Assembly: GCA_013368375.1 (NCBI GenBank)
Contig: JAACJP010000038.1
Span: forward strand, 186,001-250,000
Direction: 5' to 3'
DNA: 64,000 bases
DNA from: Tricholomella constricta
Taxonomy: Eukaryota > Basidiomycota > Agaricomycetes > Agaricales > Lyophyllaceae
Position numbers and translations under genes: made by a program. The notes below the pieces were generated by a model. The model did not search any database. It saw nothing but the letters and a program-made list of their open reading frames with translations, and was not told the DNA's origin. Of this stretch, positions 1 through 64,000 are shown piece by piece; position 1 is the first letter of the stretch, and each line of letters opens with the position of its first letter.

Positions 1-2
1 TT

Positions 3-994
3 TCAACGGAGCAGCTCATACGCTCCGTGAACAAAGCTACGCGATATGAGACGGCATGGCGCCATCGTGGACCCAAGCCAATCAGCACAGACCCCTACGC
101 CAATATCAACCAGCATTCAAACTACATGGATGTGGCAAAGGGCGCTGATCCAGGATCGTCGCAAGCACAAAAGTGGTACAAGGTTGTCAGTGCGCCCCCA
201 GATGAGGAAGTTGATTGGCTTTCCCCAATCACATCAAGTTACACCCTATGTGCCACCAAGAGCGGTAAGGTAGTTTGTTGGGACGTGCAGACGGATATTT
301 GCCTCGCGGAATGGAATCCAGGAGAACGATGGGAGCTCTGGAAATGTAGAGTGGAGTTTGAGGAGAAAACTGTTTATTTCACGATGGCGAAAATTGTGAA
401 CGGAGCGTACGTATTCTTATCTATCACACTTGAGCCCATAATGACACATTTCTTCTCCAGTTACGATGATCAACGGGCCATGGAGTTTGTCCTCATGCGA
501 TTAAAGTTCTCCGATAGCCCATCGGGGGAGAGCTCCAGCACTCCCCCAGTGTTCTCCCACGTAACGGATTTCAAAACAGCGGGAGTCGTTATGAATGTCT
601 TCCTTCTAGACCCCACAGCGAGACTATTGTCGGCCTTTGTATGGGTTTCAAGCACCAATACTATTGGTTTGTATGCGCTCCCCGATTGGAATAAGCCCAA
701 ATATGTATTCATCGACACAGGCATTGAATGTGTGCGTGGTCTCCAACTGTCAACACGTATTTTTACTGACTATCATGTCAGGTCCCATCTTCAAACTGGT
801 CATGCATTCTCTACGAACGCAACATCGTCATCCATTGCGAAGAAAGTGACGGCGCTTATCAGTATTTTTATCCCTTGCACCTTCTGCAAGCATTTACCAA
901 GCGATCAAAGTCAAAGCACGACGCACCCTACATTTCGTACTCTGTTTCACCTGCGAAAACCCTTACTAGAAAATTCATCTCCCAGCTGCTCTGA
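3..994 (+). CDS. F-box-type protein, C-terminal part (5' partial)
   Basis: The frame is open to the left edge, so the start lies outside the window. Two introns read well: 407-460 (GTACGT...CAG, a multiple of three) and 732-781 (GTGCGT...CAG). After the second intron the frame continues as VPSSNWSCILYERNIVIHC and ends at TGA 992-994. The segment TLCATKSGKVVCWDVQT and the later NWSCILYERNIVIHC stretch resemble the beta-propeller-like C-terminal half of F-box proteins that are abundant in mushroom genomes; those act as substrate adaptors of SCF ubiquitin ligases. The F-box itself would lie upstream and is not seen. The family call rests on remembered sequence style, not a search. Confidence 0.6.
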
Positions 995-3004
995 ATAAGG
1001 TCAAACACGCGTCGTGGGATCCACAAACTCTGACGATGCATTTCCTCCACCGACAATGAGGCCTCGACGGGCCCAAGCCCATCATCATCGATAGCCCGTA
1101 ATCAAGTGATGGGATCCCGAAGACCCGTTCTTTGACGGCCGCCTTGCCATCCGCCTACCCCTTGACGATGGACATTGTTCATGCTGTCCTCGCCGCTCCC
1201 GCACGCCCCCGAGGGGGCACGATGACAACAACAACGTCCCGGAGCTCGAGATTCGGGAGAAGAGAAGGGAGAAGCGAAGAGAGAATGGAAGAGAATGGAA
1301 GGGAAGGGAAGGGAGAAGGGAAGAGGGAAGGGAAAGCGTCCGAGCAATGTCCTCTATCGTCGCCCCCCCACCACGACCGCCGCCACGTCCATGGCGTCTT
1401 CTGCTTGAAGCCTGCCTCCACTTCCACTTCCACCCCAGCTCACCACTCCTTGCCATCACCCTACCGTTGCGCTCCTTTCGCCTGCCATCACGCCCTGGTC
1501 TCCACTCACGCTCTCGGTGCTCCCCTCAAGCTCGTCAAGGGCGACTCCGAGCTCGTACTCACTGAGCTTCACGTCGACGCCCACGCCCATCCCACGAACA
1601 CCAACGCAGCCCAGGTGACACAGAGCACTTCAAAATACACCGGCATCGTCGACCGGGACTTCGTGTGTGTGTGTCACGAATGTCAAGGGCGAGATAAGCC
1701 TCTCAGGACGCATCGTCGCTGTCGGGGGGCCGGTGGAGCACCCTGCACCACCATGCATTGTTGGGAAAGGTCTCGCAGCATTGGGCGCAGGGTGACGGAG
1801 GAGTTGGGCGCAGGTGGAGGCGGGCTGAAGACGCTGTTGCGCAGTGGCATTGGGGCGTGAGCTAGAGGGCAGGGCACGGGAGTTTGAGAAGGGCGAGGGG
1901 CAGAGCGCTTGGGAGGGAGCATAGGTATGGGCATGGACATGGGCAGGCACCGGTGGTCGTTGCGACCTTCGAGCCTTCGATGAACACGATCCTGGAGGGA
2001 GTGCGACGAAGAGCGAGGGGAGCCCTACAAGCGAGAACACACCGAGCCCCAGCCCCAGTGAGGTGTTGTCGAGTGGGAGCAGCATAATCCGCCCCTCGGC
2101 GCCCATATCAACGCACGACGAAACCTTTTCGGAGGAGGTGGAGCCTTCACGAAGTTTGACAGTCCGTTTACCAGTGTAACTTGATGACACGGGGAATGCG
2201 GCTCTTCTCCATCCACAGTTTTCGCACCAACATCGCACAGCACACCCCAGAACCCGCCACGGCATCAGTCATACCCACGCCCACACCTCCCACCCTCTCC
2301 AAAGACATCCTTTGACCTCCACAAGTGAAACACTCGTGGTTCTCCTCCGCAGCCACTCCCAGCACACCGCTCTCCAATCCTCAGCCCTCCACCTCCGACT
2401 CCACCTCTTCTCCATCGACAATGAAGTCCCAGGCCTACCAACAGTTGCACCTTCGCCATCCCCGCCGCCGCCGCAACAGCAGCAGTCATAGCCCACTGCC
2501 CTCTCGTCTCCAGGTATCGTGACCACCCCTGGCGGTGGTGGCGGCAGTGACGCCGGAACGGGAACCACCTCTCATTGCTCCAGTCAATTTGTTGAATTTG
2601 ACCTTGTGAATGAAGTACACTGTGTGTTGCATACAACAGTGCCATATTGACGACGGATTGAATGACTTGGCACTGTAGTCAATGAGCACGACGTGAGTTA
2701 CACGCGATATTTCGAACCAAGCAACGAACCTGCCTGGAGTAACCTTCCTCTCCTTGCTTGATCGCCTCCTGTTCCTTCTCCATCTTCCTCTTTGTCTGCT
2801 CATCGACCTTACCATTCCCAAGTCTCTTTCATGTTGCGATCAGGTTGAGGAAGTGGGGAATGCGAGGGAGAGTAGGGACGGGGACGACATACGACTTTAG
2901 TGCAGATAATGCCCATGTAGTTTTCGTGTGCTTAGTGTGTGCTGTCAGCAACGTCTGTGGGGAGGCAGAAGGATTGGGGAGGATGGAAAAGGACGATGAA
3001 CACT
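995..3004. other. low-complexity host sequence without a confident gene
   Basis: This stretch is rich in GA/TC and CCA/CAC runs (for example the purine run 1255-1345). Several open frames cross it on both strands, but none has a recognisable domain and their composition follows the simple repeats. A short plus-strand stretch near 1520-1660 reads like coding sequence (LKLVKGDSELVLTELHVDAH) and could be an exon of an unidentified gene with an intron starting at the GTGTGTGTGTCACG run. I would not annotate a protein here. Confidence 0.4.
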
Positions 3005-3456
3005 TGCCGATCAAGAAGCGGATGCCCATACGTGACATGTAGAAGTGGTCGAGCCAGGCTGGGAAGTTGAGGCCAATGTTGCGCGCATTCTGAGCACTGT
3101 TCCACTGATGGACGCCCGCGACGGTGGTAACGGTGGGGTCGTGTCGCCTCTTGATGGTCTCGAATGTGTGTCCGGAGGTGGAGGGGCGCCGGATGGGCAT
3201 GGATAGTTGAGAATGGGGTGAACGAGGCCATGTAGGTGCGCGTGGCGCTGACGAAGGAGCGGGAGCTCACTGACCTGCATTCCATGGGGACTTGGAGCTT
3301 GAACTTGTTGAAGGCGTTGCGCGAGCTAGGGTACAGGCGGCACATGGGAAAAATGGTATCAAATCGAAGGACTGGGCATATCAGTTCTTGACCTTCGTCA
3401 AGCTCCTTGACGCAATGGGCCAGACGTATCGAAAGCTCCTCTAACGCCGATGTCAA
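3005..3456 (-). pseudogene. mitochondrial pyruvate dehydrogenase kinase fragment
   Basis: The family phosphorylates and inactivates the E1 subunit of pyruvate dehydrogenase in the mitochondrial matrix. On the minus strand three hallmark blocks of its N-terminal four-helix domain occur in order: LSIRLAHCVKELDE, then VKN*YAQSFD in another frame, then FETIKRRHDPTVTTVA followed by NARNIGLNFPAWLDHFYMS and RMGIRFLIG. The block normally reading VKNWYAQSF has TGA in place of the Trp codon, and the first two blocks are in different frames. After FLIG a GC-AG type donor (GCAAGT) follows, but I find no trace of the ATP-binding HATPase half downstream. This is a truncated, inactivated copy. Confidence 0.75.
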
Positions 3457-4180
3457 TGGCGCTGCTCCGGATCAATATAGACGTGCTCACCTGCGGGGAA
3501 TTGACGCTAGGGTTCTAGCTGAACAGGATCATCTACTACAGTAAGACTAGTGTGTAACGCACCTTCGAGCCCAGTATTAGTACGCGCCCTCGCTAGCGCT
3601 CTACTCCCATCTGAGAACCTCCTCGCGCAGCGTACATTGTGGGGTGAGAGTGTGGGTGCGGCGAAGCGAGCTCTATGATGTGGTGTGTCTATGAAAAGAA
3701 AAGAAAGATTGTTTTGAGCTTAACGCACCAAGGTACATTTATCACCGCTCCAGTGTCTTAAAACTGTCGCTTTGTTGCCTCTGATCTGCGAAACGAGCGG
3801 GCTAGTGACGTTGAGTCGATGGCAAAGGGATGAGACCGCTCAGACGATGAAGACGGCGCCTCTACAGGCACGAGAGTCAGCACCCGTCGCCGGGCGTAGC
3901 TCTCTCCTTACGCTGCATATCAGGCCTGAGGCCTGAGGCATCGTGTAAGTATGTTGAAGCAAATGGTACGAGTCACCTCGAGGATCTCACCGTAAATCCC
4001 GTCGTCCGCCAATCGCTATCGCGGCTGTAGGTATATGCAAGGTCTTCGGATAGGAAAGATATGAGTACATCGCCTCTCAAAGAAGCACTGAACGCACCAA
4101 TGTCCTCGTGCAGGGGCGTTCGATGGATAGACAGACGCAACAGCTGCATGGCAAGAGATCAAGGTTATGTTGTGACTGAT
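3457..4180. other. intergenic sequence, nothing recognised
   Basis: No extended open frame with domain character, no RNA gene and no clear repeat is visible here on either strand. Confidence 0.4.
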
Positions 4181-4502
4181 CGGTGGCTGTACAACCAGCC
4201 CAACGATCATGGATCAAACCCGTCCTGTCCCTCCAGACTCCAGAGTCCACACATGTAGGTGCGAGCTCTTTTCGGACTTGTTTCACATTCAAGAGCAACC
4301 GTCTTCTCCCAGGGCACCCTCACCGAGCCTCACTGAGGGTGCGGCCACATGCATACCCACCCAGCGTCAGCACGGCCGTCTTCGCCATCACCCCCCGCTC
4401 CATCTTTGCGGCGGAGTCGTATGCCCACAGCGCCGTCACAGCGAGCAATATTTTATCTGGCCTCGGCATTGCATGTGACACGTGGCTCCTCCTCCGCTAT
4501 AA

Positions 4503-4868
4503 TTGGGCTGCTCTGTCTCCCTTCCAAACTCTCTCCGACAGACATTCCGAATATTCATCATCCATCCCCCCTTCCCCGTCCTCAAGACCCACGCCCGCGA
4601 CCTCTACACCTCCTACTTCTTCTTCGCCGTCTCCGCATGCATCCCTGCTGTATGCGCGCTCGCCCTCCTCCTCTTCCTCGCCCTCGTCGCCTTCACCGTC
4701 TCCTCCGCCGGCGTCGTCCTCCTCTGCTCGTTGGTCTCGCTATGGCCTTGCAGCTCCTTGTTTCTTAGTGCGATAAGCTGCGGGATGGGTTTGGGGGCAG
4801 GGCTGGTGGTTAGGGGTCTGGTGCAAGGGCAGAGGAGGGGAAGCAGAAGGGGGTACGCGGTGAGGTGA
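4503..4868 (+). CDS. possible small membrane protein (exon)
   Basis: The open frame encodes about 120 residues. Residues 30-95 hold two closely spaced hydrophobic segments (around YFFFAVSACIPAVCALALLL and VAFTVSSAGVVLLCSLVSLW) followed by a glycine-rich hydrophobic stretch and a basic tail with VRGLVQGQRRGSRRG. This hairpin-like arrangement is reminiscent of small ER or lipid-droplet membrane proteins, but I cannot name a family. The true start is probably in an upstream exon, since the sequence before residue 25 is weak. It may equally be a chance hydrophobic frame in pyrimidine-rich DNA. Confidence 0.35.
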   Translation: MGCSVSLPNSLRQTFRIFIIHPPFPVLKTHARDLYTSYFFFAVSACIPAVCALALLLFLALVAFTVSSAGVVLLCSLVSLWPCSSLFLSAISCGMGLGAGLVVRGLVQGQRRGSRRGYAVR

Positions 4869-7127
4869 TAGGTTGGATAAATGAAGGGATGGGTTGGGGC
4901 CCAGTCCAAATTGCAGAACTCGTTTGAGCGTGTTGTGTTTTTGCTATATTTTTCAATGCGGTTATCGAACATCGAAATTCGAGGTGAGTTCTTCTGCCAA
5001 CACCATGGCAAGGAGGTCTCTGCTTGAGTCTCGCCATTTGTATGCAAGCCCGTCTTCGTTGATCGACATCGGGCAGCTGTGTCGACACTGTGAGTCAATC
5101 ACGCCTTACACGATCACCACTCGAGGGAACCCCGGAGGTAAGTAAGCCCGACATCTTTACTATGTTCGCCTGTCTTACCAGTTCTCGATCGATTTCTATT
5201 AGCTGCATTTTGACTGCGAGCACGCTGCATGTGAAGATAGGCAGTGGAACTCACGGTGTGCAGCACAACTCTATTTACACGCCTCTTTACACTGACATAA
5301 ATTACATGCAGTTTCCGGTACTTCAAGGCTCAGACGTCAACGCAGACAACGGAGCAACTTATGGCGCACGCGGCGGGGAGAGAAGAGGCGAAAATGGGGT
5401 TGTATTCACGGTCATTGACATAAGCTGGTATGTGGGTGTCTGTGGCGACGTGTACGTGTGACTGACTATATTCTCGCCGCAGGACTCAAAAACGGGGACT
5501 CGGGCACGTCAGGGGAGGCTGCGGTGGAGTCAAGCACGGGGGCGGGGGTGCTTCGTGCACCGTGCATTGGAGATGTACGGCGTGATGGCGAGCGGTGAGC
5601 GCGCGATGAGCCGCAGAACTGGCGTGCTGCAGGATGCTTACGGGCCATGTATGGCACGAGGGCAAAGGGCAGACGCACGCGATGGTCAAGGCCGGCGAGC
5701 GCTCTGGCGTGTGGTGACACGCTTATCAAAGGCTTCGACAGAAGTTAATGCCAGGCCATGTCCAAATGCATCAGCGTCGACAAGCTAGGATTTTTACCGA
5801 GCACGAGCACGAGGCGGGAATGGCATTTTGGTGGGGCGTAGGGTCGAACTAAGAGCACGTATCGGCTGCGGCGCTTACCCACGTCTACTCACCTTTGACA
5901 GGGCTACCGTAGGTATACGATCGACTTAGTATTTCAAAGCGTGATGGACGTGAAATAAAATTACCTGGAATATATATAGTAAGTAACCCGAACTGGACGG
6001 TTGTTACAAAACTGCACTGCTCACCGCGAAGAAGCGGAGGATGATGGCGAGCGGCGTGGCGTAGATTTTCCCACAAACCGTCAAGAATCAATGTTCGACA
6101 TTCAGCGTTGCGTAGGCCTGTTGTATCTTTATGGCGCGGAAGGTGACTCCGACAACACTCGCCTGTCCCACAACGACTTGCAGCCCAGTCCCCGTGTCGT
6201 TCCATCTGAGGTCCATCATCGTCGGTGTTGGTGCCTGTAGCAAGGTGCGTATTCATTGTATTCATCACCGTGTCTGTCGCCAGCGGCTGCCGTGTTGCGT
6301 CCTGGCGGATATGTGCTTACCTTTGCGCCCTCCAGACAAGCGTGTAGATGGTGTTTTCCAAAGTAATCTTACCCGAGATGTACGGCCCGCTTCCCAATCT
6401 CGAACAGGCCGCTCACGCCATTGATTCAGGTCTGCGTCCCGACCTTATTCGAAAACTATTTTGCTGACAAAATCAGTATCTCTTGATGCTTTCCAAGGAT
6501 TTCACAACCTAACGCGCCGAACCTCCAGGAGCTGGACATACTGCCGCGTTGCTGCTCTTTGTCAGCTCAAAGAATGATGTGATGCATGCTCAGCATGCGG
6601 GAAGTGGAGTTGGCAGGGAAAGGGGAGAAAGGAGGAGGGGAGTGCGGCATGCGGCCTGCTGGAGAAAAAGGGAAGGAGGCGCCGGTAAGTACATGCGTTG
6701 AAGTTCCTGCATTCTCGTTTTGCTTACCCTCAGCACATTTCCCCAGCTTCATCACCATTTAGTCCTCACTTTTCACTCACAACGACCGCATCGACTCTCC
6801 ACCCCTACCAGATCTGCGTGATGTGTTCAATTGGAGGCATTTAAATGAAAGTAATAAAGGAGAATTCACCTACGATGCAGATTCAAGCATCTCACAGGTA
6901 TCGCGTGTGTGCTTCTTGTATCGAACGCGGTGGAAGGAACGTTACCTTGAATTCATTCATTAGCTTGAGATAGAAGAGACAATGTACTGGCTCACTGAGG
7001 ACATATTTCGCACCAAATATTGATAAGTCCAACCGCTGATTTCTTCGTCCGTCAATGGCCATCGTGCCGGTGCTTCTTAAGATGGTGCCTGGTGTGTGTT
7101 GCCGAGTCACTGCAAGTCGTAGTCGAC
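4869..7127. other. host sequence without a confident gene
   Basis: Several frames of 60-130 codons occur but none shows a domain, a convincing intron chain or a conserved motif. It ends at the TAA that precedes the Harbinger-like terminal repeat at 7131. Confidence 0.35.
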
Positions 7128-7130
7128 TAA

Positions 7131-7177
7131 GGCCCCTTTTCAGCAACCGGGCTAGTAGTCGGTTAGGTCTGGTTAAG
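7131..7177 (+). repeat. Harbinger-like terminal repeat, left copy (family X)
   Basis: The 47-bp segment starting GGCCCCTTTTCAGCAACCGG is the reverse complement, with one length difference in a T-run, of 53972-54017. Both copies are flanked on the outside by TAA, the 3-bp TWA-type duplication used by PIF/Harbinger elements. No partner end is visible close by, so it is either the left end of a 47-kb composite or a one-ended relic. Confidence 0.6.
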
Positions 7178-7587
7178 TTTCGCTTGGGCCAGAGTCACAA
7201 GTTTGTCATGACAGGTCACTGATTGTCATGAGCAAGTCACATCGAGATAATTGATTGCCACATGGCAGATAGTAGCAGATAGTATTGTGATAACAGTAAT
7301 TCTATCTCCTACGCCGACATTCTGCTCCAGATCTCCTCAAAACCAACTACCAACCCATAAGGCCAAATAGAAGAAGCACAGGAAAGCAGTGATCTCACAA
7401 GCTGCAATCGGGGCTGCAGCGAGATATCTTGATAAAATACTAATGCACACATCTGTGCTCACAGGCCAGAAATGGCTTCAAGAACTTTTGGAAAATTATA
7501 CATATATGCCTTGATGGCATAATTACCCTATTTAACTAGGCTACAGGCTGACCCATGCATTTTCGGCAACAATTTTGGCAGCATAGT

Positions 7588-7639
7588 TGGGATAATTCTA
7601 TATGTGAACCCCCGAAAAGTTGTGAACCCCCCATGAACC
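7588..7639 (+). repeat. left terminal inverted repeat of the Mutator-like element
   Basis: It matches the reverse complement of 27846-27897 almost base for base over about 52 bp, including the internal doubled GTGAACCCCC motif, and diverges sharply on both sides. Confidence 0.8.
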
Positions 7640-8849
7640 CACCACGGATCTCCGTTCCGATATGCCCAGTTACCATGTGTGACGGAAAATATTAGTTTAT
7701 TAAGTGTAACGCTCGACAAAATCAAACCGAACTCCCGAGTCTCTCCTTGCTCTCCTTTCTCCTCCGCTGCCGTCACTCGACTCGCGCTGTTCACCAACCC
7801 AGCCAACGTTTCCCTCAAACCTCAGGTTGTGTATGTGGCAGCTCTGTCCCGCAGGGCAAGCCCGACAATCTGGGAAGATGTACGGCTGTGGCAGGATACT
7901 GTTTTGCGCGGTGCCCGCCCGGTACATTCATAGGGGGAACAACTCGTGCGCCAGCGGCGAATATATATGCACAGCTTGTCCACAGTAAGTTTCTTTCATC
8001 CCTTCTATAGCTTTCGACTCATTTGCGTCTCAGGTATCTTGTCTCGACTTTCTGCTTTGTCTTGCGTCTCTGGTTTCGACTTTCTGCTTCACCTCAATTC
8101 GGCACATCAGGTTTGTATCCGTCAGGTATGTCCCATTTGTCACATATCTTCGGCACCCCTACTCATCTATATTCCTCCCTTCTAGTTATATGAGCGAAAC
8201 ACCTGTTACGTGATCTCTCACCGAGCGCACGTACTATATCTATGAGTGCCGTCGCAAGTGCAAAAGTTACTCCTTGGCACCGTGCACCGCCACCGCATCC
8301 CTCTTCAAGATTAGCAAGGCCGTGCATTCAAGGCACTGCAGCCCTCGGAGGACTTGTGCATGCCTGACTTGCTCATGGCACATGAGTGGGCCTGCTGTTG
8401 ACATACTCGTGTACACTACTTATGTGTCATCATAGTCGTTCTCTGTCTTTGCAAGCTCTGATGTGTACGAGTCGATTTTGGGCATCCTTACTTTCATGCC
8501 CATTTACAAATGTGAGAGCATGTCATTGGCCTGTATTCTGTAGGTCTGGGACTGACTTCAGCTCGAGCTTCAACCCAGTTCTTGTTCTTTGTGTGACTCC
8601 CTGTCGCTCAACGCCTCATCGCTATGCAACCTGCCCAGCTCACTCGGTGGGATAATATGCTGTCCCAATTTCACCTTCAGCATCGGCATCGGCATCGGTG
8701 GTGGGGACATCTTCAATGAGCAGGGAGGACGCGCTGGAATGCGCCGAGGCGGATTGAGATTGGCGAGCCGGAGCCGGAGAAGAAGCGTGCAGAGGCGACA
8801 TCGCTCGAGTTGGGCGAGGACGAGCGCGTCGCCGTGCTCAGGCGGGGGC
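7640..8849. other. interior of the Mutator-like element, possible captured host DNA
   Basis: No transposon domain is found here. Minus-strand frames at 8570-8849 have a serine/proline-rich character and, once the retroelement is removed, are contiguous with the proline-rich minus-strand frames at 21529-22040. This could be a captured host gene fragment as in Pack-MULEs, or simply old host DNA. Confidence 0.35.
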
Positions 8850-9305
8850 TGTAAGGGGCTGCACCGTGCGCCCACTCCTATTATCGCTTAGTCTCTCGTT
8901 CTCTGTCATCGGCCCCCATGGCCCCCGCCTTAGACATACTTGCTGACCGCCATACTGTTCTTACGCCCCTTTCGTAGCCATTACTCCCACACCGACACCA
9001 CTACTTAGATTCCTATCAGTCAGCTGGACAATTGTTACTCATCAGTAGTCAGCGCCTTTACATACCGCCTTAGTCACCGGCTCGGCGATGTAGTATATAA
9101 GCCTGGGTTGGAGATAGAATATCTCCAACCTGAACAATAACAGTATCTTCGGGTTTATACATTGATCAACTCTTAGCTTGCTCTCTCGTCGCCCTCCTCA
9201 CGTTTTGCACTGTTGATTGCTCACTTGACTGCATTCAGGACCCTCTTGGCTCGCGCCGGCTTGTAGCTCGTCGCTCGCCTTCGCCCATCCGGACGTCCTC
9301 TAACA
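8850..9305 (+). repeat. 5' LTR of the KH element
   Basis: It is 456 bp long with TG...CA ends, a TATATAA box at 9094-9100 and a perfect 11-bp hairpin just downstream (9106-9130). Its partner is 10454-10695 plus 21315-21528. Confidence 0.9.
9094..9130 (+). promoter_or_regulatory. LTR TATA box followed by hairpin
   Basis: TATATAA (9094-9100) is followed 5 nt later by GGTTGGAGATA, a 3-nt loop and TATCTCCAACC. The spacing puts the hairpin at or just after the expected transcription start, so it would form the 5' end of the element RNA. The same arrangement is intact in the 3' LTR copy after 21315. Confidence 0.6.
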
Positions 9306-9406
9306 GGTTGTTCAGGTTCCTACGCGGCCCGCCCCTCTAGCTCGTCGCACCAACATCTAACCCCTCCGTGCTCTCACACACCCCAACCCTCTCGTACTCT
9401 TTGACG

Positions 9407-10408
9407 ATGTCTACCCCTACCCCTCAAGCCTCCCAGGTCTTTCTCGACGGGATCTACCCTGCCGAAGAGCTGGAAAACATGGCTCGCGTTGTACGCCAGA
9501 CGCGACTGGCACTCTCGGCCATGGAAGCGCGCCTATCGGCCCTTGAAGCGGGCACCGTCATCGCTGCCACCACCACTACGGCGGCGGTCTCTAAAGCCCC
9601 TCCATCGTCTAACAAACCCCCTCCCCCCGCTCCTCTGCCTCGCCGCAAGAGCGGCCGCTCTAACGCCAACACTGGCCACCCCTCGTCCTTCCACCTCTCT
9701 GGGGAATTCATTAACTCTATGGAAGGAAAAGCTGACCGATATCTGATCGGCTTGGAGTTCCCAGACTCCCTTATGCCGCACATCGTCGGCTCTCGAGGAA
9801 GAGGACTTCACGACCTTTCCGGCGCTCGCGTCTCGGCCTTCACCATGGGGCCAGACGAGGAACGGCAGCGCCTAGTCTCTATCAAGGGCACTGATCGGCA
9901 GATCGGTGATGCTCTCATTGTATTGGGGAAGCGCATTGCTCGTCAACGCGTGCGCACACCAAAGAAGCAGAAGAAGGCCAAATCTGCGCCGGCCGCCCCT
10001 GCAGCACCGGCCCCTCCTCGTCGGGAGCCCCCCCCTGACCCGATTCGTTGGGCACCTTTACCCCCCGCCCTTAAGACCGTTTACCGGGAGCCGGCAGCTC
10101 CTATCACCCCTACGCTGAGGCCGTCGTATAGCAGCGCGGCCGCCCCCGCCGGCACCAGCTCCCCTACCCGTGACGCTCTCTTGCGTCCTCCCAGCGCGGC
10201 ATCCACGCCTCGGACCGCAATGGACACCCAACCCAACCCTACGCGTGCGCCCTCTCCGCTCGCTCGATCCGCGGCCCCCTCCCCTATGTCAGTCAGTATC
10301 CCAGCAACGCCGATGGACGTTAGCCGCGCCACGACTGGCACTCCCGTCCCCAGCCCAATCGCTCCACGCCAGACGGCCCGACGGGGGACACCGTGGCCCA
10401 AAAAATGA
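9407..10408 (+). CDS. KH-domain gag-like protein
   Basis: This 333-residue protein is the only product of the small LTR element. After a short N-terminal helix with coiled-coil character (ELENMARVVRQTRLALSAME) and a proline/basic linker, residues 100-195 read like a KH RNA-binding fold: LEFPDSLMPHIVGSRGRGLH contains the GXXG loop (GSRG) followed by LSGARVSAF, then VSIKGTDRQIGDALIVLGKR. The rest is proline/serine/basic low-complexity sequence. There is no zinc knuckle, unlike usual gag proteins. I infer that it packages the element RNA through the KH fold. The start is the ATG at 9407 after a 100-nt leader; frames further upstream lack an ATG. Confidence 0.8.
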   Translation: MSTPTPQASQVFLDGIYPAEELENMARVVRQTRLALSAMEARLSALEAGTVIAATTTTAAVSKAPPSSNKPPPPAPLPRRKSGRSNANTGHPSSFHLSGEFINSMEGKADRYLIGLEFPDSLMPHIVGSRGRGLHDLSGARVSAFTMGPDEERQRLVSIKGTDRQIGDALIVLGKRIARQRVRTPKKQKKAKSAPAAPAAPAPPRREPPPDPIRWAPLPPALKTVYREPAAPITPTLRPSYSSAAAPAGTSSPTRDALLRPPSAASTPRTAMDTQPNPTRAPSPLARSAAPSPMSVSIPATPMDVSRATTGTPVPSPIAPRQTARRGTPWPKK

Positions 10409-10440
10409 AGAAATTGAGTTCGTCGTGGTAGACGACCGCT

Positions 10441-10453
10441 AGAGGGGGGGTGA
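10441..10453 (+). promoter_or_regulatory. polypurine tract of the KH element
   Basis: AGAGGGGGGGTGA directly abuts the TGTAAGG start of the 3' LTR, the position of the plus-strand primer in LTR retroelements. Confidence 0.75.
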
Positions 10454-10695
10454 TGTAAGGGGCTGCACCGTGCGCCCACTCCTATTATCGCTTAGTCTCT
10501 CGTTCTCTGTCATCGGCCCCCATGGCCCCCGCCTTAGACATACTTGCTGACCGCCATACTGTTCTTACGCCCCTTTCGTAGCCATTACTCCCACACCGAC
10601 ACCACTACTTAGATTCCTATCAGTCAGCTGGACAATTGTTACTCATCAGTAGTCAGCGCCTTTACATACCGCCTTAGTCACCGGCTCGGCGATGT
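10454..10695 (+). repeat. 3' LTR of the KH element, first part
   Basis: It repeats 8850-9091 and is cut at GATGT by the Ty3 insertion. The remaining 214 bp of this LTR are 21315-21528, after the duplicated GATGT at 21310-21314. Confidence 0.9.
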
Positions 10696-11168
10696 TGTTA
10701 GGGCGACCTTTAGAGCAGAGCTTAGTCGTACTGGCAAAGGGGAATCCAAAGTTATATTGATGTACAGTAACGAGGTAATTAAGGCTTACCTGGCAAAGGG
10801 GAATCCAAAGAGAATAGTGTAAAGGATTCCCAGATGCCAGGGGGCCGGCTATATACAAGTGTGATACATGAGGGCAGGCTCTCCATAGTGTACTGTACAT
10901 GTGATAATAACGACATGTGATAACCATGACAGGTGATAATGATGAGCGGGTTCCGGATGCTGTCTGATGGTAACCGTCGTCGGGATGTCAGGTGATCGGG
11001 AATATGAACAGGGAAACGAGGGAAATGACAGGAAGTGAGTAAGGTAAATATATACACCGACGCTTGGGTCAGAGCGTGGGGTCGGGATCGCGATCGGTCA
11101 GGAGTGAGCGCACGTGTCGGGGAACAGTTGGTGAGCGTCGGAGGGCGCGAACGGGTGTTCCCCTAACA
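10696..11168 (-). repeat. 3' LTR of Ty3 element 1
   Basis: It is a 473-bp direct repeat of 20837-21309 and is preceded in the sense direction by a polypurine tract at 11169-11185. Confidence 0.93.
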
Positions 11169-11185
11169 TCACCCCCCCTTTTGAA
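11169..11185 (-). promoter_or_regulatory. polypurine tract of Ty3 element 1
   Basis: On the minus strand AAAAGGGGGGGTGA lies immediately before the LTR start TGTTAGGGG and overlaps the end of the pol gene. The GGGGGGGTGA-TGT junction is the same as in the KH element. Confidence 0.75.
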
Positions 11186-12435
11186 TCGCAACGACTCGGT
11201 GCGGGGTAGCGGTGGCGAAGACGGCCGGGGATAATGTGAACATGCCACGAATGTGGCGGGCAGCGTCGGGGTTGTCGCGGTGGAACTTGCGTACCAGATC
11301 GGGGGCGGTGACATTTTCGCGAGGTTCCCATGAAGCTTCTTCGTAACCATAGCCTTTCCACAGGACCTTGTACTGTAGTTTTTTGCGGAAGGTTCGGCTA
11401 TCGAGGATCTTTTCAACTTCGTAATGGGGTTCGTCGTCGATTATGTCGGGGGGAGGAGGAGGATTGGACCGACGACCTTCGATCGGATCAGCGACGGCGG
11501 GGATGAGTTTCACGACGTGGAAGACTGGGTGGATGCGCTTCATGGACTGAGGCAGCAGGAGGCGGTATGCGAGCGGGCCGACTCGCCTTTGCACGACAAA
11601 AGGGCCAAGGTAGCGATGCGACAATTTCTTAGATGGTCGGGTCGTAGAAATGTCGGTCGCGTCCAAGTACACCTTGTCGCCAGGCTGGTAGTCGGGCGTT
11701 GGGGCGTGTCGCTGGTTGTAGTACCGCTCCATGTCGTCTTTGGCCTTTGAGAGCGCCGCCTTGGCTTCTTCCTGTGCTTCCTTCATGCGCTCCACAAACT
11801 CGTCGGCCGACTCGTTCTTGGAAGCGCCCCGACGTGGCTCAAAGCCCATGCGTGGATGCCGACCAGTGTCGAGCAGGAAGGGGGTCTGCTGCGTCGCCGA
11901 ATGTACATGGTTGTTGTAACTGAATTCGGCGTCAGGCAAGAGGTCCTCCCAGTCGTTCTGACGCTCATTGCAGAAGACCCGCAAGAACTGTTCCAGCTCC
12001 TGGTTGACGCGTTCGGTCTGTCCGTCGGTCTGCGGGTGATACGCCGTCGAAGCCGACAGCTTGATACCCAGGAGTCGGTAGAGTTCGCGCGTGAATTCGG
12101 CGACGAACTGTGGACCTCGATCGGAGACAAAGGCATCTGGGAGACCGTGGAGCTTCCAGACGTGGCGCCGGTAGAGGTTCGCCGCCCCCAAAGCCGAACA
12201 AGTCGTGTGCGACGCGATGAAGTGCGCGCGTTTTCCGACCGAATCCACGACGTTCATGATCGCGTCGTGGCCATTGGACTCGGGGAGTTCGGTGATGAAG
12301 TCGACCGACACGACATTCCATCGGCCTTCGGGAATGGGGAGCGGCTGCAGCTGTCCGACGGGGAGTTGGCGGCGGGGTTTCGTGCGCAAGCACATGTCGC
12401 AGGTGCTGGTGTAGGAACCGATGAAGTGCGACATC
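11169..12435 (-). CDS. Ty3 element 1 pol, 3' part: integrase core and chromodomain
   Basis: This is the continuation of the pol polyprotein after the foldback-like insertion. In order it shows the second half of the integrase zinc-binding region (TCDMCLRTKPRR), the catalytic core with VSVDFITELPES, FVSDRGPQFVAEF and a glutamate in DGQTERVNQELEQFL, the GPY/F-like region (HRYLGPFVVQRRVGPLAYRL) and a C-terminal chromodomain (EVEKILDSRTFRKKLQYKVL followed by WKGYGYEEASWEP). Chromodomains of this group bind modified histone H3 and steer integration to heterochromatin. The frame ends at the polypurine tract, 1 nt before the LTR. Confidence 0.9.
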
Positions 12436-12699
12436 CAGGGCAGGGCACTACAATGTAATGTGACCGACGCTCTAGCGGGCCTATACAGTGTACCGTAGTT
12501 GACGCATCCAGCGGGTCCTCTGTGCTGTAGCGGACCTCTGTACAGTGTGTGGTTGTTAACGCAATACACTGTATCGTGGTTTACTGCAGCAGCGGGCTCT
12601 CTACACCCACAGAGAGCCATTGGACCTGTAGCCAAACCGTCCAGGTATATTGTACGGAATTCACGGCCGGATTCCGGGTCGGACAGTGCATGGAAACTC

Positions 12700-14450
12700 T
12701 GGCTGGATGTGCACGGAAACTATGGCTGAACGTGCACGGAAACTACGTTCAAAACCCGGATTGAGTACTGGACGGAAACCACAGCAGCGGGTGCATGGAA
12801 ATTCCGGCCGATATCCGGATCGGATTGTGCACGGGTAGCTCAGCAACAATCCGGATCCGGATAGTGCAGGGGAACTGCACGGGAACAGCACGAGGAGTTC
12901 CGACATCATGCCCGAAACCCGGATTGAGTACTGCATGGAAAGTAAAGCAGCGGGTGCATGGAAATTCCGGCCGATATCCGGATCGGATTGTGGACGGGTA
13001 GCTCAGCAACAGTCCGGATCCGAATAGTGCAGGGGAACTGCACAGGAATGGCACGAGCAGTTCCGAAATCTCGCCCGAAACCCGGATTGAGTACTACACG
13101 GAAACTAGAGTAGCGGGTGCATGGAAAATCCGGCCGATATCCGGATCAGATTGTGGACGGGTAGCTCAGCAATAGTCCGGATCCGGATAGTGCAGGGGAA
13201 CTGCACGGGAATGGCACGAGCAGTTCCGAAATCTCGCCCGAAACCCGGATTGAGTAGTACACGGAAACTAGAGTAGCGGGTGCATGGAAAATCCGGCCGA
13301 TATCCGGATCGGATTGTGGACGGGTAGCTCAGCAACAGTCCGGATCCGGATAGTGCAGGGGAACTGCAAGGGAATGGCATGAGCAGTTCCGGAATCTCGC
13401 CCGAAACCCGGATTGAGTGCTGCACGGAAAGTAAAGCAGCGGGTGCATAGAAAATTCGGCCGATATCCGGATCGGATTGTCCACGGGTAGCTCAGCAACA
13501 ATCCGGATCCGGATAGTGCAGGGGAACTGCACGGAAACTGTTGCACGAGCAGTTCCAAAATCTCGCCCGAAACCCGGATTGAGTGCTGCACGGAAAGTAA
13601 AGCAGCGGGTGCATAGAAAATTCGGCCGATATCCGGATCGGATTGTCCACGGGTAGCTCAGCAACAATCCGGATCCGGATAGTGCAGGGGAACTGCACGG
13701 GAACGGCACGAGCAGTTCTGAAATCTCGCCCGAAACTGAGTACTGCACGGAAAGTAAAGCAGCGGGTGCGCGGAAATTCCGGCCGAAGTCCGGAATGGAT
13801 AGTGCACAGATAGTACGGAAACAATCCGGATTGGATAGTGCAGCAGAACTGCACACAAATTGAGGCACAAGGTATGCAGAAATTGTGCCCGAAACCCGGA
13901 TTGAGTATGCACGGAAAGGAACGCAGCAGGTGCATGGAAATTGCGGCCGATATCCGGATCGGATTGTGCACGGGTAGCTCAGCAACAATCCGGATCCGGA
14001 TAGTGCAGGGGAACTGCACGGAAACTGTTGCACGAGCAGTTCCAAAATCTCGCCCGAAACCCGGATTGAGTGCTGCACGGAAAGGAAAGCAGCGGGTGCA
14101 TGGAAATTCCAGCCGATATCTGGACCGGATTGTGCAAGGGTAGTACAGCAACAATCCGGATTGGATATTGCAGGGGAACTGCATGGAAACTGTTGCATGA
14201 GCAGTTCCGAAATCACGCCGGAAACCCGGATTGAGTACTGCACAGAAAGTAATGCAGCGGGTGCACAGAGATTCTGGCCAATATCCGGACCGGATAGTGT
14301 GCGGATAGTGCAGCAACAATCCGGATTGAATAGTGCAATAGAACTGCATGGAGAAGATATACAGAAATCGTGCCCAGAACTTAGATTGTGTACCGCACAG
14401 CAACTACAGCAGCAGTTGCATAGATACTCAAGCTGATATCCGGATTGGAT
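12700..14450 (+). repeat. left tandem array of the foldback-like element (~163-bp unit)
   Basis: The motif CCCGGATTGAGTACTGCACGG recurs near 12756, 12919, 13081, 13245, 13408, 13574, 13896, 14061 and 14226 with degenerate copies near 13733 and 14383. Each unit also has CCGATATCCGGATCGGATTG and ATCCGGATCCGGATAGTGCA, which are themselves palindrome-rich. Open frames through the array are a by-product of few stop codons, not genes. Confidence 0.9.
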
Positions 14451-15069
14451 AGTATATGGATGGTACAGCAACAACCTGACCAAGGCATCCAACAGTAGGT
14501 GCTCTGAAATTACCCATGGCTTCTATTCACTTTCCACTGTAAGTCTCAGCTTCTGTGCATTGTCTGTGCATGCCTGTCCTGCTTTTGTTGACCCATTGCA
14601 TGTTGGTACCATTACTTCCATGCGACTTCTGCATTCTATTTGCCATGATTCTTGGGAACTTCCATGCATTTAATGCTGCAGCTTTCAATACTTTTGTCCT
14701 GTGGGTTTGTGCTGTGCCATCCAGTTTCAATCCACTTTCTACTTCAGAACATTGTTTCTCTCAATTACAATAGAAAATAACTGTGCAAACTTGGCAGGGA
14801 TTGAGAGACGTCGCAGTAGACTGATCAGGCAGACTTAGCCAGTGTGCACAATTCATTATTGTGCATCACAATTGTGTGCAGAAACACCACACATTAAGGG
14901 CCTGAGATGGAAACCCACATTGGAAAGTAAAGTGAGCATGGGAAGGGCAGCAAAAGCCCCCCTGCTGTAGGTTCTTTGTGCACTCTGTGCAAGAGATTCT
15001 GTGCACAATCCGAGTCAACTCCCAGCTATTGTTTCTATTCACCTTCTGTAGGTTCTGTGTGCTATCCAA
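14451..15069. other. unique centre of the foldback-like element
   Basis: It has no long coding frame; the only frames are 65-80 codons without domains. The sequence is rich in TGTGCA words like the arms and may be decayed repeat. It includes an ATTGTGCA/TGCACAAT type palindrome around 14847-14880. Confidence 0.55.
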
Positions 15070-16435
15070 TCTGTGGTGTTGCTGTATTATTTGTGCATTA
15101 TTCAATCTGGATATCAGTCAGAATTTCCATGCGGACTTCGGCCGGAATTTTCGTGCACCCGCTGCTCTAGTTTCCGTGTAGTACTCAATCCGGGTTTCAG
15201 GCGTGATTTCGGAACTGCGCGTGCAACAGTTTCCGTGCAGTTCCCCTGCATTATCCGGATCCGGACTGTTGCTGAGCTACCCGTCCACAATCCGATCCGG
15301 ATAACGGCCGGAATTTCCATGCACCCGCTACTCTAGTTTCCGTGTAGTACTCAATCCGGGTTTCGGGCACAATTTCTGCATACCTTGTGCCTCAATTTGC
15401 GTGCAGTTCTGCTGCACTATCCAATCCGGATTGTTTCCGTACTATCTGTGCACTATCAGATCCCGATATCGGCCACAATTTCCGTGCACCGGCTGCTGTA
15501 CTTTCCGTCCAGTGCTCAATCCAGGTTTCGGGGAACTGCTCGTGCAACAGTTTCCGTGCAGTTCCCCTGCACTATCCGGATCCGGATTGTTTCTGTACTA
15601 CCCGTGCACTATCCGATCTGGACTTCGGCCGGAATTTTCGTGCACCCGCTGCTGTGGTTTCCGTCCAGTACTCAATCCGGGTTTTGAACGTAGTTTCCAT
15701 GCACGTTCAGCCGTAGTTTCCGTGCACATCCTGCCAGAGTTTCCGTGCACTATCCAGATCCGGATTGTTGCTGAACTACCCGTGCACAGTCCGGTCCAGA
15801 TATCAGCCGGAATTTCTGTGCACCCGCTGCTTTACTTTCCGTGCAGTACTCATTCCGGGTTTCGGGCGTGATTTCGGAACTGCTCGTGCTGTTCCCGTGC
15901 AGTTCCCCTGCACTATCCGGATCCGGATTGCTGCTGTACTACCCGTCCACAATCCGATCCGGATATCGGCCGGATTTTCCATGCACCCGCTGCTGTGGTT
16001 TCCGTCCAGTACTCAATCCGGGTTTTGAACGTGGTTTCCGTACACATTCAGCCGTAGTTTCCGTGCACATCCTGCCAGAGTTTCCGTGCACTATCCAGAT
16101 CCGGATTGTTGCTGAACTACCCGTGCACAGTCCGGTCCAGATATCAGCTGGAATTTCTGTGCACCCGCTGCTTTACTTTCCGTGCAGTACTCATTCTGGG
16201 TTTCGGGCGTGATTTCGGAACTGCTCGTGCTGTTCCCGTGCAGTTGCCCTGCACTATCCGGATCCGGATTGTTGCTGTACTACCCGTCCACAATCCGATC
16301 CGGATATCGGCCGGATTTTCCATGCACCCGCTGCTGTGGTTTCCGTCCAGTACTCAATCCGGGTTTTGAACGTGGTTTCCGTACACATTCAGCCGTAGTT
16401 TCCGTGCACATCCAGCCAGAGTTTCCATGCACTAC
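15070..16435 (-). repeat. right tandem array of the foldback-like element, inverted
   Basis: It is the reverse complement of the left array. The marker TACTCAATCCGGGTTT recurs near 15183, 15348, 15515, 15670, 15846, 16010, 16186 and 16348, so about 8 units of 160-176 bp. Confidence 0.9.
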
Positions 16436-16704
16436 CCAACCCGGAATCCGGCCGTGAATTCCGTACAATATACCCGGATGGTTTGGCTACAGGTCCAATG
16501 GCTCTCTGTGGGTGTAGAGAGCCCGCTGCTGCAGTAAACCACGATACAGTGTATTGAGTCCGCTACTTCGTCAATAACCACACACTGTAAAGACGTCCGC
16601 TACAGCACAGAGGACCCGCTGGATGCGTCAACTACGGTACAATGTATAGGCCCGCTAGAGCGTCGGTCACATTACAGTGTAGTGTCTGTATGTGCGACAT
16701 CTGG

Positions 16705-19468
16705 GGCCACCAGTAGTTGCGCGACACCAGCTCTAACGTCTTCCAGCGACCTGGGTGACCGGCGACCTTGGAGTCATGGTGGTGCTCCACGATGCGTCGG
16801 CGGAGGTCAGGAACGTTCGGGACATAGATCCGTCCACGGAACGTGAGCAGACCGCCTTCCTCTCCCCACTCGCCAAAGCGAAGGGAGCGACCGGCGATCT
16901 TGGATGCCTTGACCAGTTGCGCCGCTTTCGCGACCGCATCCTCCTGTGCGCCATCGCGGTTGCCCTTGCGAATTGCCTTCAGCACGTCATCCTCTTCTCC
17001 GACCAATACAAGACCTTCAGTCGCGCGAACCGCGAAGAACTCGGGTTTGAGCAGTACGATGTCGGCGTTGTCAGCACTTCCGTCGCCATGGTCGGAGCGG
17101 CGCGATAACGCGTCGGGCTTGCCCATGCTACGGCCAGGACGGTGGTGGAGGGCGAAGTCGAAGTTAGCGAGGTAGAGCGACCATCGGGCTTGACGCCGAT
17201 TGAGTTTCTTTGCGGTGAGGAAGTACTCAAGGTTCTTGTGGTCGGTCCAGATCTCCACCTTGTGCTTTGCGCCTTCTACGAAGTGTCGCCACTCCTCCAG
17301 AGACCGGATGATCGCTAGCATCTCCTTGTCATGGATCTCGTAGTTCCGCTCGACGGCGTTCAAGCTCTTTGAGTAGAACGCGACGGGGTGCCATTTGCCG
17401 TCGGACGGCGACTCTTGCGACAGGACCGCGCCCGTTGCGAAGTCAGATGAATCGGCTTCGATGCGGTACGATCGGTCGTCGTCAGGGAACATGAGAACGG
17501 GCCCCGATGTGATCGCCGACTTCAGAAGGCCAAAGGCCGACTGCTCCGACTCTCCCCATCGCCAGGTGACGTCCTTGCCCGTCAGATCGAACAGGGGTCG
17601 GGCGTGATGCGAGAAGTCCTGGATGAACCGTCGGTAGAAGTTAGTGAAGCCTAGGAATGCTTGCACTTCCTTCTTGTTCTTCGGCGCTGGCCATTCCAAC
17701 ACTCCAGCGACCTTAACAGGGTCCATCTCCGCTTGCCCTTGCGAAATGATCAGCCCCAGATACTCAATCTTGGTCTGTTCGAATTCGCATTTCTCGGGCT
17801 TTAAGAACAACTGATGTTCGCGGAGTCGGTCCAGTACTAGTCGCGCGACCCGACGGTGTTCCTCTAGAGTCTTGGTATAAATCAAGATGTCGTCGAGGTA
17901 CACGCAAACAACACCTTCGGCGATCAGATCGCGGAAAATATCATTCATCATGGTCTGAAATGTGGCGGGGCTGTTCGTGAGGCCGAAGAACATGACGAGC
18001 GGCTCAAAGAGACCGCGGTTCGTCCGAAACGCTGCCTTCCACTCGTCGCCTTCCTTGATCCGAACATTGTTGTACCCCCATCGGACGTCCAGCTTGGTGA
18101 AGTACCGCGCGCCGCGAAGGTTATTCACCAGTTCGCTAATGAGGGGCAGCGGGTATCGGTTCTTCACCGTGAGCGCATTGAGCGTCCGATAGTCCTGTAC
18201 CAGGCGGAGCGACCCGTCCTTCTTCTTGATGAAGAAGACCGGTGATGCCATGGGCGACTTGGACGGTCGGATACGACCCGTCTCGAGATTCTCTTTGAGA
18301 AACGCGTCGAGTTCAACCTGTTCCGCCGGTGACAGCGGGTAGACCTTCGTGCCGGTTGGCGACGCGCCCGGCTCCAGTTCGATCGCATGGTCCCATTGCT
18401 TGCGCTCTGGGAGCTCATCGAACGCAACTTTGGAGAAGACATCTTCAAAGTCATGGAGGTGGGTGGGTACGGCGTCGCGGAACGTTTTGGGCACGGAGTT
18501 AGCAGCGTGCGCTTCCGCAAGTCGCTGCGATGTCGTTTGGCTGGCCCGAATATGTTCGGCGGTCGGGGTCGGATGGATCGCGGTCGCGAAGATGCGATCG
18601 CCATTCAGGAAGGTCTCCGTCAGGAAGTCGTCGGACTCTGGGTCGGGTTCCTCCAGGATCGGAGTGTAGGGGAGGAACTCGTCGTCATCAGAGTCGTCCT
18701 CCACGTACGGATTGGTCGGGGCCCGCAGGTCAGGCTCAATCGTTGGGATGCCATCGGCTCGACAGGCACGGATTGCTGCGCGCACTTTGGTACGTGCGCG
18801 CCGATCAGCTTTGACCTCATCCTTGCAGGTGTCGCACTGCATCGGACAGCGACTCATCTTCACCTCTTTGGTCTCCCAGTCGATCTCAGGGTTGTGGTTT
18901 TTAAGCCAGTTGAACCCGAGGATCATGTCGTGCTTGCCTAACTGGGTGACCCCGAAGACGGCTCGTTCGGTATGACCATTGTATCGCAAGACAGCTTCTA
19001 CGATGCAAGAGACCGAACCGCCTTCGTTGAGGGTGCCGTCTACGTTGTAAACTGGGGATGGCCGACTAAGCACCTTGGTCGTGAGTTTGTGTTTCTCGAC
19101 GAAAGCGATATTGAGAAAGCTGCCGGTCGCTCCGCTGTCCACTAGCGCAGTGACGGCGTGCGACTCCTGGGTGTCGGTGGTCTCCAGTTCAACGTTGAGC
19201 CACAGGGATCTGGGGCAGGGGGAGGCAGCGGCGATGAAGCGACTAGGAAGTCGCTTTTCCCAGCGGGGTAGGCCACGACGCGACGGAGCGATCGGCTTTG
19301 CGACTGCGATCGGTGTCGTCGGGCCGGAGGGGTTTTGTACGTCTTTGTCGGTCGGTTCACCCATAGGAATAGCAGCAATATTAGGTGTATTGGCATATTC
19401 TACGGATAAAGGAGCGAACCGATTACGACTAGACAACGGGGGCGTACGTTCCACCCGTTGTGCGATTA
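16705..19468 (-). CDS. Ty3 element 1 pol, 5' part: protease, RT, RNase H, integrase N-terminus
   Basis: This minus-strand frame is entered from gag by a likely -1 frameshift at 19469-19475. It shows a retropepsin motif (TALVDSGATGSFLN), a complete Ty3 reverse transcriptase with LVQDYRTLNALTVKNRYPLP and the catalytic VYLDDILIYTKT, RNase H with RIEADSSDFATGAVLSQ and the tether region, then the HHCC start of integrase (VEHHHDSKVAGHPGRWKTLE, NYWWPQM). It is broken at 16692 by the foldback-like element; the remainder is 11169-12435. The first GTG in frame is 19454 and no suitable ATG precedes the protease, consistent with expression only as a fusion with gag. Confidence 0.9.
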
Positions 19469-20710
19469 AAAACCCTCCTCAGCGTCGGAGGTGCCCGCGT
19501 CGGGCGACGATGGAGTCTGGTCGGCGGGAACTGCGTCCTTGCGGGCTAGACACTCCATGATGAGCGCCTCCAGCTCGTCGTCGAGCATGTGGCGCACGTC
19601 CCAGCGCAAGGGACAGTCACGCGAGTAGTGACCCTTCTTCTTGCACCGGAAGCAGTGGTCGTCGGCAGGTGCGACCCGGTCGCGCATGCGATCGACATCC
19701 ATCGGGACACCCTGGGGGAGCGGCCTAGGGGCTGGTGCGATGGGAGCGCGAGGGGCGGGGGGGGCAGAAGCGGGAGTGGGAATGGGAGTGGGGGCAGTAG
19801 CGAACGCCCATCGTGCGGCTACGGCGGTGGTCGGGCGGCCGTCCGGCGCCTTTGTCGGGACCATCCGACGGTGGAAGTCGTCCTCCGACCTCATGATGAA
19901 GTCTTGAGAACGGGCGATCCTCAGCCACTCCTCAATCTTCTCGTCGTGCGGGCGACCCGTGGTGATGCTTCCAAGTCGCCTCGAAAGCTTTGGGTCCATT
20001 CCCCGACGGAATTTGAGGACCAGGTGGCGCCCATCGGGGTAGCCTGCCTTGACCCACAGGGATCGGAACGAGTCGATGTATTCGTCAATCGACCGACCGT
20101 TCTGGAAGTACGCCGTCGACTCCAAGATGAGCGCGGCGTCAGCGACTTCGTCGAAGAGGAAGAACTCGCCGCGGAAGGTGTCTTCGAAGTCCTTCCAGGC
20201 GGGAAAGACGTCCTTGGCGGTTCCGAACTGGAACACCCGACTGACGAAGTCGGCGGCTCGTCCGTGCTGCATGTACGACAGCACCCATACGATTCGGGCG
20301 TGGTCGTCGGCGAAACTTCCCCCGCACAAGGAGAAGTAGAGGTTGCAGGCGTTCCAGAACGCGCGACCGCCTGACCGGGCGCCGTCGTAAATGGGAGGGG
20401 GCGACGGTCGGAGGTGGTGCGATCCTGATTGCGGAGCGCCTGGCAGCAGAGGGGTCGTCGCAGGCGACGGAGGGATCGTCTCAGGCGGCGGAGGGGTCGT
20501 GTCTGCTTCGGGAGCAGCGGGGGTGGGATTGGGGGGTGTCCCCGACATGAGTTTTTCGAAAAGAGCGGAGAGGCGGTCCATAGAGGCCGAGTTGGATGTG
20601 TTGGAGGCGGAGAGAGCCGAAATCGTGGCTTCCATATTCGCCAACCGCTCCTCCGTCGTGAGGAAGGGAGAGAACGGTCGTTCGAGCGGCATGTCACCAA
20701 ATTCGGACAT
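19466..20710 (-). CDS. Ty3 element 1 gag
   Basis: The 414-residue capsid/nucleocapsid precursor starts at ATG 20710. It has an N-terminal helix (TEERLANMEATISALSAS), a proline-rich linker, the retrotransposon gag capsid domain (around FSLCGGSFADDHARIVWVLS through SIDEYIDSFRSLWVKAGYPD) and a C-terminal zinc knuckle C-X2-C-X4-H-X4-C in CFRCKKKGHYSRDC. The stop TAA at 19466-19468 follows a slippery heptamer. About 126 nt of leader separate it from the 5' LTR. Confidence 0.9.
   Translation of the reverse strand: MSEFGDMPLERPFSPFLTTEERLANMEATISALSASNTSNSASMDRLSALFEKLMSGTPPNPTPAAPEADTTPPPPETIPPSPATTPLLPGAPQSGSHHLRPSPPPIYDGARSGGRAFWNACNLYFSLCGGSFADDHARIVWVLSYMQHGRAADFVSRVFQFGTAKDVFPAWKDFEDTFRGEFFLFDEVADAALILESTAYFQNGRSIDEYIDSFRSLWVKAGYPDGRHLVLKFRRGMDPKLSRRLGSITTGRPHDEKIEEWLRIARSQDFIMRSEDDFHRRMVPTKAPDGRPTTAVAARWAFATAPTPIPTPASAPPAPRAPIAPAPRPLPQGVPMDVDRMRDRVAPADDHCFRCKKKGHYSRDCPLRWDVRHMLDDELEALIMECLARKDAVPADQTPSSPDAGTSDAEEGF
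19469..19475 (-). promoter_or_regulatory. -1 ribosomal frameshift heptamer (gag to pol)
   Basis: On the minus strand the gag codons read GAG GGT TTT TAA. The heptamer G GGT TTT fits X XXY YYZ, is followed at once by the gag stop, and a -1 slip continues as TTT TTA ATC into the protease frame. Confidence 0.75.
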
Positions 20711-20836
20711 CTCGAAACGGGACTGGGCGGGCGATCAGAGCGAGCGCGCGTTGGACGGTCGCGTGTAGCAGACGCGTGTTTCGGCGCGGAAGCTGGTCGG
20801 TCGGCTTCGTCGGGTTTCTAAGAGACACTATTCTGC

Positions 20837-21309
20837 TGTTAGGGCGACCTTTAGAGCAGAGCTTAGTCGTACTGGCAAAGGGGAATCCAAAGTTATATTG
20901 ATGTACAGTAACGAGGTAATTAAGGCTTACCTGGCAAAGGGGAATCCAAAGAGAATAGTGTAAAGGATTCCCAGATGCCAGGGGGCCGGCTATATACAAG
21001 TGGGATACATGAGGGCAGGCTCTCCATAGTGTACTGTACATGTGATAATAACGACATGTGATAACCATGACAGGTGATAATGATGAGCGGGTTCCGGATG
21101 CTGTCTGATGGTAACCGTCGTCGGGATGTCAGGTGATCGGGAATATGAACAGGGAAACGAGGGAAATGACAGGAAGTGAGTAAGGTAAATATATACACCG
21201 ACGCTTGGGTCAGAGCGTGGGGTCGGGATCGCGATCGGTCAGGAGTGAGCGCACGTGTCGGGGAACAGTTGGTGAGCGTCGGAGGGCGCGAACGGGTGTT
21301 CCCCTAACA
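20837..21309 (-). repeat. 5' LTR of Ty3 element 1
   Basis: It is the second 473-bp LTR, nearly identical to 10696-11168, and upstream of gag in the sense direction. Confidence 0.93.
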
Positions 21310-21314
21310 GATGT

Positions 21315-21528
21315 AGTATATAAGCCTGGGTTGGAGATAGAATATCTCCAACCTGAACAATAACAGTATCTTTGGGTTTATACATTGATCGACTCTTAGC
21401 TTGCTCTCTCGTCGCCCTCCTCACGTTTTGCACTGTTGATTGCTCACTTGACTGCATTCAGGACCCTCTTGGCTCGCGCCGGCTTGTAGCTCGTCGCTCG
21501 CCTTCGCCCATCCGGACGTCCTCTAACA
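21315..21528 (+). repeat. 3' LTR of the KH element, second part
   Basis: It continues the LTR interrupted at 10695 and contains the TATATAA box and hairpin. It ends CTAACA, followed by the GGGGC target duplication. Confidence 0.9.
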
Positions 21529-21533
21529 GGGGC

Positions 21534-22537
21534 GGGCTGGAGGGAGCGGCGAACAAGGGGGAGGAGGGAGCGGCATGGTGGGCGCCGAGGATGCGGGCTT
21601 GGATGGCACATGGGCAAGGAACACTGACGCCTTCTTGCGCACGACCTTTGCAAATCCTGAACCGGCTGTGGCCTGAGACTGCGCGCTCGGGGGTACCCCG
21701 TCTATCAATGTCGCTGTCGATGTGCCGTCCTCGGGCCGCAGGGCAGGCAAGCAGAACTGTTTGGGGAGCGCAGGGACAGGCGGGGCGTCCCCATTTTGGT
21801 ATGTGTATTTCTCCCTCAACCTGCCTGTGCTGATCCGCTTCAATTTCCAGATCTTGCTGCTCCCACCCGCCGAGGACGATGACACTCTGTTGGCTCTTCG
21901 TCCCGCTTGCACTCCCACTCGCACTCCCACCCCAGAGCTGCGCGGGCTCCTCCCACTCCCGCCGAAGCACCCGCACCTCCTCCGGGAACGTGTCAATCGA
22001 AAGCTTTAATGACCAGCGGTATTCCTGCTCCTGCCACACCCCTGTCCATGCTGCCCCTGCACAAGCGCAGCAACTGTCATCTGCTTCCCACTCCTCCCCA
22101 TCCCCATCCCAGTGCCTCCCCCCATCCCAGTCCCCACCCCCACCCGCCGCTCCTGTAAACTTGGCTGCCCCATCTCCTGGCCCATCTCCCGGCCCCGGTC
22201 CCGGCCCCGCTCAACACTCATGCTCACCCTCCCCCTCCTTCCCCTCCCCCTGCCCGCGCGCTCAGGTTCTCGTCCCGCCGGAAGCGTCCCGACACTTTCC
22301 GTGTCAGCGTCTTCAGCCTTCCGCGCCCTCCGCCTCCCCCACTGGTGCTGGGCACTACAGTCACCCTGTGCACAAGCCCGCACGCGCCCTCCCACAATGC
22401 GAGGTCCTGCGCTTTGAAATGGTGGTGCAGATCCGGATCCGGTTCTGGCCCCCCGATAGCGACGAGGCTGGTATGATGCAAGTTGCCACACAAGCACGCA
22501 TCAATGTAATTCTGTTAAACCAGTACACTCTAATAGA
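21534..22537. other. interior of the Mutator-like element, proline-rich possible host fragment
   Basis: Minus-strand frames read like pieces of a fungal low-complexity regulatory protein: LKTLTRKVSGRFRRDEN near 22290-22340, KLSIDTFPEEVRVLRREWEE near 21950-22010, and a proline-rich stretch with PPVPALP near 21770. The pieces are in different frames and I cannot assign exons or a family. Their position inside the terminal repeats makes captured host DNA possible. Confidence 0.35.
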
Positions 22538-25500
22538 CTACATTATATTGCGGCACTGAGGGCAGGTTGTGCGGTTGTGGCCGTACTCACGACAGTTACC
22601 GCACTGTCGACTGAAAGGTCCCGATTTTGCTTGTCGAGAGCGCAACGTGCTGCCTCCACCTCCCCGTGATTGACCCTCCAAAGGTCCTGTCAATCGCTGG
22701 CTTCGTGGTCTTCCCTTGTGCTCTATTACAGGAGGATCATGAAGCCGTTCACGACGACTTTCCTCGTTGTGTTCCTGTCTGTAAATACACATTTAAGGTG
22801 ACTTATACATGAGAATAAAATGGAAATACGCACTGCAAGCGGTTTATTTTCATCAACAATTCATCCATTTGCTCCTGGGTTTGAATATGTGCAGTCAGGC
22901 CTCGCACTGCCGCCTGGGTCTCGTGAAATACTGTTCGCGCTGAGAGTGTATCGGTCGGGCGGGGTTGAGCAGGTGCATCAAGGGGATTTGACAATGGTGT
23001 GGTAACCGGTTTAGCAAAGTCGAGTTTTTCACGAAAATTTGTTCGGTGCACATTCTCTAGTGGGATGGCAGCAATTTTTGTTACATCCAGGTCCGGGTTT
23101 TGGTACCAGCTGGGACATGCATCATAAGCTCTTGTAACAGGAGAAAAGGTTAGAAGCTCACCGCGCACAAACGAGTCCGATGTGGAAGTGAAGATGCGGC
23201 ATCTTGAGTAACACTTGAAAGTAATGGCGACATGGAATTCCAAGGTTGAGCCCCATACAACAGTCACAGATGTACTGTCCGTCAGAGAGGATGGCCAGGT
23301 AGTGAGTCACCGCCGTCCCAATGTGCAAGATACGGAGTAGGTGCTGGACTTGATGACCCCGATTGCTGATCAAACGAAGAAGCCACCGAGTGGAAATGTA
23401 TGCTTTATCATTCATGAAGGTATTGACACCATGCTATGGAAGTTGGTGTGTCACGGTCATTTCAGTGGAATCATATGTGGTAGGGAAATTCACGTACTCG
23501 TGGTTCGCCCTCCTCCCAGTCAAACCCAACTTCGGTATTTACCTTGAGCGCATATTCATTCTGTTGATAGCTGTCAGTAATATGTCTCTGCTCAAAAAGC
23601 GTAAACATACCCAATTGCGTACACCTTCGGGGCGGTGGATAGCTTCAGTTTTGTACGTGAGACTAAGCTCCATCTGCTCATAGCAGACATGAAGGGCATA
23701 TGGTCCCGCGTGTTCACGCAACAGTGCCAGTGGACCAGGAAAAATATGTTCAATTGGGCGGTCATGTTGCTTTCTTGTAGACTATGAGCCAAAGTTAGCA
23801 TTCAACATTGACATATATCATTAAAAAGATGACGATACGCACATCTCGAACACGCTGAAGCTCCTGTGTTTTTTGTTCAGCACAACGCTCATTGAGAAAA
23901 TCAAAGAGCTGCTTTGCGCTTGTCTTTGCACCAACAGCTGCTTTGCTAACACGATTCTCCGATTCAACACGCCCGGTCGTTCGAACACCTGCAGTGAATG
24001 TTGTGCTGATCCATGCCCATGCCCACTGCTGGCGACAGGGATAGAGCTCTCGGTCCAAGTAGTCCTTCATCGGTGGATAAGTCGTCGTCAACTGAGTCCA
24101 AAGGCGATCAAACTCCTCAGGTGACACTCGGCGATACACAGCCCAGAAGTCTTGCATAAAAGATCCAAATGATGACCCGAGCAGCCGCCGTGCATGCTGC
24201 ACAATATTGCCTTGAGTATGATGCAGGCAAAATACGTGAAGTGAGAGGGGTATCGTCTTGCTTGCACTTCGAATCAATGCAGCATCACGATCACTTCCAA
24301 AAACTTCCGGTGCGACTTCGGCGCTTCTAACGTGACAACGGAGGACCCAGGAAAGAGTTTGGGTATCCTCCCTCGCATGAAGGGATTGGAAGACATTCCG
24401 AGATTTGCCATGAGAGTCAATGATGATACCAAGGTTGAGGACATAGCCGCAGTTGTTCCTGTTATATGAGTTATCGTTCAAGAGCACATCATGGTAGCGT
24501 TGGCCAAGAGAGACCTGGACATCGGATTGCCACCAAACAGCAGTGACGACATTGGTCTCATCGGTCTGAACCTCGAATCTCCAACCTTGAGTATCACTCC
24601 TCTCCTTGAGTAATGCCAGGATGGCGTTGAAGTCTCCTCCTTGGGCTACTATTTCGGCTCGAGAATTGCTTCGAGCCTTCGTGATAATATTTGAGATTTG
24701 TCGTAACTCCAGTGGCTTGCTAAACGCGGGCTGAATCTTCACAATGGCTGCGACCTGCATTCGACTGAGATTGGGGACATGCGCTAGGTTTGAGATAGCT
24801 GCAACCTGCTCATGCGTTGGAGGTTGGGAGATAGCACCGCCCACGGGAATGGACCGCTCGTGATTATGCTGAAGATTGACCAAGGTAATGTGCCAGCCGC
24901 CAGCATTTCGGGAGACGTTGACATGAGCTTGGCATCCGACATGCGATGACTGGCCTCGACGATGATCAGAAGGATCTATCATGACAGAATGTTTTGGGTT
25001 GGGATGAGCTTGTCGGTTGCAACGAAATGTGATTCGTTGGATATTTATCCCATCCCTAGTCATTTTCGTCTGGTGTTTAATCCATTTGTACCCCAGTGCC
25101 GCTTCCTGCTCGTAGATGGCAGTTTGAGCATCCTGCCACGTCTTGAAAAAGCCCCCCTTCCGTACTCCACCAGGGATTGGGTCATCTTTGCGGTGCAGAA
25201 ATTGAATACTGGGTTTTGCGGGCACGGGAGGGGACACCAACTCGACTGAAGTTGATCGTGCCCTCTTGATGATAAGCGGCCGTGAAGAAGAAGGGAGAGA
25301 TTGTGGCGCTGCACAGACTGGAGAAACTGCAGGGCAAATGAATTTGATTGAAGGTGAATCGAGCGCTCGTTTAATTGCCAGATGAGGACATGCCGCCACT
25401 GGTGAAGGATGTTGCAAGACAGGAGAAATGATCTCGATTGATTCCGATTGGGCTCGTTTAATCGCCGAAAGAGTAGGGTGTGCTGCCAGCAGTGAAGGAA

Positions 25501-27317
25501 GTTTCACGGGAATTGCGGGCTGCTGGTATGGGTGAACTGATATTATCTCGACCGAGTCTGATCTTGCTCGCTTGATTGCCGGTGATGCACCCTTCCCCCG
25601 TATCACGGGAAGTTGCTTTGCAGCAGTCTGCACAGCTAATTCCAAGTGAGGAGGTGAGACAAGATCAATGACCATCTTGTTCCCGGAGAAAATCACTGTT
25701 ATCATATCAGATGATGTTTTTCAAGTGATCATGAAGACATACCATCTACAGGAACTTCGGGCGAACTTGGCAAGAGAACAGGTGTTGTCGGGTAGTCGTC
25801 TTCTAATACAAGGGCTGCGTGCCCACTACCAACTGGGACTGAATGCAGAGAGCCGATCAAGGGTATGTGATGAGCGGTGGCGTCACGAGCCCTGATCATG
25901 TTTTCGGTACTTGCTTCCATCAGAAATTTGTAGATGGGATGAGAGGGCTGCAATGGCAATGATGTTAGAGCCTGTTAAACGATAAAATACAGTACCATAC
26001 ACACCAGCGGGAGGTACATATTGAAGTCAGCATAGCCACAGAAACCAGCGGAGTGAACGATAGCAGTAGAATCAGCTTCGACACATCTCTTTGTCCAATT
26101 TTCGAAAGTCTGAAGACGTTCATGAGTATGAGCACACCTCAAAATAATGTAATGACTTACCATCGCTGACCTTGATGCAAGTAAATGAAACCTGATGAGG
26201 TCGCATAGCCCCTGATTGCGGAATGCCGAGGATATCAGGCTGGTCCAGCGTGTCATGGACACATCAAAATAAGACATCACAAAATTGTGGGACGCAATAC
26301 CGCAGCTTCCTGAACCGTTACCAGTGGCACCTTGACGGGCCACAGCCACTTCACGAATATGCTGTGGCAATGGATATCCAATTCCGGCTAGGACCCAGCA
26401 CATGACATCAAGGTCGAGAGCCTTTCCCGAGTGACCTAATGAATCGGCGTGAAGGAGATCTCTCCCCTTGAGGATATAGGCTGAATAATGGTCTTCGGAC
26501 CACGAAACAAAACCGACAACATCAACAGTGGTGGTTGATAATCGGCGGCGCAAATCCAGGAGCTCGGGGCTGTAGATATGCGGAGTCTGTTGGTAAAGGT
26601 GCCAGGCATCGCTAAGAAAATTTGTCGGAAGATAAAGACGTGTAGGCGCAGTGTTGGAGGGCAGCGAAGCCGAACACTGGAAGTAGGCGAGTTCGGCAAG
26701 CGCATTCAGAACATCCTCCTCAACCCAAGTCTCCTCGAGAAAATCACTAAGTTTCCAAAGTGGGAAGTCAGTGACGTGGAATCCTTGAATTGGTGCAAAA
26801 ACATGCTGCTGCAAAAACTGTTGTTCAATCGCAGCGATGCCCAACGTCGAGAGATGACCAACGAGCTTTTGAGCAGAAAAAATAGCATTCATCTTGTTGT
26901 TGATGATCTTAAACAAGTTAATCTGTTGATTGTCGCACCCCGAGAGTCAGTGATGATAGAAATAAAAATAAAGCAACATTTGTGCACCTTTGAGAAGTGG
27001 TACTGCCTACAGACCTTCACAGCTCCGAGTGACATGCACACACATACAGAGCGATTTCCTTCTGCGAATGCTTGGGCCATGTCACGAGAGATCTCCAATA
27101 CGTCGTCAATATGGAGGATTTCCTCGCCTGGAAGGATCACGGTCGCAGCGGCATCAGAGAGTATATCTGGTTCAAAAACAAACGAGATCAAGGAGTTTGG
27201 AGCAGCAATAGGTGGATAATCGAGTTCCGATACATTTTTGAAGGTGATGGATGCAAAATGCTGTGAAGAGTAAGCCACTGAAGGCAATGGTGACACAAAT
27301 GACTCGAAGTCGGACAT
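22538..27317 (-). CDS. Ulp1 protease-MULE transposase fusion gene (multi-exon)
   Basis: The gene starts at ATG 27317 and has at least seven introns that read well, for example 26110-26160 (GTAAGT...CAG) and one near 25700-25755 that joins the two main domains in frame. Order of parts: N-terminal exon 27048-27317; a cysteine protease of the Ulp1/C48 type at 26161-26924 with His in WSEDHYSAYIL, Asp in HADSLG and Cys in GSGSCGIASHNFV; four KRAR repeats (25228-25583); a FAR1-like zinc finger (RCNRQAHPNPKH, HVGCQAHV, NLQHNHE); the MULE core with LNDNSYNRNN, FGSDRDAAL and GRVESENRVSK as the likely D, D and E; a SWIM finger (YICDCCMGLNLGIPCRHYF, about 23240); and a C-terminal knuckle CGNCREYGHNRTTC near 22565-22605. 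Exon limits after 23795 are less certain. Confidence 0.75.
25228..25583 (-). repeat. four KRAR-hydrophobic repeats in the transposase
   Basis: The protein repeats AIKRARSDSVEIIS, AIKRAQSESIEIIS, AIKRALDSPSIKFI and IIKRARSTSVELVS about every 30-37 residues. Each joins a basic KRAR patch (nuclear-localisation-like) to a serine/acid-flanked VEII-type core that fits the psi-X-psi-psi form of SUMO-interaction motifs. Confidence 0.75.
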
Positions 27318-27845
27318 GGAGAACAAAAATGGGGAGTAGGGGCCTCAGATTGAACAATACACACCCTATGTAGCCGTGCTCATGAGTCGACATGGATGAA
27401 TCGATGCGGATAAGTCTGCACAAGTTCATCCGACGTAGTAACAGAATGAATGACTCCGCGAGCATCCATGACATTGACTGAGGGCGGGAACATCGAAGTC
27501 ATCAGAATAAAAGCTTATGTATCAGTCCATCTAGGCTGTAGCCATGGTTCATGAAGGAGAAACAAGGGCGAGAAGTTCAAAGACGGGAAGTTTGTTGCGG
27601 TTGACCTTGCACTGGCAGGCAAGAGGTGAGGGAGAAGAATGTTGCATCTACCAAGGAAAAAATATGTATAGACCTGTTACGGATGTCGCCATGGTCCACG
27701 AAAGGAGGAGCGGGAAGTTAGTCTCACAGCTCGCACTGGCAGGTGTTGGGCAGGTGAGAGGTAAGGGAGACATTTATTTTTTTCTTTGATGTGACTGCTA
27801 ACTGCCTATCTGTGACAAACAGATATCTTCGATAACGATTTGCAG

Positions 27846-27897
27846 GGGCTCATGGGGGTTCACAACTTTTCGGGGGTTCACATATAGAATTATCCCA
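27846..27897 (-). repeat. right terminal inverted repeat of the Mutator-like element
   Basis: It is the inverted copy of 7588-7639 and lies about 530 bp upstream of the transposase start. Confidence 0.8.
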
Positions 27898-28701
27898 TCT
27901 TACGGCAGTCCCAAGCACAATTCCATGTGTATCACTCCACGACTTTGTCTTGAAGGAGTTGTCAGGGGCCTATTCAAATTGTCTCCACTCCTACTTCCCC
28001 TGATGTTTCCTCTAGAATGGTATTTTTATTGTCTTTGCAAGTTTTAATCGATGAGCTTGATTGTCTTTGATCCTTCCGATGGCGCCTCGCAGACAGCAAC
28101 CAGGCGACTGAGGCGCTTGAGCAGAGGGAGGGGGGACCAGGCACCGACGGAAGCAGATTATTGTGGATAAATCTGTCATCAGATCTGACGGCTGACGCCG
28201 GCTCCTCGCAAGAAATTACCGAATATCGATCATGATCATTCAAGTTGATCTGTCGGCTGATTTGCAGATCGGACGAAGTCAGCCTAGGATGTCGGATGTG
28301 TAATTCCCGGTAGAAGTCGTGTTGCCTTGCGGACACATACAATTCGGTGACGATGATAGCCTGTGAACGGGTATATGAGTTGATATCTGGCATCGTTGGG
28401 AATAATCTCATGCTTATAGGCTATACAAGGCATATCACCGGGATCCCCTCAACCCTTAATCCAATATACAGGTCATCAATTTGTATACTATGGTTTCTGC
28501 TTTATTACAAGGTATCATACAGGTCATGGATGCATGATGGGTCAAGACGATGAGGATAGCGATCGATGAAGAAAATGAGTCAAATGCCAAAAAGATATCA
28601 AGAGAACCGCCGCGAAGTTGTGCCACAAGTTTGCTCTAACTTGACACTGTAATGAGCAAACGAACAACGTCAGATCCGTTGTAAAAACGTACTAATCAGG
28701 T
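27898..28701. other. intergenic sequence
   Basis: No domain-bearing frame is seen. The sequence is moderately AT-rich with short frames only. Confidence 0.4.
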
Positions 28702-29301
28702 TCATGTCCGGACAATTACACGCCGAGTGTGTTTCCCAGCCCTTCTACGCTCTGCGTAAGGCATAGGGCGCCGCCATGCTTCGTCGGGGTCGTATTCGTC
28801 GGCCTGGAATTCGCTTTTCGGCGCGCCGGGCTGTGCGTTATCGTGCGGTGGAGTACGTAAGGCGGGGGGGTGGAGATGAGGTGGATGCTGAGAGGAAGGT
28901 GAATGGGATGGGATCGGATAGAGCGGCGCAGACGTGACAGGAGCAATGCCTCTTGGAGATGGTCTAGAGTTGGGCGGATGCGGATAGAGAACGGGCGCTG
29001 AAGAGGATTGCACGGGCGAGTGATGGGGCCCATGTCCGAGGTGTGGCCACGGACGAGAAGAATCCCTACCACGAGTCTTCGATGGCATGTTTTCCGCGTC
29101 CGCACCATTCTGGATGTCAACTTCGACCCTAACACGCACAATTTCACGCCCGGCCTGCGCGAAGAACGCGCGTTCCTGTCGTTGGAAATACCCGCTTGTC
29201 GGGCCTGCTCTCATTTCGGGAGAAATTTCCGGAGCGGCAGGCGGGAACATGGCCATAAGGTCGTGTCCTGTCAAAGGGGCGGCGTACTTTCGTTGAGGCA
29301 T
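28702..29301 (-). CDS. conserved fungal protein of unknown function
   Basis: The frame from ATG 29301 encodes 199 residues. The N-terminus (MPQRKYAAPLTGHDLMAMFP, then GPTSGYFQRQERAFFAQAGR and EIVRVRVEVDI) and the C-terminus (RPMPYAERRRAGKHTRRVIV) look well ordered and conserved, while the middle is proline/serine/histidine-rich. I recall similar small proteins in mushroom genomes but cannot name a function. A longer version starting upstream would add a hydrophobic stretch that is probably untranslated. It is intact, unlike most neighbours, which suggests a resident gene and argues against everything between 7131 and 54017 being one transposon. Confidence 0.55.
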   Translation of the reverse strand: MPQRKYAAPLTGHDLMAMFPPAAPEISPEMRAGPTSGYFQRQERAFFAQAGREIVRVRVEVDIQNGADAENMPSKTRGRDSSRPWPHLGHGPHHSPVQSSSAPVLYPHPPNSRPSPRGIAPVTSAPLYPIPSHSPSSQHPPHLHPPALRTPPHDNAQPGAPKSEFQADEYDPDEAWRRPMPYAERRRAGKHTRRVIVRT

Positions 29302-30182
29302 ATCGGGTGTATGGTTGAGGTCGACGTCTAAGATTGGGGTCAACAAAGAAAATAATTTGATCTGGTCAACATGGAAAATCAGACGGACCTCGTAATGAAC
29401 TCGGAGAAAGAGGTCGGCGTGGCCGGCCATTGGCTTGGTTGGACGCCATCGGTGAAGGCAGGAGGGTGGAGGGGCCCTTGGATGACGGACTGTGGCTAGG
29501 CGGGGTGGTGGACGCTGTGGGGGAAGGCGAGGACGGACTCTCAGAGACAGGACGGAGATGGAAGGGCATAGTGGTATGTGAGGGTCTGGGGGGTATAAGT
29601 GGCTCGCAGGGAATGAAGCCAGGGTAATTTATATAAACAGGCGGAGCGGGGAAGACAGATTGATCGCAGAAGTCAGAACAATTTATTTGTAGATCGAAAC
29701 CGGCTCAACTCAAAGTGAACGGGAGTCCGAGCAAACTTGAATGATTTCGATCTCCGTGTACAAGTTGTAGGTCCGTTTCGCCCGAATTTAGTTACGCGTT
29801 GCTTGTAACGGCAACTGTGCGTGAAGAGCCGTGTCAGGGTTAACGTTTATAATCCACGTTGCCATACATATGCTTTTATCTGATCCCTGAAGTGTCAAGG
29901 AAGACCGGCCGACCCCTTGCAGCTGTTCTCAGCAAGAATCACAGCCTTTGACAGAACCGCTCATCGGATGGGAAGACGCGCAGATGACTATTATCTGATT
30001 ATGATTCGATACCACCGTACTTGTCGGTCATGCTACATGGCTATTATGCCTCGATAGGTAACAGATACACTAGGAAAACACGAGGAAAGACAATCGCAAA
30101 ACAGCGGACGTGACCGAGCGCAGAATTTGAAATTCTAGACTCCGATCCCTGCGAAGGACTCGGCGCGTCTCTTGCGTTAGCT
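29302..30182. other. intergenic sequence before the LINE
   Basis: No gene is recognised. The left boundary of the LINE is not marked by a visible duplication, as expected for a 5'-truncated copy. Confidence 0.4.
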
Positions 30183-30185
30183 TAC

Positions 30186-31985
30186 ATGGCTGATTTCCGC
30201 ATCATACTCATGGGGGACCTAAATGCGCGCACCGCCTCCCTAACCGCTTACCCCCTAGATCCACAACGCTCCTCCAAAGATAAAACTGTATCCACCAGAG
30301 GCCGCTGGCTATGCCGTACCCTTGCCGATAATGACCTGGCTATAGTCAACGGAGTTGTCAGATTTGGCAATAACAGCGGCGACTTCACGTCCTTTCAAGG
30401 AACACGACGAACTGTAATAGACTATGCTGCAGTGTCAAATTCCTTATGGCCCTCAGTGACTTCCTTCACTGTCTGCCCCAGAGAAGACGGATACGACCAT
30501 GCAGCGCTCTGCATCAATGTCACACTCGACATTAATACAAGAGCCTTAACGCAAATTCCGTCTAGAAAATCCACCAAACAGGAGCCCCTCCCCACAACGA
30601 CAGAACTCGACAAACTCCTCATCGCAACACTAGAGGCTGGAAAAGATGAGAAAAAGAAAAACAATGCCTTATATGGCCCTACGTTTATCACTACCAACCC
30701 AACTAAGGTCGCAATACATGGTATATGCCTCAACTCAGGAAAAGTGACCGCCACAGCAGGCGTAGGTCTCTATTGGGGACCACGCTCGCCCCGTAATACT
30801 GCACACCGGCTAACAGGCCACGACTTAACCTCGACGCATGCAGAACTTGCCGCCGTTGTGAACGCCCTAATAGTTGCCCCCCCCGACAAGTCATTAGAAA
30901 TAATGACACACTCCGAATATGCCATCAACGCACTTACCCTATACGCACAAGGTAGTGCCGCCCGAGGATGGCGAGTAACAAACGGAAAGCTAATACAACA
31001 AGCTGTCAATGCTATCAAAACACGATTAGCCCCCCTCCACCTTATACACATAAGGAATATCCAACAAAACTCCCACCTCAGGGAAGCCCGTAATCTCGCC
31101 ATAAAAGGAGCATCCAATATACCCGACGCCCCCCTCCCCAACCTCCAGCCTGCCCTACCCGTAACGACGGATATGGACCCTCTCGAAGTGCCGAAGGTCT
31201 CGTCGAACGTCATCAGACCGCCCAATACAATAGACCCTGAAAAAGTTCCCAAACGTACCGTATTCCCAGAAGCCCATCGAGGCCGAAACAAACTTATGGC
31301 GATAAAGGACCTAAACCGCCGACAGATCACTGAAGCCCCGAGCAGCGGAATATTCTGGAAAGTTGTGAAGCGACTTGCCGACCCACAACGAATTCCAATC
31401 TCAGTATCTGCAAGTGACCTAAAATCAGTGTTCGAAGCCAGGTTAAACCCCCCACTCACCTTGCCAAAGACCTTTGACCAACCGCAACATAAAATAAATC
31501 GAATACTAGCATCGCTACTTCCAACCGAGACGCTTGATCGAACCCCCGAAGGGTTCTTCTCCAATGCATGGACAGAAGACGACATGGGCTGGGTGAAAGA
31601 CCACCTGAAAAACCACTCGATAACTAGTGCACCAGGAGAAGACAACGTCAATTACGCAACAGTCTTAACCATACCAAACGAAGACCTTGCCCACCTCTGC
31701 AACGAATGTATTCGCCTGAAAGATGCGCCGTCCACCTGGTTCAAATCAGTGATCGTCGGAGTCCTGAAGAAAGACAAACCAGCCTCAGACCCTGACAGCT
31801 ACCGCGCTATTGCACTTGAAAGTTGCGTGCTCAAAGTCATTATGCTATTAATCCATCAAAGAATAACTGAATGGGCGGAACTCAATCACCACATACCCGA
31901 ATCACAAAATGGATTCAGAGCACACCGACGCACAAACGACAATCCGTTCATTCTAAGATGCGCTTGGAAGTTGGGAGAACGCTAA
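30186..31985 (+). pseudogene. LINE ORF2 part 1: endonuclease, RNase H-like domain, RT start
   Basis: Residues 1-120 are the C-terminal half of an AP-endonuclease-like domain (MGDLNARTAS, FQGTRRTVIDYAAVS, YDHAALCI). Residues 170-310 resemble RNase H (HGICLNSGK, LTGHDLTSTHAELAAV, IMTHSEYAINAL), but the positions normally held by the first two catalytic Asp are His and the last Asp is not found; only the Glu in THAELA remains. Residues 440-599 begin the reverse transcriptase (TSAPGEDNVNY, VIVGVLKKDKPASDPDSYRA, IPESQNGFRAHRRTND). The frame then stops at 31983-31985, near the start of the polymerase active-site half. Confidence 0.8.
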
Positions 31986-32079
31986 GGCGAATAAAGAACC
32001 ACTCTTTGTTGCAGCGGTCGACGCAACAAATGCATTCCCATCAACAGATCACCCGTCCCTCTGGCTTAAACTAACCCGC

Positions 32080-33615
32080 ATGGGAATGGGAGGGCCGCTC
32101 TTTGATTGGCTACGCATGATCTATGGCAAGATGGAATACTATGTACGACACGGCGCCGAAGAATCCCCACTATTCAAAGCCCTTATCGGCCTGCTCACAG
32201 GCGATCCCGCTTCCCCAGTGCTCTGGAATCTCTACATGAGCGACCTCACAATGCCTCCGGACATAGATGATGTTCTCCTGGCAGATATACCAATCTCGTT
32301 AATGGCCCACGCGGATGACATCCTCATCATCTCCCGCACAGCCAACGGCCTAGCGAGGAAACTAATGATACTCGAAAAATGGTGCTCTAGAAATTTCATT
32401 GTCATAAACCTTATCAAAACCGTAATCTTACTTTTTGGAAATATACGACCACCAAACCCAGTGTTCCACCTCGGCGGAACCCAGCTCTCCATCAAGGCTA
32501 CCGAAAAGTATGTGGAAATATCCTTGAGCACAGATACCAACAACCCACTTGAAGGACATTACACGTCAAAAGCAAGCACCGCACGCTATTGTGGACACCG
32601 TATTATGGCAATTGAAGACCTTACTGGGCGTCTCACGCCCAAGGAACTGAGGCAACTCTACATGGCTCGCGTCGACTGCCACCTCACCCATGGATGCGAA
32701 ATCTCGCCAGATGCAGAAGACGTTCACGTAGCCAAACTCGAAGATGTTCAAGTCAGCTTCCTCAGAAGGACACTCAACGTACACAAACGGTCCATGCTCG
32801 TGCCACTATTCACCGAGACTGGAATCATGCCCTTACGCCCACGACGACTCCTGCTAACACTGCGCTTTCTGCAATACCTGGTTAGCCTGAAGGAGACCCG
32901 ATACGCCCACATCGCATTCCGCTGCTCCCTTGAGCTCGCATCGCGAAACAAGAAATCGTGGGTTAACGACCTTCAGAAAGCTCTGCAGAAAATGCCGTTC
33001 CACACCGAACCTCTCGACCCTGCCACCGCCACTGCATTATCAATGACGGTATATGTAAAAAGGTTCGAAAACGAGGTCTCCGTGTGGCTGCAGGGAGTCA
33101 TCGACACGTCAGACAAGCTGTACCTCCTGCGCGATCGAAAAGAACCACGAAAGGACGAGGCACCCGCGCAAATTACTCTACGCCTCCGGCACTATCTGAT
33201 CATGGTGAAGACGAGAGCTCATCGCGAGGCCCTTACCTCGATCATGCTCTCCACCCACATGCTGGCCGTCGAGAAACTGCGCTGGGTCGAACACGGCCAC
33301 CCAAGAGTGAATCGAGCCGAACGACTATGTAGACTATGCCGAACCGAGGTGGAGACTCCGGAGCATGCCCTACTCGACTGCACTGCCAGCCACGAATTGC
33401 TTGCTCTCCGACACGTCTTCTTTGTCGAACTGGAACTCCACCCCACAACACCGCTCCTACATAGCGCCATTGAGCAGATGGACAGCATCAACCTGCTCAA
33501 ACGACTCATCGCTCAGAGACCGACAATCTCACTGGTCGCCAAATATGCCTACCAAGTCCTCAAGTTGTTCTACGACGTCCCGATCTACCGCCCAAATGGT
33601 ACACTTGCCTCATAA
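32080..33615 (+). pseudogene. LINE ORF2 part 2: RT catalytic half and C-terminal zinc motif
   Basis: This is the continuation in another frame. It holds GLLTGDPASPVLWNLYMSDL, the catalytic AHADDILIISRTANGLA (ADD in place of the common YADD context) and thumb sequence. Near the end CRLCRTEVETPEHALLDC gives a C-X2-C-X8-H-X4-C zinc motif typical of the C-terminus of many fungal LINE proteins. About 60 codons between 31985 and 32110 are needed to bridge the two parts, so one or more small indels separate them. Confidence 0.8.
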
Positions 33616-33832
33616 AATCAAAGGGATAACTACTTGGCTCCGTATCTATTTGTCTCTTTATATTCTCCTAGGTTCTACCGCAGGCTGGGAAACCGGATGT
33701 GAGCTCGGCTTAGAGGGTATATAGAGGCCCAGGGACGATGGTGTACATAGCTATGTACATCGGGATACTTCCTGGAAACCGGCGTTCCTAAGCGGGACCG
33801 TGCCGTGTAATATTACCTTACCTTACCTTACC

Positions 33833-36800
33833 CCCAACACAGCCTCGGAAATATATAAAGTCGGCGAGGGGGTGAAGAATCACGAATCCCTAGTGACGGA
33901 GTAGATTAACAGAATGGAATATACCGCCCCTTTTTCGTCGACAAGACAAGCTGCTGCAAGATCCTGAGATCCAAATAATAGGTATGGTGGCTGATATGTG
34001 GACCAATTCGTCACAGTCCTCCTCGAGGTGAGGTCGATCATGGTCGATCGTAAGAAAGGATCGCGATCAGAATACGAAAGTCGGCCCGCGATTTGCAATG
34101 ACGGTGACAACGCTGGGAGGAACGTTTACTTCGATGACTCGTGTCGGTCAAATTCTCGCGATGATTGTTGTGGCAGATGAAGCTGGGACAGCAGTTGAAG
34201 ACGCCATAAGCTGACTCAGTGATGGACTAGACCTCCAATATACGGGACAGTCCCTAGTACACGTCTTCACCCATACTGGGCTTGGGTAATGTCCGAGAGG
34301 GTGAAATGCGAGCGGCGATCGAGACCGTCTGCGATATATTTGGGCGCAGTTTGTGAGGAAACTAATTGGTCAGGAGGTCTTGCATCTGCCTTGGTGTCAT
34401 TAATGACTGAGTGGATTGACGAACAGGTTTGACAGTGACAACTTCAACACTTGACGATAGCACTGTGGACGTGGACTTCAGAATTGTTTGGTCTAATTGG
34501 AGATAGACATAGACGACATTGAATCGGAGACCTCTCGGAGTTTCAACGCCTCGGAGCTTGGCGTTCTACTACGTACATCAGTGTCAACCTGGCCCAGTTT
34601 CTTTGCGAATTCCGCTACACTCGTGTCTTTCTAACGCTCCAGGCCGCTCGGAATCTCAGTGCAAATCATTGCCACTTTTGACGGCAAACCTTGTGATTTC
34701 GGGGCCATAATTGTTGACATCGATAAATGGGGTTGCACAGCGCTCTGAGTCTGTGAGCCTGATGGCCTTTTGGGGTTCAGGGTCTTGATTCCTCATCAGC
34801 CTTCAGGCATGATCAATCTTATAGGTCCTTCCTGCTTCCATAAGTATGCCACGCCTTCCTCGTTTCCACTTTGATCTGCAACCAAGTGTTGTCCGTTCCT
34901 GACAGATAGCAGAAAACATCAATCCCTTCTGCGGAGTTCTCTGTGAGCCGTCAACCGTAGAGTATGAAGCTGATTTTACAAATGCAGGCTCATCATTATT
35001 TTTTTACATGCGACCTTCACACCTGACGGCGGCGCTAGGTCGTCTGGCATAAAAATCCAGTCCTCTGACCTGTCCTCTGAAGAATGGAACTGCCTCGGTG
35101 GTACTGCAGGTAACGTGGCGAACTCACCCTTCCAAAGTTTGGAAGCACTGACATTCCCAGTCTCTTCTTCTGTCTCCACAAGTCACAGGTGTCTCGTTAT
35201 TTCATCCACGAAGCGTCAATTGTCTCGTAGGGCCGATTCCCATACCGGAGGTTTTTCATCGCCATTCATGCAATACAACTTGACAACCACAGCTCCATTG
35301 AAAGCCGCGAGATCTTATGACGTCTCGGCTAACCACTGTTTCTCTCACAATCGCCCATTGGGCGACTCGGCACCTTCTGTTCCCAGCCGGTTTTTTGCCG
35401 AGCATCCTAAATAAGTGCTCGGAAGGTGAACTTGACCCTCGTTCGCCCTTCAGCAGAGCGCACACTGATCTATGGGTACACGCAGTACACCAAGGCTACA
35501 GCGAAGTCCACATTCAGCCACATTCGGCCATATCCTATCAAGCCGGAGTGCGACAGGCCCAGCCCATGTCGCTCTTTGAACGGCCCAGTCTTAAGCGTTC
35601 GACGGTACCTCTTGAACCACTATAGCCCACATGACCGTCCTCGCGAATTCTGAAGTTCGTGAGCTATGCCGGCTGCAGAGAGAAGCAGTCAGTTCCTCAG
35701 CCTGATCGACAAGATCCGGATGTGCTTTCTTATCTCAGGACGCAGTGCCGGTTCTATCTTCGCCTCGAGACACAGCCCCTGGCAAACAGGACCGCTGAAC
35801 GGCCAAACAGTGAGTGGAGTTCATCTTACAAAGTCATGGGGCCCTTCATAACAGCTACCTTGGGTGTGAAAGTCAAAGCTCAGATAGTCACCTAATCTTG
35901 GCCATCGCCCCTTATCCTTCCCAAGTTTGGCGTCGAAAAAAGAGAAAAAAAAGGCAAAGTGTTGGTGAGCCCTGCTTTTCATTAATGTTGACTATTCATA
36001 GACCTTCCTGTGTGCAACTTACACCTTCACGTCCAAGTCTAGACCGTGTATGACGGAATCCCATTGTATGGTCTTCATCTATCGGACATCTCGACCGCCA
36101 TGACTGGAATCCCGTAAAAGCCTCTTGCAATGAGGAAGCTGGCCTATCCCGCTTGTACGATCACTATCGCAATGGCCGTCTCCTCCGGTCTCATCAGGGC
36201 TGCACCTGCCATGTCCTCCCTGCCGTAATTATTTCCCATCGAACTCAATTTCTGACCTGGGGGCGTATATCGTCACTTTGGACATCGGTGGATCACTCTT
36301 TGTCGCCGCACTTCGCTATCGCAGTGTTCTCTTCGCCGTTGCCTCACCTCAGACACACGGACGCACGCCGTCAACATCTCGCCTTCCTTTCCTTTGCGCC
36401 ACATGAATCTCACCACATGTGCCCTTCCGCCTTTTTAATTTGTTAAGGAGAAGAATAATAGAAGCCCAGAGTATTATTCTGCAGTATATAATTTGCAAGA
36501 ATGAAGTGGAAATAACATGTCGATGAGCGGGAGATAGGCAAGAGATAAAGTTAATCTAGACGAAATTGATTGCAGTGTTACATCTAACGTGACATATTAT
36601 CTACACCACCAATCATATCAGAGATCACTGAACTGTTGAGCGCCTGATTGCCCGACAGACATGGCCGGATAGTCCCGAATATCGCTCAAACGTCCCCTGA
36701 ACATTGGATCATAATTTCCTGGATATTCCCCTGAGGCCAAATTTATAGATATATGTGCCAGGATGTTCGCCAGATATCTCAATGTTGCTGATGTTAAATG

Positions 36801-37788
36801 ATGACCTCTCAGTGACCTTGAGGAGGCAGGGCCTGGACAGGCTCAAACAAGCGAGAATTCTGGCATTGCTGGCATTCTCAAATATAAATGTGAATTATGA
36901 TATTAGAAAAGACTACAATATATATACATGGGAAACCAGAAAGTATATGTGGTAGCACGGCGCGCCCACAGCATATAATTTAACACCTATACCCACCCGA
37001 CAACAGCCCAGACCTTTGCGCCGGCCGCCAACTCGCCCAATGATCACACGTGCACCCACCGCTCAACATCGCCCCCCCTCGTCACATGCCCCCGGTCAGT
37101 TGTCGCCTTTTAGGTCGCCCTGGGAGTCAATCAAAGACTTAGTTCATGGAGGTTTTTAAAAGAGGTGAAAGGATACATACAGAAAATGAAATGCAGTCGT
37201 GCTGCGCGCAATTCGGTCTGGCATAGCGGCTTTGAGAGGGAAAGAATCAATTCGAGCAAAAGGGGTGGAGTCGTGGGGTTGCTTACCAGTGCTACTGATC
37301 CAAAATAGAAACGGGCAAGCTAGCATTCAGCGTGGGTCAAGAGGATGGTGGTGTGTAGGAACAGAGAGGTGTGCACGCTGGCAGTGCACTGGTTCAAGCA
37401 GAAAGTTGAAGTTTCCCAGGCCACATGTGACCCCTTTTTTCCAAATTTCATCCAAGTTCAAATTCTGCGAGTCGTAACGCTTCATAGTAGTTGCCCACTC
37501 TAACTCAATGACACTGGAAATTGAACTATACTATCATCGAGGGTAAAAAAGCTTGAGACAAAATTTGCAATGTCCTCCGCTCTCGGTAATCATGACTTGC
37601 ACTGTTCAAACAATCAACTCCGCCAGAGGTAGAAAATGACCTCGACGGAATGTTTGTGGGACATTTTGCAGATACTTGTCAAATGTCTCCAGAGGGTCTG
37701 AGAGAAAACATCCCATGGGCAAGTGGCCTATATTGGACAGATTTCCGCTCAAGATATCCGGTGACAGCCGGTCACCAGCCTTTCAGTA
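33833..37788. other. four kilobases without a recognisable gene
   Basis: Frames are short and lack domains. Between 35080 and 36450 several adjoining plus-strand fragments of 60-120 codons suggest an old, badly decayed coding element, but no diagnostic protease, integrase or RT motif can be read. 36450-37130 is AT-rich. It ends at the left terminal repeat of the Harbinger element. Confidence 0.4.
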
Positions 37789-37829
37789 GGGGAGCTCAAA
37801 GTTGGCGCTTAAGGTCGCTGAAGGCGGCT
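37789..37829 (+). repeat. Harbinger left terminal inverted repeat
   Basis: It matches the reverse complement of 53869-53909 at 40 of 41 positions. Confidence 0.9.
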
Positions 37830-37975
37830 GCGCTGAACGGAAGTCACAACAAGTAACAGTGTGACAATCAGTGACAGTCTCGCCACCGACGCGCGCGTCG
37901 CGATACTTACCTCTCAAACCATATGCTCTCTGTGCCCTGTACCAATCAACACACTCTTTTCTAATTTATACCGAT

Positions 37976-39268
37976 ATGCGACCGCGTAAGAAAGCTGCTG
38001 CCACCAAGGAAAACTTCCCTGCTGTTGCCTGGAGTGCTCAGGGACATTCTTTGACCTGGGCACTCATTTCCGAAGTGGAGAAGACTGAAAACCGAAAGGT
38101 CATTGTGGGCAAGCTGAAGAACGAGGTGAGTATTATTTGACTTCATCAATATCATCATATCTTAATCCTTTCTATCACAGAACACAAGTGGGGATCATAA
38201 GATCCAGGCCTACAAACGTGTTGCTGAGAAGGTTTTGCCGGACATGTTTGAAGCGGACGCGGGGTCAGCAGCATCACGGGTCAAGGGCAAATGGGAAAGG
38301 TGTGTGACCTTCATTATTCTCTTTGTGTAAAGCTAAACACTATTTATCTGCTATGCAGTCTGCGAAAGACCTATGCCTTTCATGCGAGACGCCTTTATCA
38401 GACGGGTGATGGGATTCGGGACGACAACACTCAGGAGGCTCCTGACGAGTACTCCACCTGCTACATTTCTGCTGATGGGCCTGATGCGACGACCACTGCA
38501 GAGGCGACGAACATCTGGGGTGCGTGGTATCCTGTCTCTTCCCCTGTTCATCTGTTTACTTCGTTCTTTAGATGAAATAAAGGCCGAGTTTGCCTTTTTT
38601 CCCACCTTGCACCGCTTCCTCTCAACTCGTCCAAATGTAACACCTATTGCTGTGACTACTGGAGTAGGGCCTGCTGGACGGAAAACTATTCACTACCAGC
38701 CTCCAGATGATCACAGCACTGGTCTTGACCCAAATATCGATCCTATCCTGCAAAACATCCCTCCTACCCTTCCACCGCCACCTCCCGTAGCTTTGTTGCC
38801 CATGCAAGCTGCTGCGGACAAGGAGAATGATCCGCCTGGATTTCCTCAGACTCCTGCGAAGCAAGGTCCGAAACCCTCGACTTTTGGCTCTGCGAAATTG
38901 GATGCTGCCGTCCTCAAGGCCAGCACTTCGATCAGACGTGTTGCTCCCAAGCGATCTATTGAGGAGACTTTTGTGGCTATGACAAAGTGAGTTCATTATC
39001 TTTCTCTTTATATTATCTTTTACTCATCATCATTAGGTGCACGTTGAAGATGAGCCACGTGCGGATGAAGGAAGAAAGTTCGCAAAAACGTCGCAAACTG
39101 GATCTTCAAGAACGTGAGCTCCGTCTTCGTGAGTTTCAAGCTGGGTTGATGACACTGGATGAGTATAAGGAGGTATCTCGTAACTCATCATCTACATCTC
39201 ATGAGGTGATTGTCATCGGGGACTCCTCCGAGTTCGAGTTCGATGATGATGTTAAGCCTCTTATTTGA
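37976..39268 (+). CDS. Harbinger SANT/Myb-like DNA-binding protein
   Basis: Five exons can be joined in frame: 37976-38125, 38181-38299, 38359-38519, 38572-38986 and 39037-39268, giving 358 residues from the ATG MRPRKKAAATKENFPAVAWS. Residues 15-110 look like a SANT/Myb-type helical domain with spaced tryptophans and aromatics (WSAQGHSLTWALISEVE, IQAYKRVAEKVLPDM, VKGKWESLRKTYAFHARRL). The rest has a proline-rich middle and a charged C-terminal helix (KRRKLDLQERELRLREFQAG). In Harbinger elements the second gene encodes such a protein, which brings the transposase into the nucleus and to the ends. Its reading frame is intact. Confidence 0.8.
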
Positions 39269-39358
39269 TATATTTCTATTTAACAATATTTCATTTCTCT
39301 TTCGGAATGCTTGATACCACTAATAGCATATATTTACAACCCTATAGTTGACTACTTG

Positions 39359-40221
39359 TTAAAATTGAAGACCTATTGCTTGTCGGTACGCAAGGAGCTC
39401 TGCTGTGAGTCGAAGTCGCTTCTGTTCTCCTGCGTCCTCTCCAGCATCATCATTTTCTTCTTCTATATGCGGATCCACATCCTCAGTCTCTTCTGCCTGC
39501 ATGTGATCCCCCATGAAATGTGCTCCTGAGATCTTCCCTTCAACGTCAATGATGAGGTTATGGAGTATGATGGCAACTGTAATCCAACGACCAGCTTGAT
39601 AGTGCTCGTTCCGAGAGTTGATGTTAACACGAAGGCCTCGAAGACATTGGAATCTTCCTTTCAATGCACCCATGCAATGCTCTGATCGAACACGCAGATG
39701 GGATACAGTGCGATCGAAGATTGCATTTTCACGTTGAAATGCGGCAGGGCGTTTGTGAACAGGAATCGTTTGATTGGTGAGAGAATATGCAGAATCAACC
39801 CACGCAAACTCTTGCCCTTCAAACAACCACTCGGGGTGCTTTGCAGCAGCGGTGTGTTCAAAGGCAGTTGCATCGTGTGCCGATCCTGTAAGGCCGTGGG
39901 AGTAGTCAACAATTCGAAGGTTTGATGGTACATTCCCAATCTAAATCTTATAAGTAAAAATACACTTTGAAGAATAATGGCACTCACCTGTAAATTGAGC
40001 CCATAATTTCCCTTTCGTGTGTAATATGCATCCCCATCGAGCCCTGGCCGCGAATAAAGCACAATGATCGTCCCGTCATACATGATCCAACCTTCTCTCC
40101 ATGATCCCTGGAATCCAACATGCTCATCTATCCACTGCTTCTCCACCTCTTTCTCTTCAGGTGTCAGAGGACGGACAAAGGTGTCATGGAGCTCCTCGAT
40201 GGCCGTAAAACAGCGATCCGT
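39359..40221 (-). pseudogene. Harbinger DDE transposase, C-terminal part
   Basis: This is the catalytic half of a DDE superfamily endonuclease. Its first exon begins at the Ty3 insertion with DRCFTAIEELHDTFVRPLTP, includes the first Asp in MYDGTIIVLYSRPG, and ends at GNYGLNLQ before an intron (GTGAGT at about 39988, acceptor near 39945). The second exon reads SAHDATAF (second Asp) and RSEHCMGALKGRFQCLRGLR (Glu), then an acidic tail and stop at 39359. The catalytic residues are intact; the gene is broken only by the LTR element. Confidence 0.85.
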
Positions 40222-41296
40222 TGATGAGCACCGTCCCGCGCTATACACAGAACCCGCCCATAATACGGACATCAACCGCGGCGCCACGACGAACACGCTC
40301 CCGAATACGACCAAAGCGCTAAACCGACCGACCGACAATACGACCGACCGACCGACAATACGACCGACCGACCGACAATACGACCAAACGACCGGCGCAC
40401 CGACCAAGAGACAGAGTAACTTGAAACGCCAGTTCTCCTCTCTGGGCGCACGGAGCACGGAACGCCGTATAACCTGTCAACGACCGCGCACGTTTGTATG
40501 CCAAGGTCTCAACCCGGCGACAACCAAACCCGATTTGAAATTACCCTAGGAAACGCCTTGCCCAGCCATCCGTGGAGAGGATCCGGCCGTACCACGGAGT
40601 TCCGTCTCCAAGAGCCACTACCGATCGCAAATCTTGTACCGATCACGGATCCGACCCGACGCCTCTAGCCGATCAAAAAGCCTCTTTGCCGAGCCAAAGG
40701 GCGCCACACTCCCTAAAAAGAGTCGCGCGGTACCAAGCTTGGCGGTGCTTCTCCCAATAAACCAGTAAAACACCTGCCTCGCCGGCTCGCGAGAGGCGAG
40801 TCGGTCGCATAGTATAAAACATACCCATGTAGCACCCATTTCTCCCAGTGAATTACAGCCCGTATTTTCCCTCACAGTCAGAGTTAATAGCTCGAAAACC
40901 GTCGTCTCTGTCGTCTCCGAATCGTTCCCATCGTATAAACTCGTCGTAAACCGTCGCCGCCGCCGTAAAACTCGTAACCGCCGTCTCTGCCAGCTCGTAC
41001 TCGTCGCTCGAACCCGTGAGTTCTCCGTATTAACTTCGTTCGTCTCGTTGTCGCACGACCGACACCGAAAGTCGCGTCACCGACCCGTTCCATCTGGGAA
41101 CGTCGTACCCCATCGCCTTCGTCGTATCACCGTCGGTTCGACTACTTACGAGTCGGATCGCCTTTTACCTACATCAAACAACGCTTACTAACCCTGCACA
41201 CTCGCGTGTTTGGGAACTTTTAACACTTCTCGCCCCCCATAGTTGTTAGTTGTTTTGTTGTTGTGCACAGCACCTACAGGCCTTCTAGCTCTATCA
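40222..41296 (+). repeat. 5' LTR of Ty3 element 2
   Basis: It is the exact counterpart of 52222-53296, offset by 12000. It contains a TATAAAA box at 40813-40819 and, at about 40320-40385, three tandem copies of a 20-bp unit built on ACCGACCGACCGACAATACG. Confidence 0.95.
40813..40819 (+). promoter_or_regulatory. TATA box in the 5' LTR
   Basis: TATAAAA lies 480 bp before the LTR end and would give a long R-U5 leader; the same box is at 52813-52819. Confidence 0.5.
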
Positions 41297-41299
41297 TTC

Positions 41300-41315
41300 T
41301 GGAGCCCACCGCGAG
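41300..41315 (+). promoter_or_regulatory. probable tRNA primer binding site
   Basis: TGGAGCCCACCGCGAG starts three bases after the LTR and its TGG start pairs with the CCA end of a tRNA. The tRNA identity was not established. Confidence 0.55.
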
Positions 41316-41781
41316 GGTTTTAAAAGCCACCGCCGAACACGCAGCCTCATTCCTCTTGTTCATAAGAACCTACGACTCGTCGACCATTCCGCCCGCAACC
41401 CGACAAGAAGCTAAAGCCCGAACCCTCCGTGCCGAAATTCGCGCTGCCTTCGGACAAGCCGACACCGACTCAGAATCGCTCTCCCCGCTCTTCCGCTCCG
41501 TAACTCCACACCGCGCGATCCATAACAACCTCAGCCCGCTTTTCTATAGCCCTTCCCCAACACCACCGTCGCCTACCCCGACCAATCAAACACCGTTCCC
41601 CGAACCAACCGCTCAAACCGACCCAGACTTCGACCCCTTTGCAGCGGAACCTCCTACCACCGATCCAGGAGTTGAATTTAGACTCCCGTCTCTATCGCCC
41701 GCGACTCCAGAAACCTCAGATTCTCCCTCACCATCGTATTCCCCCTCCCCGTCCCCTCTCCAGAAACCAACACCCTCTATC

Positions 41782-42387
41782 ATGGCACAACCACCAATCA
41801 TTGTAAAACCGATGCCCGCACGCGGACAAAGCTCGGCACCGACGTTCGTGCCCGAACGCGCACGCGAACTACGCCGATATTTCTCGGACTTGAATCATCT
41901 CTTCATCGAGTGTAACGTCGTAGACGAACAGGAGAAGAAAATGCACACTACGCGATACACTGATATCGATACCGCGGATCTGTGGGAGCAACTTGACGAG
42001 TTCGCAGTCGGTACCACACACGACGACTGGCGACGAGCGATAATGGCGCTTTACCCGGGCGCAAGCGAAGAAAGAAAGTATTCAATGGCCGACCTCGACC
42101 ACCTGATCAGAGAACGACACCGACTTGGGATCCAGTCGAATAGCGATCTCGGGGAATATTACCGACAGTTCCTTTCGGTTACCCAATTCCTTGTCAGCAA
42201 AAACCGACTGTCGATAAACGAACGCGACCGCCAATTCCGTCGCGCGTTCCAGTCCGATCTATGGTCAAAAATCCATCGTAGACTCGAGATCTTAAATCCG
42301 AACCACCACCCCGATGACCCCTACTCCACCGAAACCATTCGTGCGGCGGCCGAACATATTCTCCACGGGACGAGCGCCGTCCGATGA
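41782..42387 (+). CDS. Ty3 element 2 gag
   Basis: From the first ATG (MAQPPIIVKPMPARGQSSAP) the frame encodes 201 residues of a capsid-type domain: RARELRRYFSDLNHLFIECN, YTDIDTADLWEQLDEFAVG, LIRERHRLGIQSNSDLGEYY and SINERDRQFRRAFQSDLWSK. The same frame is open without an ATG back through the primer binding site into the LTR, and that stretch (QEAKARTLRAEIRAAFGQAD) also looks coding, so a longer protein from a non-AUG start or a spliced leader is possible. It ends at a TGA after which the frame continues without change into the zinc knuckle and protease. Confidence 0.8.
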   Translation: MAQPPIIVKPMPARGQSSAPTFVPERARELRRYFSDLNHLFIECNVVDEQEKKMHTTRYTDIDTADLWEQLDEFAVGTTHDDWRRAIMALYPGASEERKYSMADLDHLIRERHRLGIQSNSDLGEYYRQFLSVTQFLVSKNRLSINERDRQFRRAFQSDLWSKIHRRLEILNPNHHPDDPYSTETIRAAAEHILHGTSAVR

Positions 42388-44088
42388 CAGGAAGAGCCTG
42401 TGCACGCGCCACCGCAGATGGCGATCGCACCACGCGGGTCTTTATCAGACACGACCAAGTCGCCAACCCCAAACCAACCCCTCAAATGGGAAGAACTTCA
42501 CGAGAAGATTCACCTTCTAGAGCAGCACATCCATCGCTTGGAACACGCCCAAGGAGGCGACGGAGGCCGACCGAACCGAGTACCTCACGACAACTGTCAC
42601 TTTTGTGGCGGCGAAGGGCACTACATCCCTAACTGTCCCATAAGTCAACAATACATGGCCGACGGGCTCTGCCGCCGACGAACCGAAGACAACAAGATAG
42701 GACTGCCAACCGGAGCGGTTATACCGGCTGGGACTCCGGGCAGATACATAAAAGACAAGCTCGACGAGTGGCACAGGCGCAACCCCGGCCAACACGCAAG
42801 GGCGCAACTGTCAGCAAACGCGAACCCGACCGAGAGCATGATGCTAGAAATACTCCAGTTTAACGACGTCACCGACCACGACTTGAAAATCGAAGATCGC
42901 ATGATCGTGTTAGAACGAGAACTCAACACCCTGCGCGCAAGGAAAGAGGTATTCGACGGCGTAGAACTTATTAGCCGCGCACCTCAAAAGCGACCCGTCA
43001 CGATCGAAACCGTTCAAGACGCCGACCAACCAAGGATCGCACCGATCAACAAGTCAGCGCCCGCATCGCAACCCGTCTCGGACGCGACGAAAGGCCAAGC
43101 CAAGGCTCCCCCGCCACCGTCCAACATACCGCTGATCCCCAGTACCAAGACCGACGCCACAGTCGATGCACGCGACCAGACTCCAGTACACCCTTTCTCT
43201 AACATTCCTGAGAACCGATACGTCCCCCCTACCACGCGAAACTTAGCCGCCACGGAGAAAGCGAAAGCCGACAGTGCGTACCGCACACAGGCGCCCATTA
43301 CAGATCCAACCAAATCAACGACTTTATTCGAACGCGCACTCGACGCCACCATACCGGTCACAGTTCGGGAACTCTGCGGGGTAGCACCAGAAGTTCGCGG
43401 AAAGTTTAGGGAAGCTAATACACCGAAGCGCATCGTCGCCAGCAACCTCGCAACTGTGTACCAAGAAGTACCCACGTCGGCGTTTATCGAGGAACTCGAC
43501 GCACTCCCCTGCGAGTCCAACAGCGACAACGCGACGCCACCGCCCGGAGCGCTAGTCACCGGCGACATCTACGACACATACTACCAGACCCTGCTACCTG
43601 GCGAACACCCAGACCGGTTGATCGTCGCCATGGAATCGCACGCACTCAGATCAATCATGATAATGGTCGACGCAAGGGAACAGATAGAAAGCATCGTCGA
43701 TAGCGGATGTCAAATCATCGCGATGTCGGAAGAAGTCTGCCATGGACTGGGAGTTAAATACGACCCGACTATCGTTCTCCAGATGCAATCAGCGAACGGA
43801 ACAACCGACCCGTCGCTCGGTCTAGCAAGAAACGTACCCTGTACGATAGGCGACGTCACGCTCTACCTCCAGATGCACGTCATTCGCAACCCCGCATACG
43901 ATATACTCCTCGGCCGTCCGTTCGACGTACTTACTTGTTCTAACGTAAAGACAAGATCCGCCGACGATACGATAATAACCATCACCGACCCAAACACTCG
44001 AGAGGTCATCGCGATACCGACCTTCGCACGCGGACAACGTCGCCGCCCCAAGACCGACGTAAATTTTCGTATACTCTCGAGGAAATAA
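42388..44088 (+). CDS. Ty3 element 2 nucleocapsid zinc knuckle and protease
   Basis: The frame is the same as gag and separated from it by a single TGA (context TGA CAG). It encodes a coiled-coil-like segment (WEELHEKIHLLEQHIHRLEH), a zinc knuckle C-X2-C-X4-H-X4-C in CHFCGGEGHYIPNC, a long linker, and an aspartic protease (IESIVDSGCQIIAMSEEVCH; later DILLGRPFDVLTC). No ATG is well placed at its start, so stop-codon readthrough or an unseen splice probably links it to gag. It terminates at TAA 44086-44088, 19 nt after a -1 slippery heptamer. Confidence 0.85.
   Translation, partial: QEEPVHAPPQMAIAPRGSLSDTTKSPTPNQPLKWEELHEKIHLLEQHIHRLEHAQGGDGGRPNRVPHDNCHFCGGEGHYIPNCPISQQYMADGLCRRRTEDNKIGLPTGAVIPAGTPGRYIKDKLDEWHRRNPGQHARAQLSANANPTESMMLEILQFNDVTDHDLKIEDRMIVLERELNTLRARKEVFDGVELISRAPQKRPVTIETVQDADQPRIAPINKSAPASQPVSDATKGQAKAPPPPSNIPLIPSTKTDATVDARDQTPVHPFSNIPENRYVPPTTRNLAATEKAKADSAYRTQAPITDPTKSTTLFERALDATIPVTVRELCGVAPEVRGKFREANTPKRIVASNLATVYQEVPTSAFIEELDALPCESNSDNATPPPGALVTGDIYDTYYQTLLPGEHPDRLIVAMESHALRSIMIMVDAREQIESIVDSGCQIIAMSEEVCHGLGVKYDPTIVLQMQSANGTTDPSLGLARNVPCTIGDVTLYLQMHVIRNPAYDILLGRPFDVLTCSNVKTRSADDTIITITDPNTREVIAIPTFARGQRRRPKTDVNFRILSRK
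44061..44067 (+). promoter_or_regulatory. -1 ribosomal frameshift heptamer (pro to pol)
   Basis: The protease frame reads GTA AAT TTT; the heptamer A AAT TTT fits X XXY YYZ. A -1 slip enters the pol frame at TCG TAT ACT CTC and avoids the stop at 44086. It is the only such heptamer I noticed at this junction. Confidence 0.75.
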
Positions 44089-47000
44089 GTCGAGATCACG
44101 GCGATCTTGCACTCCTCCTCGAGTACGACCCACTAAGCTATACCCCGACTGTCCTTTCTTTCTGCGAACTACCGACCGAATTTAATAGCGACGCCACCTA
44201 CGACGCGCAACTAGCCTCACTCTACGTCGCGGCATCCGAACTAACCACACCAGCAATCGCCGACCAATCCGTTAATACCAGCTCTACCCCTCTTGAACGA
44301 ACGACCCTCTGCACTATTTTACCGAACAACGAGCGCCATAGTGGGCGCCACACCCAAACCCTGACCAACGCCGCCACCGACACCTTCGTTGTAAAAATCA
44401 AAGGCGTACAAACCAAAAAGAAGTACAAACCAGTGGCACAGAAAGTACGATCGATCGTAGCAAGCTGTCCCGACCACTTCCGCATCGAGCGCAAAATATT
44501 GGGCGACCCTCTCGCCGACATGCCGACTCTGCTCCCCAACCCGCCACCTTTCCAACCCACCGGCCGCTACACTCTAGAGCGAAAAGAAGACTTAGACCGT
44601 GAACACCCAGACTTCCTAACGCCCTCCGAACGCGCAATTATGCACGACCTCATGTGTAAGCAGAATCTCGCTTTCGCATGGGACGATTCCGAACGCGGTA
44701 GTTTTCGGTCGGATTTCTTTCCCCCTATCGATATCCCGGTCGTCGCACACACACCCTGGATCGAACGTAATATCCCCATACCGCCTGGTATCTACGACGA
44801 AGTTTGCGACATTATCAAAACTAAACTCGCCGCCGGCGTTTACGAACCGTCCAACTCCAGCTACCGATCGCGTTGGTTTTGCACTCTAAAGAAAAATGGC
44901 AAGTTCCGCCTCGTCCACAGCCTCGAACCGCTCAACCGAGTAACCATCCGACACTCGGGTGTCACTCCGATACCAGACCATGTCGCTGAACAATTCGCCG
45001 GTCGCATTTGTGGCGCAATGTTAGACCTGTTTGTCGGCTACGACGAACGGCTAATCGCACCATCGTCGCGCGACCTTACCACTTTCCAAACACCTTTCGG
45101 CGCGTTACGCCTAGTCACCTTACCTATGGGCTGGACCAACTCCGTCCCAATCTTCCACGACGACGTCACTCACATCCTGCAACCGGAGATCCCGGACTAT
45201 ACACTGCCTTATATCGATGACGCTGCTATAAAGGGACCAGCAACTTGGTACCCCGACCCGGACACAGGATTGCCGAAAACACACCCCGACAATGCTGACG
45301 TGCGATTCGCGATCTGGGAGTTCTTCAACGACGTCAACCGAATCCTCCAGCGCATGAAATACTGCGGCGGCACCTTCTCCGGCAAGAAGCTGATTTTATG
45401 CGCACCACAATTTAAAGTCCTCGGACACGTCTGCACGCCCAATGGTCGCATACCCGACGCAGACCGACTTGCTTTGCTGCGCAATTGGAAGTCGTGCGCC
45501 ACCCTATCGGAGTTACGCGCGTTCTTAGGAACGGTCGGAGTACTAAGGATATTCGTCAAAAACTTTGCTCATCGCGCACACCACCTCGTGAAACTAACCC
45601 GCAAGGATGCCGTCTTCGAGTTCGGCCCCGACCAGATCGCAGCGCAGCGTGACATCGTTGAGGCGATCGCAGAAGCAAAACCCCTCGTACCTATCGACTA
45701 CGCCTCGGACGACCCCGTCATCCTGGCCGTCGACACTTCCCACATAGCAGTCGGATTCTACCTCTGTCAAGCCGACCCCATCGATCGGAAACGACGCAGA
45801 TACAATCGGTTCGGTTCCATTACACTGAACGACCGCGAATCACGATTCTCTCAACCAAAACTCGAATTTTACGGCCTATTTCGGGCGCTTGGCGCTTTAC
45901 GACTGTACGTTATAGGCGTCCGCAACCTAGTCGTCGAAGTCGACGCGCGCTACATTAAAGGCATGCTCTCCAACCCCGATATTCAACCATCAGCTTCCAT
46001 AAACAGGTGGATCGTGTCCGTCCTAATGTTCCACTTCGAGCTCGTCCACGTTAAAGGCACGTTCCACGGACCCGACGGATTATCTCGTCGCCCTCGTCAA
46101 CCCGACGACCCGACCGACAACTATGACGCAGAAGAAGCCGACTTTGAGGATTGGGTCGATCGGATGCAAGGCCTCATGCACATTATCCAACCACTGCCGC
46201 AACCGCCGTCGCCCTTGCATGTTCGACAGATCTTCGCCATGGCACAGATCTCAAGTAAGGAGGAGATGGTGGCCGTATACACCGACGTGGTGCCACCAGA
46301 CCCAACGACTCACGAACTCGCAACCGACTCCCCACGACAACCCAGAATCCGTACCGACGATGATACAGGAATAACCGACCCAAATACGAATTTGACCGAC
46401 ATGTCATACGACGACGTGCCCAGAACCGACGCCGCTAAAGCCCAAGACCAACGTATAGATGCTGTTAGACAATGGTTGGCCGACCTCGAACGACCAGAAG
46501 GCATGTCCGACGATCAGTACGCCACTTTCATTCGATACGCCACCGGGTTCTTCCTAGACGGAACACGACTCTGGAGGAGAGACAGCCAAGGCGCACATAA
46601 GCTAGTCGCCCGCCCCAGCGCGCGATTAGAGATACTGCGATCGGTCCACGACAACCTCGGACACAAGCGCTTCTACGCGACACGCGCGACCCTACTCGAA
46701 CGCTTTTGGTGGCCTAATGTTCGGGCCGACGTCGTGTGGTTTGTACAGACATGTCACATATGCCAGATCCAACAAACGACCAAGGTCCTGATTCCCCCGG
46801 TCGTTGCGACACCTGCGCCACTGTTCGCGAAAATGTACATCGACACTATGCACCTACCGGCATCAAATGGTTTTAAATACATTGTCCAAGGCCGTTGCTC
46901 CTTAATCCACTTTCCCGAATGGCGCGCGCTTCGAAAGGAAAACAGTCGCACACTCGGTGACTGGATGTACGAAGACATCATCTGCCGGTGGGGCGGACTG

Positions 47001-47831
47001 CGCGAAATCGTAACCGACAACGGTCCAGCCTTCATCAAAGCCGCCGAACACCTCACAAAGAAATACCACATACACAATATTCGAATCTCGGGCTATAACT
47101 CTAGAGCCAACGGGCTCGTCGAGCGATCCCATTTCGACGTACGACAATCCCTTTTCAAAGCCGCCGACGGAAACGAAAGCAAATGGTCGCAATCCGCGTA
47201 TTCAGTCTTCTGGGCTGAACGCGTCACGATCCGCAAGCGAATGGGATGCTCTCCCTATTACGCCGCGACAGGAACCCAACCCCTTCTCCCACTCGATATC
47301 GTCGAGGCCACGTACCTACAACCACCGCCCGACTCTATCCTGTCCTCCACCGACCTCTTGACGCGACGCGCGATCGCCTTACAAAAACGAACGACCGACC
47401 TAGAGCGACTACATTCAGACGTATACGCGGCGCGACGACAAGCGGCGATTCGCTTTGAACTTAAACACGCCAGAACCTTGCGCGACTATAACTTTCAACG
47501 CGGAGACCTCATCCTCATGCGCAACACGAAAATCGAGAAGTCGCTCAACCGCAAAATGCGATCTAGATACCTAGGACCGCTCGTCGTGATCTCACGCAAC
47601 CGCGGGGGCGCCTACATCCTCTGTGAACTGGACGGCACCGTCTTACACCGGCCTGTAGCAGCGTTCAGACTCGCTCCCTACTTCGCGCGAAACAACATCC
47701 TCCTACCCGACAGCGCTCTGGACATAGACACCAAGCGACTCAGAGAACTGGAAGCAACAACGATCACCGACGACGAAGACCGACCCGAAGTCGTAGGCGA
47801 CGACTCCGAATCGGAAGACGAGCAAAACTAG
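44068..47831 (+). CDS. Ty3 element 2 pol: RT, RNase H, integrase
   Basis: The frame is open from the slippery site to 47831, about 1250 codons, with no ATG near the beginning of the domain, so it is a frameshift product. It shows a reverse transcriptase (YRSRWFCTLKKNGKFRLVHS, then LPYIDDAAIKGP with the catalytic YIDD), RNase H (ILAVDTSHIAVGFYL), and an integrase with zinc-binding HDNLGHKRFYATRA and CHICQIQQ, DTMHLPASNG, VTDNGPAFIKAAEH and ANGLVERSHFDVRQ for the D, D and E. A GPY/F-like module (RSRYLGPLVVISRNRGGAYI) ends it; there is no chromodomain. All key residues are present. Confidence 0.9.
46251..46266 (+). promoter_or_regulatory. internal polypurine-tract copy within pol
   Basis: TCAAGTAAGGAGGAGA here is identical to the 16 bases that abut the 3' LTR. 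It lies between the RNase H and integrase coding parts, where it is translated in the frame SSKEEM. Confidence 0.6.
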
Positions 47832-48266
47832 CTGCTCAACCTCCGACTACCCGTATACCCCTTTTTTCTAATGATATTTCAACATCTATCCCTCTCTGGT
47901 TTCTACTTAACGTCCCACGACCCAACCGTTCGCGAAGCCCAGCACCCCGAACGACAGTTTTTCCTTTCGTTCTTTTAACCCCCACTCAATTTTCATGATC
48001 ACACACTTAATACCGGACTCCGCAGAAGAACCGCACAACGTATATTACATTTTTTCTAGCCCATTTTACGGGCACCGACAACTCCAAGTACAAAACAAAA
48101 AAAAAAAAAAAAAAAAAAACGCGACGCCTCTAGCGGAGGAACGACGCGGCCACAACACCAAGACAAACCGAACCGACAACCACCGACACCATGCGACGCC
48201 TCTAGCGGAGGAACGACGCGACCACGACCCCAAGACAAACGACGCGACGCCGCCCACCGCCTACCT
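47832..48266. other. junction between pol and the antisense cargo
   Basis: This is a non-coding convergent 3' region. It contains a run of 23 A (48097-48119) and two direct copies of a 28-bp hairpin-bearing unit starting GCGACGCCTCTAGCGGAGGA (48121 and 48193). These may end transcription from both sides. The A-run on the sense strand after pol could also be a relic of a polyadenylated template joined to the cargo. Confidence 0.5.
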
Positions 48267-50374
48267 CTACTCCCCTTCCCCCAAGTCACCTTCCACCTCC
48301 TCTTCGTCGCCCTCTTCGCCAGTCTCCACCGCTTCTTCCTCCGACTCCGCATTGCTGTCGCTCTCCGAGAGTTCGACGCCTGCCGCTTGCATCAACTGGG
48401 ACCGTCGCCTGCGGAGCGCAGTGATCGCGCTCGCCGTACCGGCGAACTGTTCACGCACCCGTACGAGACTCCAGCGAGCGATCTCCTGACGCGACTCCCA
48501 CACCTGTGACTCCTGGATCAACGACCGCAGCAGTGCGTGGCGCGACGACAGGGCTCGGTCAACATCTACCAGGGGGAGGGAGGCGACACGCGACAAGTCG
48601 GTGGCGTACCCTAAGCCGTCCAAATCGCGGTTGCGGGGAAGACTAGTGCCGCGAGGTACCCGGCCACCGTGTACAGACCAGGTACTCATGCCAGCGGACT
48701 CCTCGACGGCGTACCCAGCAGACTGATACGCTCCTGCGGTTGGTCCGAGATCGTCGTCGCTGGGCGCAGTGAGGTCGCGCGCTCGACGACGCGCGACGGA
48801 CGGCGACACGACCTCTACGTCTTCCTCTGAGTCCTCCACGACGGACTTGGAGGCGACGCGACGGCGACTCCGGGGACGCGAATTTTTGACCACCTCCGCG
48901 TCGGGCTTGTTCCTCACAGTTTCACACCGTTTGGAGAAAATCTTACACCGCGCGCAGATTCCGCCTTCAGGCTTCTGGAAACAGTCGACGTTGGCGTCTG
49001 CGCAGCGGTCGCACTACGACGATATCAGAATATGACCGGCCCGACGAAGCACACGATGCCTTACCGCCTCATCACGAACGAAGTGGTTTGGGTGGGCGAC
49101 TTTAAATTCCTCCAGTCGCTCCAGCCACTTGAAATCCGCAGCGGCCTTTCTGGCCGCGGTAGTCTGCTCGCGCTTCGTGGCCGCCGCTGTTCCCTTCTTC
49201 CCAGACGCTTTCCCGACCTTGGCCGCCGCGGCCCCCTTCTTTCCAGGCGCCTTCTCCGCCTTGACCACCACTTCTATAACCTCAGTCGCAGACCCCTCAC
49301 CTTCGTCGTCGGCAGCGCGCTTCCGCTTGCGGCTGGATGACGCCGGTGCCGTGTCGATGGGGACGATGGGCGGTCCACCTACGGAAGGTGTCAGAGGGAG
49401 CCCGTCGATAGGACTAAAGATGATGCCTGGACCAAGTGCGAACTTACCCGGGGCACCCGCTTTCGGACGACCACCTCCGACCGACATATGAGGCAGCGTG
49501 AGGGGACGATACGCGGGGTCGTGCACGCTCGACACCTCGACCCTTGCCTTGGCCTTCGCCTTGATCGGCGCAAGGGCGGCGGGCGGTACGGGGGGTTCCT
49601 GATCGAGCGCGACGACTCCGGACACCTGAGGAGACCGCGCCAAAAGGGGGTCACGCAGCGGCTCCATGTCTTCCCGCCCCATCCGCTCCGCCATCGCCAA
49701 GACCCTCGCTGCCTCCGATTCCTGCACGAAACCCGCTACGGTTTGGACGTCCCCACCGGTCATGCCGGCGCCGCTACGCCCTGGTGTAACCGACGCCAGA
49801 CGAGGAGAGGCGTCGTCGATCGTCGCGGACACTGGGGGGGCACTATCGGTTCCCACAGGAGCCTCCACTGCAGGGGCAGTTGGGCTCGGAGTAGCCTCGG
49901 TACCAGTCGTGGCCAGGCCCAGATCAATGGGTGGCGCCACCACAGTCGTTGCCGCGGACGGGTTCTCGGGCGCCACCGACTGCGACGCACGCATGTTGGC
50001 CGCCGCACCTAGGCGTACACGGCGCTCACGACGACGGCGCGCGTTTTCGCTCTGAGAAAAGCGGCGTGAGCCGACCAACAGCGGTCCAGTAGACCGCGAC
50101 GCACCTCAGGTTCCAGACTACCGAATAGCGCTTTCCACTCGGTATCCCCTCCTACGACGGCCCAGACGGCCCGCAACGCAGGCTCCTCTTCAGACCATGC
50201 CCATCGCGGTCCCCCGCCCTCCTGGGCACGTAGCGCTGTGACTCCCTGTAGCAGCCCCTCGAGGATCGCGAGGCGTGCTCTACGCGGCGCATCGTCAGGC
50301 AGCGCCCGCCAGTCGTCCCAGTCACCCTGCAGGTCCTCAAGGATGAGCGCGTAGTTGGGCGGAAGGCTATCCAT
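48267..50374 (-). CDS. antisense cargo gene 1: Zn2Cys6-like zinc-cluster protein
   Basis: Three exons join in phase 0: 50105-50374 (ATG at 50374), 49065-50051 and 48267-49013, with introns 50052-50104 (GTGCGT...CAG) and 49014-49064 (GTAAGG...TAG), giving about 667 residues. Exon 1 is a tryptophan-rich helical domain (DLQGDWDDWRALPDDAPRRA, WSEEEPALRAVWAVVGGD). Exon 2 is an Ala/Pro/Lys-rich linker ending in KWLERLEEFKVAHPNHFVRD. Exon 3 opens with CDRCADANVDC...CARCKIFSKRC, exactly C-X2-C-X6-C-X8-C-X2-C-X6-C, the spacing of fungal binuclear zinc clusters that bind DNA, followed by a helical region (VDRALSSRHALLRSLIQESQ). Without splicing a TAG would precede the zinc cluster. The DNA-binding role is inferred. 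Confidence 0.8.
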
Positions 50375-50534
50375 GACCACGGACAGGGTGAGAGAGTGAA
50401 AAAGAGGGAGCCGAGAAAGACAGAGGGTCCTTGAGAAACTTGACGCGAGGTCAAATTCTGTTGCACCGCCACCGCCATCTCACGCCACACACGCGTCAGT
50501 TCTAGAATTTTCTCGACCGGTCTCCGGACCGACT

Positions 50535-50566
50535 GAGGACAGTCGGCATTTCAAGTAAGGAGGAGG
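50535..50566 (+). promoter_or_regulatory. second internal polypurine-tract copy
   Basis: The sequence leading to TCAAGTAAGGAGGAG (50551-50565) repeats the whole end of the internal region before the 3' LTR (about 52185-52220, with CGACTGAGGACAGTCGG upstream). It marks the boundary between the two cargo modules. Confidence 0.65.
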
Positions 50567-50759
50567 CATGAACTACAGACCGAACGACAACCGACACCAC
50601 CGACCGACACAACGAACCGACCTGCGCCACTTAAAACACGAAAAAGTTCGAATTATAAAGAACGACCCAATTTTAGGGCCCGCACGACAAAACGGGTATA
50701 TACGGAATATGCGACCGACAACGAGCGCAACCCGACCACACAACACGCCAAACCCGGAG

Positions 50760-52059
50760 TCAAGAGGACGAACCCTCGCCACCATTGTCGTGTACGCCAC
50801 CGACGACACCGCTTCCACTACCGCTGCCCCCACTTCTCGAATTATCCATCGTAGACGCACCAACTAACTCTGCGCGCCGGGCCTGAAGCAAGTCAAGGGC
50901 CGACGACGTAGACACGACCTGCTCGTAAAGCTGACGGGCCGACGAACGCATGATCTCTTGGCGCGATTCAAGGACTTGGATTTCCTGGACCAAAGTACGC
51001 AAGAAAACGGTGCGCGCCGATAGCGCCCGATCTACATCCGCGAGACCGAACCGCGAAATAACCGACAACGGTTGGGTAAAGCCCAAGCCGCGTAAATCTT
51101 CGTTATGGAGGAAGTCCTCAGGGCGAAACACCGGACCCTGATAAAGAAGACCCGCACCCAGGTCTACCGAACCCGCAGAACGAGTCACGACAAGACGCTG
51201 GGCGACCCTCGCCAGATCGGGCGAACGAACCTCGGCGACCAGCGGAGGTGGTGTGCACGCGTCGCAAGAACGTCCCTCTACCGAACACGACACAAACTGG
51301 TGCGGAGCCTGCAGAAACGACCCTACCTCGTTCGTCTCGCATCGCCTGGACTGAATCTCGCAAACCGCGCAAGCGTCAATCCCGATACGCTGAACACAGT
51401 CCAACGCGTAGCTCACGCAACGATCGCACTAGCCAACAAATGAGCGGACGAACAAGGCCGCACGAGAACCGACGACTTACCGATTCGCTACGGGTATAAT
51501 GCTCAGGGTACTCTGCCTTAAATTCCTCAAGACGCTCCAGCCACAAATCGTGTCGCCTCCTCTGCGCCGCCAATACCGACCCCCCAGAGATCTCGACTAC
51601 AGACTCTTCCTCGTCCCCGTCTCCGACAGAGGAAGCACACGTACGCTCCCGAACGACAGACTCTGCCTCTTCTCCAGCAGAGGCGGTGCGAGCGCGCTCC
51701 CGAACGACCGGCTCTCGGTGGGGGTAATCAGACTACCAACTAGCGCGTTAGTACCAGAAAGCGACCAAATAACCAAGGAGCCGACGCACACTCGGTTGTA
51801 GACCCGCGAATCGCTCGGACCATTCAGGGTCGGGCTCGATCGTAGACCATACGTTGAGCAATGCATCTTCCTCGTCGCGCCACATCCAACGCCAAGGGCT
51901 AGCTGCTGGCGACCTAAGCACTTCGACGCTGTTTAACAAGTATTGCAGCACACGAGTGCGCTCGTAACGAGGCGAGTCGTCCGACAGCGATTGCCATTCG
52001 TCCCAGTCTCGTGCCAAGAAGCGGAGAGTGCGCTGGAGATCGACAGGAGGTCTCGACAT
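50760..52059 (-). CDS. antisense cargo gene 2: Zn2Cys6-like zinc-cluster protein
   Basis: It is a paralogue of cargo gene 1. The exons are 51790-52059 (ATG at 52059; 270 nt, the same length as in gene 1), 51481-51732 and 50760-51428, with introns 51733-51789 (GTGCGT donor, TACTAAC branch site) and 51429-51480 (GTAAGT...TAG), about 396 residues. Exon 1 has the same tryptophan pattern (LARDWDEWQSLSDDSPRYER, WRDEEDALLNVWSTIEPDPE). Exon 2 is a shorter acidic linker ending LWLERLEEFKAEYPEHYTRS. Exon 3 opens with CDRCVSYALDC...CAVCEIQSRRC, again C-X2-C-X6-C-X8-C-X2-C-X6-C, then a helical region (VDRALSARTVFLRTLVQEIQ). Shared intron places across diverged proteins argue for selection. Confidence 0.8.
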
Positions 52060-52205
52060 AACGATGGGTAAACCAGACGAGAACCTGGATATATATATAT
52101 GTCGCCAGCGCGTCGGCACCGCCACTTCCTCCTATCCCAGTCCCCCCTTTCCAAGACATACGCCCCCTGACCGATGCACGGGACCGACTGAGGACAGTCG
52201 GTATT

Positions 52206-52221
52206 TCAAGTAAGGAGGAGA
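52206..52221 (+). promoter_or_regulatory. 3' polypurine tract of Ty3 element 2
   Basis: TCAAGTAAGGAGGAGA ends exactly at the base before the LTR start TGATGAGC. Confidence 0.8.
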
Positions 52222-53296
52222 TGATGAGCACCGTCCCGCGCTATACACAGAACCCGCCCATAATACGGACATCAACCGCGGCGCCACGACGAACACGCTC
52301 CCGAATACGACCAAAGCGCTAAACCGACCGACCGACAATACGACCGACCGACCGACAATACGACCGACCGACCGACAATACGACCAAACGACCGGCGCAC
52401 CGACCAAGAGACAGAGTAACTTGAAACGCCAGTTCTCCTCTCTGGGCGCACGGAGCACGGAACGCCGTATAACCTGTCAACGACCGCGCACGTTTGTATG
52501 CCAAGGTCTCAACCCGGCGACAACCAAACCCGATTTGAAATTACCCTAGGAAACGCCTTGCCCAGCCATCCGTGGAGAGGATCCGGCCGTACCACGGAGT
52601 TCCGTCTCCAAGAGCCACTACCGATCGCAAATCTTGTACCGATCACGGATCCGACCCGACGCCTCTAGCCGATCAAAAAGCCTCTTTGCCGAGCCAAAGG
52701 GCGCCACACTCCCTAAAAAGAGTCGCGCGGTACCAAGCTTGGCGGTGCTTCTCCCAATAAACCAGTAAAACACCTGCCTCGCCGGCTCGCGAGAGGCGAG
52801 TCGGTCGCATAGTATAAAACATACCCATGTAGCACCCATTTCTCCCAGTGAATTACAGCCCGTATTTTCCCTCACAGTCAGAGTTAATAGCTCGAAAACC
52901 GTCGTCTCTGTCGTCTCCGAATCGTTCCCATCGTATAAACTCGTCGTAAACCGTCGCCGCCGCCGTAAAACTCGTAACCGCCGTCTCTGCCAGCTCGTAC
53001 TCGTCGCTCGAACCCGTGAGTTCTCCGTATTAACTTCGTTCGTCTCGTTGTCGCACGACCGACACCGAAAGTCGCGTCACCGACCCGTTCCATCTGGGAA
53101 CGTCGTACCCCATCGCCTTCGTCGTATCACCGTCGGTTCGACTACTTACGAGTCGGATCGCCTTTTACCTACATCAAACAACGCTTACTAACCCTGCACA
53201 CTCGCGTGTTTGGGAACTTTTAACACTTCTCGCCCCCCATAGTTGTTAGTTGTTTTGTTGTTGTGCACAGCACCTACAGGCCTTCTAGCTCTATCA
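52222..53296 (+). repeat. 3' LTR of Ty3 element 2
   Basis: It is a 1075-bp direct repeat of 40222-41296, with no difference noticed. Confidence 0.95.
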
Positions 53297-53843
53297 CCGT
53301 GAATAATTCAACAGATCCCTCAGATATCCCAGCCTCACGAGCAACATCTGCGAGAGAGGCAGCGTTTCCATATCTCCCCATACGAAAGAGTGCAACAGCA
53401 AGCTGGTAGTCAACAGGGGTTTGGGGAACGTTCGAATTGTTGGTGAAGACAGGAGAGTCCTTTATCAGCTCGAGGATAACCTCAAACACATGAGGAGACA
53501 CTCGAAGCATCTGGATGAACATATCATGATGTGCTGGATTTTTCGCATACTCCCAAGCAAGATGGAGGGTGCCAGATTTAGGAACAGAGGTGCGGGGATT
53601 TAGATAGCGTGTGTTTTTGATGGTTTGGAACATGTCAATGTCAACCTGAAGTCGTACAAGGAGTTCATCAACAGAAAGCTCGTCGGGTGGGGAAATTGAA
53701 TCTCGCAAGGTGAGATGAAGAAGATATGTACGCAGAACCCTATCGTGTAGGTTCTTGTGCGGCATTGCAAGGAGGAGGACGAACATCTGATCAGTGATCT
53801 CTCGACGATGACTTATCTCGCGTGTGATGCTGACAAATGTCAC
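53297..53843 (-). pseudogene. Harbinger transposase, N-terminal part
   Basis: The frame runs from about 53843 (likely start at MPHKNLHDRVLRTYLLHLTL, 53763) to the LTR insertion. It holds the N-terminal region typical of fungal Harbinger transposases with a helix-turn-helix near the end (VDYQLAVALFRMGRYGNAAS, LADVAREAGISEGSVELFT). It continues in frame at 40221 once the LTR element and one CCGT copy are removed. Confidence 0.85.
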
Positions 53844-53868
53844 GCAGGCGCTCAGCGTGGTAAGCGCC

Positions 53869-53909
53869 AGCCGCCTTCAGCGACCTTAAGCGGCAACTTT
53901 GAGCTCCCC
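53869..53909 (-). repeat. Harbinger right terminal inverted repeat
   Basis: It is the inverted copy of 37789-37829, followed by TAG. Confidence 0.9.
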
Positions 53910-53971
53910 TAGTGACATCAATCATGTTTGGTGGTGTAGCCTGACTTGTTTGCTTTCACCTACAAAGGGTC

Positions 53972-54017
53972 CTTAACCAGACCTAACCGACTACTAGCCC
54001 GGTTGCTGAAAGGGGCC
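53972..54017 (-). repeat. Harbinger-like terminal repeat, right copy (family X)
   Basis: It is the inverted counterpart of 7131-7177 and is followed by TAA at 54018-54020. Confidence 0.6.
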
Positions 54018-54020
54018 TAA

Positions 54021-56239
54021 CTATCAAGTCCACATACCTGCTGCTCGCCGCGGCTCTCGTCACCAAGCTCCCATGCAACATCAGGAAATCGAGCTTTGGC
54101 AGGTGAAACAGCGCCTGAAGGTCAGTGTCGCCAGGCCACAGTTGATTTTTGGGTGCTGCTCACCATCTGGGTATTTGGGATATCATGGCTGCTCGTTTAA
54201 GTGGACGGCGGTACAGATGGCGCGGAGACGGTGGTTCACCTTCTCCCTGTGTGCGCACCCCAATCCCTGCTGCTGTCGTTCCTGATGGGTCAGTTGCACT
54301 ACCCCGTCCAATGCCAAGCTTACCTTCGATGACTTCAAGATGACTTCGGAGTGATACATGTTTGCTCTCCCCAGCACCTTCGAATTCTGCTCTTTCAATA
54401 TCAGTTGGCTTACGGACCATCAAAATGACGGTCACGAGCATCAGTGTTGTGGATCGGCGCCGCGTACATAGCAGCCTCTCCAAATGGAACAGCCCTCTAC
54501 ATAGCAGTCAGAAGGCCGTGACTGTTTCTAGTGAGTTCTGGCGCTGTATCTCGATATTCTCACCTATATACACGCGACAGCCCCAACTTACAAGCTGCTC
54601 GTTATATCCGTCCACGCCCCGGCTACTCTAGGAGTGCTCATAGAGGTAAGTTTTCATTCGTTGTATTCTACTGTCATCTCGTACAGGTACCATTAACTAC
54701 TTGACGGCGTCTACGTACACTGACGGTACATTGCAGCTCGTCGTTCATAAGGATAGGTCGATCTCATGGCTGGAGGTAATCGCGGTGGGTGTCCCTCTTC
54801 CTTCTTCTTCTCTTCTTCTTTCTTCTTCTTCAGCTTCTTCTTCTCCTTCCTGTCTCCCGCCGCTGACGCCCCCTCCCCTTCCTTCCTTCCGTACACCAGA
54901 TATCAATGATGCGCTCTGACTTCCCCGCCGCCCAACACGTGCTCGACGCCCCCATCGCACACACGCACATATGCTCTATTCGAAACATACACGGCGCACC
55001 TTGCGCTCTTACATGCACAGCTGGCTCATGCGAGGGGTGAAGGGGCGTGCGCGGTAAGAAGATATCGGGTTGCTGCGTGGGTCGCGGCGGGCGGGCACGG
55101 CAAGGAAGCCAAAGTCGAAGGAAAGGAAGGGGAGGGGAGGGGAGCAGGGGCGGGTGGTTGGGTGCGTGTGGCGGCGCGGGCGGGGAAGGTGTGGGTGCGT
55201 GTAGGGACTCTTCCACAGGGCGTGCTTCTTTCACGGGATGGGGACGGGGACGTGCAAGGCGGACGGAAACGGGAACGGAACGGGAACGGGAACGGGACGG
55301 GGACGGGGACGGGAGATGGAGACAGAGATGAAGGAGCTGAGGCGGCTGGGTGCAGAGGTGCCTATGGAGTGTGAGGGGATGGGCGGGACGCTCGTGGCTG
55401 TTGCTGAAGTCGTCCAGGCGTGTCTTGCGGAGGAGCTGGTATGCGCGAAGTACGTCCTTCTTCCATCTTTCCCTTCTGGCGTTGTGGATGTGCGCACCCC
55501 GATACTGATTACTGGGTGTACAGGCAACACCTACGGCGCCCGCTAGACCTCGCAACGCGCGCACAGGACAACCACCTGCGCGCGCTGGTGCTCGCCCTCG
55601 TCGCAGCGCACTACCTCGCTTTAACGTAACAAACCAGGTTCGTCGCATGAGTTGTACTTCAGCTTTGTGTCGATTGGGTTAATGAATCACTCTTACAGCG
55701 ATGCTCACAGTTCACTGCTATTGCTCCAGCATTTCTCCCATCGAAAGCTCCTGGACCAAAGGTAAGCAATTGGTGGCTCCGTATCCACTTAGATTTCCTA
55801 GGAGCACTATTGACCTCTCGTCTCGATGCTTGCTGTCAGTTCGTGATTCATAATTTCGCCATCCCAGACCGGACTTGTCTTTTGCTACGTTCTGAGTGTC
55901 CAACAGCTGTACATCCCTAATTATCTCTCATTTTTCCCTGCTGTACTATATTTGTGTCACTAGATTTGGCAAGGCTATCGAGCCCATCCCAGGCACTCGA
56001 ACCATGTGTCTTCACTGCGTCTCCTGAACTTTTCGAGTTTCAGCCGCTTCACCTATGCAGCCCGTTCAGCGATGGTCATATACCAGGGTCCAACTCCAAA
56101 ACACTCGCCCTCCTCGAATGGCACCTTTTTGCACACGAACGCGCCTGCGCCCCCGCCGAGTCGTACCTCAATCGGACTTACGTACATGTTGTTCTCATAG
56201 CTTTGGCTTTTTGCTCTGCCTTTCTGTCCTCGATGCTGA
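54021..56239 (+). other. decayed coding region upstream of the histidine kinase remnant
   Basis: Short plus-strand stretches look like exons, for example around 54100 (QHQEIELWQVKQRLK), 54590 (TYKLLVISVHAPATLGVLIE) and 54700-54780 (GTLQLVVHKDRSISWLEVIA), but stops and frame changes separate them. 54780-54890 is a pyrimidine simple repeat and 55235-55320 a GGGAC/GGAAC simple repeat. They may be further host pseudogene exons; I cannot assign a family. Confidence 0.4.
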
Positions 56240-57835
56240 CTTTGACCTTCCCCCAGGCTTTTGGTGGACACGATGGTAATGGGTTATTTGACGACGCAGA
56301 TGCGCATGTTTGCGCAGATCTCGGCGGCGATGATGGACGGTGACTTTACATGGTTCATCATGGTTAAGGCGAGCAGAGAGAAGAACTCACTAAACACCCA
56401 GATCAACCAGATGGTCTTTGATCTCCGAGACAGTATCCAAAAAAGCAGCGCTGCCAGGGAGGCCGCCGAGCTTTCCATCCGCAGCAAGTCCGAGTTGTTG
56501 GAGAACATGTCCCACGAGATCAGGTGCGTTTCTTTGTTTTCTATCTTGTGCCTTTTCGCTTTTTATGCAGGTGTAGGGACTGATACCGCTACGAGTTCGG
56601 ACGAGAACAAAGAACCACGGACCGCGCCAAGTAACCGAATGCAGTAGAGTAGAGAGAATCAGGCCAGATATGAGAGAGTAAAACAGAGTATATTCAGCAG
56701 TAGGTAGAGTGCAGAATAATAGAATGGTTCGTAACAAAGAGAGAGTCGTTAGAGAGAAAGGGGAGTCATATAACGTGCATCGTGTCCTCTGCCTCGAGGA
56801 GTTCTACAATATCAGGAGGTAAACATACTGGTGATCCAAATCTTCTGATCCGTTGATCTTATCTTATCGTGACCCGTCGTGTTCGTCGTTTCCGTGTTCG
56901 TGTGCTTTCCTCGGTCAACCATTTCCATAACCCCACACAGGAGAGGCTGATCTTGGCCCATAGGATGCACATATAGTATCATTAGGATGTCATTGACTTG
57001 GACCGATCCCAGTTTGAGAGCTGGTTAACGGTTGCTCGTCCACAGCTTAGCCTGTTCGCTGCTGCTCATCATCGACAACACCTGGGATATATCAAAGAGT
57101 GCGTGTAGTGATTGTCTCCTTCACCGCCAGCTGTGCTGATGCCTGTTTCGTAGTTGAAGCTGGATGCATGACGATGGAAGCCGTCTCCTACTCGCTCCGC
57201 CAAACCGTCTTCGGCATCCTCAAGATCCTCGTCGTGCGCGACAATCTTGTGGAACACAAGCTCGCTTTCAAGGTTCTCAAAAGGTACGGGCACACTGGGA
57301 AGAATGGGAGTTTGGCGGTGGATGCGTTCAAGAAACGGGTGATACAGACTAAGTTTGACATCGTCCCCTCCCGCCCTTCATCATTCCTTCCAAAAGAAAA
57401 GGAAGAAAATTGCGCGTGGTGCTTTTGCTTATTCGTGTGCTCCGCAGATGGATGTTTTGATGCCTTTCATGGGCAGTATGGACGCGACGGAGTTCATCAG
57501 GGCCTACGAGATGCATCGTGGGCTGGCTCTTACACCCATCATTGCGCTCACCGCGCACACATGTACGTAACTCCCCGTTTCTGCCTCTTCCTGCTCCTTG
57601 ACCTGTTGTTGCGTTGCCTTTAGTGATCGATGACCGCGAGCGCTGTCTCCAGGCTGGATTGGACGAGCATATCAAAAGTAAGTTCCTCACCTGTCGCAAG
57701 TGTTTGCCCCAACAGTGACTGCCAACGGCTATGGCATTTCACACTAATAGAACCCCTGCATCGCGGAGACCTCCTCAACGCCCTCAACAAGCTCGTAGGC
57801 GAACGAGGCGTGGCGAAGCATTTGCTCCTCCGCTG
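56240..57835 (+). pseudogene. group III hybrid histidine kinase remnant (Nik1-like)
   Basis: Functional members are cytosolic HAMP-repeat kinases that feed osmotic-stress signalling. Here only pieces remain: a HAMP-linker end and H-box ([52 protein letters not shown]); after a solo LTR the dimerisation helix SLACSLLLIIDNTWDISK, preceded by an in-frame TAA; then EAVSYSLRQTVFGILKILVV fused directly to receiver sequence DNLVEHKLAFKVLKRYGHTG, PFMGSMDATEFIRAYEMHRG, TPIIALTAHTC and RGDLLNALNKLVGERGV. The whole HATPase domain (about 150-200 residues) is missing between VSYSLRQTVF... and the receiver. The conserved phospho-acceptor DVxMP motif is degraded to VLMP. It is clearly non-functional. Confidence 0.8.
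56572..56937. repeat. putative solo LTR in the kinase remnant
   Basis: This 366-bp segment starts TGTAGGG and ends CCCACA, is AG-rich unlike its surroundings, and is flanked by CAGG on both sides (56568-56571, 56938-56941). Removing it leaves an intron-acceptor-like ATGCAGG junction. Confidence 0.55.
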
Positions 57836-58121
57836 GCCTCCTACGATGTCCCAGAGATTTTTGCAAATTTCCTTTATCTCGACTTTCCCGACCATGATTT
57901 TGACGTGCGCCTCTGCTGCCCCCCCCCCCCTTCCCCTGCATCTTATACTCGAATCTCAATCTTCGAATTGCTGCGTCTGTCTCCCTTCTCGTTCATGTAC
58001 TACCACCTCTTCCATCCCAGCATGCACACATCACTCACTTCACCTCCCATCCTTCGTGTTTGCATTGCACCCGCCTTTTGCATCTTGAAATCTTCATACT
58101 ACATTCTGCATAGACGACAAA

Positions 58122-58341
58122 GACGATACTGATACTGACCTTGCGCGTCCCCGGCGTCACCCACCCAAGGATCGTCAGTTGATTGATCGTAAACTCCCTC
58201 TCGGCGTACACCTGCGCCCGCGCGAGCATCACATCCCGCGCCCGCATCACACACTTCGGAACGTCCGCCCATGCGACTGGCACCGGTGCCCCTGCCCCCG
58301 CTCGTGCTGCTGCTCCCGCTTTCGACGTAGGCCCCGTCCCA
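58122..58341 (-). pseudogene. AlkB-like gene copy 1, fragment A
   Basis: On the minus strand it reads VAWADVPKCVMRARDVMLAR and EREFTINQLTILGWVTPGTR, and is a direct repeat of 62085-62312. Here it is next to fragment B-C, which points the other way, so this copy is rearranged. Confidence 0.65.
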
Positions 58342-58845
58342 ACATAGCCACGACAGCAACTCAGCATCCCGCCCCACCATCCTCCGCCCCCACCTCCGCC
58401 TTTGCGTTCGAAAGCAGCGAAGTCGAGCCCACATTGGACCAACGCATCCCATGCAAGCTCCCTCCCGAGATCGCAGCAGTATGCGACGCGTACGTCGCCG
58501 GCACGCCCATCACGATTATCACCACGCGCCCTTACCTCGCTCACAACTGGCGCATTACGGTCTCCAAAGTATGCCGCTACGCGTTCCTCGGGTTCTTCAA
58601 AGTCACAAGCGTTCAGGTGGGTTTGTCCACTTGCTCGCTCTCTTTCGTTTCGTTCTGACCGGCATTTGCATTCGCTTACAGGAACGGCGCATTGTCCCGC
58701 CGCATATGACAGCAGGGACAGGGATTGAACCCGGCCACGTTGCGGGCCAGGTCGAATGGCGGTTCGGGTGTAGGTGGGTGCCGAGTGGGGAGGAGGTCGT
58801 TGCGCATCCTGCGTCCTCCCCGTGTGCGCCTCGCCCTTGGTGCCT
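58342..58845 (+). pseudogene. AlkB-like gene copy 1, fragment B-C
   Basis: On the plus strand two exon-like blocks follow each other: LPPEIAAVCDAYVAGTPITI with [13 protein letters not shown], an intron (GTGGGT...CAG, about 58616-58681), then [20 protein letters not shown] and [20 protein letters not shown]. The same blocks occur in copy 2 on the opposite strand. Nothing like the beginning or end of a gene is attached, so this is a fragment. Its right edge abuts the 3' end of the RCC1-PHD gene. Confidence 0.65.
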
Positions 58846-61279
58846 TCCTCTTCCCACCCGTCTCCACCTCCTCCTCCTCATCCCCCATATCAGGGCTCCG
58901 CGCGCGTCCCTTTGCCCCTCCCCCCCTCCTGCTGCCCCGGTAGCTGTGCCCTTGCGGACGGGGTAGTTCCCGATAGGCGCGCCGGGGGCGCGCTTACAGG
59001 TGACGCAGAACCATTCGCCGTCCGGGACGGTGCTGAGCGGGGGGTCGAGGCATCCGAGGTGGTATGGGGCGTCGCACTGTGTGGGTACGAGACGAGAGTC
59101 AGGGTGTTATATCGATTGGAAGTAAAAACAAAACAAAACAAAAACAAAAAGCAAAGAAAGAAAGAAAGCCAAAAAAGAAAGGAAGATTCTAACACCAGAT
59201 GGGCCATACCTTATCACACTCCAAAGGCGAATCCTCCTCCCCATTCTCCGTGCCACACCTCACGCACAGCGACGGCGGCTGCACGTCGATCGGGTGCCGC
59301 GCCAGGTCTGACATCTTGTCGTTCGGCTTTGCCAGCAGCACCGTCGTGTTCTGCCCTGCTGCGATACTACACATCTCGTTAGCAGAGTTGTCTTTTTGAT
59401 GAAGGGAAGAGGGGAAGAGGGGAGGAGAAAGGGACTCACTCAAACACTTCGACGTCGACGAGGGGTATACTCCTTGTGGGCTTCGTCGCACTTTTGGGCT
59501 CGTCCGGGCCAAGGCCGAGCTCGCCTGCACATGGAAGTATAAGTATAAGTACCAGTGCAAAAAGGACACAAAGCCAGCACACTCCCCAAGGGAGTATAAA
59601 AGTGCGAAAACCGAAAACCGCGACGCAAAGAAGGAACCAAAAAACCACACACCATTCGCAGCGTTTTGCCCCCACGCAATGGTCATCACCGAATCGTCAT
59701 CATCCGGTGTGAGCGCCCAGTGCGTCACGCCGCCCGAGCGCGCGAGGCTGATCTTGCAGCCCCTGCGGACCCAAGAAGATCGGTCAGGTCAGAGGAGGGA
59801 CCGAAAGAGAAGATGAAGAGGGACGCACATGATGTCCTGCATGAACCTGAAGGTCGAGTACGGCGAGCCGGAGGAGCCTGTGAAGATCAGATTCATGTCA
59901 GCGTCGGCGTCGGTGAGGCGGGGCGGGGATGGATGGATGGATGTGGGAGTGGTACCTTCGCCGCTGTTTTTCCACTGCAGATGGAGCATGAGTTAGTAGA
60001 GTAGTGGGGGTATCTAGCAGGGCGTCGAGGACGTACCTTGCCAGCCATCCAGTACATGCCCTGTTTATCGATGACGACGCTGTTCGAGGGGCCAGCAGCG
60101 ATGTTCATGCCCATCGTCGTCTCATTGGGCCCCGCGAACTGCGGGACGGCCTTGGGCTTGAGGATGTCGACCTGGTTGCCGAGCCCGAGGCGGCAGTACC
60201 CGTTGTACCCCCACACGTAGACGACACTGCAGGATGGATGGTCAGGCAAAGATTGAGGGTGAGGGAAGGGGAGGAAAGGGACAGACCCGGTGTCGTCCAG
60301 CGCGAGACTGTGCTGCTGGCCTGAGACGATCTGGACGATGTTCTTGCCGTCCAGCTCTTTGATGTAGACGGGCGTGACCTCGATGTTGAAAGCCGTCTTG
60401 TTGCCCGTCGTGATACGCTCGCCGGTGGTTCCGTTCCCAAGCTGACCCTTCTCCGCGCTCCCAAACGAGAAAACTAGCAAAAAAAACACCTGAGCCCCTC
60501 GATGACATCCATACAAGCCCGCACACGCACCTTTGCCCGACTCAGTGAGGACAAGCGAGAACGTCACACCCGCCGACGCCTTGACCACATGTTCCTTCTC
60601 CCCACCATGCGCAATGCCCGTCACGAGCTTGAACGACGTGACCTCCGTGCACACCGCCTGCCCACACTGCCCCACATTATTCTGCCCCGCCGTCCACACG
60701 CTCCCCTCCCCACCAGCAGCGTATGGTTCCTCCCACACGCCGCATGCACGAAGCGCGTGCCCGGCGCCGCGCCCACGTCGCTCGGCCGTATCCGCATCGG
60801 CGCGTTCTCCGACACGTCTGCGGCTGTGCCGGGCGGGATCCCGAGCGCCCCGAAGCCGTTCCGCCCGAACACCCAGGCTGCGCCGTCGACGTCGAGCGCG
60901 ACGAAGTGGCAGCCGTTGCAGGAGGTGTGCACGGAGGTGATGGCGATGTTGCTCAGCGACCGGAGGATGTGCGGTTCCAGCAGGTCTGGGTTTCTGTCCC
61001 TGCCTGTGGGTGAGCGCTGGCGTTGGAGTAGAGGAGGACTGTGAAAAACCCACTCTTGCTCATCGTTGTCGAGCTTGGGAGCGCCCCCGCGCTCTTTCTT
61101 GCCTAGCTTGGGCCTGGCAGGTCGTGGTCAGTGGGTGATGGGGTTCCAAGCCAAAATAGACGCACCAGTCCGTACCTCCACATATGAGGACTTGACAAGG
61201 CTCAGTATGCGGGTTGTAGGAAATGATGAGGAAGACGCATACCTCTGCCCCACTGTGCGCTGTTGGCCGTGTTGCTCAT
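58846..61279 (-). CDS. RCC1-repeat protein with PHD finger
   Basis: The first exons are 61243-61279 ([12 protein letters not shown]), 61054-61102 and one starting at 60999; further introns are short. Seven or so RCC1-type blades follow, for example [73 protein letters not shown] and [19 protein letters not shown]-terminal PHD finger spans an intron: [20 protein letters not shown] (59205-59285) plus [20 protein letters not shown] and WFCVTC (59010-59090), giving the C4HC3 pattern. A basic, KRKA-containing tail may follow; the exact stop is unclear because the end meets duplicated DNA. RCC1 propellers bind chromatin or small GTPases and PHD fingers read histone H3 tails, so a nuclear chromatin role is likely. 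No lesion was seen. Confidence 0.8.
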
Positions 61280-61589
61280 GATATTTGTTCATGTCAAGCC
61301 TGTCAGCCGTAACCCCGAGACTGGGGTTCCCTTTTCCTATTGTGCGGCTTCAATGTTCCAATTTCCAATCCTAAATCCACATTTATACATGCTAATAGTA
61401 ACTTTACGGCCTTATGTACAGACATGGGCTCATCGATCGATTGTCCGCGGTATCAAGCATTCAAAACAGTCGAACCCATAAGCACTACAACGAGCCTCAG
61501 AAAAGCGCGTATAACTATAACACGAAAATACTCACGTATACTCGTTCCAGTTCGTTTGATAGAGTACTAGAGAAAAAAGTCAGACGTAC
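61280..61589. other. short intergenic region, probable promoter of the RCC1-PHD gene
   Basis: It is AT-richer than its surroundings and has no coding frame of note. Confidence 0.4.
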
Positions 61590-64000
61590 GTTTGCACGCT
61601 CAGAAAAGTGCAACCCACCTCGAAAACGTCACCAGAGAGCATCAAAACATCACCATGCACAAGCGTCACCGTAATCGAGCGTCTATCCTTCGCAGGCACT
61701 GCTTTTTTGACACGTTTATCCAGCGCTGGGGAGATTTCAGCGTCCATGACCGGCTGTTCAACGTCCATGGCAGACGGATCAAGGTCCCCAATCCCCTCGA
61801 CTGGCTCATTAATGCCCTGGATAAGCGGACCGTCCCCGGATGTATCATCACCCATAACGACATCACCATCCCCAACAAAGCTCAAAAGCTGCCCCAGCGC
61901 ACTCACCACCCCCATCCCCATCCCCACCCCACTCTCAAAACCCCAGAACCCCGCCTTCGGCACGACCGTAACCACCGCTTCACAGCCCAGGACCATCATC
62001 AGAACAGCATGCGTCTTGCATTCCAAAGCCGATGCACCCTGTAGAACCAAATACCATAAACAACAAAGGAAAGGACAGCAGAGACGATACTGATACTGAC
62101 CTTGCGCGTCCCCGGCGTCACCCACCCAAGGATCGACAGTTGATTGATCGTAAACTCCCTCTCGGCGTACACCTGCGCCCGCGCGAGCATCACATCCCTC
62201 GCCCGCATCACACACTTTGGAACGTCCGCCCACGCGACTGGCACCGGCGCCCCTGCCCCCGCCCCCGCCCGTGCTGCTGCTCCTGTTTTTGGTACAGACC
62301 CCGTCCCAACTACGTACGAGAAATATGGACCTACACACGCACGTCAGACCAATTTCGCAAAGTAAAGAGAGGGGGGGGGGAGAGGAACTAAAAGGTAACC
62401 CGACTCACTGTTGCTACACCTCGGCCTGCGCAACGGCACCTGCATCTGCACCTCCTTCAGCAGCACGTCCGCCTCCACCTGCAACGTCCCCACATTCCCC
62501 GTAAACACATGTATCACTCTCCCCTTCCCTTTCCCCTTCCCCTTTCCATTCTCGTTCTCGCCTTCCTTCTGCTTTTCCTTGCCCTTGCCCCCCTGCCCCT
62601 CCTCTTGCAGCACCTCCCACGCGTACGAGAACGTCTGCATCCCATCCCCCCACACCGCCCCCGTGCCGTCCACCACCTCCGCAGGGTACGTGTTCACAGG
62701 GTGCGACATCGGCGCTGCCTGCTGAGGATCCCGCAGCCGCGCCAGGCTCACCGCGTACCCTTCTCCCTCCGCCGCTCCCTCCGCCGCTCCCCCCTCTCCA
62801 TGGTATTCCGATGGTGCCCTCTGATTCTGCTTCTGTTTCCGCTTCCCCTTGGCCTTCGCACTCGCCCACTTCCGCTCCTGCATCCCCAAAAAACCCAAAA
62901 ACAAGCCAAATCAGAAACAACCACGCAAAAAAGCACAAAAGGCAGAGAATGAAGGGTTATCCCAACAACAACGAACACACACCTCACAAAACGAGCTCTC
63001 ACACCACCGATGCCGCATCAAGCTCTGATAATTCAACTTTCCGCATCCCCCCTCCCCCTCCCCCCTCTCCTCCCCAATACCAGAGCCAGAGCAGAGCCAC
63101 CCACTCCCCAAATCCCCATCCACCTCCCCGTCCCCAGGCGGCGCAAGCAGCGCCAGCGGCAGGGGGCTATAGAAGCGCAGATGGAGAGGGAACGCGCGGA
63201 GCGCGTAGTTCGGGTGCTGTTTTCGCCGGGCGAGGTATCGTGGGGTTGTTGTTGTGTCTTCTTGTTCTTCACCCTCGCAGCCGTTGTCGAGAGCCCGGAA
63301 AGCATCGGCGGGGTGGAGGGTTAGAGCAACTCCAGCAGCAGCGGGGGCAGCAAAGGAAGAGGTGGACAGAGGCCATGGTGAACGTGAAGGTGCATTGGGA
63401 GCCCACCAAGGCCGAGGCGCACACGGGGAGGACGCAGGATGCGCAACGACCTCCTCCCCACTCGGGATCCACGTACACATGAGCCGCCATTCCACCTGGC
63501 CCGCAACGTGACCGGGTTCAAGCCCTGGCCCTGCTGGCATATGCGGCGGGACGAGGCGCCGTTCCTGTGGTCAGAACGAAAGGGGATCAGCGACTGAGTG
63601 GAACAAGGTGGTACCCGACACCCACCTGGACGCTTGTGACTTTAAAAAACCCCAAAAACACAAAACGGCATTCTTCCGGGACCCTGACGCGGCCCCCCCA
63701 ATGGTGAGCGAGGTACGCGCGCGCGGTGATGATCGTAACGGGCGTGCCGGCGACGTACGCGTCGCATACTGCTGCGATCTCGGGTGGGAGGGTGCATGGG
63801 ATGCGTTGGTCCAGCGTCGGTTCGACTTCGTCTTTGCTGCTTTCAAACGCAAAGGCGGAGGCGGAGGATGGTGGGGCGGGATGAGGCTGGGTTGCCGTCG
63901 TGGCTGTGCCGAGAGCAGGAGTTTCCGGGGGTGGCAAAGATGGCGCTGAACTCGAGGTCGAGGTTGAGGGGATGGGAAGGTTTGACGACGACGATCGAAA
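61590..64000 (-). CDS. AlkB-like (2OG-Fe(II) oxygenase family) gene, copy 2, 5' partial
   Basis: Read on the minus strand the blocks come in a sensible order: LPPEIAAVCDAYVAGTPVTI and [11 protein letters not shown] (63590-63950), [15 protein letters not shown] and [11 protein letters not shown] (63390-63540), a KGKRKQ-rich and acidic stretch with MSHPVNTYPAEVVDGTGAVW and VIHVFTGNVGTLQVEADVLL (62440-62900), VAWADVPKCVMRARDVMLAR (62085-62250), ALECKTHAVLMMVLGCEAVV (about 62000), and finally RRSITVTLVHGDVLMLSGDV (61610-61680). The last block resembles the strand region of fungal AlkB-like dioxygenases (VHGDxLxLSGDDFEY). The catalytic HxD region is not identified, several frame changes need introns, and the start lies beyond the window. 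It may be a functional gene or the less damaged of two copies. Confidence 0.5.

Follow-up and report, generated by a model that had tools for sequence, protein, structure and literature searches.

Antisense accessory genes are already known in LTR retrotransposons of plants and in the Boty elements, and the element of the basidiomycete Tricholomella constricta described here is a variant with two intron-containing paralogues. The available portions of two reports call the function of such genes unknown; in the plant elements they describe, the antisense ORF has the same position and orientation and is present in most copies, as is the case here, Grande is reported to have a promoter of its own upstream of the antisense gene, as is suspected here, and the TRP28 antisense protein of Retand is suspected of binding DNA, again as here (PMC7264820, PMC11963269). 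Unlike the plant elements, the T. constricta element has two tandem paralogues with two introns each, a zinc-cluster-like domain and a coiled coil, along with a common promoter-like module and the exchange of one gene between copies. The TRP28 family PF04195 gave no match in exon 3 of both genes (E-value 0.1; 30 members at 10) or in exons 1 and 2 (E-value 10), and the genes thus do not match Retand by this domain. Boty-like retrotransposons of Botrytis cinerea are likewise fungal LTR elements with an antisense gene, brtn; in the portions of the literature available the host is an ascomycete, a single antisense gene is named and the likeness is one of description (PMC7264820, PMC8365987, PMC4227169, PMC5987419). 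The accessible part of one of these reports describes a CHROMO domain in the Boty-like gag-pol (PMC4227169). HBZ of HTLV-1 offers a functional comparison only, being described in the available text as an antisense-encoded regulator with a dimerizing domain of DNA-binding type that acts on LTR transcription (PMC3185765, PMC6950816). It differs in having a bZIP instead of a zinc cluster, a transcript that starts in the 3' LTR and a human retrovirus as carrier, and no relation is claimed. The HBZ transcript is spliced.

The T. constricta element lies in a window of 64,000 nucleotides (contig JAACJP010000038.1, positions 186,001 to 250,000), and coordinates are counted from the first letter of this window. 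The 5' LTR (40222-41296, plus strand) starts with TGATGAGC, ends in CTATCA and is 100% identical over its 1,075 bp to the 3' LTR (52222-53296, plus strand); as is typical of Ty3-type elements, the LTRs begin with TG and end with CA, and a short target duplication, CCGT, is found on both flanks (40218-40221 and 53297-53300). On the plus strand, gag and a CCHC-protease segment share a single frame (41297-44088) interrupted by an in-frame TGA at 42385-42387, followed by pol (43944-47831) with reverse transcriptase (RT), RNase H and an H2C2 integrase. Aspartyl protease (PF13650) in the first frame and RT_RNaseH and Integrase_H2C2 in pol are above the Pfam cut-off and follow one another in the Ty3-type order. 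Neither PF00078 (RVT_1) nor PF00665 (rve) was reported in pol at an E-value of 0.1; as PF00078 was missing, the RT was located by position and, through its YIDD motif, by eye. No Chromo domain matched in pol at the same E-value, and the integrase C-terminal chromodomain that marks chromoviruses was therefore not found, whereas one is present in a neighboring chromovirus in the same window. The 3' polypurine tract (PPT; 52207-52221, plus strand) abuts the 3' LTR, an internal copy is located at 50552-50565 (plus strand), and pol itself contains the motif once more (CAAGTAAGGAGGAGATGG; 46252-46269, plus strand), possibly as a central PPT; of 21 stretches, 14 have such a copy within pol.

Between pol and the 3' LTR, the first-pass annotation of this DNA had proposed two tandem, spliced antisense genes of common architecture, and both claims hold: the spliced frames are open at exactly the predicted sites with no internal stop, and each gene combines a first exon of 270 nt with two introns in phase 0, which have GTGCGT and GTAAG donors, and a third exon with a six-cysteine spacing. 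The genes, A and B, are paralogues on the minus strand. Gene A comprises exon 1 (50105-50374; a helical domain defined by frame splicing and alignment, with its ATG at 50374-50372), a 53-nt intron 1 (50052-50104, GTGCGT..CAG), exon 2 (49065-50051, from frame splicing), a 51-nt intron 2 (49014-49064, GTAAGG..TAG) and exon 3 (48267-49013), which holds the zinc-cluster-like motif (48924-49013) and a coiled coil; its exons of 270, 987 and 747 nt, each a multiple of three, encode 667 aa. Gene B comprises exon 1 (51790-52059; a five-helix domain modeled at a pLDDT of 92.7), a 57-nt intron 1 (51733-51789, GTGCGT..TAG, containing TACTAAC), exon 2 (51481-51732, also from frame splicing), a 52-nt intron 2 (51429-51480, GTAAGT..TAG) and exon 3 (50760-51428), with the motif at 51339-51428 and a coiled-coil part; the exons of 270, 252 and 669 nt are again multiples of three and encode 396 aa. 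A public T. constricta gene model, D9615_010527, has at its 3' end an A exon 3 identical in every letter to the type found in copy L029, with the junction in the corresponding position, before CDRC. The exon 2/3 junction pattern E-S/A-C-D-R-C, in that wording, which intron-less retrocopies would show, had 0 matches in the genome.

Exon 2 of gene A contains basic, NLS-like clusters, which favor a reading of A and B as DNA- or chromatin-binding adaptors for integration targeting or nuclear tethering, leading the preintegration complex to selected sites in place of the absent chromodomain. The lack of a chromodomain match in pol, beside a chromovirus that has one, and the diversity of A, whose exchange would shift the target, are consistent with this; a promoter-like module with a common inverted repeat before both genes would not be needed, however, and targeting by the two proteins is considered doubtful.

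The cargo is not confined to one copy. Among 67 related Ty3 elements (RT 92-100% identical), an A match is found at the expected distance in 57, 46 of which also have a B match; the antisense frame thus occupies the same place between pol and the 3' LTR in most copies. The other ten of the 67 gave no match to cargo at the expected distance: in two (L022 and L024) similarity to the window breaks off inside pol and returns after ~6.4 kb, as inserts would cause, and in three (C22, C24 and C33) a match is present at a different distance. In outgroup elements (RT 44-48%) cargo was seen at the expected place in 0 of 14, where deeply diverged cargo could escape detection, and three outgroup stretches that were inspected gave no cargo match. 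One outgroup cargo match lying 11 kb off fits another element, the RT of which is at C9:1044371. The exon-intron layout likewise recurs, with exon limits set by homology to the exons of the window: intron 1 is GT..AG in 16/16 modeled B copies and intron 2 in 15/15, and both introns are GT..AG in 10/10 type-1 A copies. Of 53 exon-3 matches that reach residue 60 and, as was required of them, begin at residue 1, 51 keep all six cysteines, the rows being unfiltered by motif; in alignments A1 and A3 the invariance is circular, since rows were chosen by the motif. As the copies are related, counts over them are not independent.

The genes are under purifying selection in many copies. Median dN/dS between copies is 0.22 for A and 0.27 for B, well below the value near 1 that would have counted against the first-pass annotation, and 0.06 for pol. 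Differences in gene A exon 3 at antisense-frame codon positions 1, 2 and 3 sum to 895, 744 and 2905 (35 of 45 pairs, those with dS above 0.03). For A the highest value, 0.96, comes from the window copy paired with L025, the frame of which is broken; for pol the maximum is 0.43, and the window copy paired with L021, a pair in which the pol frame is interrupted at codon 419 of the fragment, gives 0.28. Omitted from these comparisons were, for B, L009 (the same as the window copy), L011, L014, L022-L024, L026, L029 and exon 3 of L010, and for A, L009, L011, L015, L016, L022-L024, L026 and copies of other A types. Control by antisense RNA alone, through double-stranded RNA, is discussed for plant elements in the available text of PMC7264820, and the frames could be fortuitous; with selection acting at the protein level and splice sites kept, either is very improbable.

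Fungal Zn2Cys6 regulators are laid out with the zinc cluster first and a coiled coil after it. A and B are zinc-cluster-like and probably DNA-binding proteins. Exon 3 of both opens with C-X2-C-X6-C-X8-C-X2-C-X6-C, which falls within the PF00172 spacing of C-X2-C-X6-C-X5-12-C-X2-C-X6-8-C, and the likeness to PF00172 regulators such as Gal4, Ppr1 and Pho7 extends to two predicted short helices and a predicted coiled coil after the cluster. In the gene A exon 3 model, helices 2-6 and 21-25 lie in the cluster and a single helix spans 148-210; the overall mean pLDDT is 63, and block means over 141-210 are 82-96. The Zn2Cys6 transcription-factor fold proposed at first pass is supported in part, by the spacing and by the predicted helices and coiled coil. 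PF00172 was matched by 5 of 30 exon-3 members at an E-value of 10, and its best score of 15.7 bits (L041) falls short of the gathering score of 21 bits, for which reason the domain is named Zn2Cys6-like; no family passed the cut-off in a Pfam scan of the A and B exons, and the unrelated HrpB7 (0.0048) and DUF4726 (0.0076) gave lower E-values than PF00172, in single members only. The cargo clusters also differ from Zn2Cys6 regulators in that most aligned clusters have their basic residues in the second half. Searching the PDB with the cluster profile at E-values up to 10 returned only two Pho7 entries and Ppr1 (0.89, 0.99 and 7.4), and their best stretches were 12 residues long; the Pho7 alignments pair the halves in swapped order, the first half of the cargo with the second of Pho7. 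A fold search with exon 3 gave nothing significant, and in the frames read no zinc cluster was found in the B-type genes of L029, L051 and L052.

A promoter-like module is common to A and B, in which an inverted repeat, CCGACTG-N4-CAGTCGG, stands ~67 nt from a GCACYGCCAC box and beside a polypurine tract. Upstream of gene A, the GCACCGCCAC box is at 50463-50472 and the internal repeat, CCGACTG-AGGA-CAGTCGG, at 50529-50546; upstream of gene B, TATATATATA is at 52090-52099, the GCACCGCCAC box at 52116-52125 and the terminal repeat, of the same sequence, at 52184-52201. The window contains 2 such repeats versus 0.03 expected, and the genome contains 109, compared to 0 for the reversed control. 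The box precedes 17/17 A and 17/17 B genes; an exact repeat lies at most 260 nt before the gene in 17/17 B and 11/17 A, with an imperfect one in 5 more A, and the distance from box to repeat is 67-70 nt in 17/17 B and 66-67 nt in 15/17 A. Among the relatives with B-type genes lacking the cluster, L029 retains an exact terminal repeat and L052 an imperfect one; the stretch of L051 showed no repeat.

Only 5 nt separate the inverted repeat from the PPT, and its RNA folds into a hairpin, so that the repeat may have its role in replication instead. Repeat and polypurine motifs could then be replication signals (a hairpin beside the PPT, with internal and central PPTs) unrelated to the A and B proteins, in keeping with their joint occurrence before both genes and with the polypurine motif in pol. 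Replication would not need the nearly fixed box-to-repeat distance before both genes, and the changes seen by eye in the repeat arms (L012-L014, L025 and the internal copy of L029) break pairs, none restoring one; a purely replicative role is given a fairly low probability. CCGAC reaches 15.8 per kb in the LTR and 10.3 per kb in gag-pol, and its density in the LTR is weak proof because it is frequent in the whole element. A further reading, in which A and B are effectors that alter host gene expression and the repeat serves mainly their own expression, draws on the modeled zinc cluster and coiled coil of exon 3, the layout of a fungal regulator. It is unlikely given the placement of the repeat: for 47 of the 50 listed sites (of 109), an exon 3 of a listed A or B gene follows at a distance of at most 3 kb downstream, and C11:900997, which is 1.7 kb away from the site preceding a listed B, fits an internal site, leaving C12:949793 and C15:7749 among those 50 without explanation.

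The histories of pol and A conflict, and A behaves as a cassette that moves between copies. The window copy and L027 are 97.6% identical in pol (RT-RNase H DNA) and 45% in A exon 3 protein, whereas L021 and L027 are 94.0% identical in pol and 85% in A. In five copies similarity to the window ends at the pol stop (47829-47863) and returns at 50397-50442, the dissimilar stretch thus beginning at the pol stop and ending close to the internal inverted repeat. Pairwise identities are correlated (Spearman 0.50 for pol-A, 0.65 for pol-B and 0.75 for A-B), indicating that the modules are not fully unlinked. That A is swapped and deeply diverged next to a near-identical RT-RNase H would also suit an arms race in which A and B oppose host silencing by RNAi, methylation or heterochromatin. 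The same promoter-like module and six-cysteine cluster across A types speak instead for a DNA target, and no Pfam family above the cut-off points to a known suppressor, making counter-defense rather unlikely.

Immunity regions of temperate phages define regulatory classes comparable to those that such exchange could create. Tentatively, A may be an exchangeable specificity cassette, by which copies with the same replication genes would swap deeply diverged zinc-cluster regulators and fall into regulatory classes, with B as the constant partner, or a dominant-negative one where it has no cluster.

Selection across many copies and cassette-like exchange suggest that the element makes its own regulators, and A and B are most likely self-encoded regulators of the element. 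The preferred reading, to which a probability of about 0.5 is given, is that the two antisense genes form a regulatory cassette of the element, whose proteins bind the inverted repeat and set the balance of antisense and sense expression. A and B would each be transcribed from an antisense promoter of their own and spliced twice, giving proteins in which exon 1 supplies a helical domain at the N terminus and exon 2 a variable linker, followed by the zinc-cluster-like domain and a coiled coil through which the proteins would dimerize. Homo- or heterodimers may then bind CCGACTG-N4-CAGTCGG before both genes, with autoregulation or copy control as the outcome. Gene B would be the more constant partner and gene A the one swapped, perhaps via template switching in reverse transcription, within pol and near the segment with the internal inverted repeat and PPT. 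The first-pass annotation had named control of the LTR, targeting or silencing as roles of A and B; we infer such control from sequence features, the best support being the common promoter-like module with its inverted repeat.

Relatives outside this genome were sought with searches that require shared exact words, two of them capped, so that relatives elsewhere may have been missed. Neither the spliced B protein (7,998 candidates scored) nor the conserved B helix (55 candidates) found a relative, and the one hit of an exon-3 profile (7,996 candidates scored) was a protein annotated in T. constricta itself. Within the genome, 24 of 91 A places and 24 of 77 B places (entered by hand from match tables) lack a full RT match among those listed within 12 kb, several of them at the start of a contig or next to a partial RT match. 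An origin of the cargo from a host gene was considered and set aside, as no host gene was identified in the tabulation of these 24 A and 24 B places.

With a motif of DNA-binding type and a short candidate target before both genes, the function of antisense genes is reduced here to a question of binding and reporter activity, for which the natural exchanges of A provide ready-made comparisons. If the reading is true, it would mean that copies of a single element within the same genome exchange a regulatory gene as a module.

Gene A (48267-50374) and gene B (50760-52059), the two minus-strand cargo genes between pol and the 3' LTR of the Ty3-type element, were proposed in the first-pass annotation to be spliced and to share one layout, and the predicted frames bear this out: all junctions are phase 0, exon 1 is 270 nt in both, and intron ends are kept across the copies modelled by homology. 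When spliced at the predicted sites, A would encode 667 aa and B 396 aa; the products are 39% identical over exon 1 and 35% over exon 3, and by sequence comparison the two genes are paralogues. With exon boundaries set by homology to those in the window, intron 1 of B (n=16 copies) has the donor GTGCGT in 12, GTACGT in 2 and GTAAGT in 2, ends in TAG in 16/16 and contains TACTAAC in 11/16, and intron 2 of B reads GTAAGT..TAG in 15/15 copies. Among the ten copies whose gene A is of the window's class (type 1), the intron 1 donor is GTGCGT in six and GTATGT in four, and the intron 2 donor is GTAAGT or GTAAGG in all ten. The lengths of B intron 2 (51, 52, 53 and 57 nt) differ by amounts not divisible by three while the spliced frame is still open, which fits the expectation for real introns. 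Intron 2 of A is 51 nt in 10/10 type-1 copies and is stop-free in some, namely at L010 (one of the fetched loci, numbered L0xx, with other copies of the element in this genome) and on contig C41, where a 592-aa open frame reads through; splicing is therefore implied less strictly here than elsewhere. The public T. constricta gene model D9615_010527 joins exons at the corresponding place before CDRC, and the one database relative found with the exon-3 profile is a T. constricta protein whose C-terminal 225 residues are identical to the exon 3 product of A in L029.

The exon 1 product is modelled as a compact five-helix domain (pLDDT 92.7), for which neither a clear match in a fold search nor a Pfam match was found. 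All six cysteines of the motif opening exon 3, C-X2-C-X6-C-X8-C-X2-C-X6-C, are kept in 51 of the 53 matches starting at residue 1, and in the other two, gene B of L014 and of L017, one Cys is replaced by Tyr; R3 and Q13 are also invariant in 18 clusters, these having been chosen by the motif. In the model for exon 3 of A, residues 2-6 and 21-25 are helical, and residues 148-210 form one long helix. PF00172 is the family matched by most exon-3 members (5/30 at E 10), with a best match of E 0.017 and 15.7 bits against a cut-off of 21. Lower best E-values are reached by HrpB7 (0.0048, under its own cut-off) and DUF4726 (0.0076), and the PDB sequences matched by the cluster profile are those of Pho7 and Ppr1 alone (E 0.89-7.4), the Pho7 alignments having their halves swapped. 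For these reasons the domain is labelled zinc-cluster-like only; of the earlier assignment to Zn2Cys6 (PF00172) the conserved six-cysteine motif stands, but the HMM score is below the cut-off and family membership is not established. In the frames read at L029, L051 and L052, no zinc cluster was seen in the B-type genes, which retain the coiled-coil part; that of L029 retains the exon-1 domain as well, and the A gene of this locus keeps its cluster.

Comparison of dN/dS between cargo copies, a check suggested with the original claim, gave medians well under 1: 0.27 for B (94/105 pairs with dS > 0.03) and 0.22 for A type 1 (36/45), with 0.06 for pol (58/66), the pairs not being independent of one another. 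For both genes, differences clearly concentrate at third codon positions read in the antisense frame; together with the low dN/dS this shows that the A and B proteins are kept, not merely the RNA.

The copy in the window (G000:C38:186001-250000, in an assembly of 44.09 Mb and 118 contigs) has identical LTRs of 1,075 bp (40222-41296 and 52222-53296), TG..CA ends and CCGT flanking both sides. Pfam profile searches place its pol domains in Ty3 order (RNase H and integrase zinc-binding) and give no chromodomain match in pol. An in-frame TGA at 42385-42387 interrupts the gag frame, although the LTRs are identical; in L034 the corresponding frame is uninterrupted, so copies with an open gag frame do occur. 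The window also holds a minus-strand, chromodomain-bearing Ty3 element (10693-21309; LTRs 10693-11168 and 20834-21309, 99.6% identical), whose integrase and RT parts lie about 4 kb apart, separated by tandem repeats with a 163-nt unit in two inverted arrays (12446-14474 and 15129-16684). A repeat with TG..CA ends is present as a whole copy at 8841-9307 (ends about 8850-9305) and as a second copy split by this chromovirus (10445-10698 and 21310-21530), which therefore seems to be inserted in the 3' LTR of a small LTR element; the latter contains a 355-aa frame (9341-10408) with no Pfam match. A minus-strand MULE transposase with a FAR1 domain (23795-25720, within a region of 23795-26946) adjoins a 323-aa frame, likewise with no Pfam match, and a probably non-LTR retroelement at 30114-33615 matches RNase H and RT in two frames that overlap.

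In 67 elements the RT is 92-100% identical to that of the window along the whole, or almost the whole, 260-aa query; among these, the matches listed place A and B exon 3 at the expected distance and strand in 46, A only in 11, B only in 0 and neither in 10. The tables used list about 150 matches apiece and give minimum counts, so that the proposed survey of related Ty3 elements finds an A match in at least 57 of the 67 close relatives, at least 46 of them also with B. Among elements with RT 44-48% identical, the matches listed place cargo at the expected distance and strand in 0/14. Nucleotide similarity to the window stops at the pol stop (47829-47830) in L015, L016, L021 and L028 and at 47863 in L027, and restarts in all five at 50397-50442, just upstream of the A start; in L030 and L031, fetched as stretches without pol, it restarts at 50393 and 50518, such limits not necessarily being exchange points. 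Over the first 2.4 kb of the stretch, identity between L013 and L021 is mostly 97-100%; it is then 85-95% through the pol end (the integrase part), at an unrelated level across A and 74-97% beyond it, so that an exchange point inside integrase is possible. A comparison of ten copies across 1,570 nt of RT-RNase H puts the window's pol closest to that of L027 (97.6%), yet its A type is that of L012 (A 84%; pol 95.4%), and the pol of L021 is near that of L012 (98.3%), yet its A type is that of L027 (A 85%; pol 94.0%); the histories of pol and A thus appear to conflict among these ten, as expected if gene A is exchanged between copies. The window copy and L012, both type 1, have a synonymous-site difference of 0.61 for A, 0.25 for B and 0.20 for pol. 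The pairwise identities of pol, A and B correlate with one another (0.50 for pol with A, 0.65 for pol with B, 0.75 for A with B), which counts against full independence of the three, and sorting A exon 3 by five author-chosen reference types gives 12, 9, 7, 5 and 2 matches.

The inverted repeat CCGACTG-N4-CAGTCGG starts 125 nt before the ATG of B and 155 nt before that of A, with two matches in the window against 0.03 expected (one mismatch allowed) and 109 in the genome, where a reversed control gives 0. Of the 50 sites listed from these 109, 47 precede a listed cargo exon 3 by no more than 3 kb, and the site C11:900997 (contig:position) fits an internal site. Exact copies at C12:949793 and C15:7749 lie away from any listed cargo gene. 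A GCACYGCCAC box, which with the repeat makes up a promoter-like module, stands 55-89 nt before the assigned start (not an ATG for A of L015) in 17/17 A and 17/17 B regions. The repeat follows 67-70 nt beyond the box in 17/17 B regions and 66-67 nt beyond it in 15/17 A regions; the distance is 48 nt for A of L029, and A of L031 has no repeat within 260 nt and one 421 nt from the start. It is exact in 17/17 B and 11/17 A regions and imperfect before A of L012-L014, L025 and L029; the A and B regions are unlike between repeat and box, and TATATA occurs 31-35 nt before the start in 16/17 B regions. The polypurine tract (PPT) CAAGTAAGGAGGAG sits 5 nt inward of the repeat and so stands before both genes; a presumed duplication of a unit of gene, repeat and PPT would account for the tandem pair. 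A third PPT copy, possibly a central PPT, lies inside pol in 14 of the 21 stretches covering the place (46252-46269 in the window). Between the pol stop and the gene A stop are two 48-nt repeats (48121-48168 and 48193-48240, 94% identical) carrying CCTC-N5-GAGG inverted repeats, with an A-run immediately before the first.

Judged from titles and the starts of abstracts, in literature covering few subscription papers, no description of a zinc-cluster antisense gene pair in a basidiomycete element was recognised. In the mechanism proposed, antisense transcripts would arise from both putative promoters and be spliced, and the proteins, with basic clusters in A, would be imported into the nucleus, where they may dimerise through the coiled coil; the dimers would bind the inverted repeat and so regulate the A and B genes themselves as well as the element's PPT-LTR end. 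That A varies while the RT beside it stays almost constant suggests a changing specificity carried by A.
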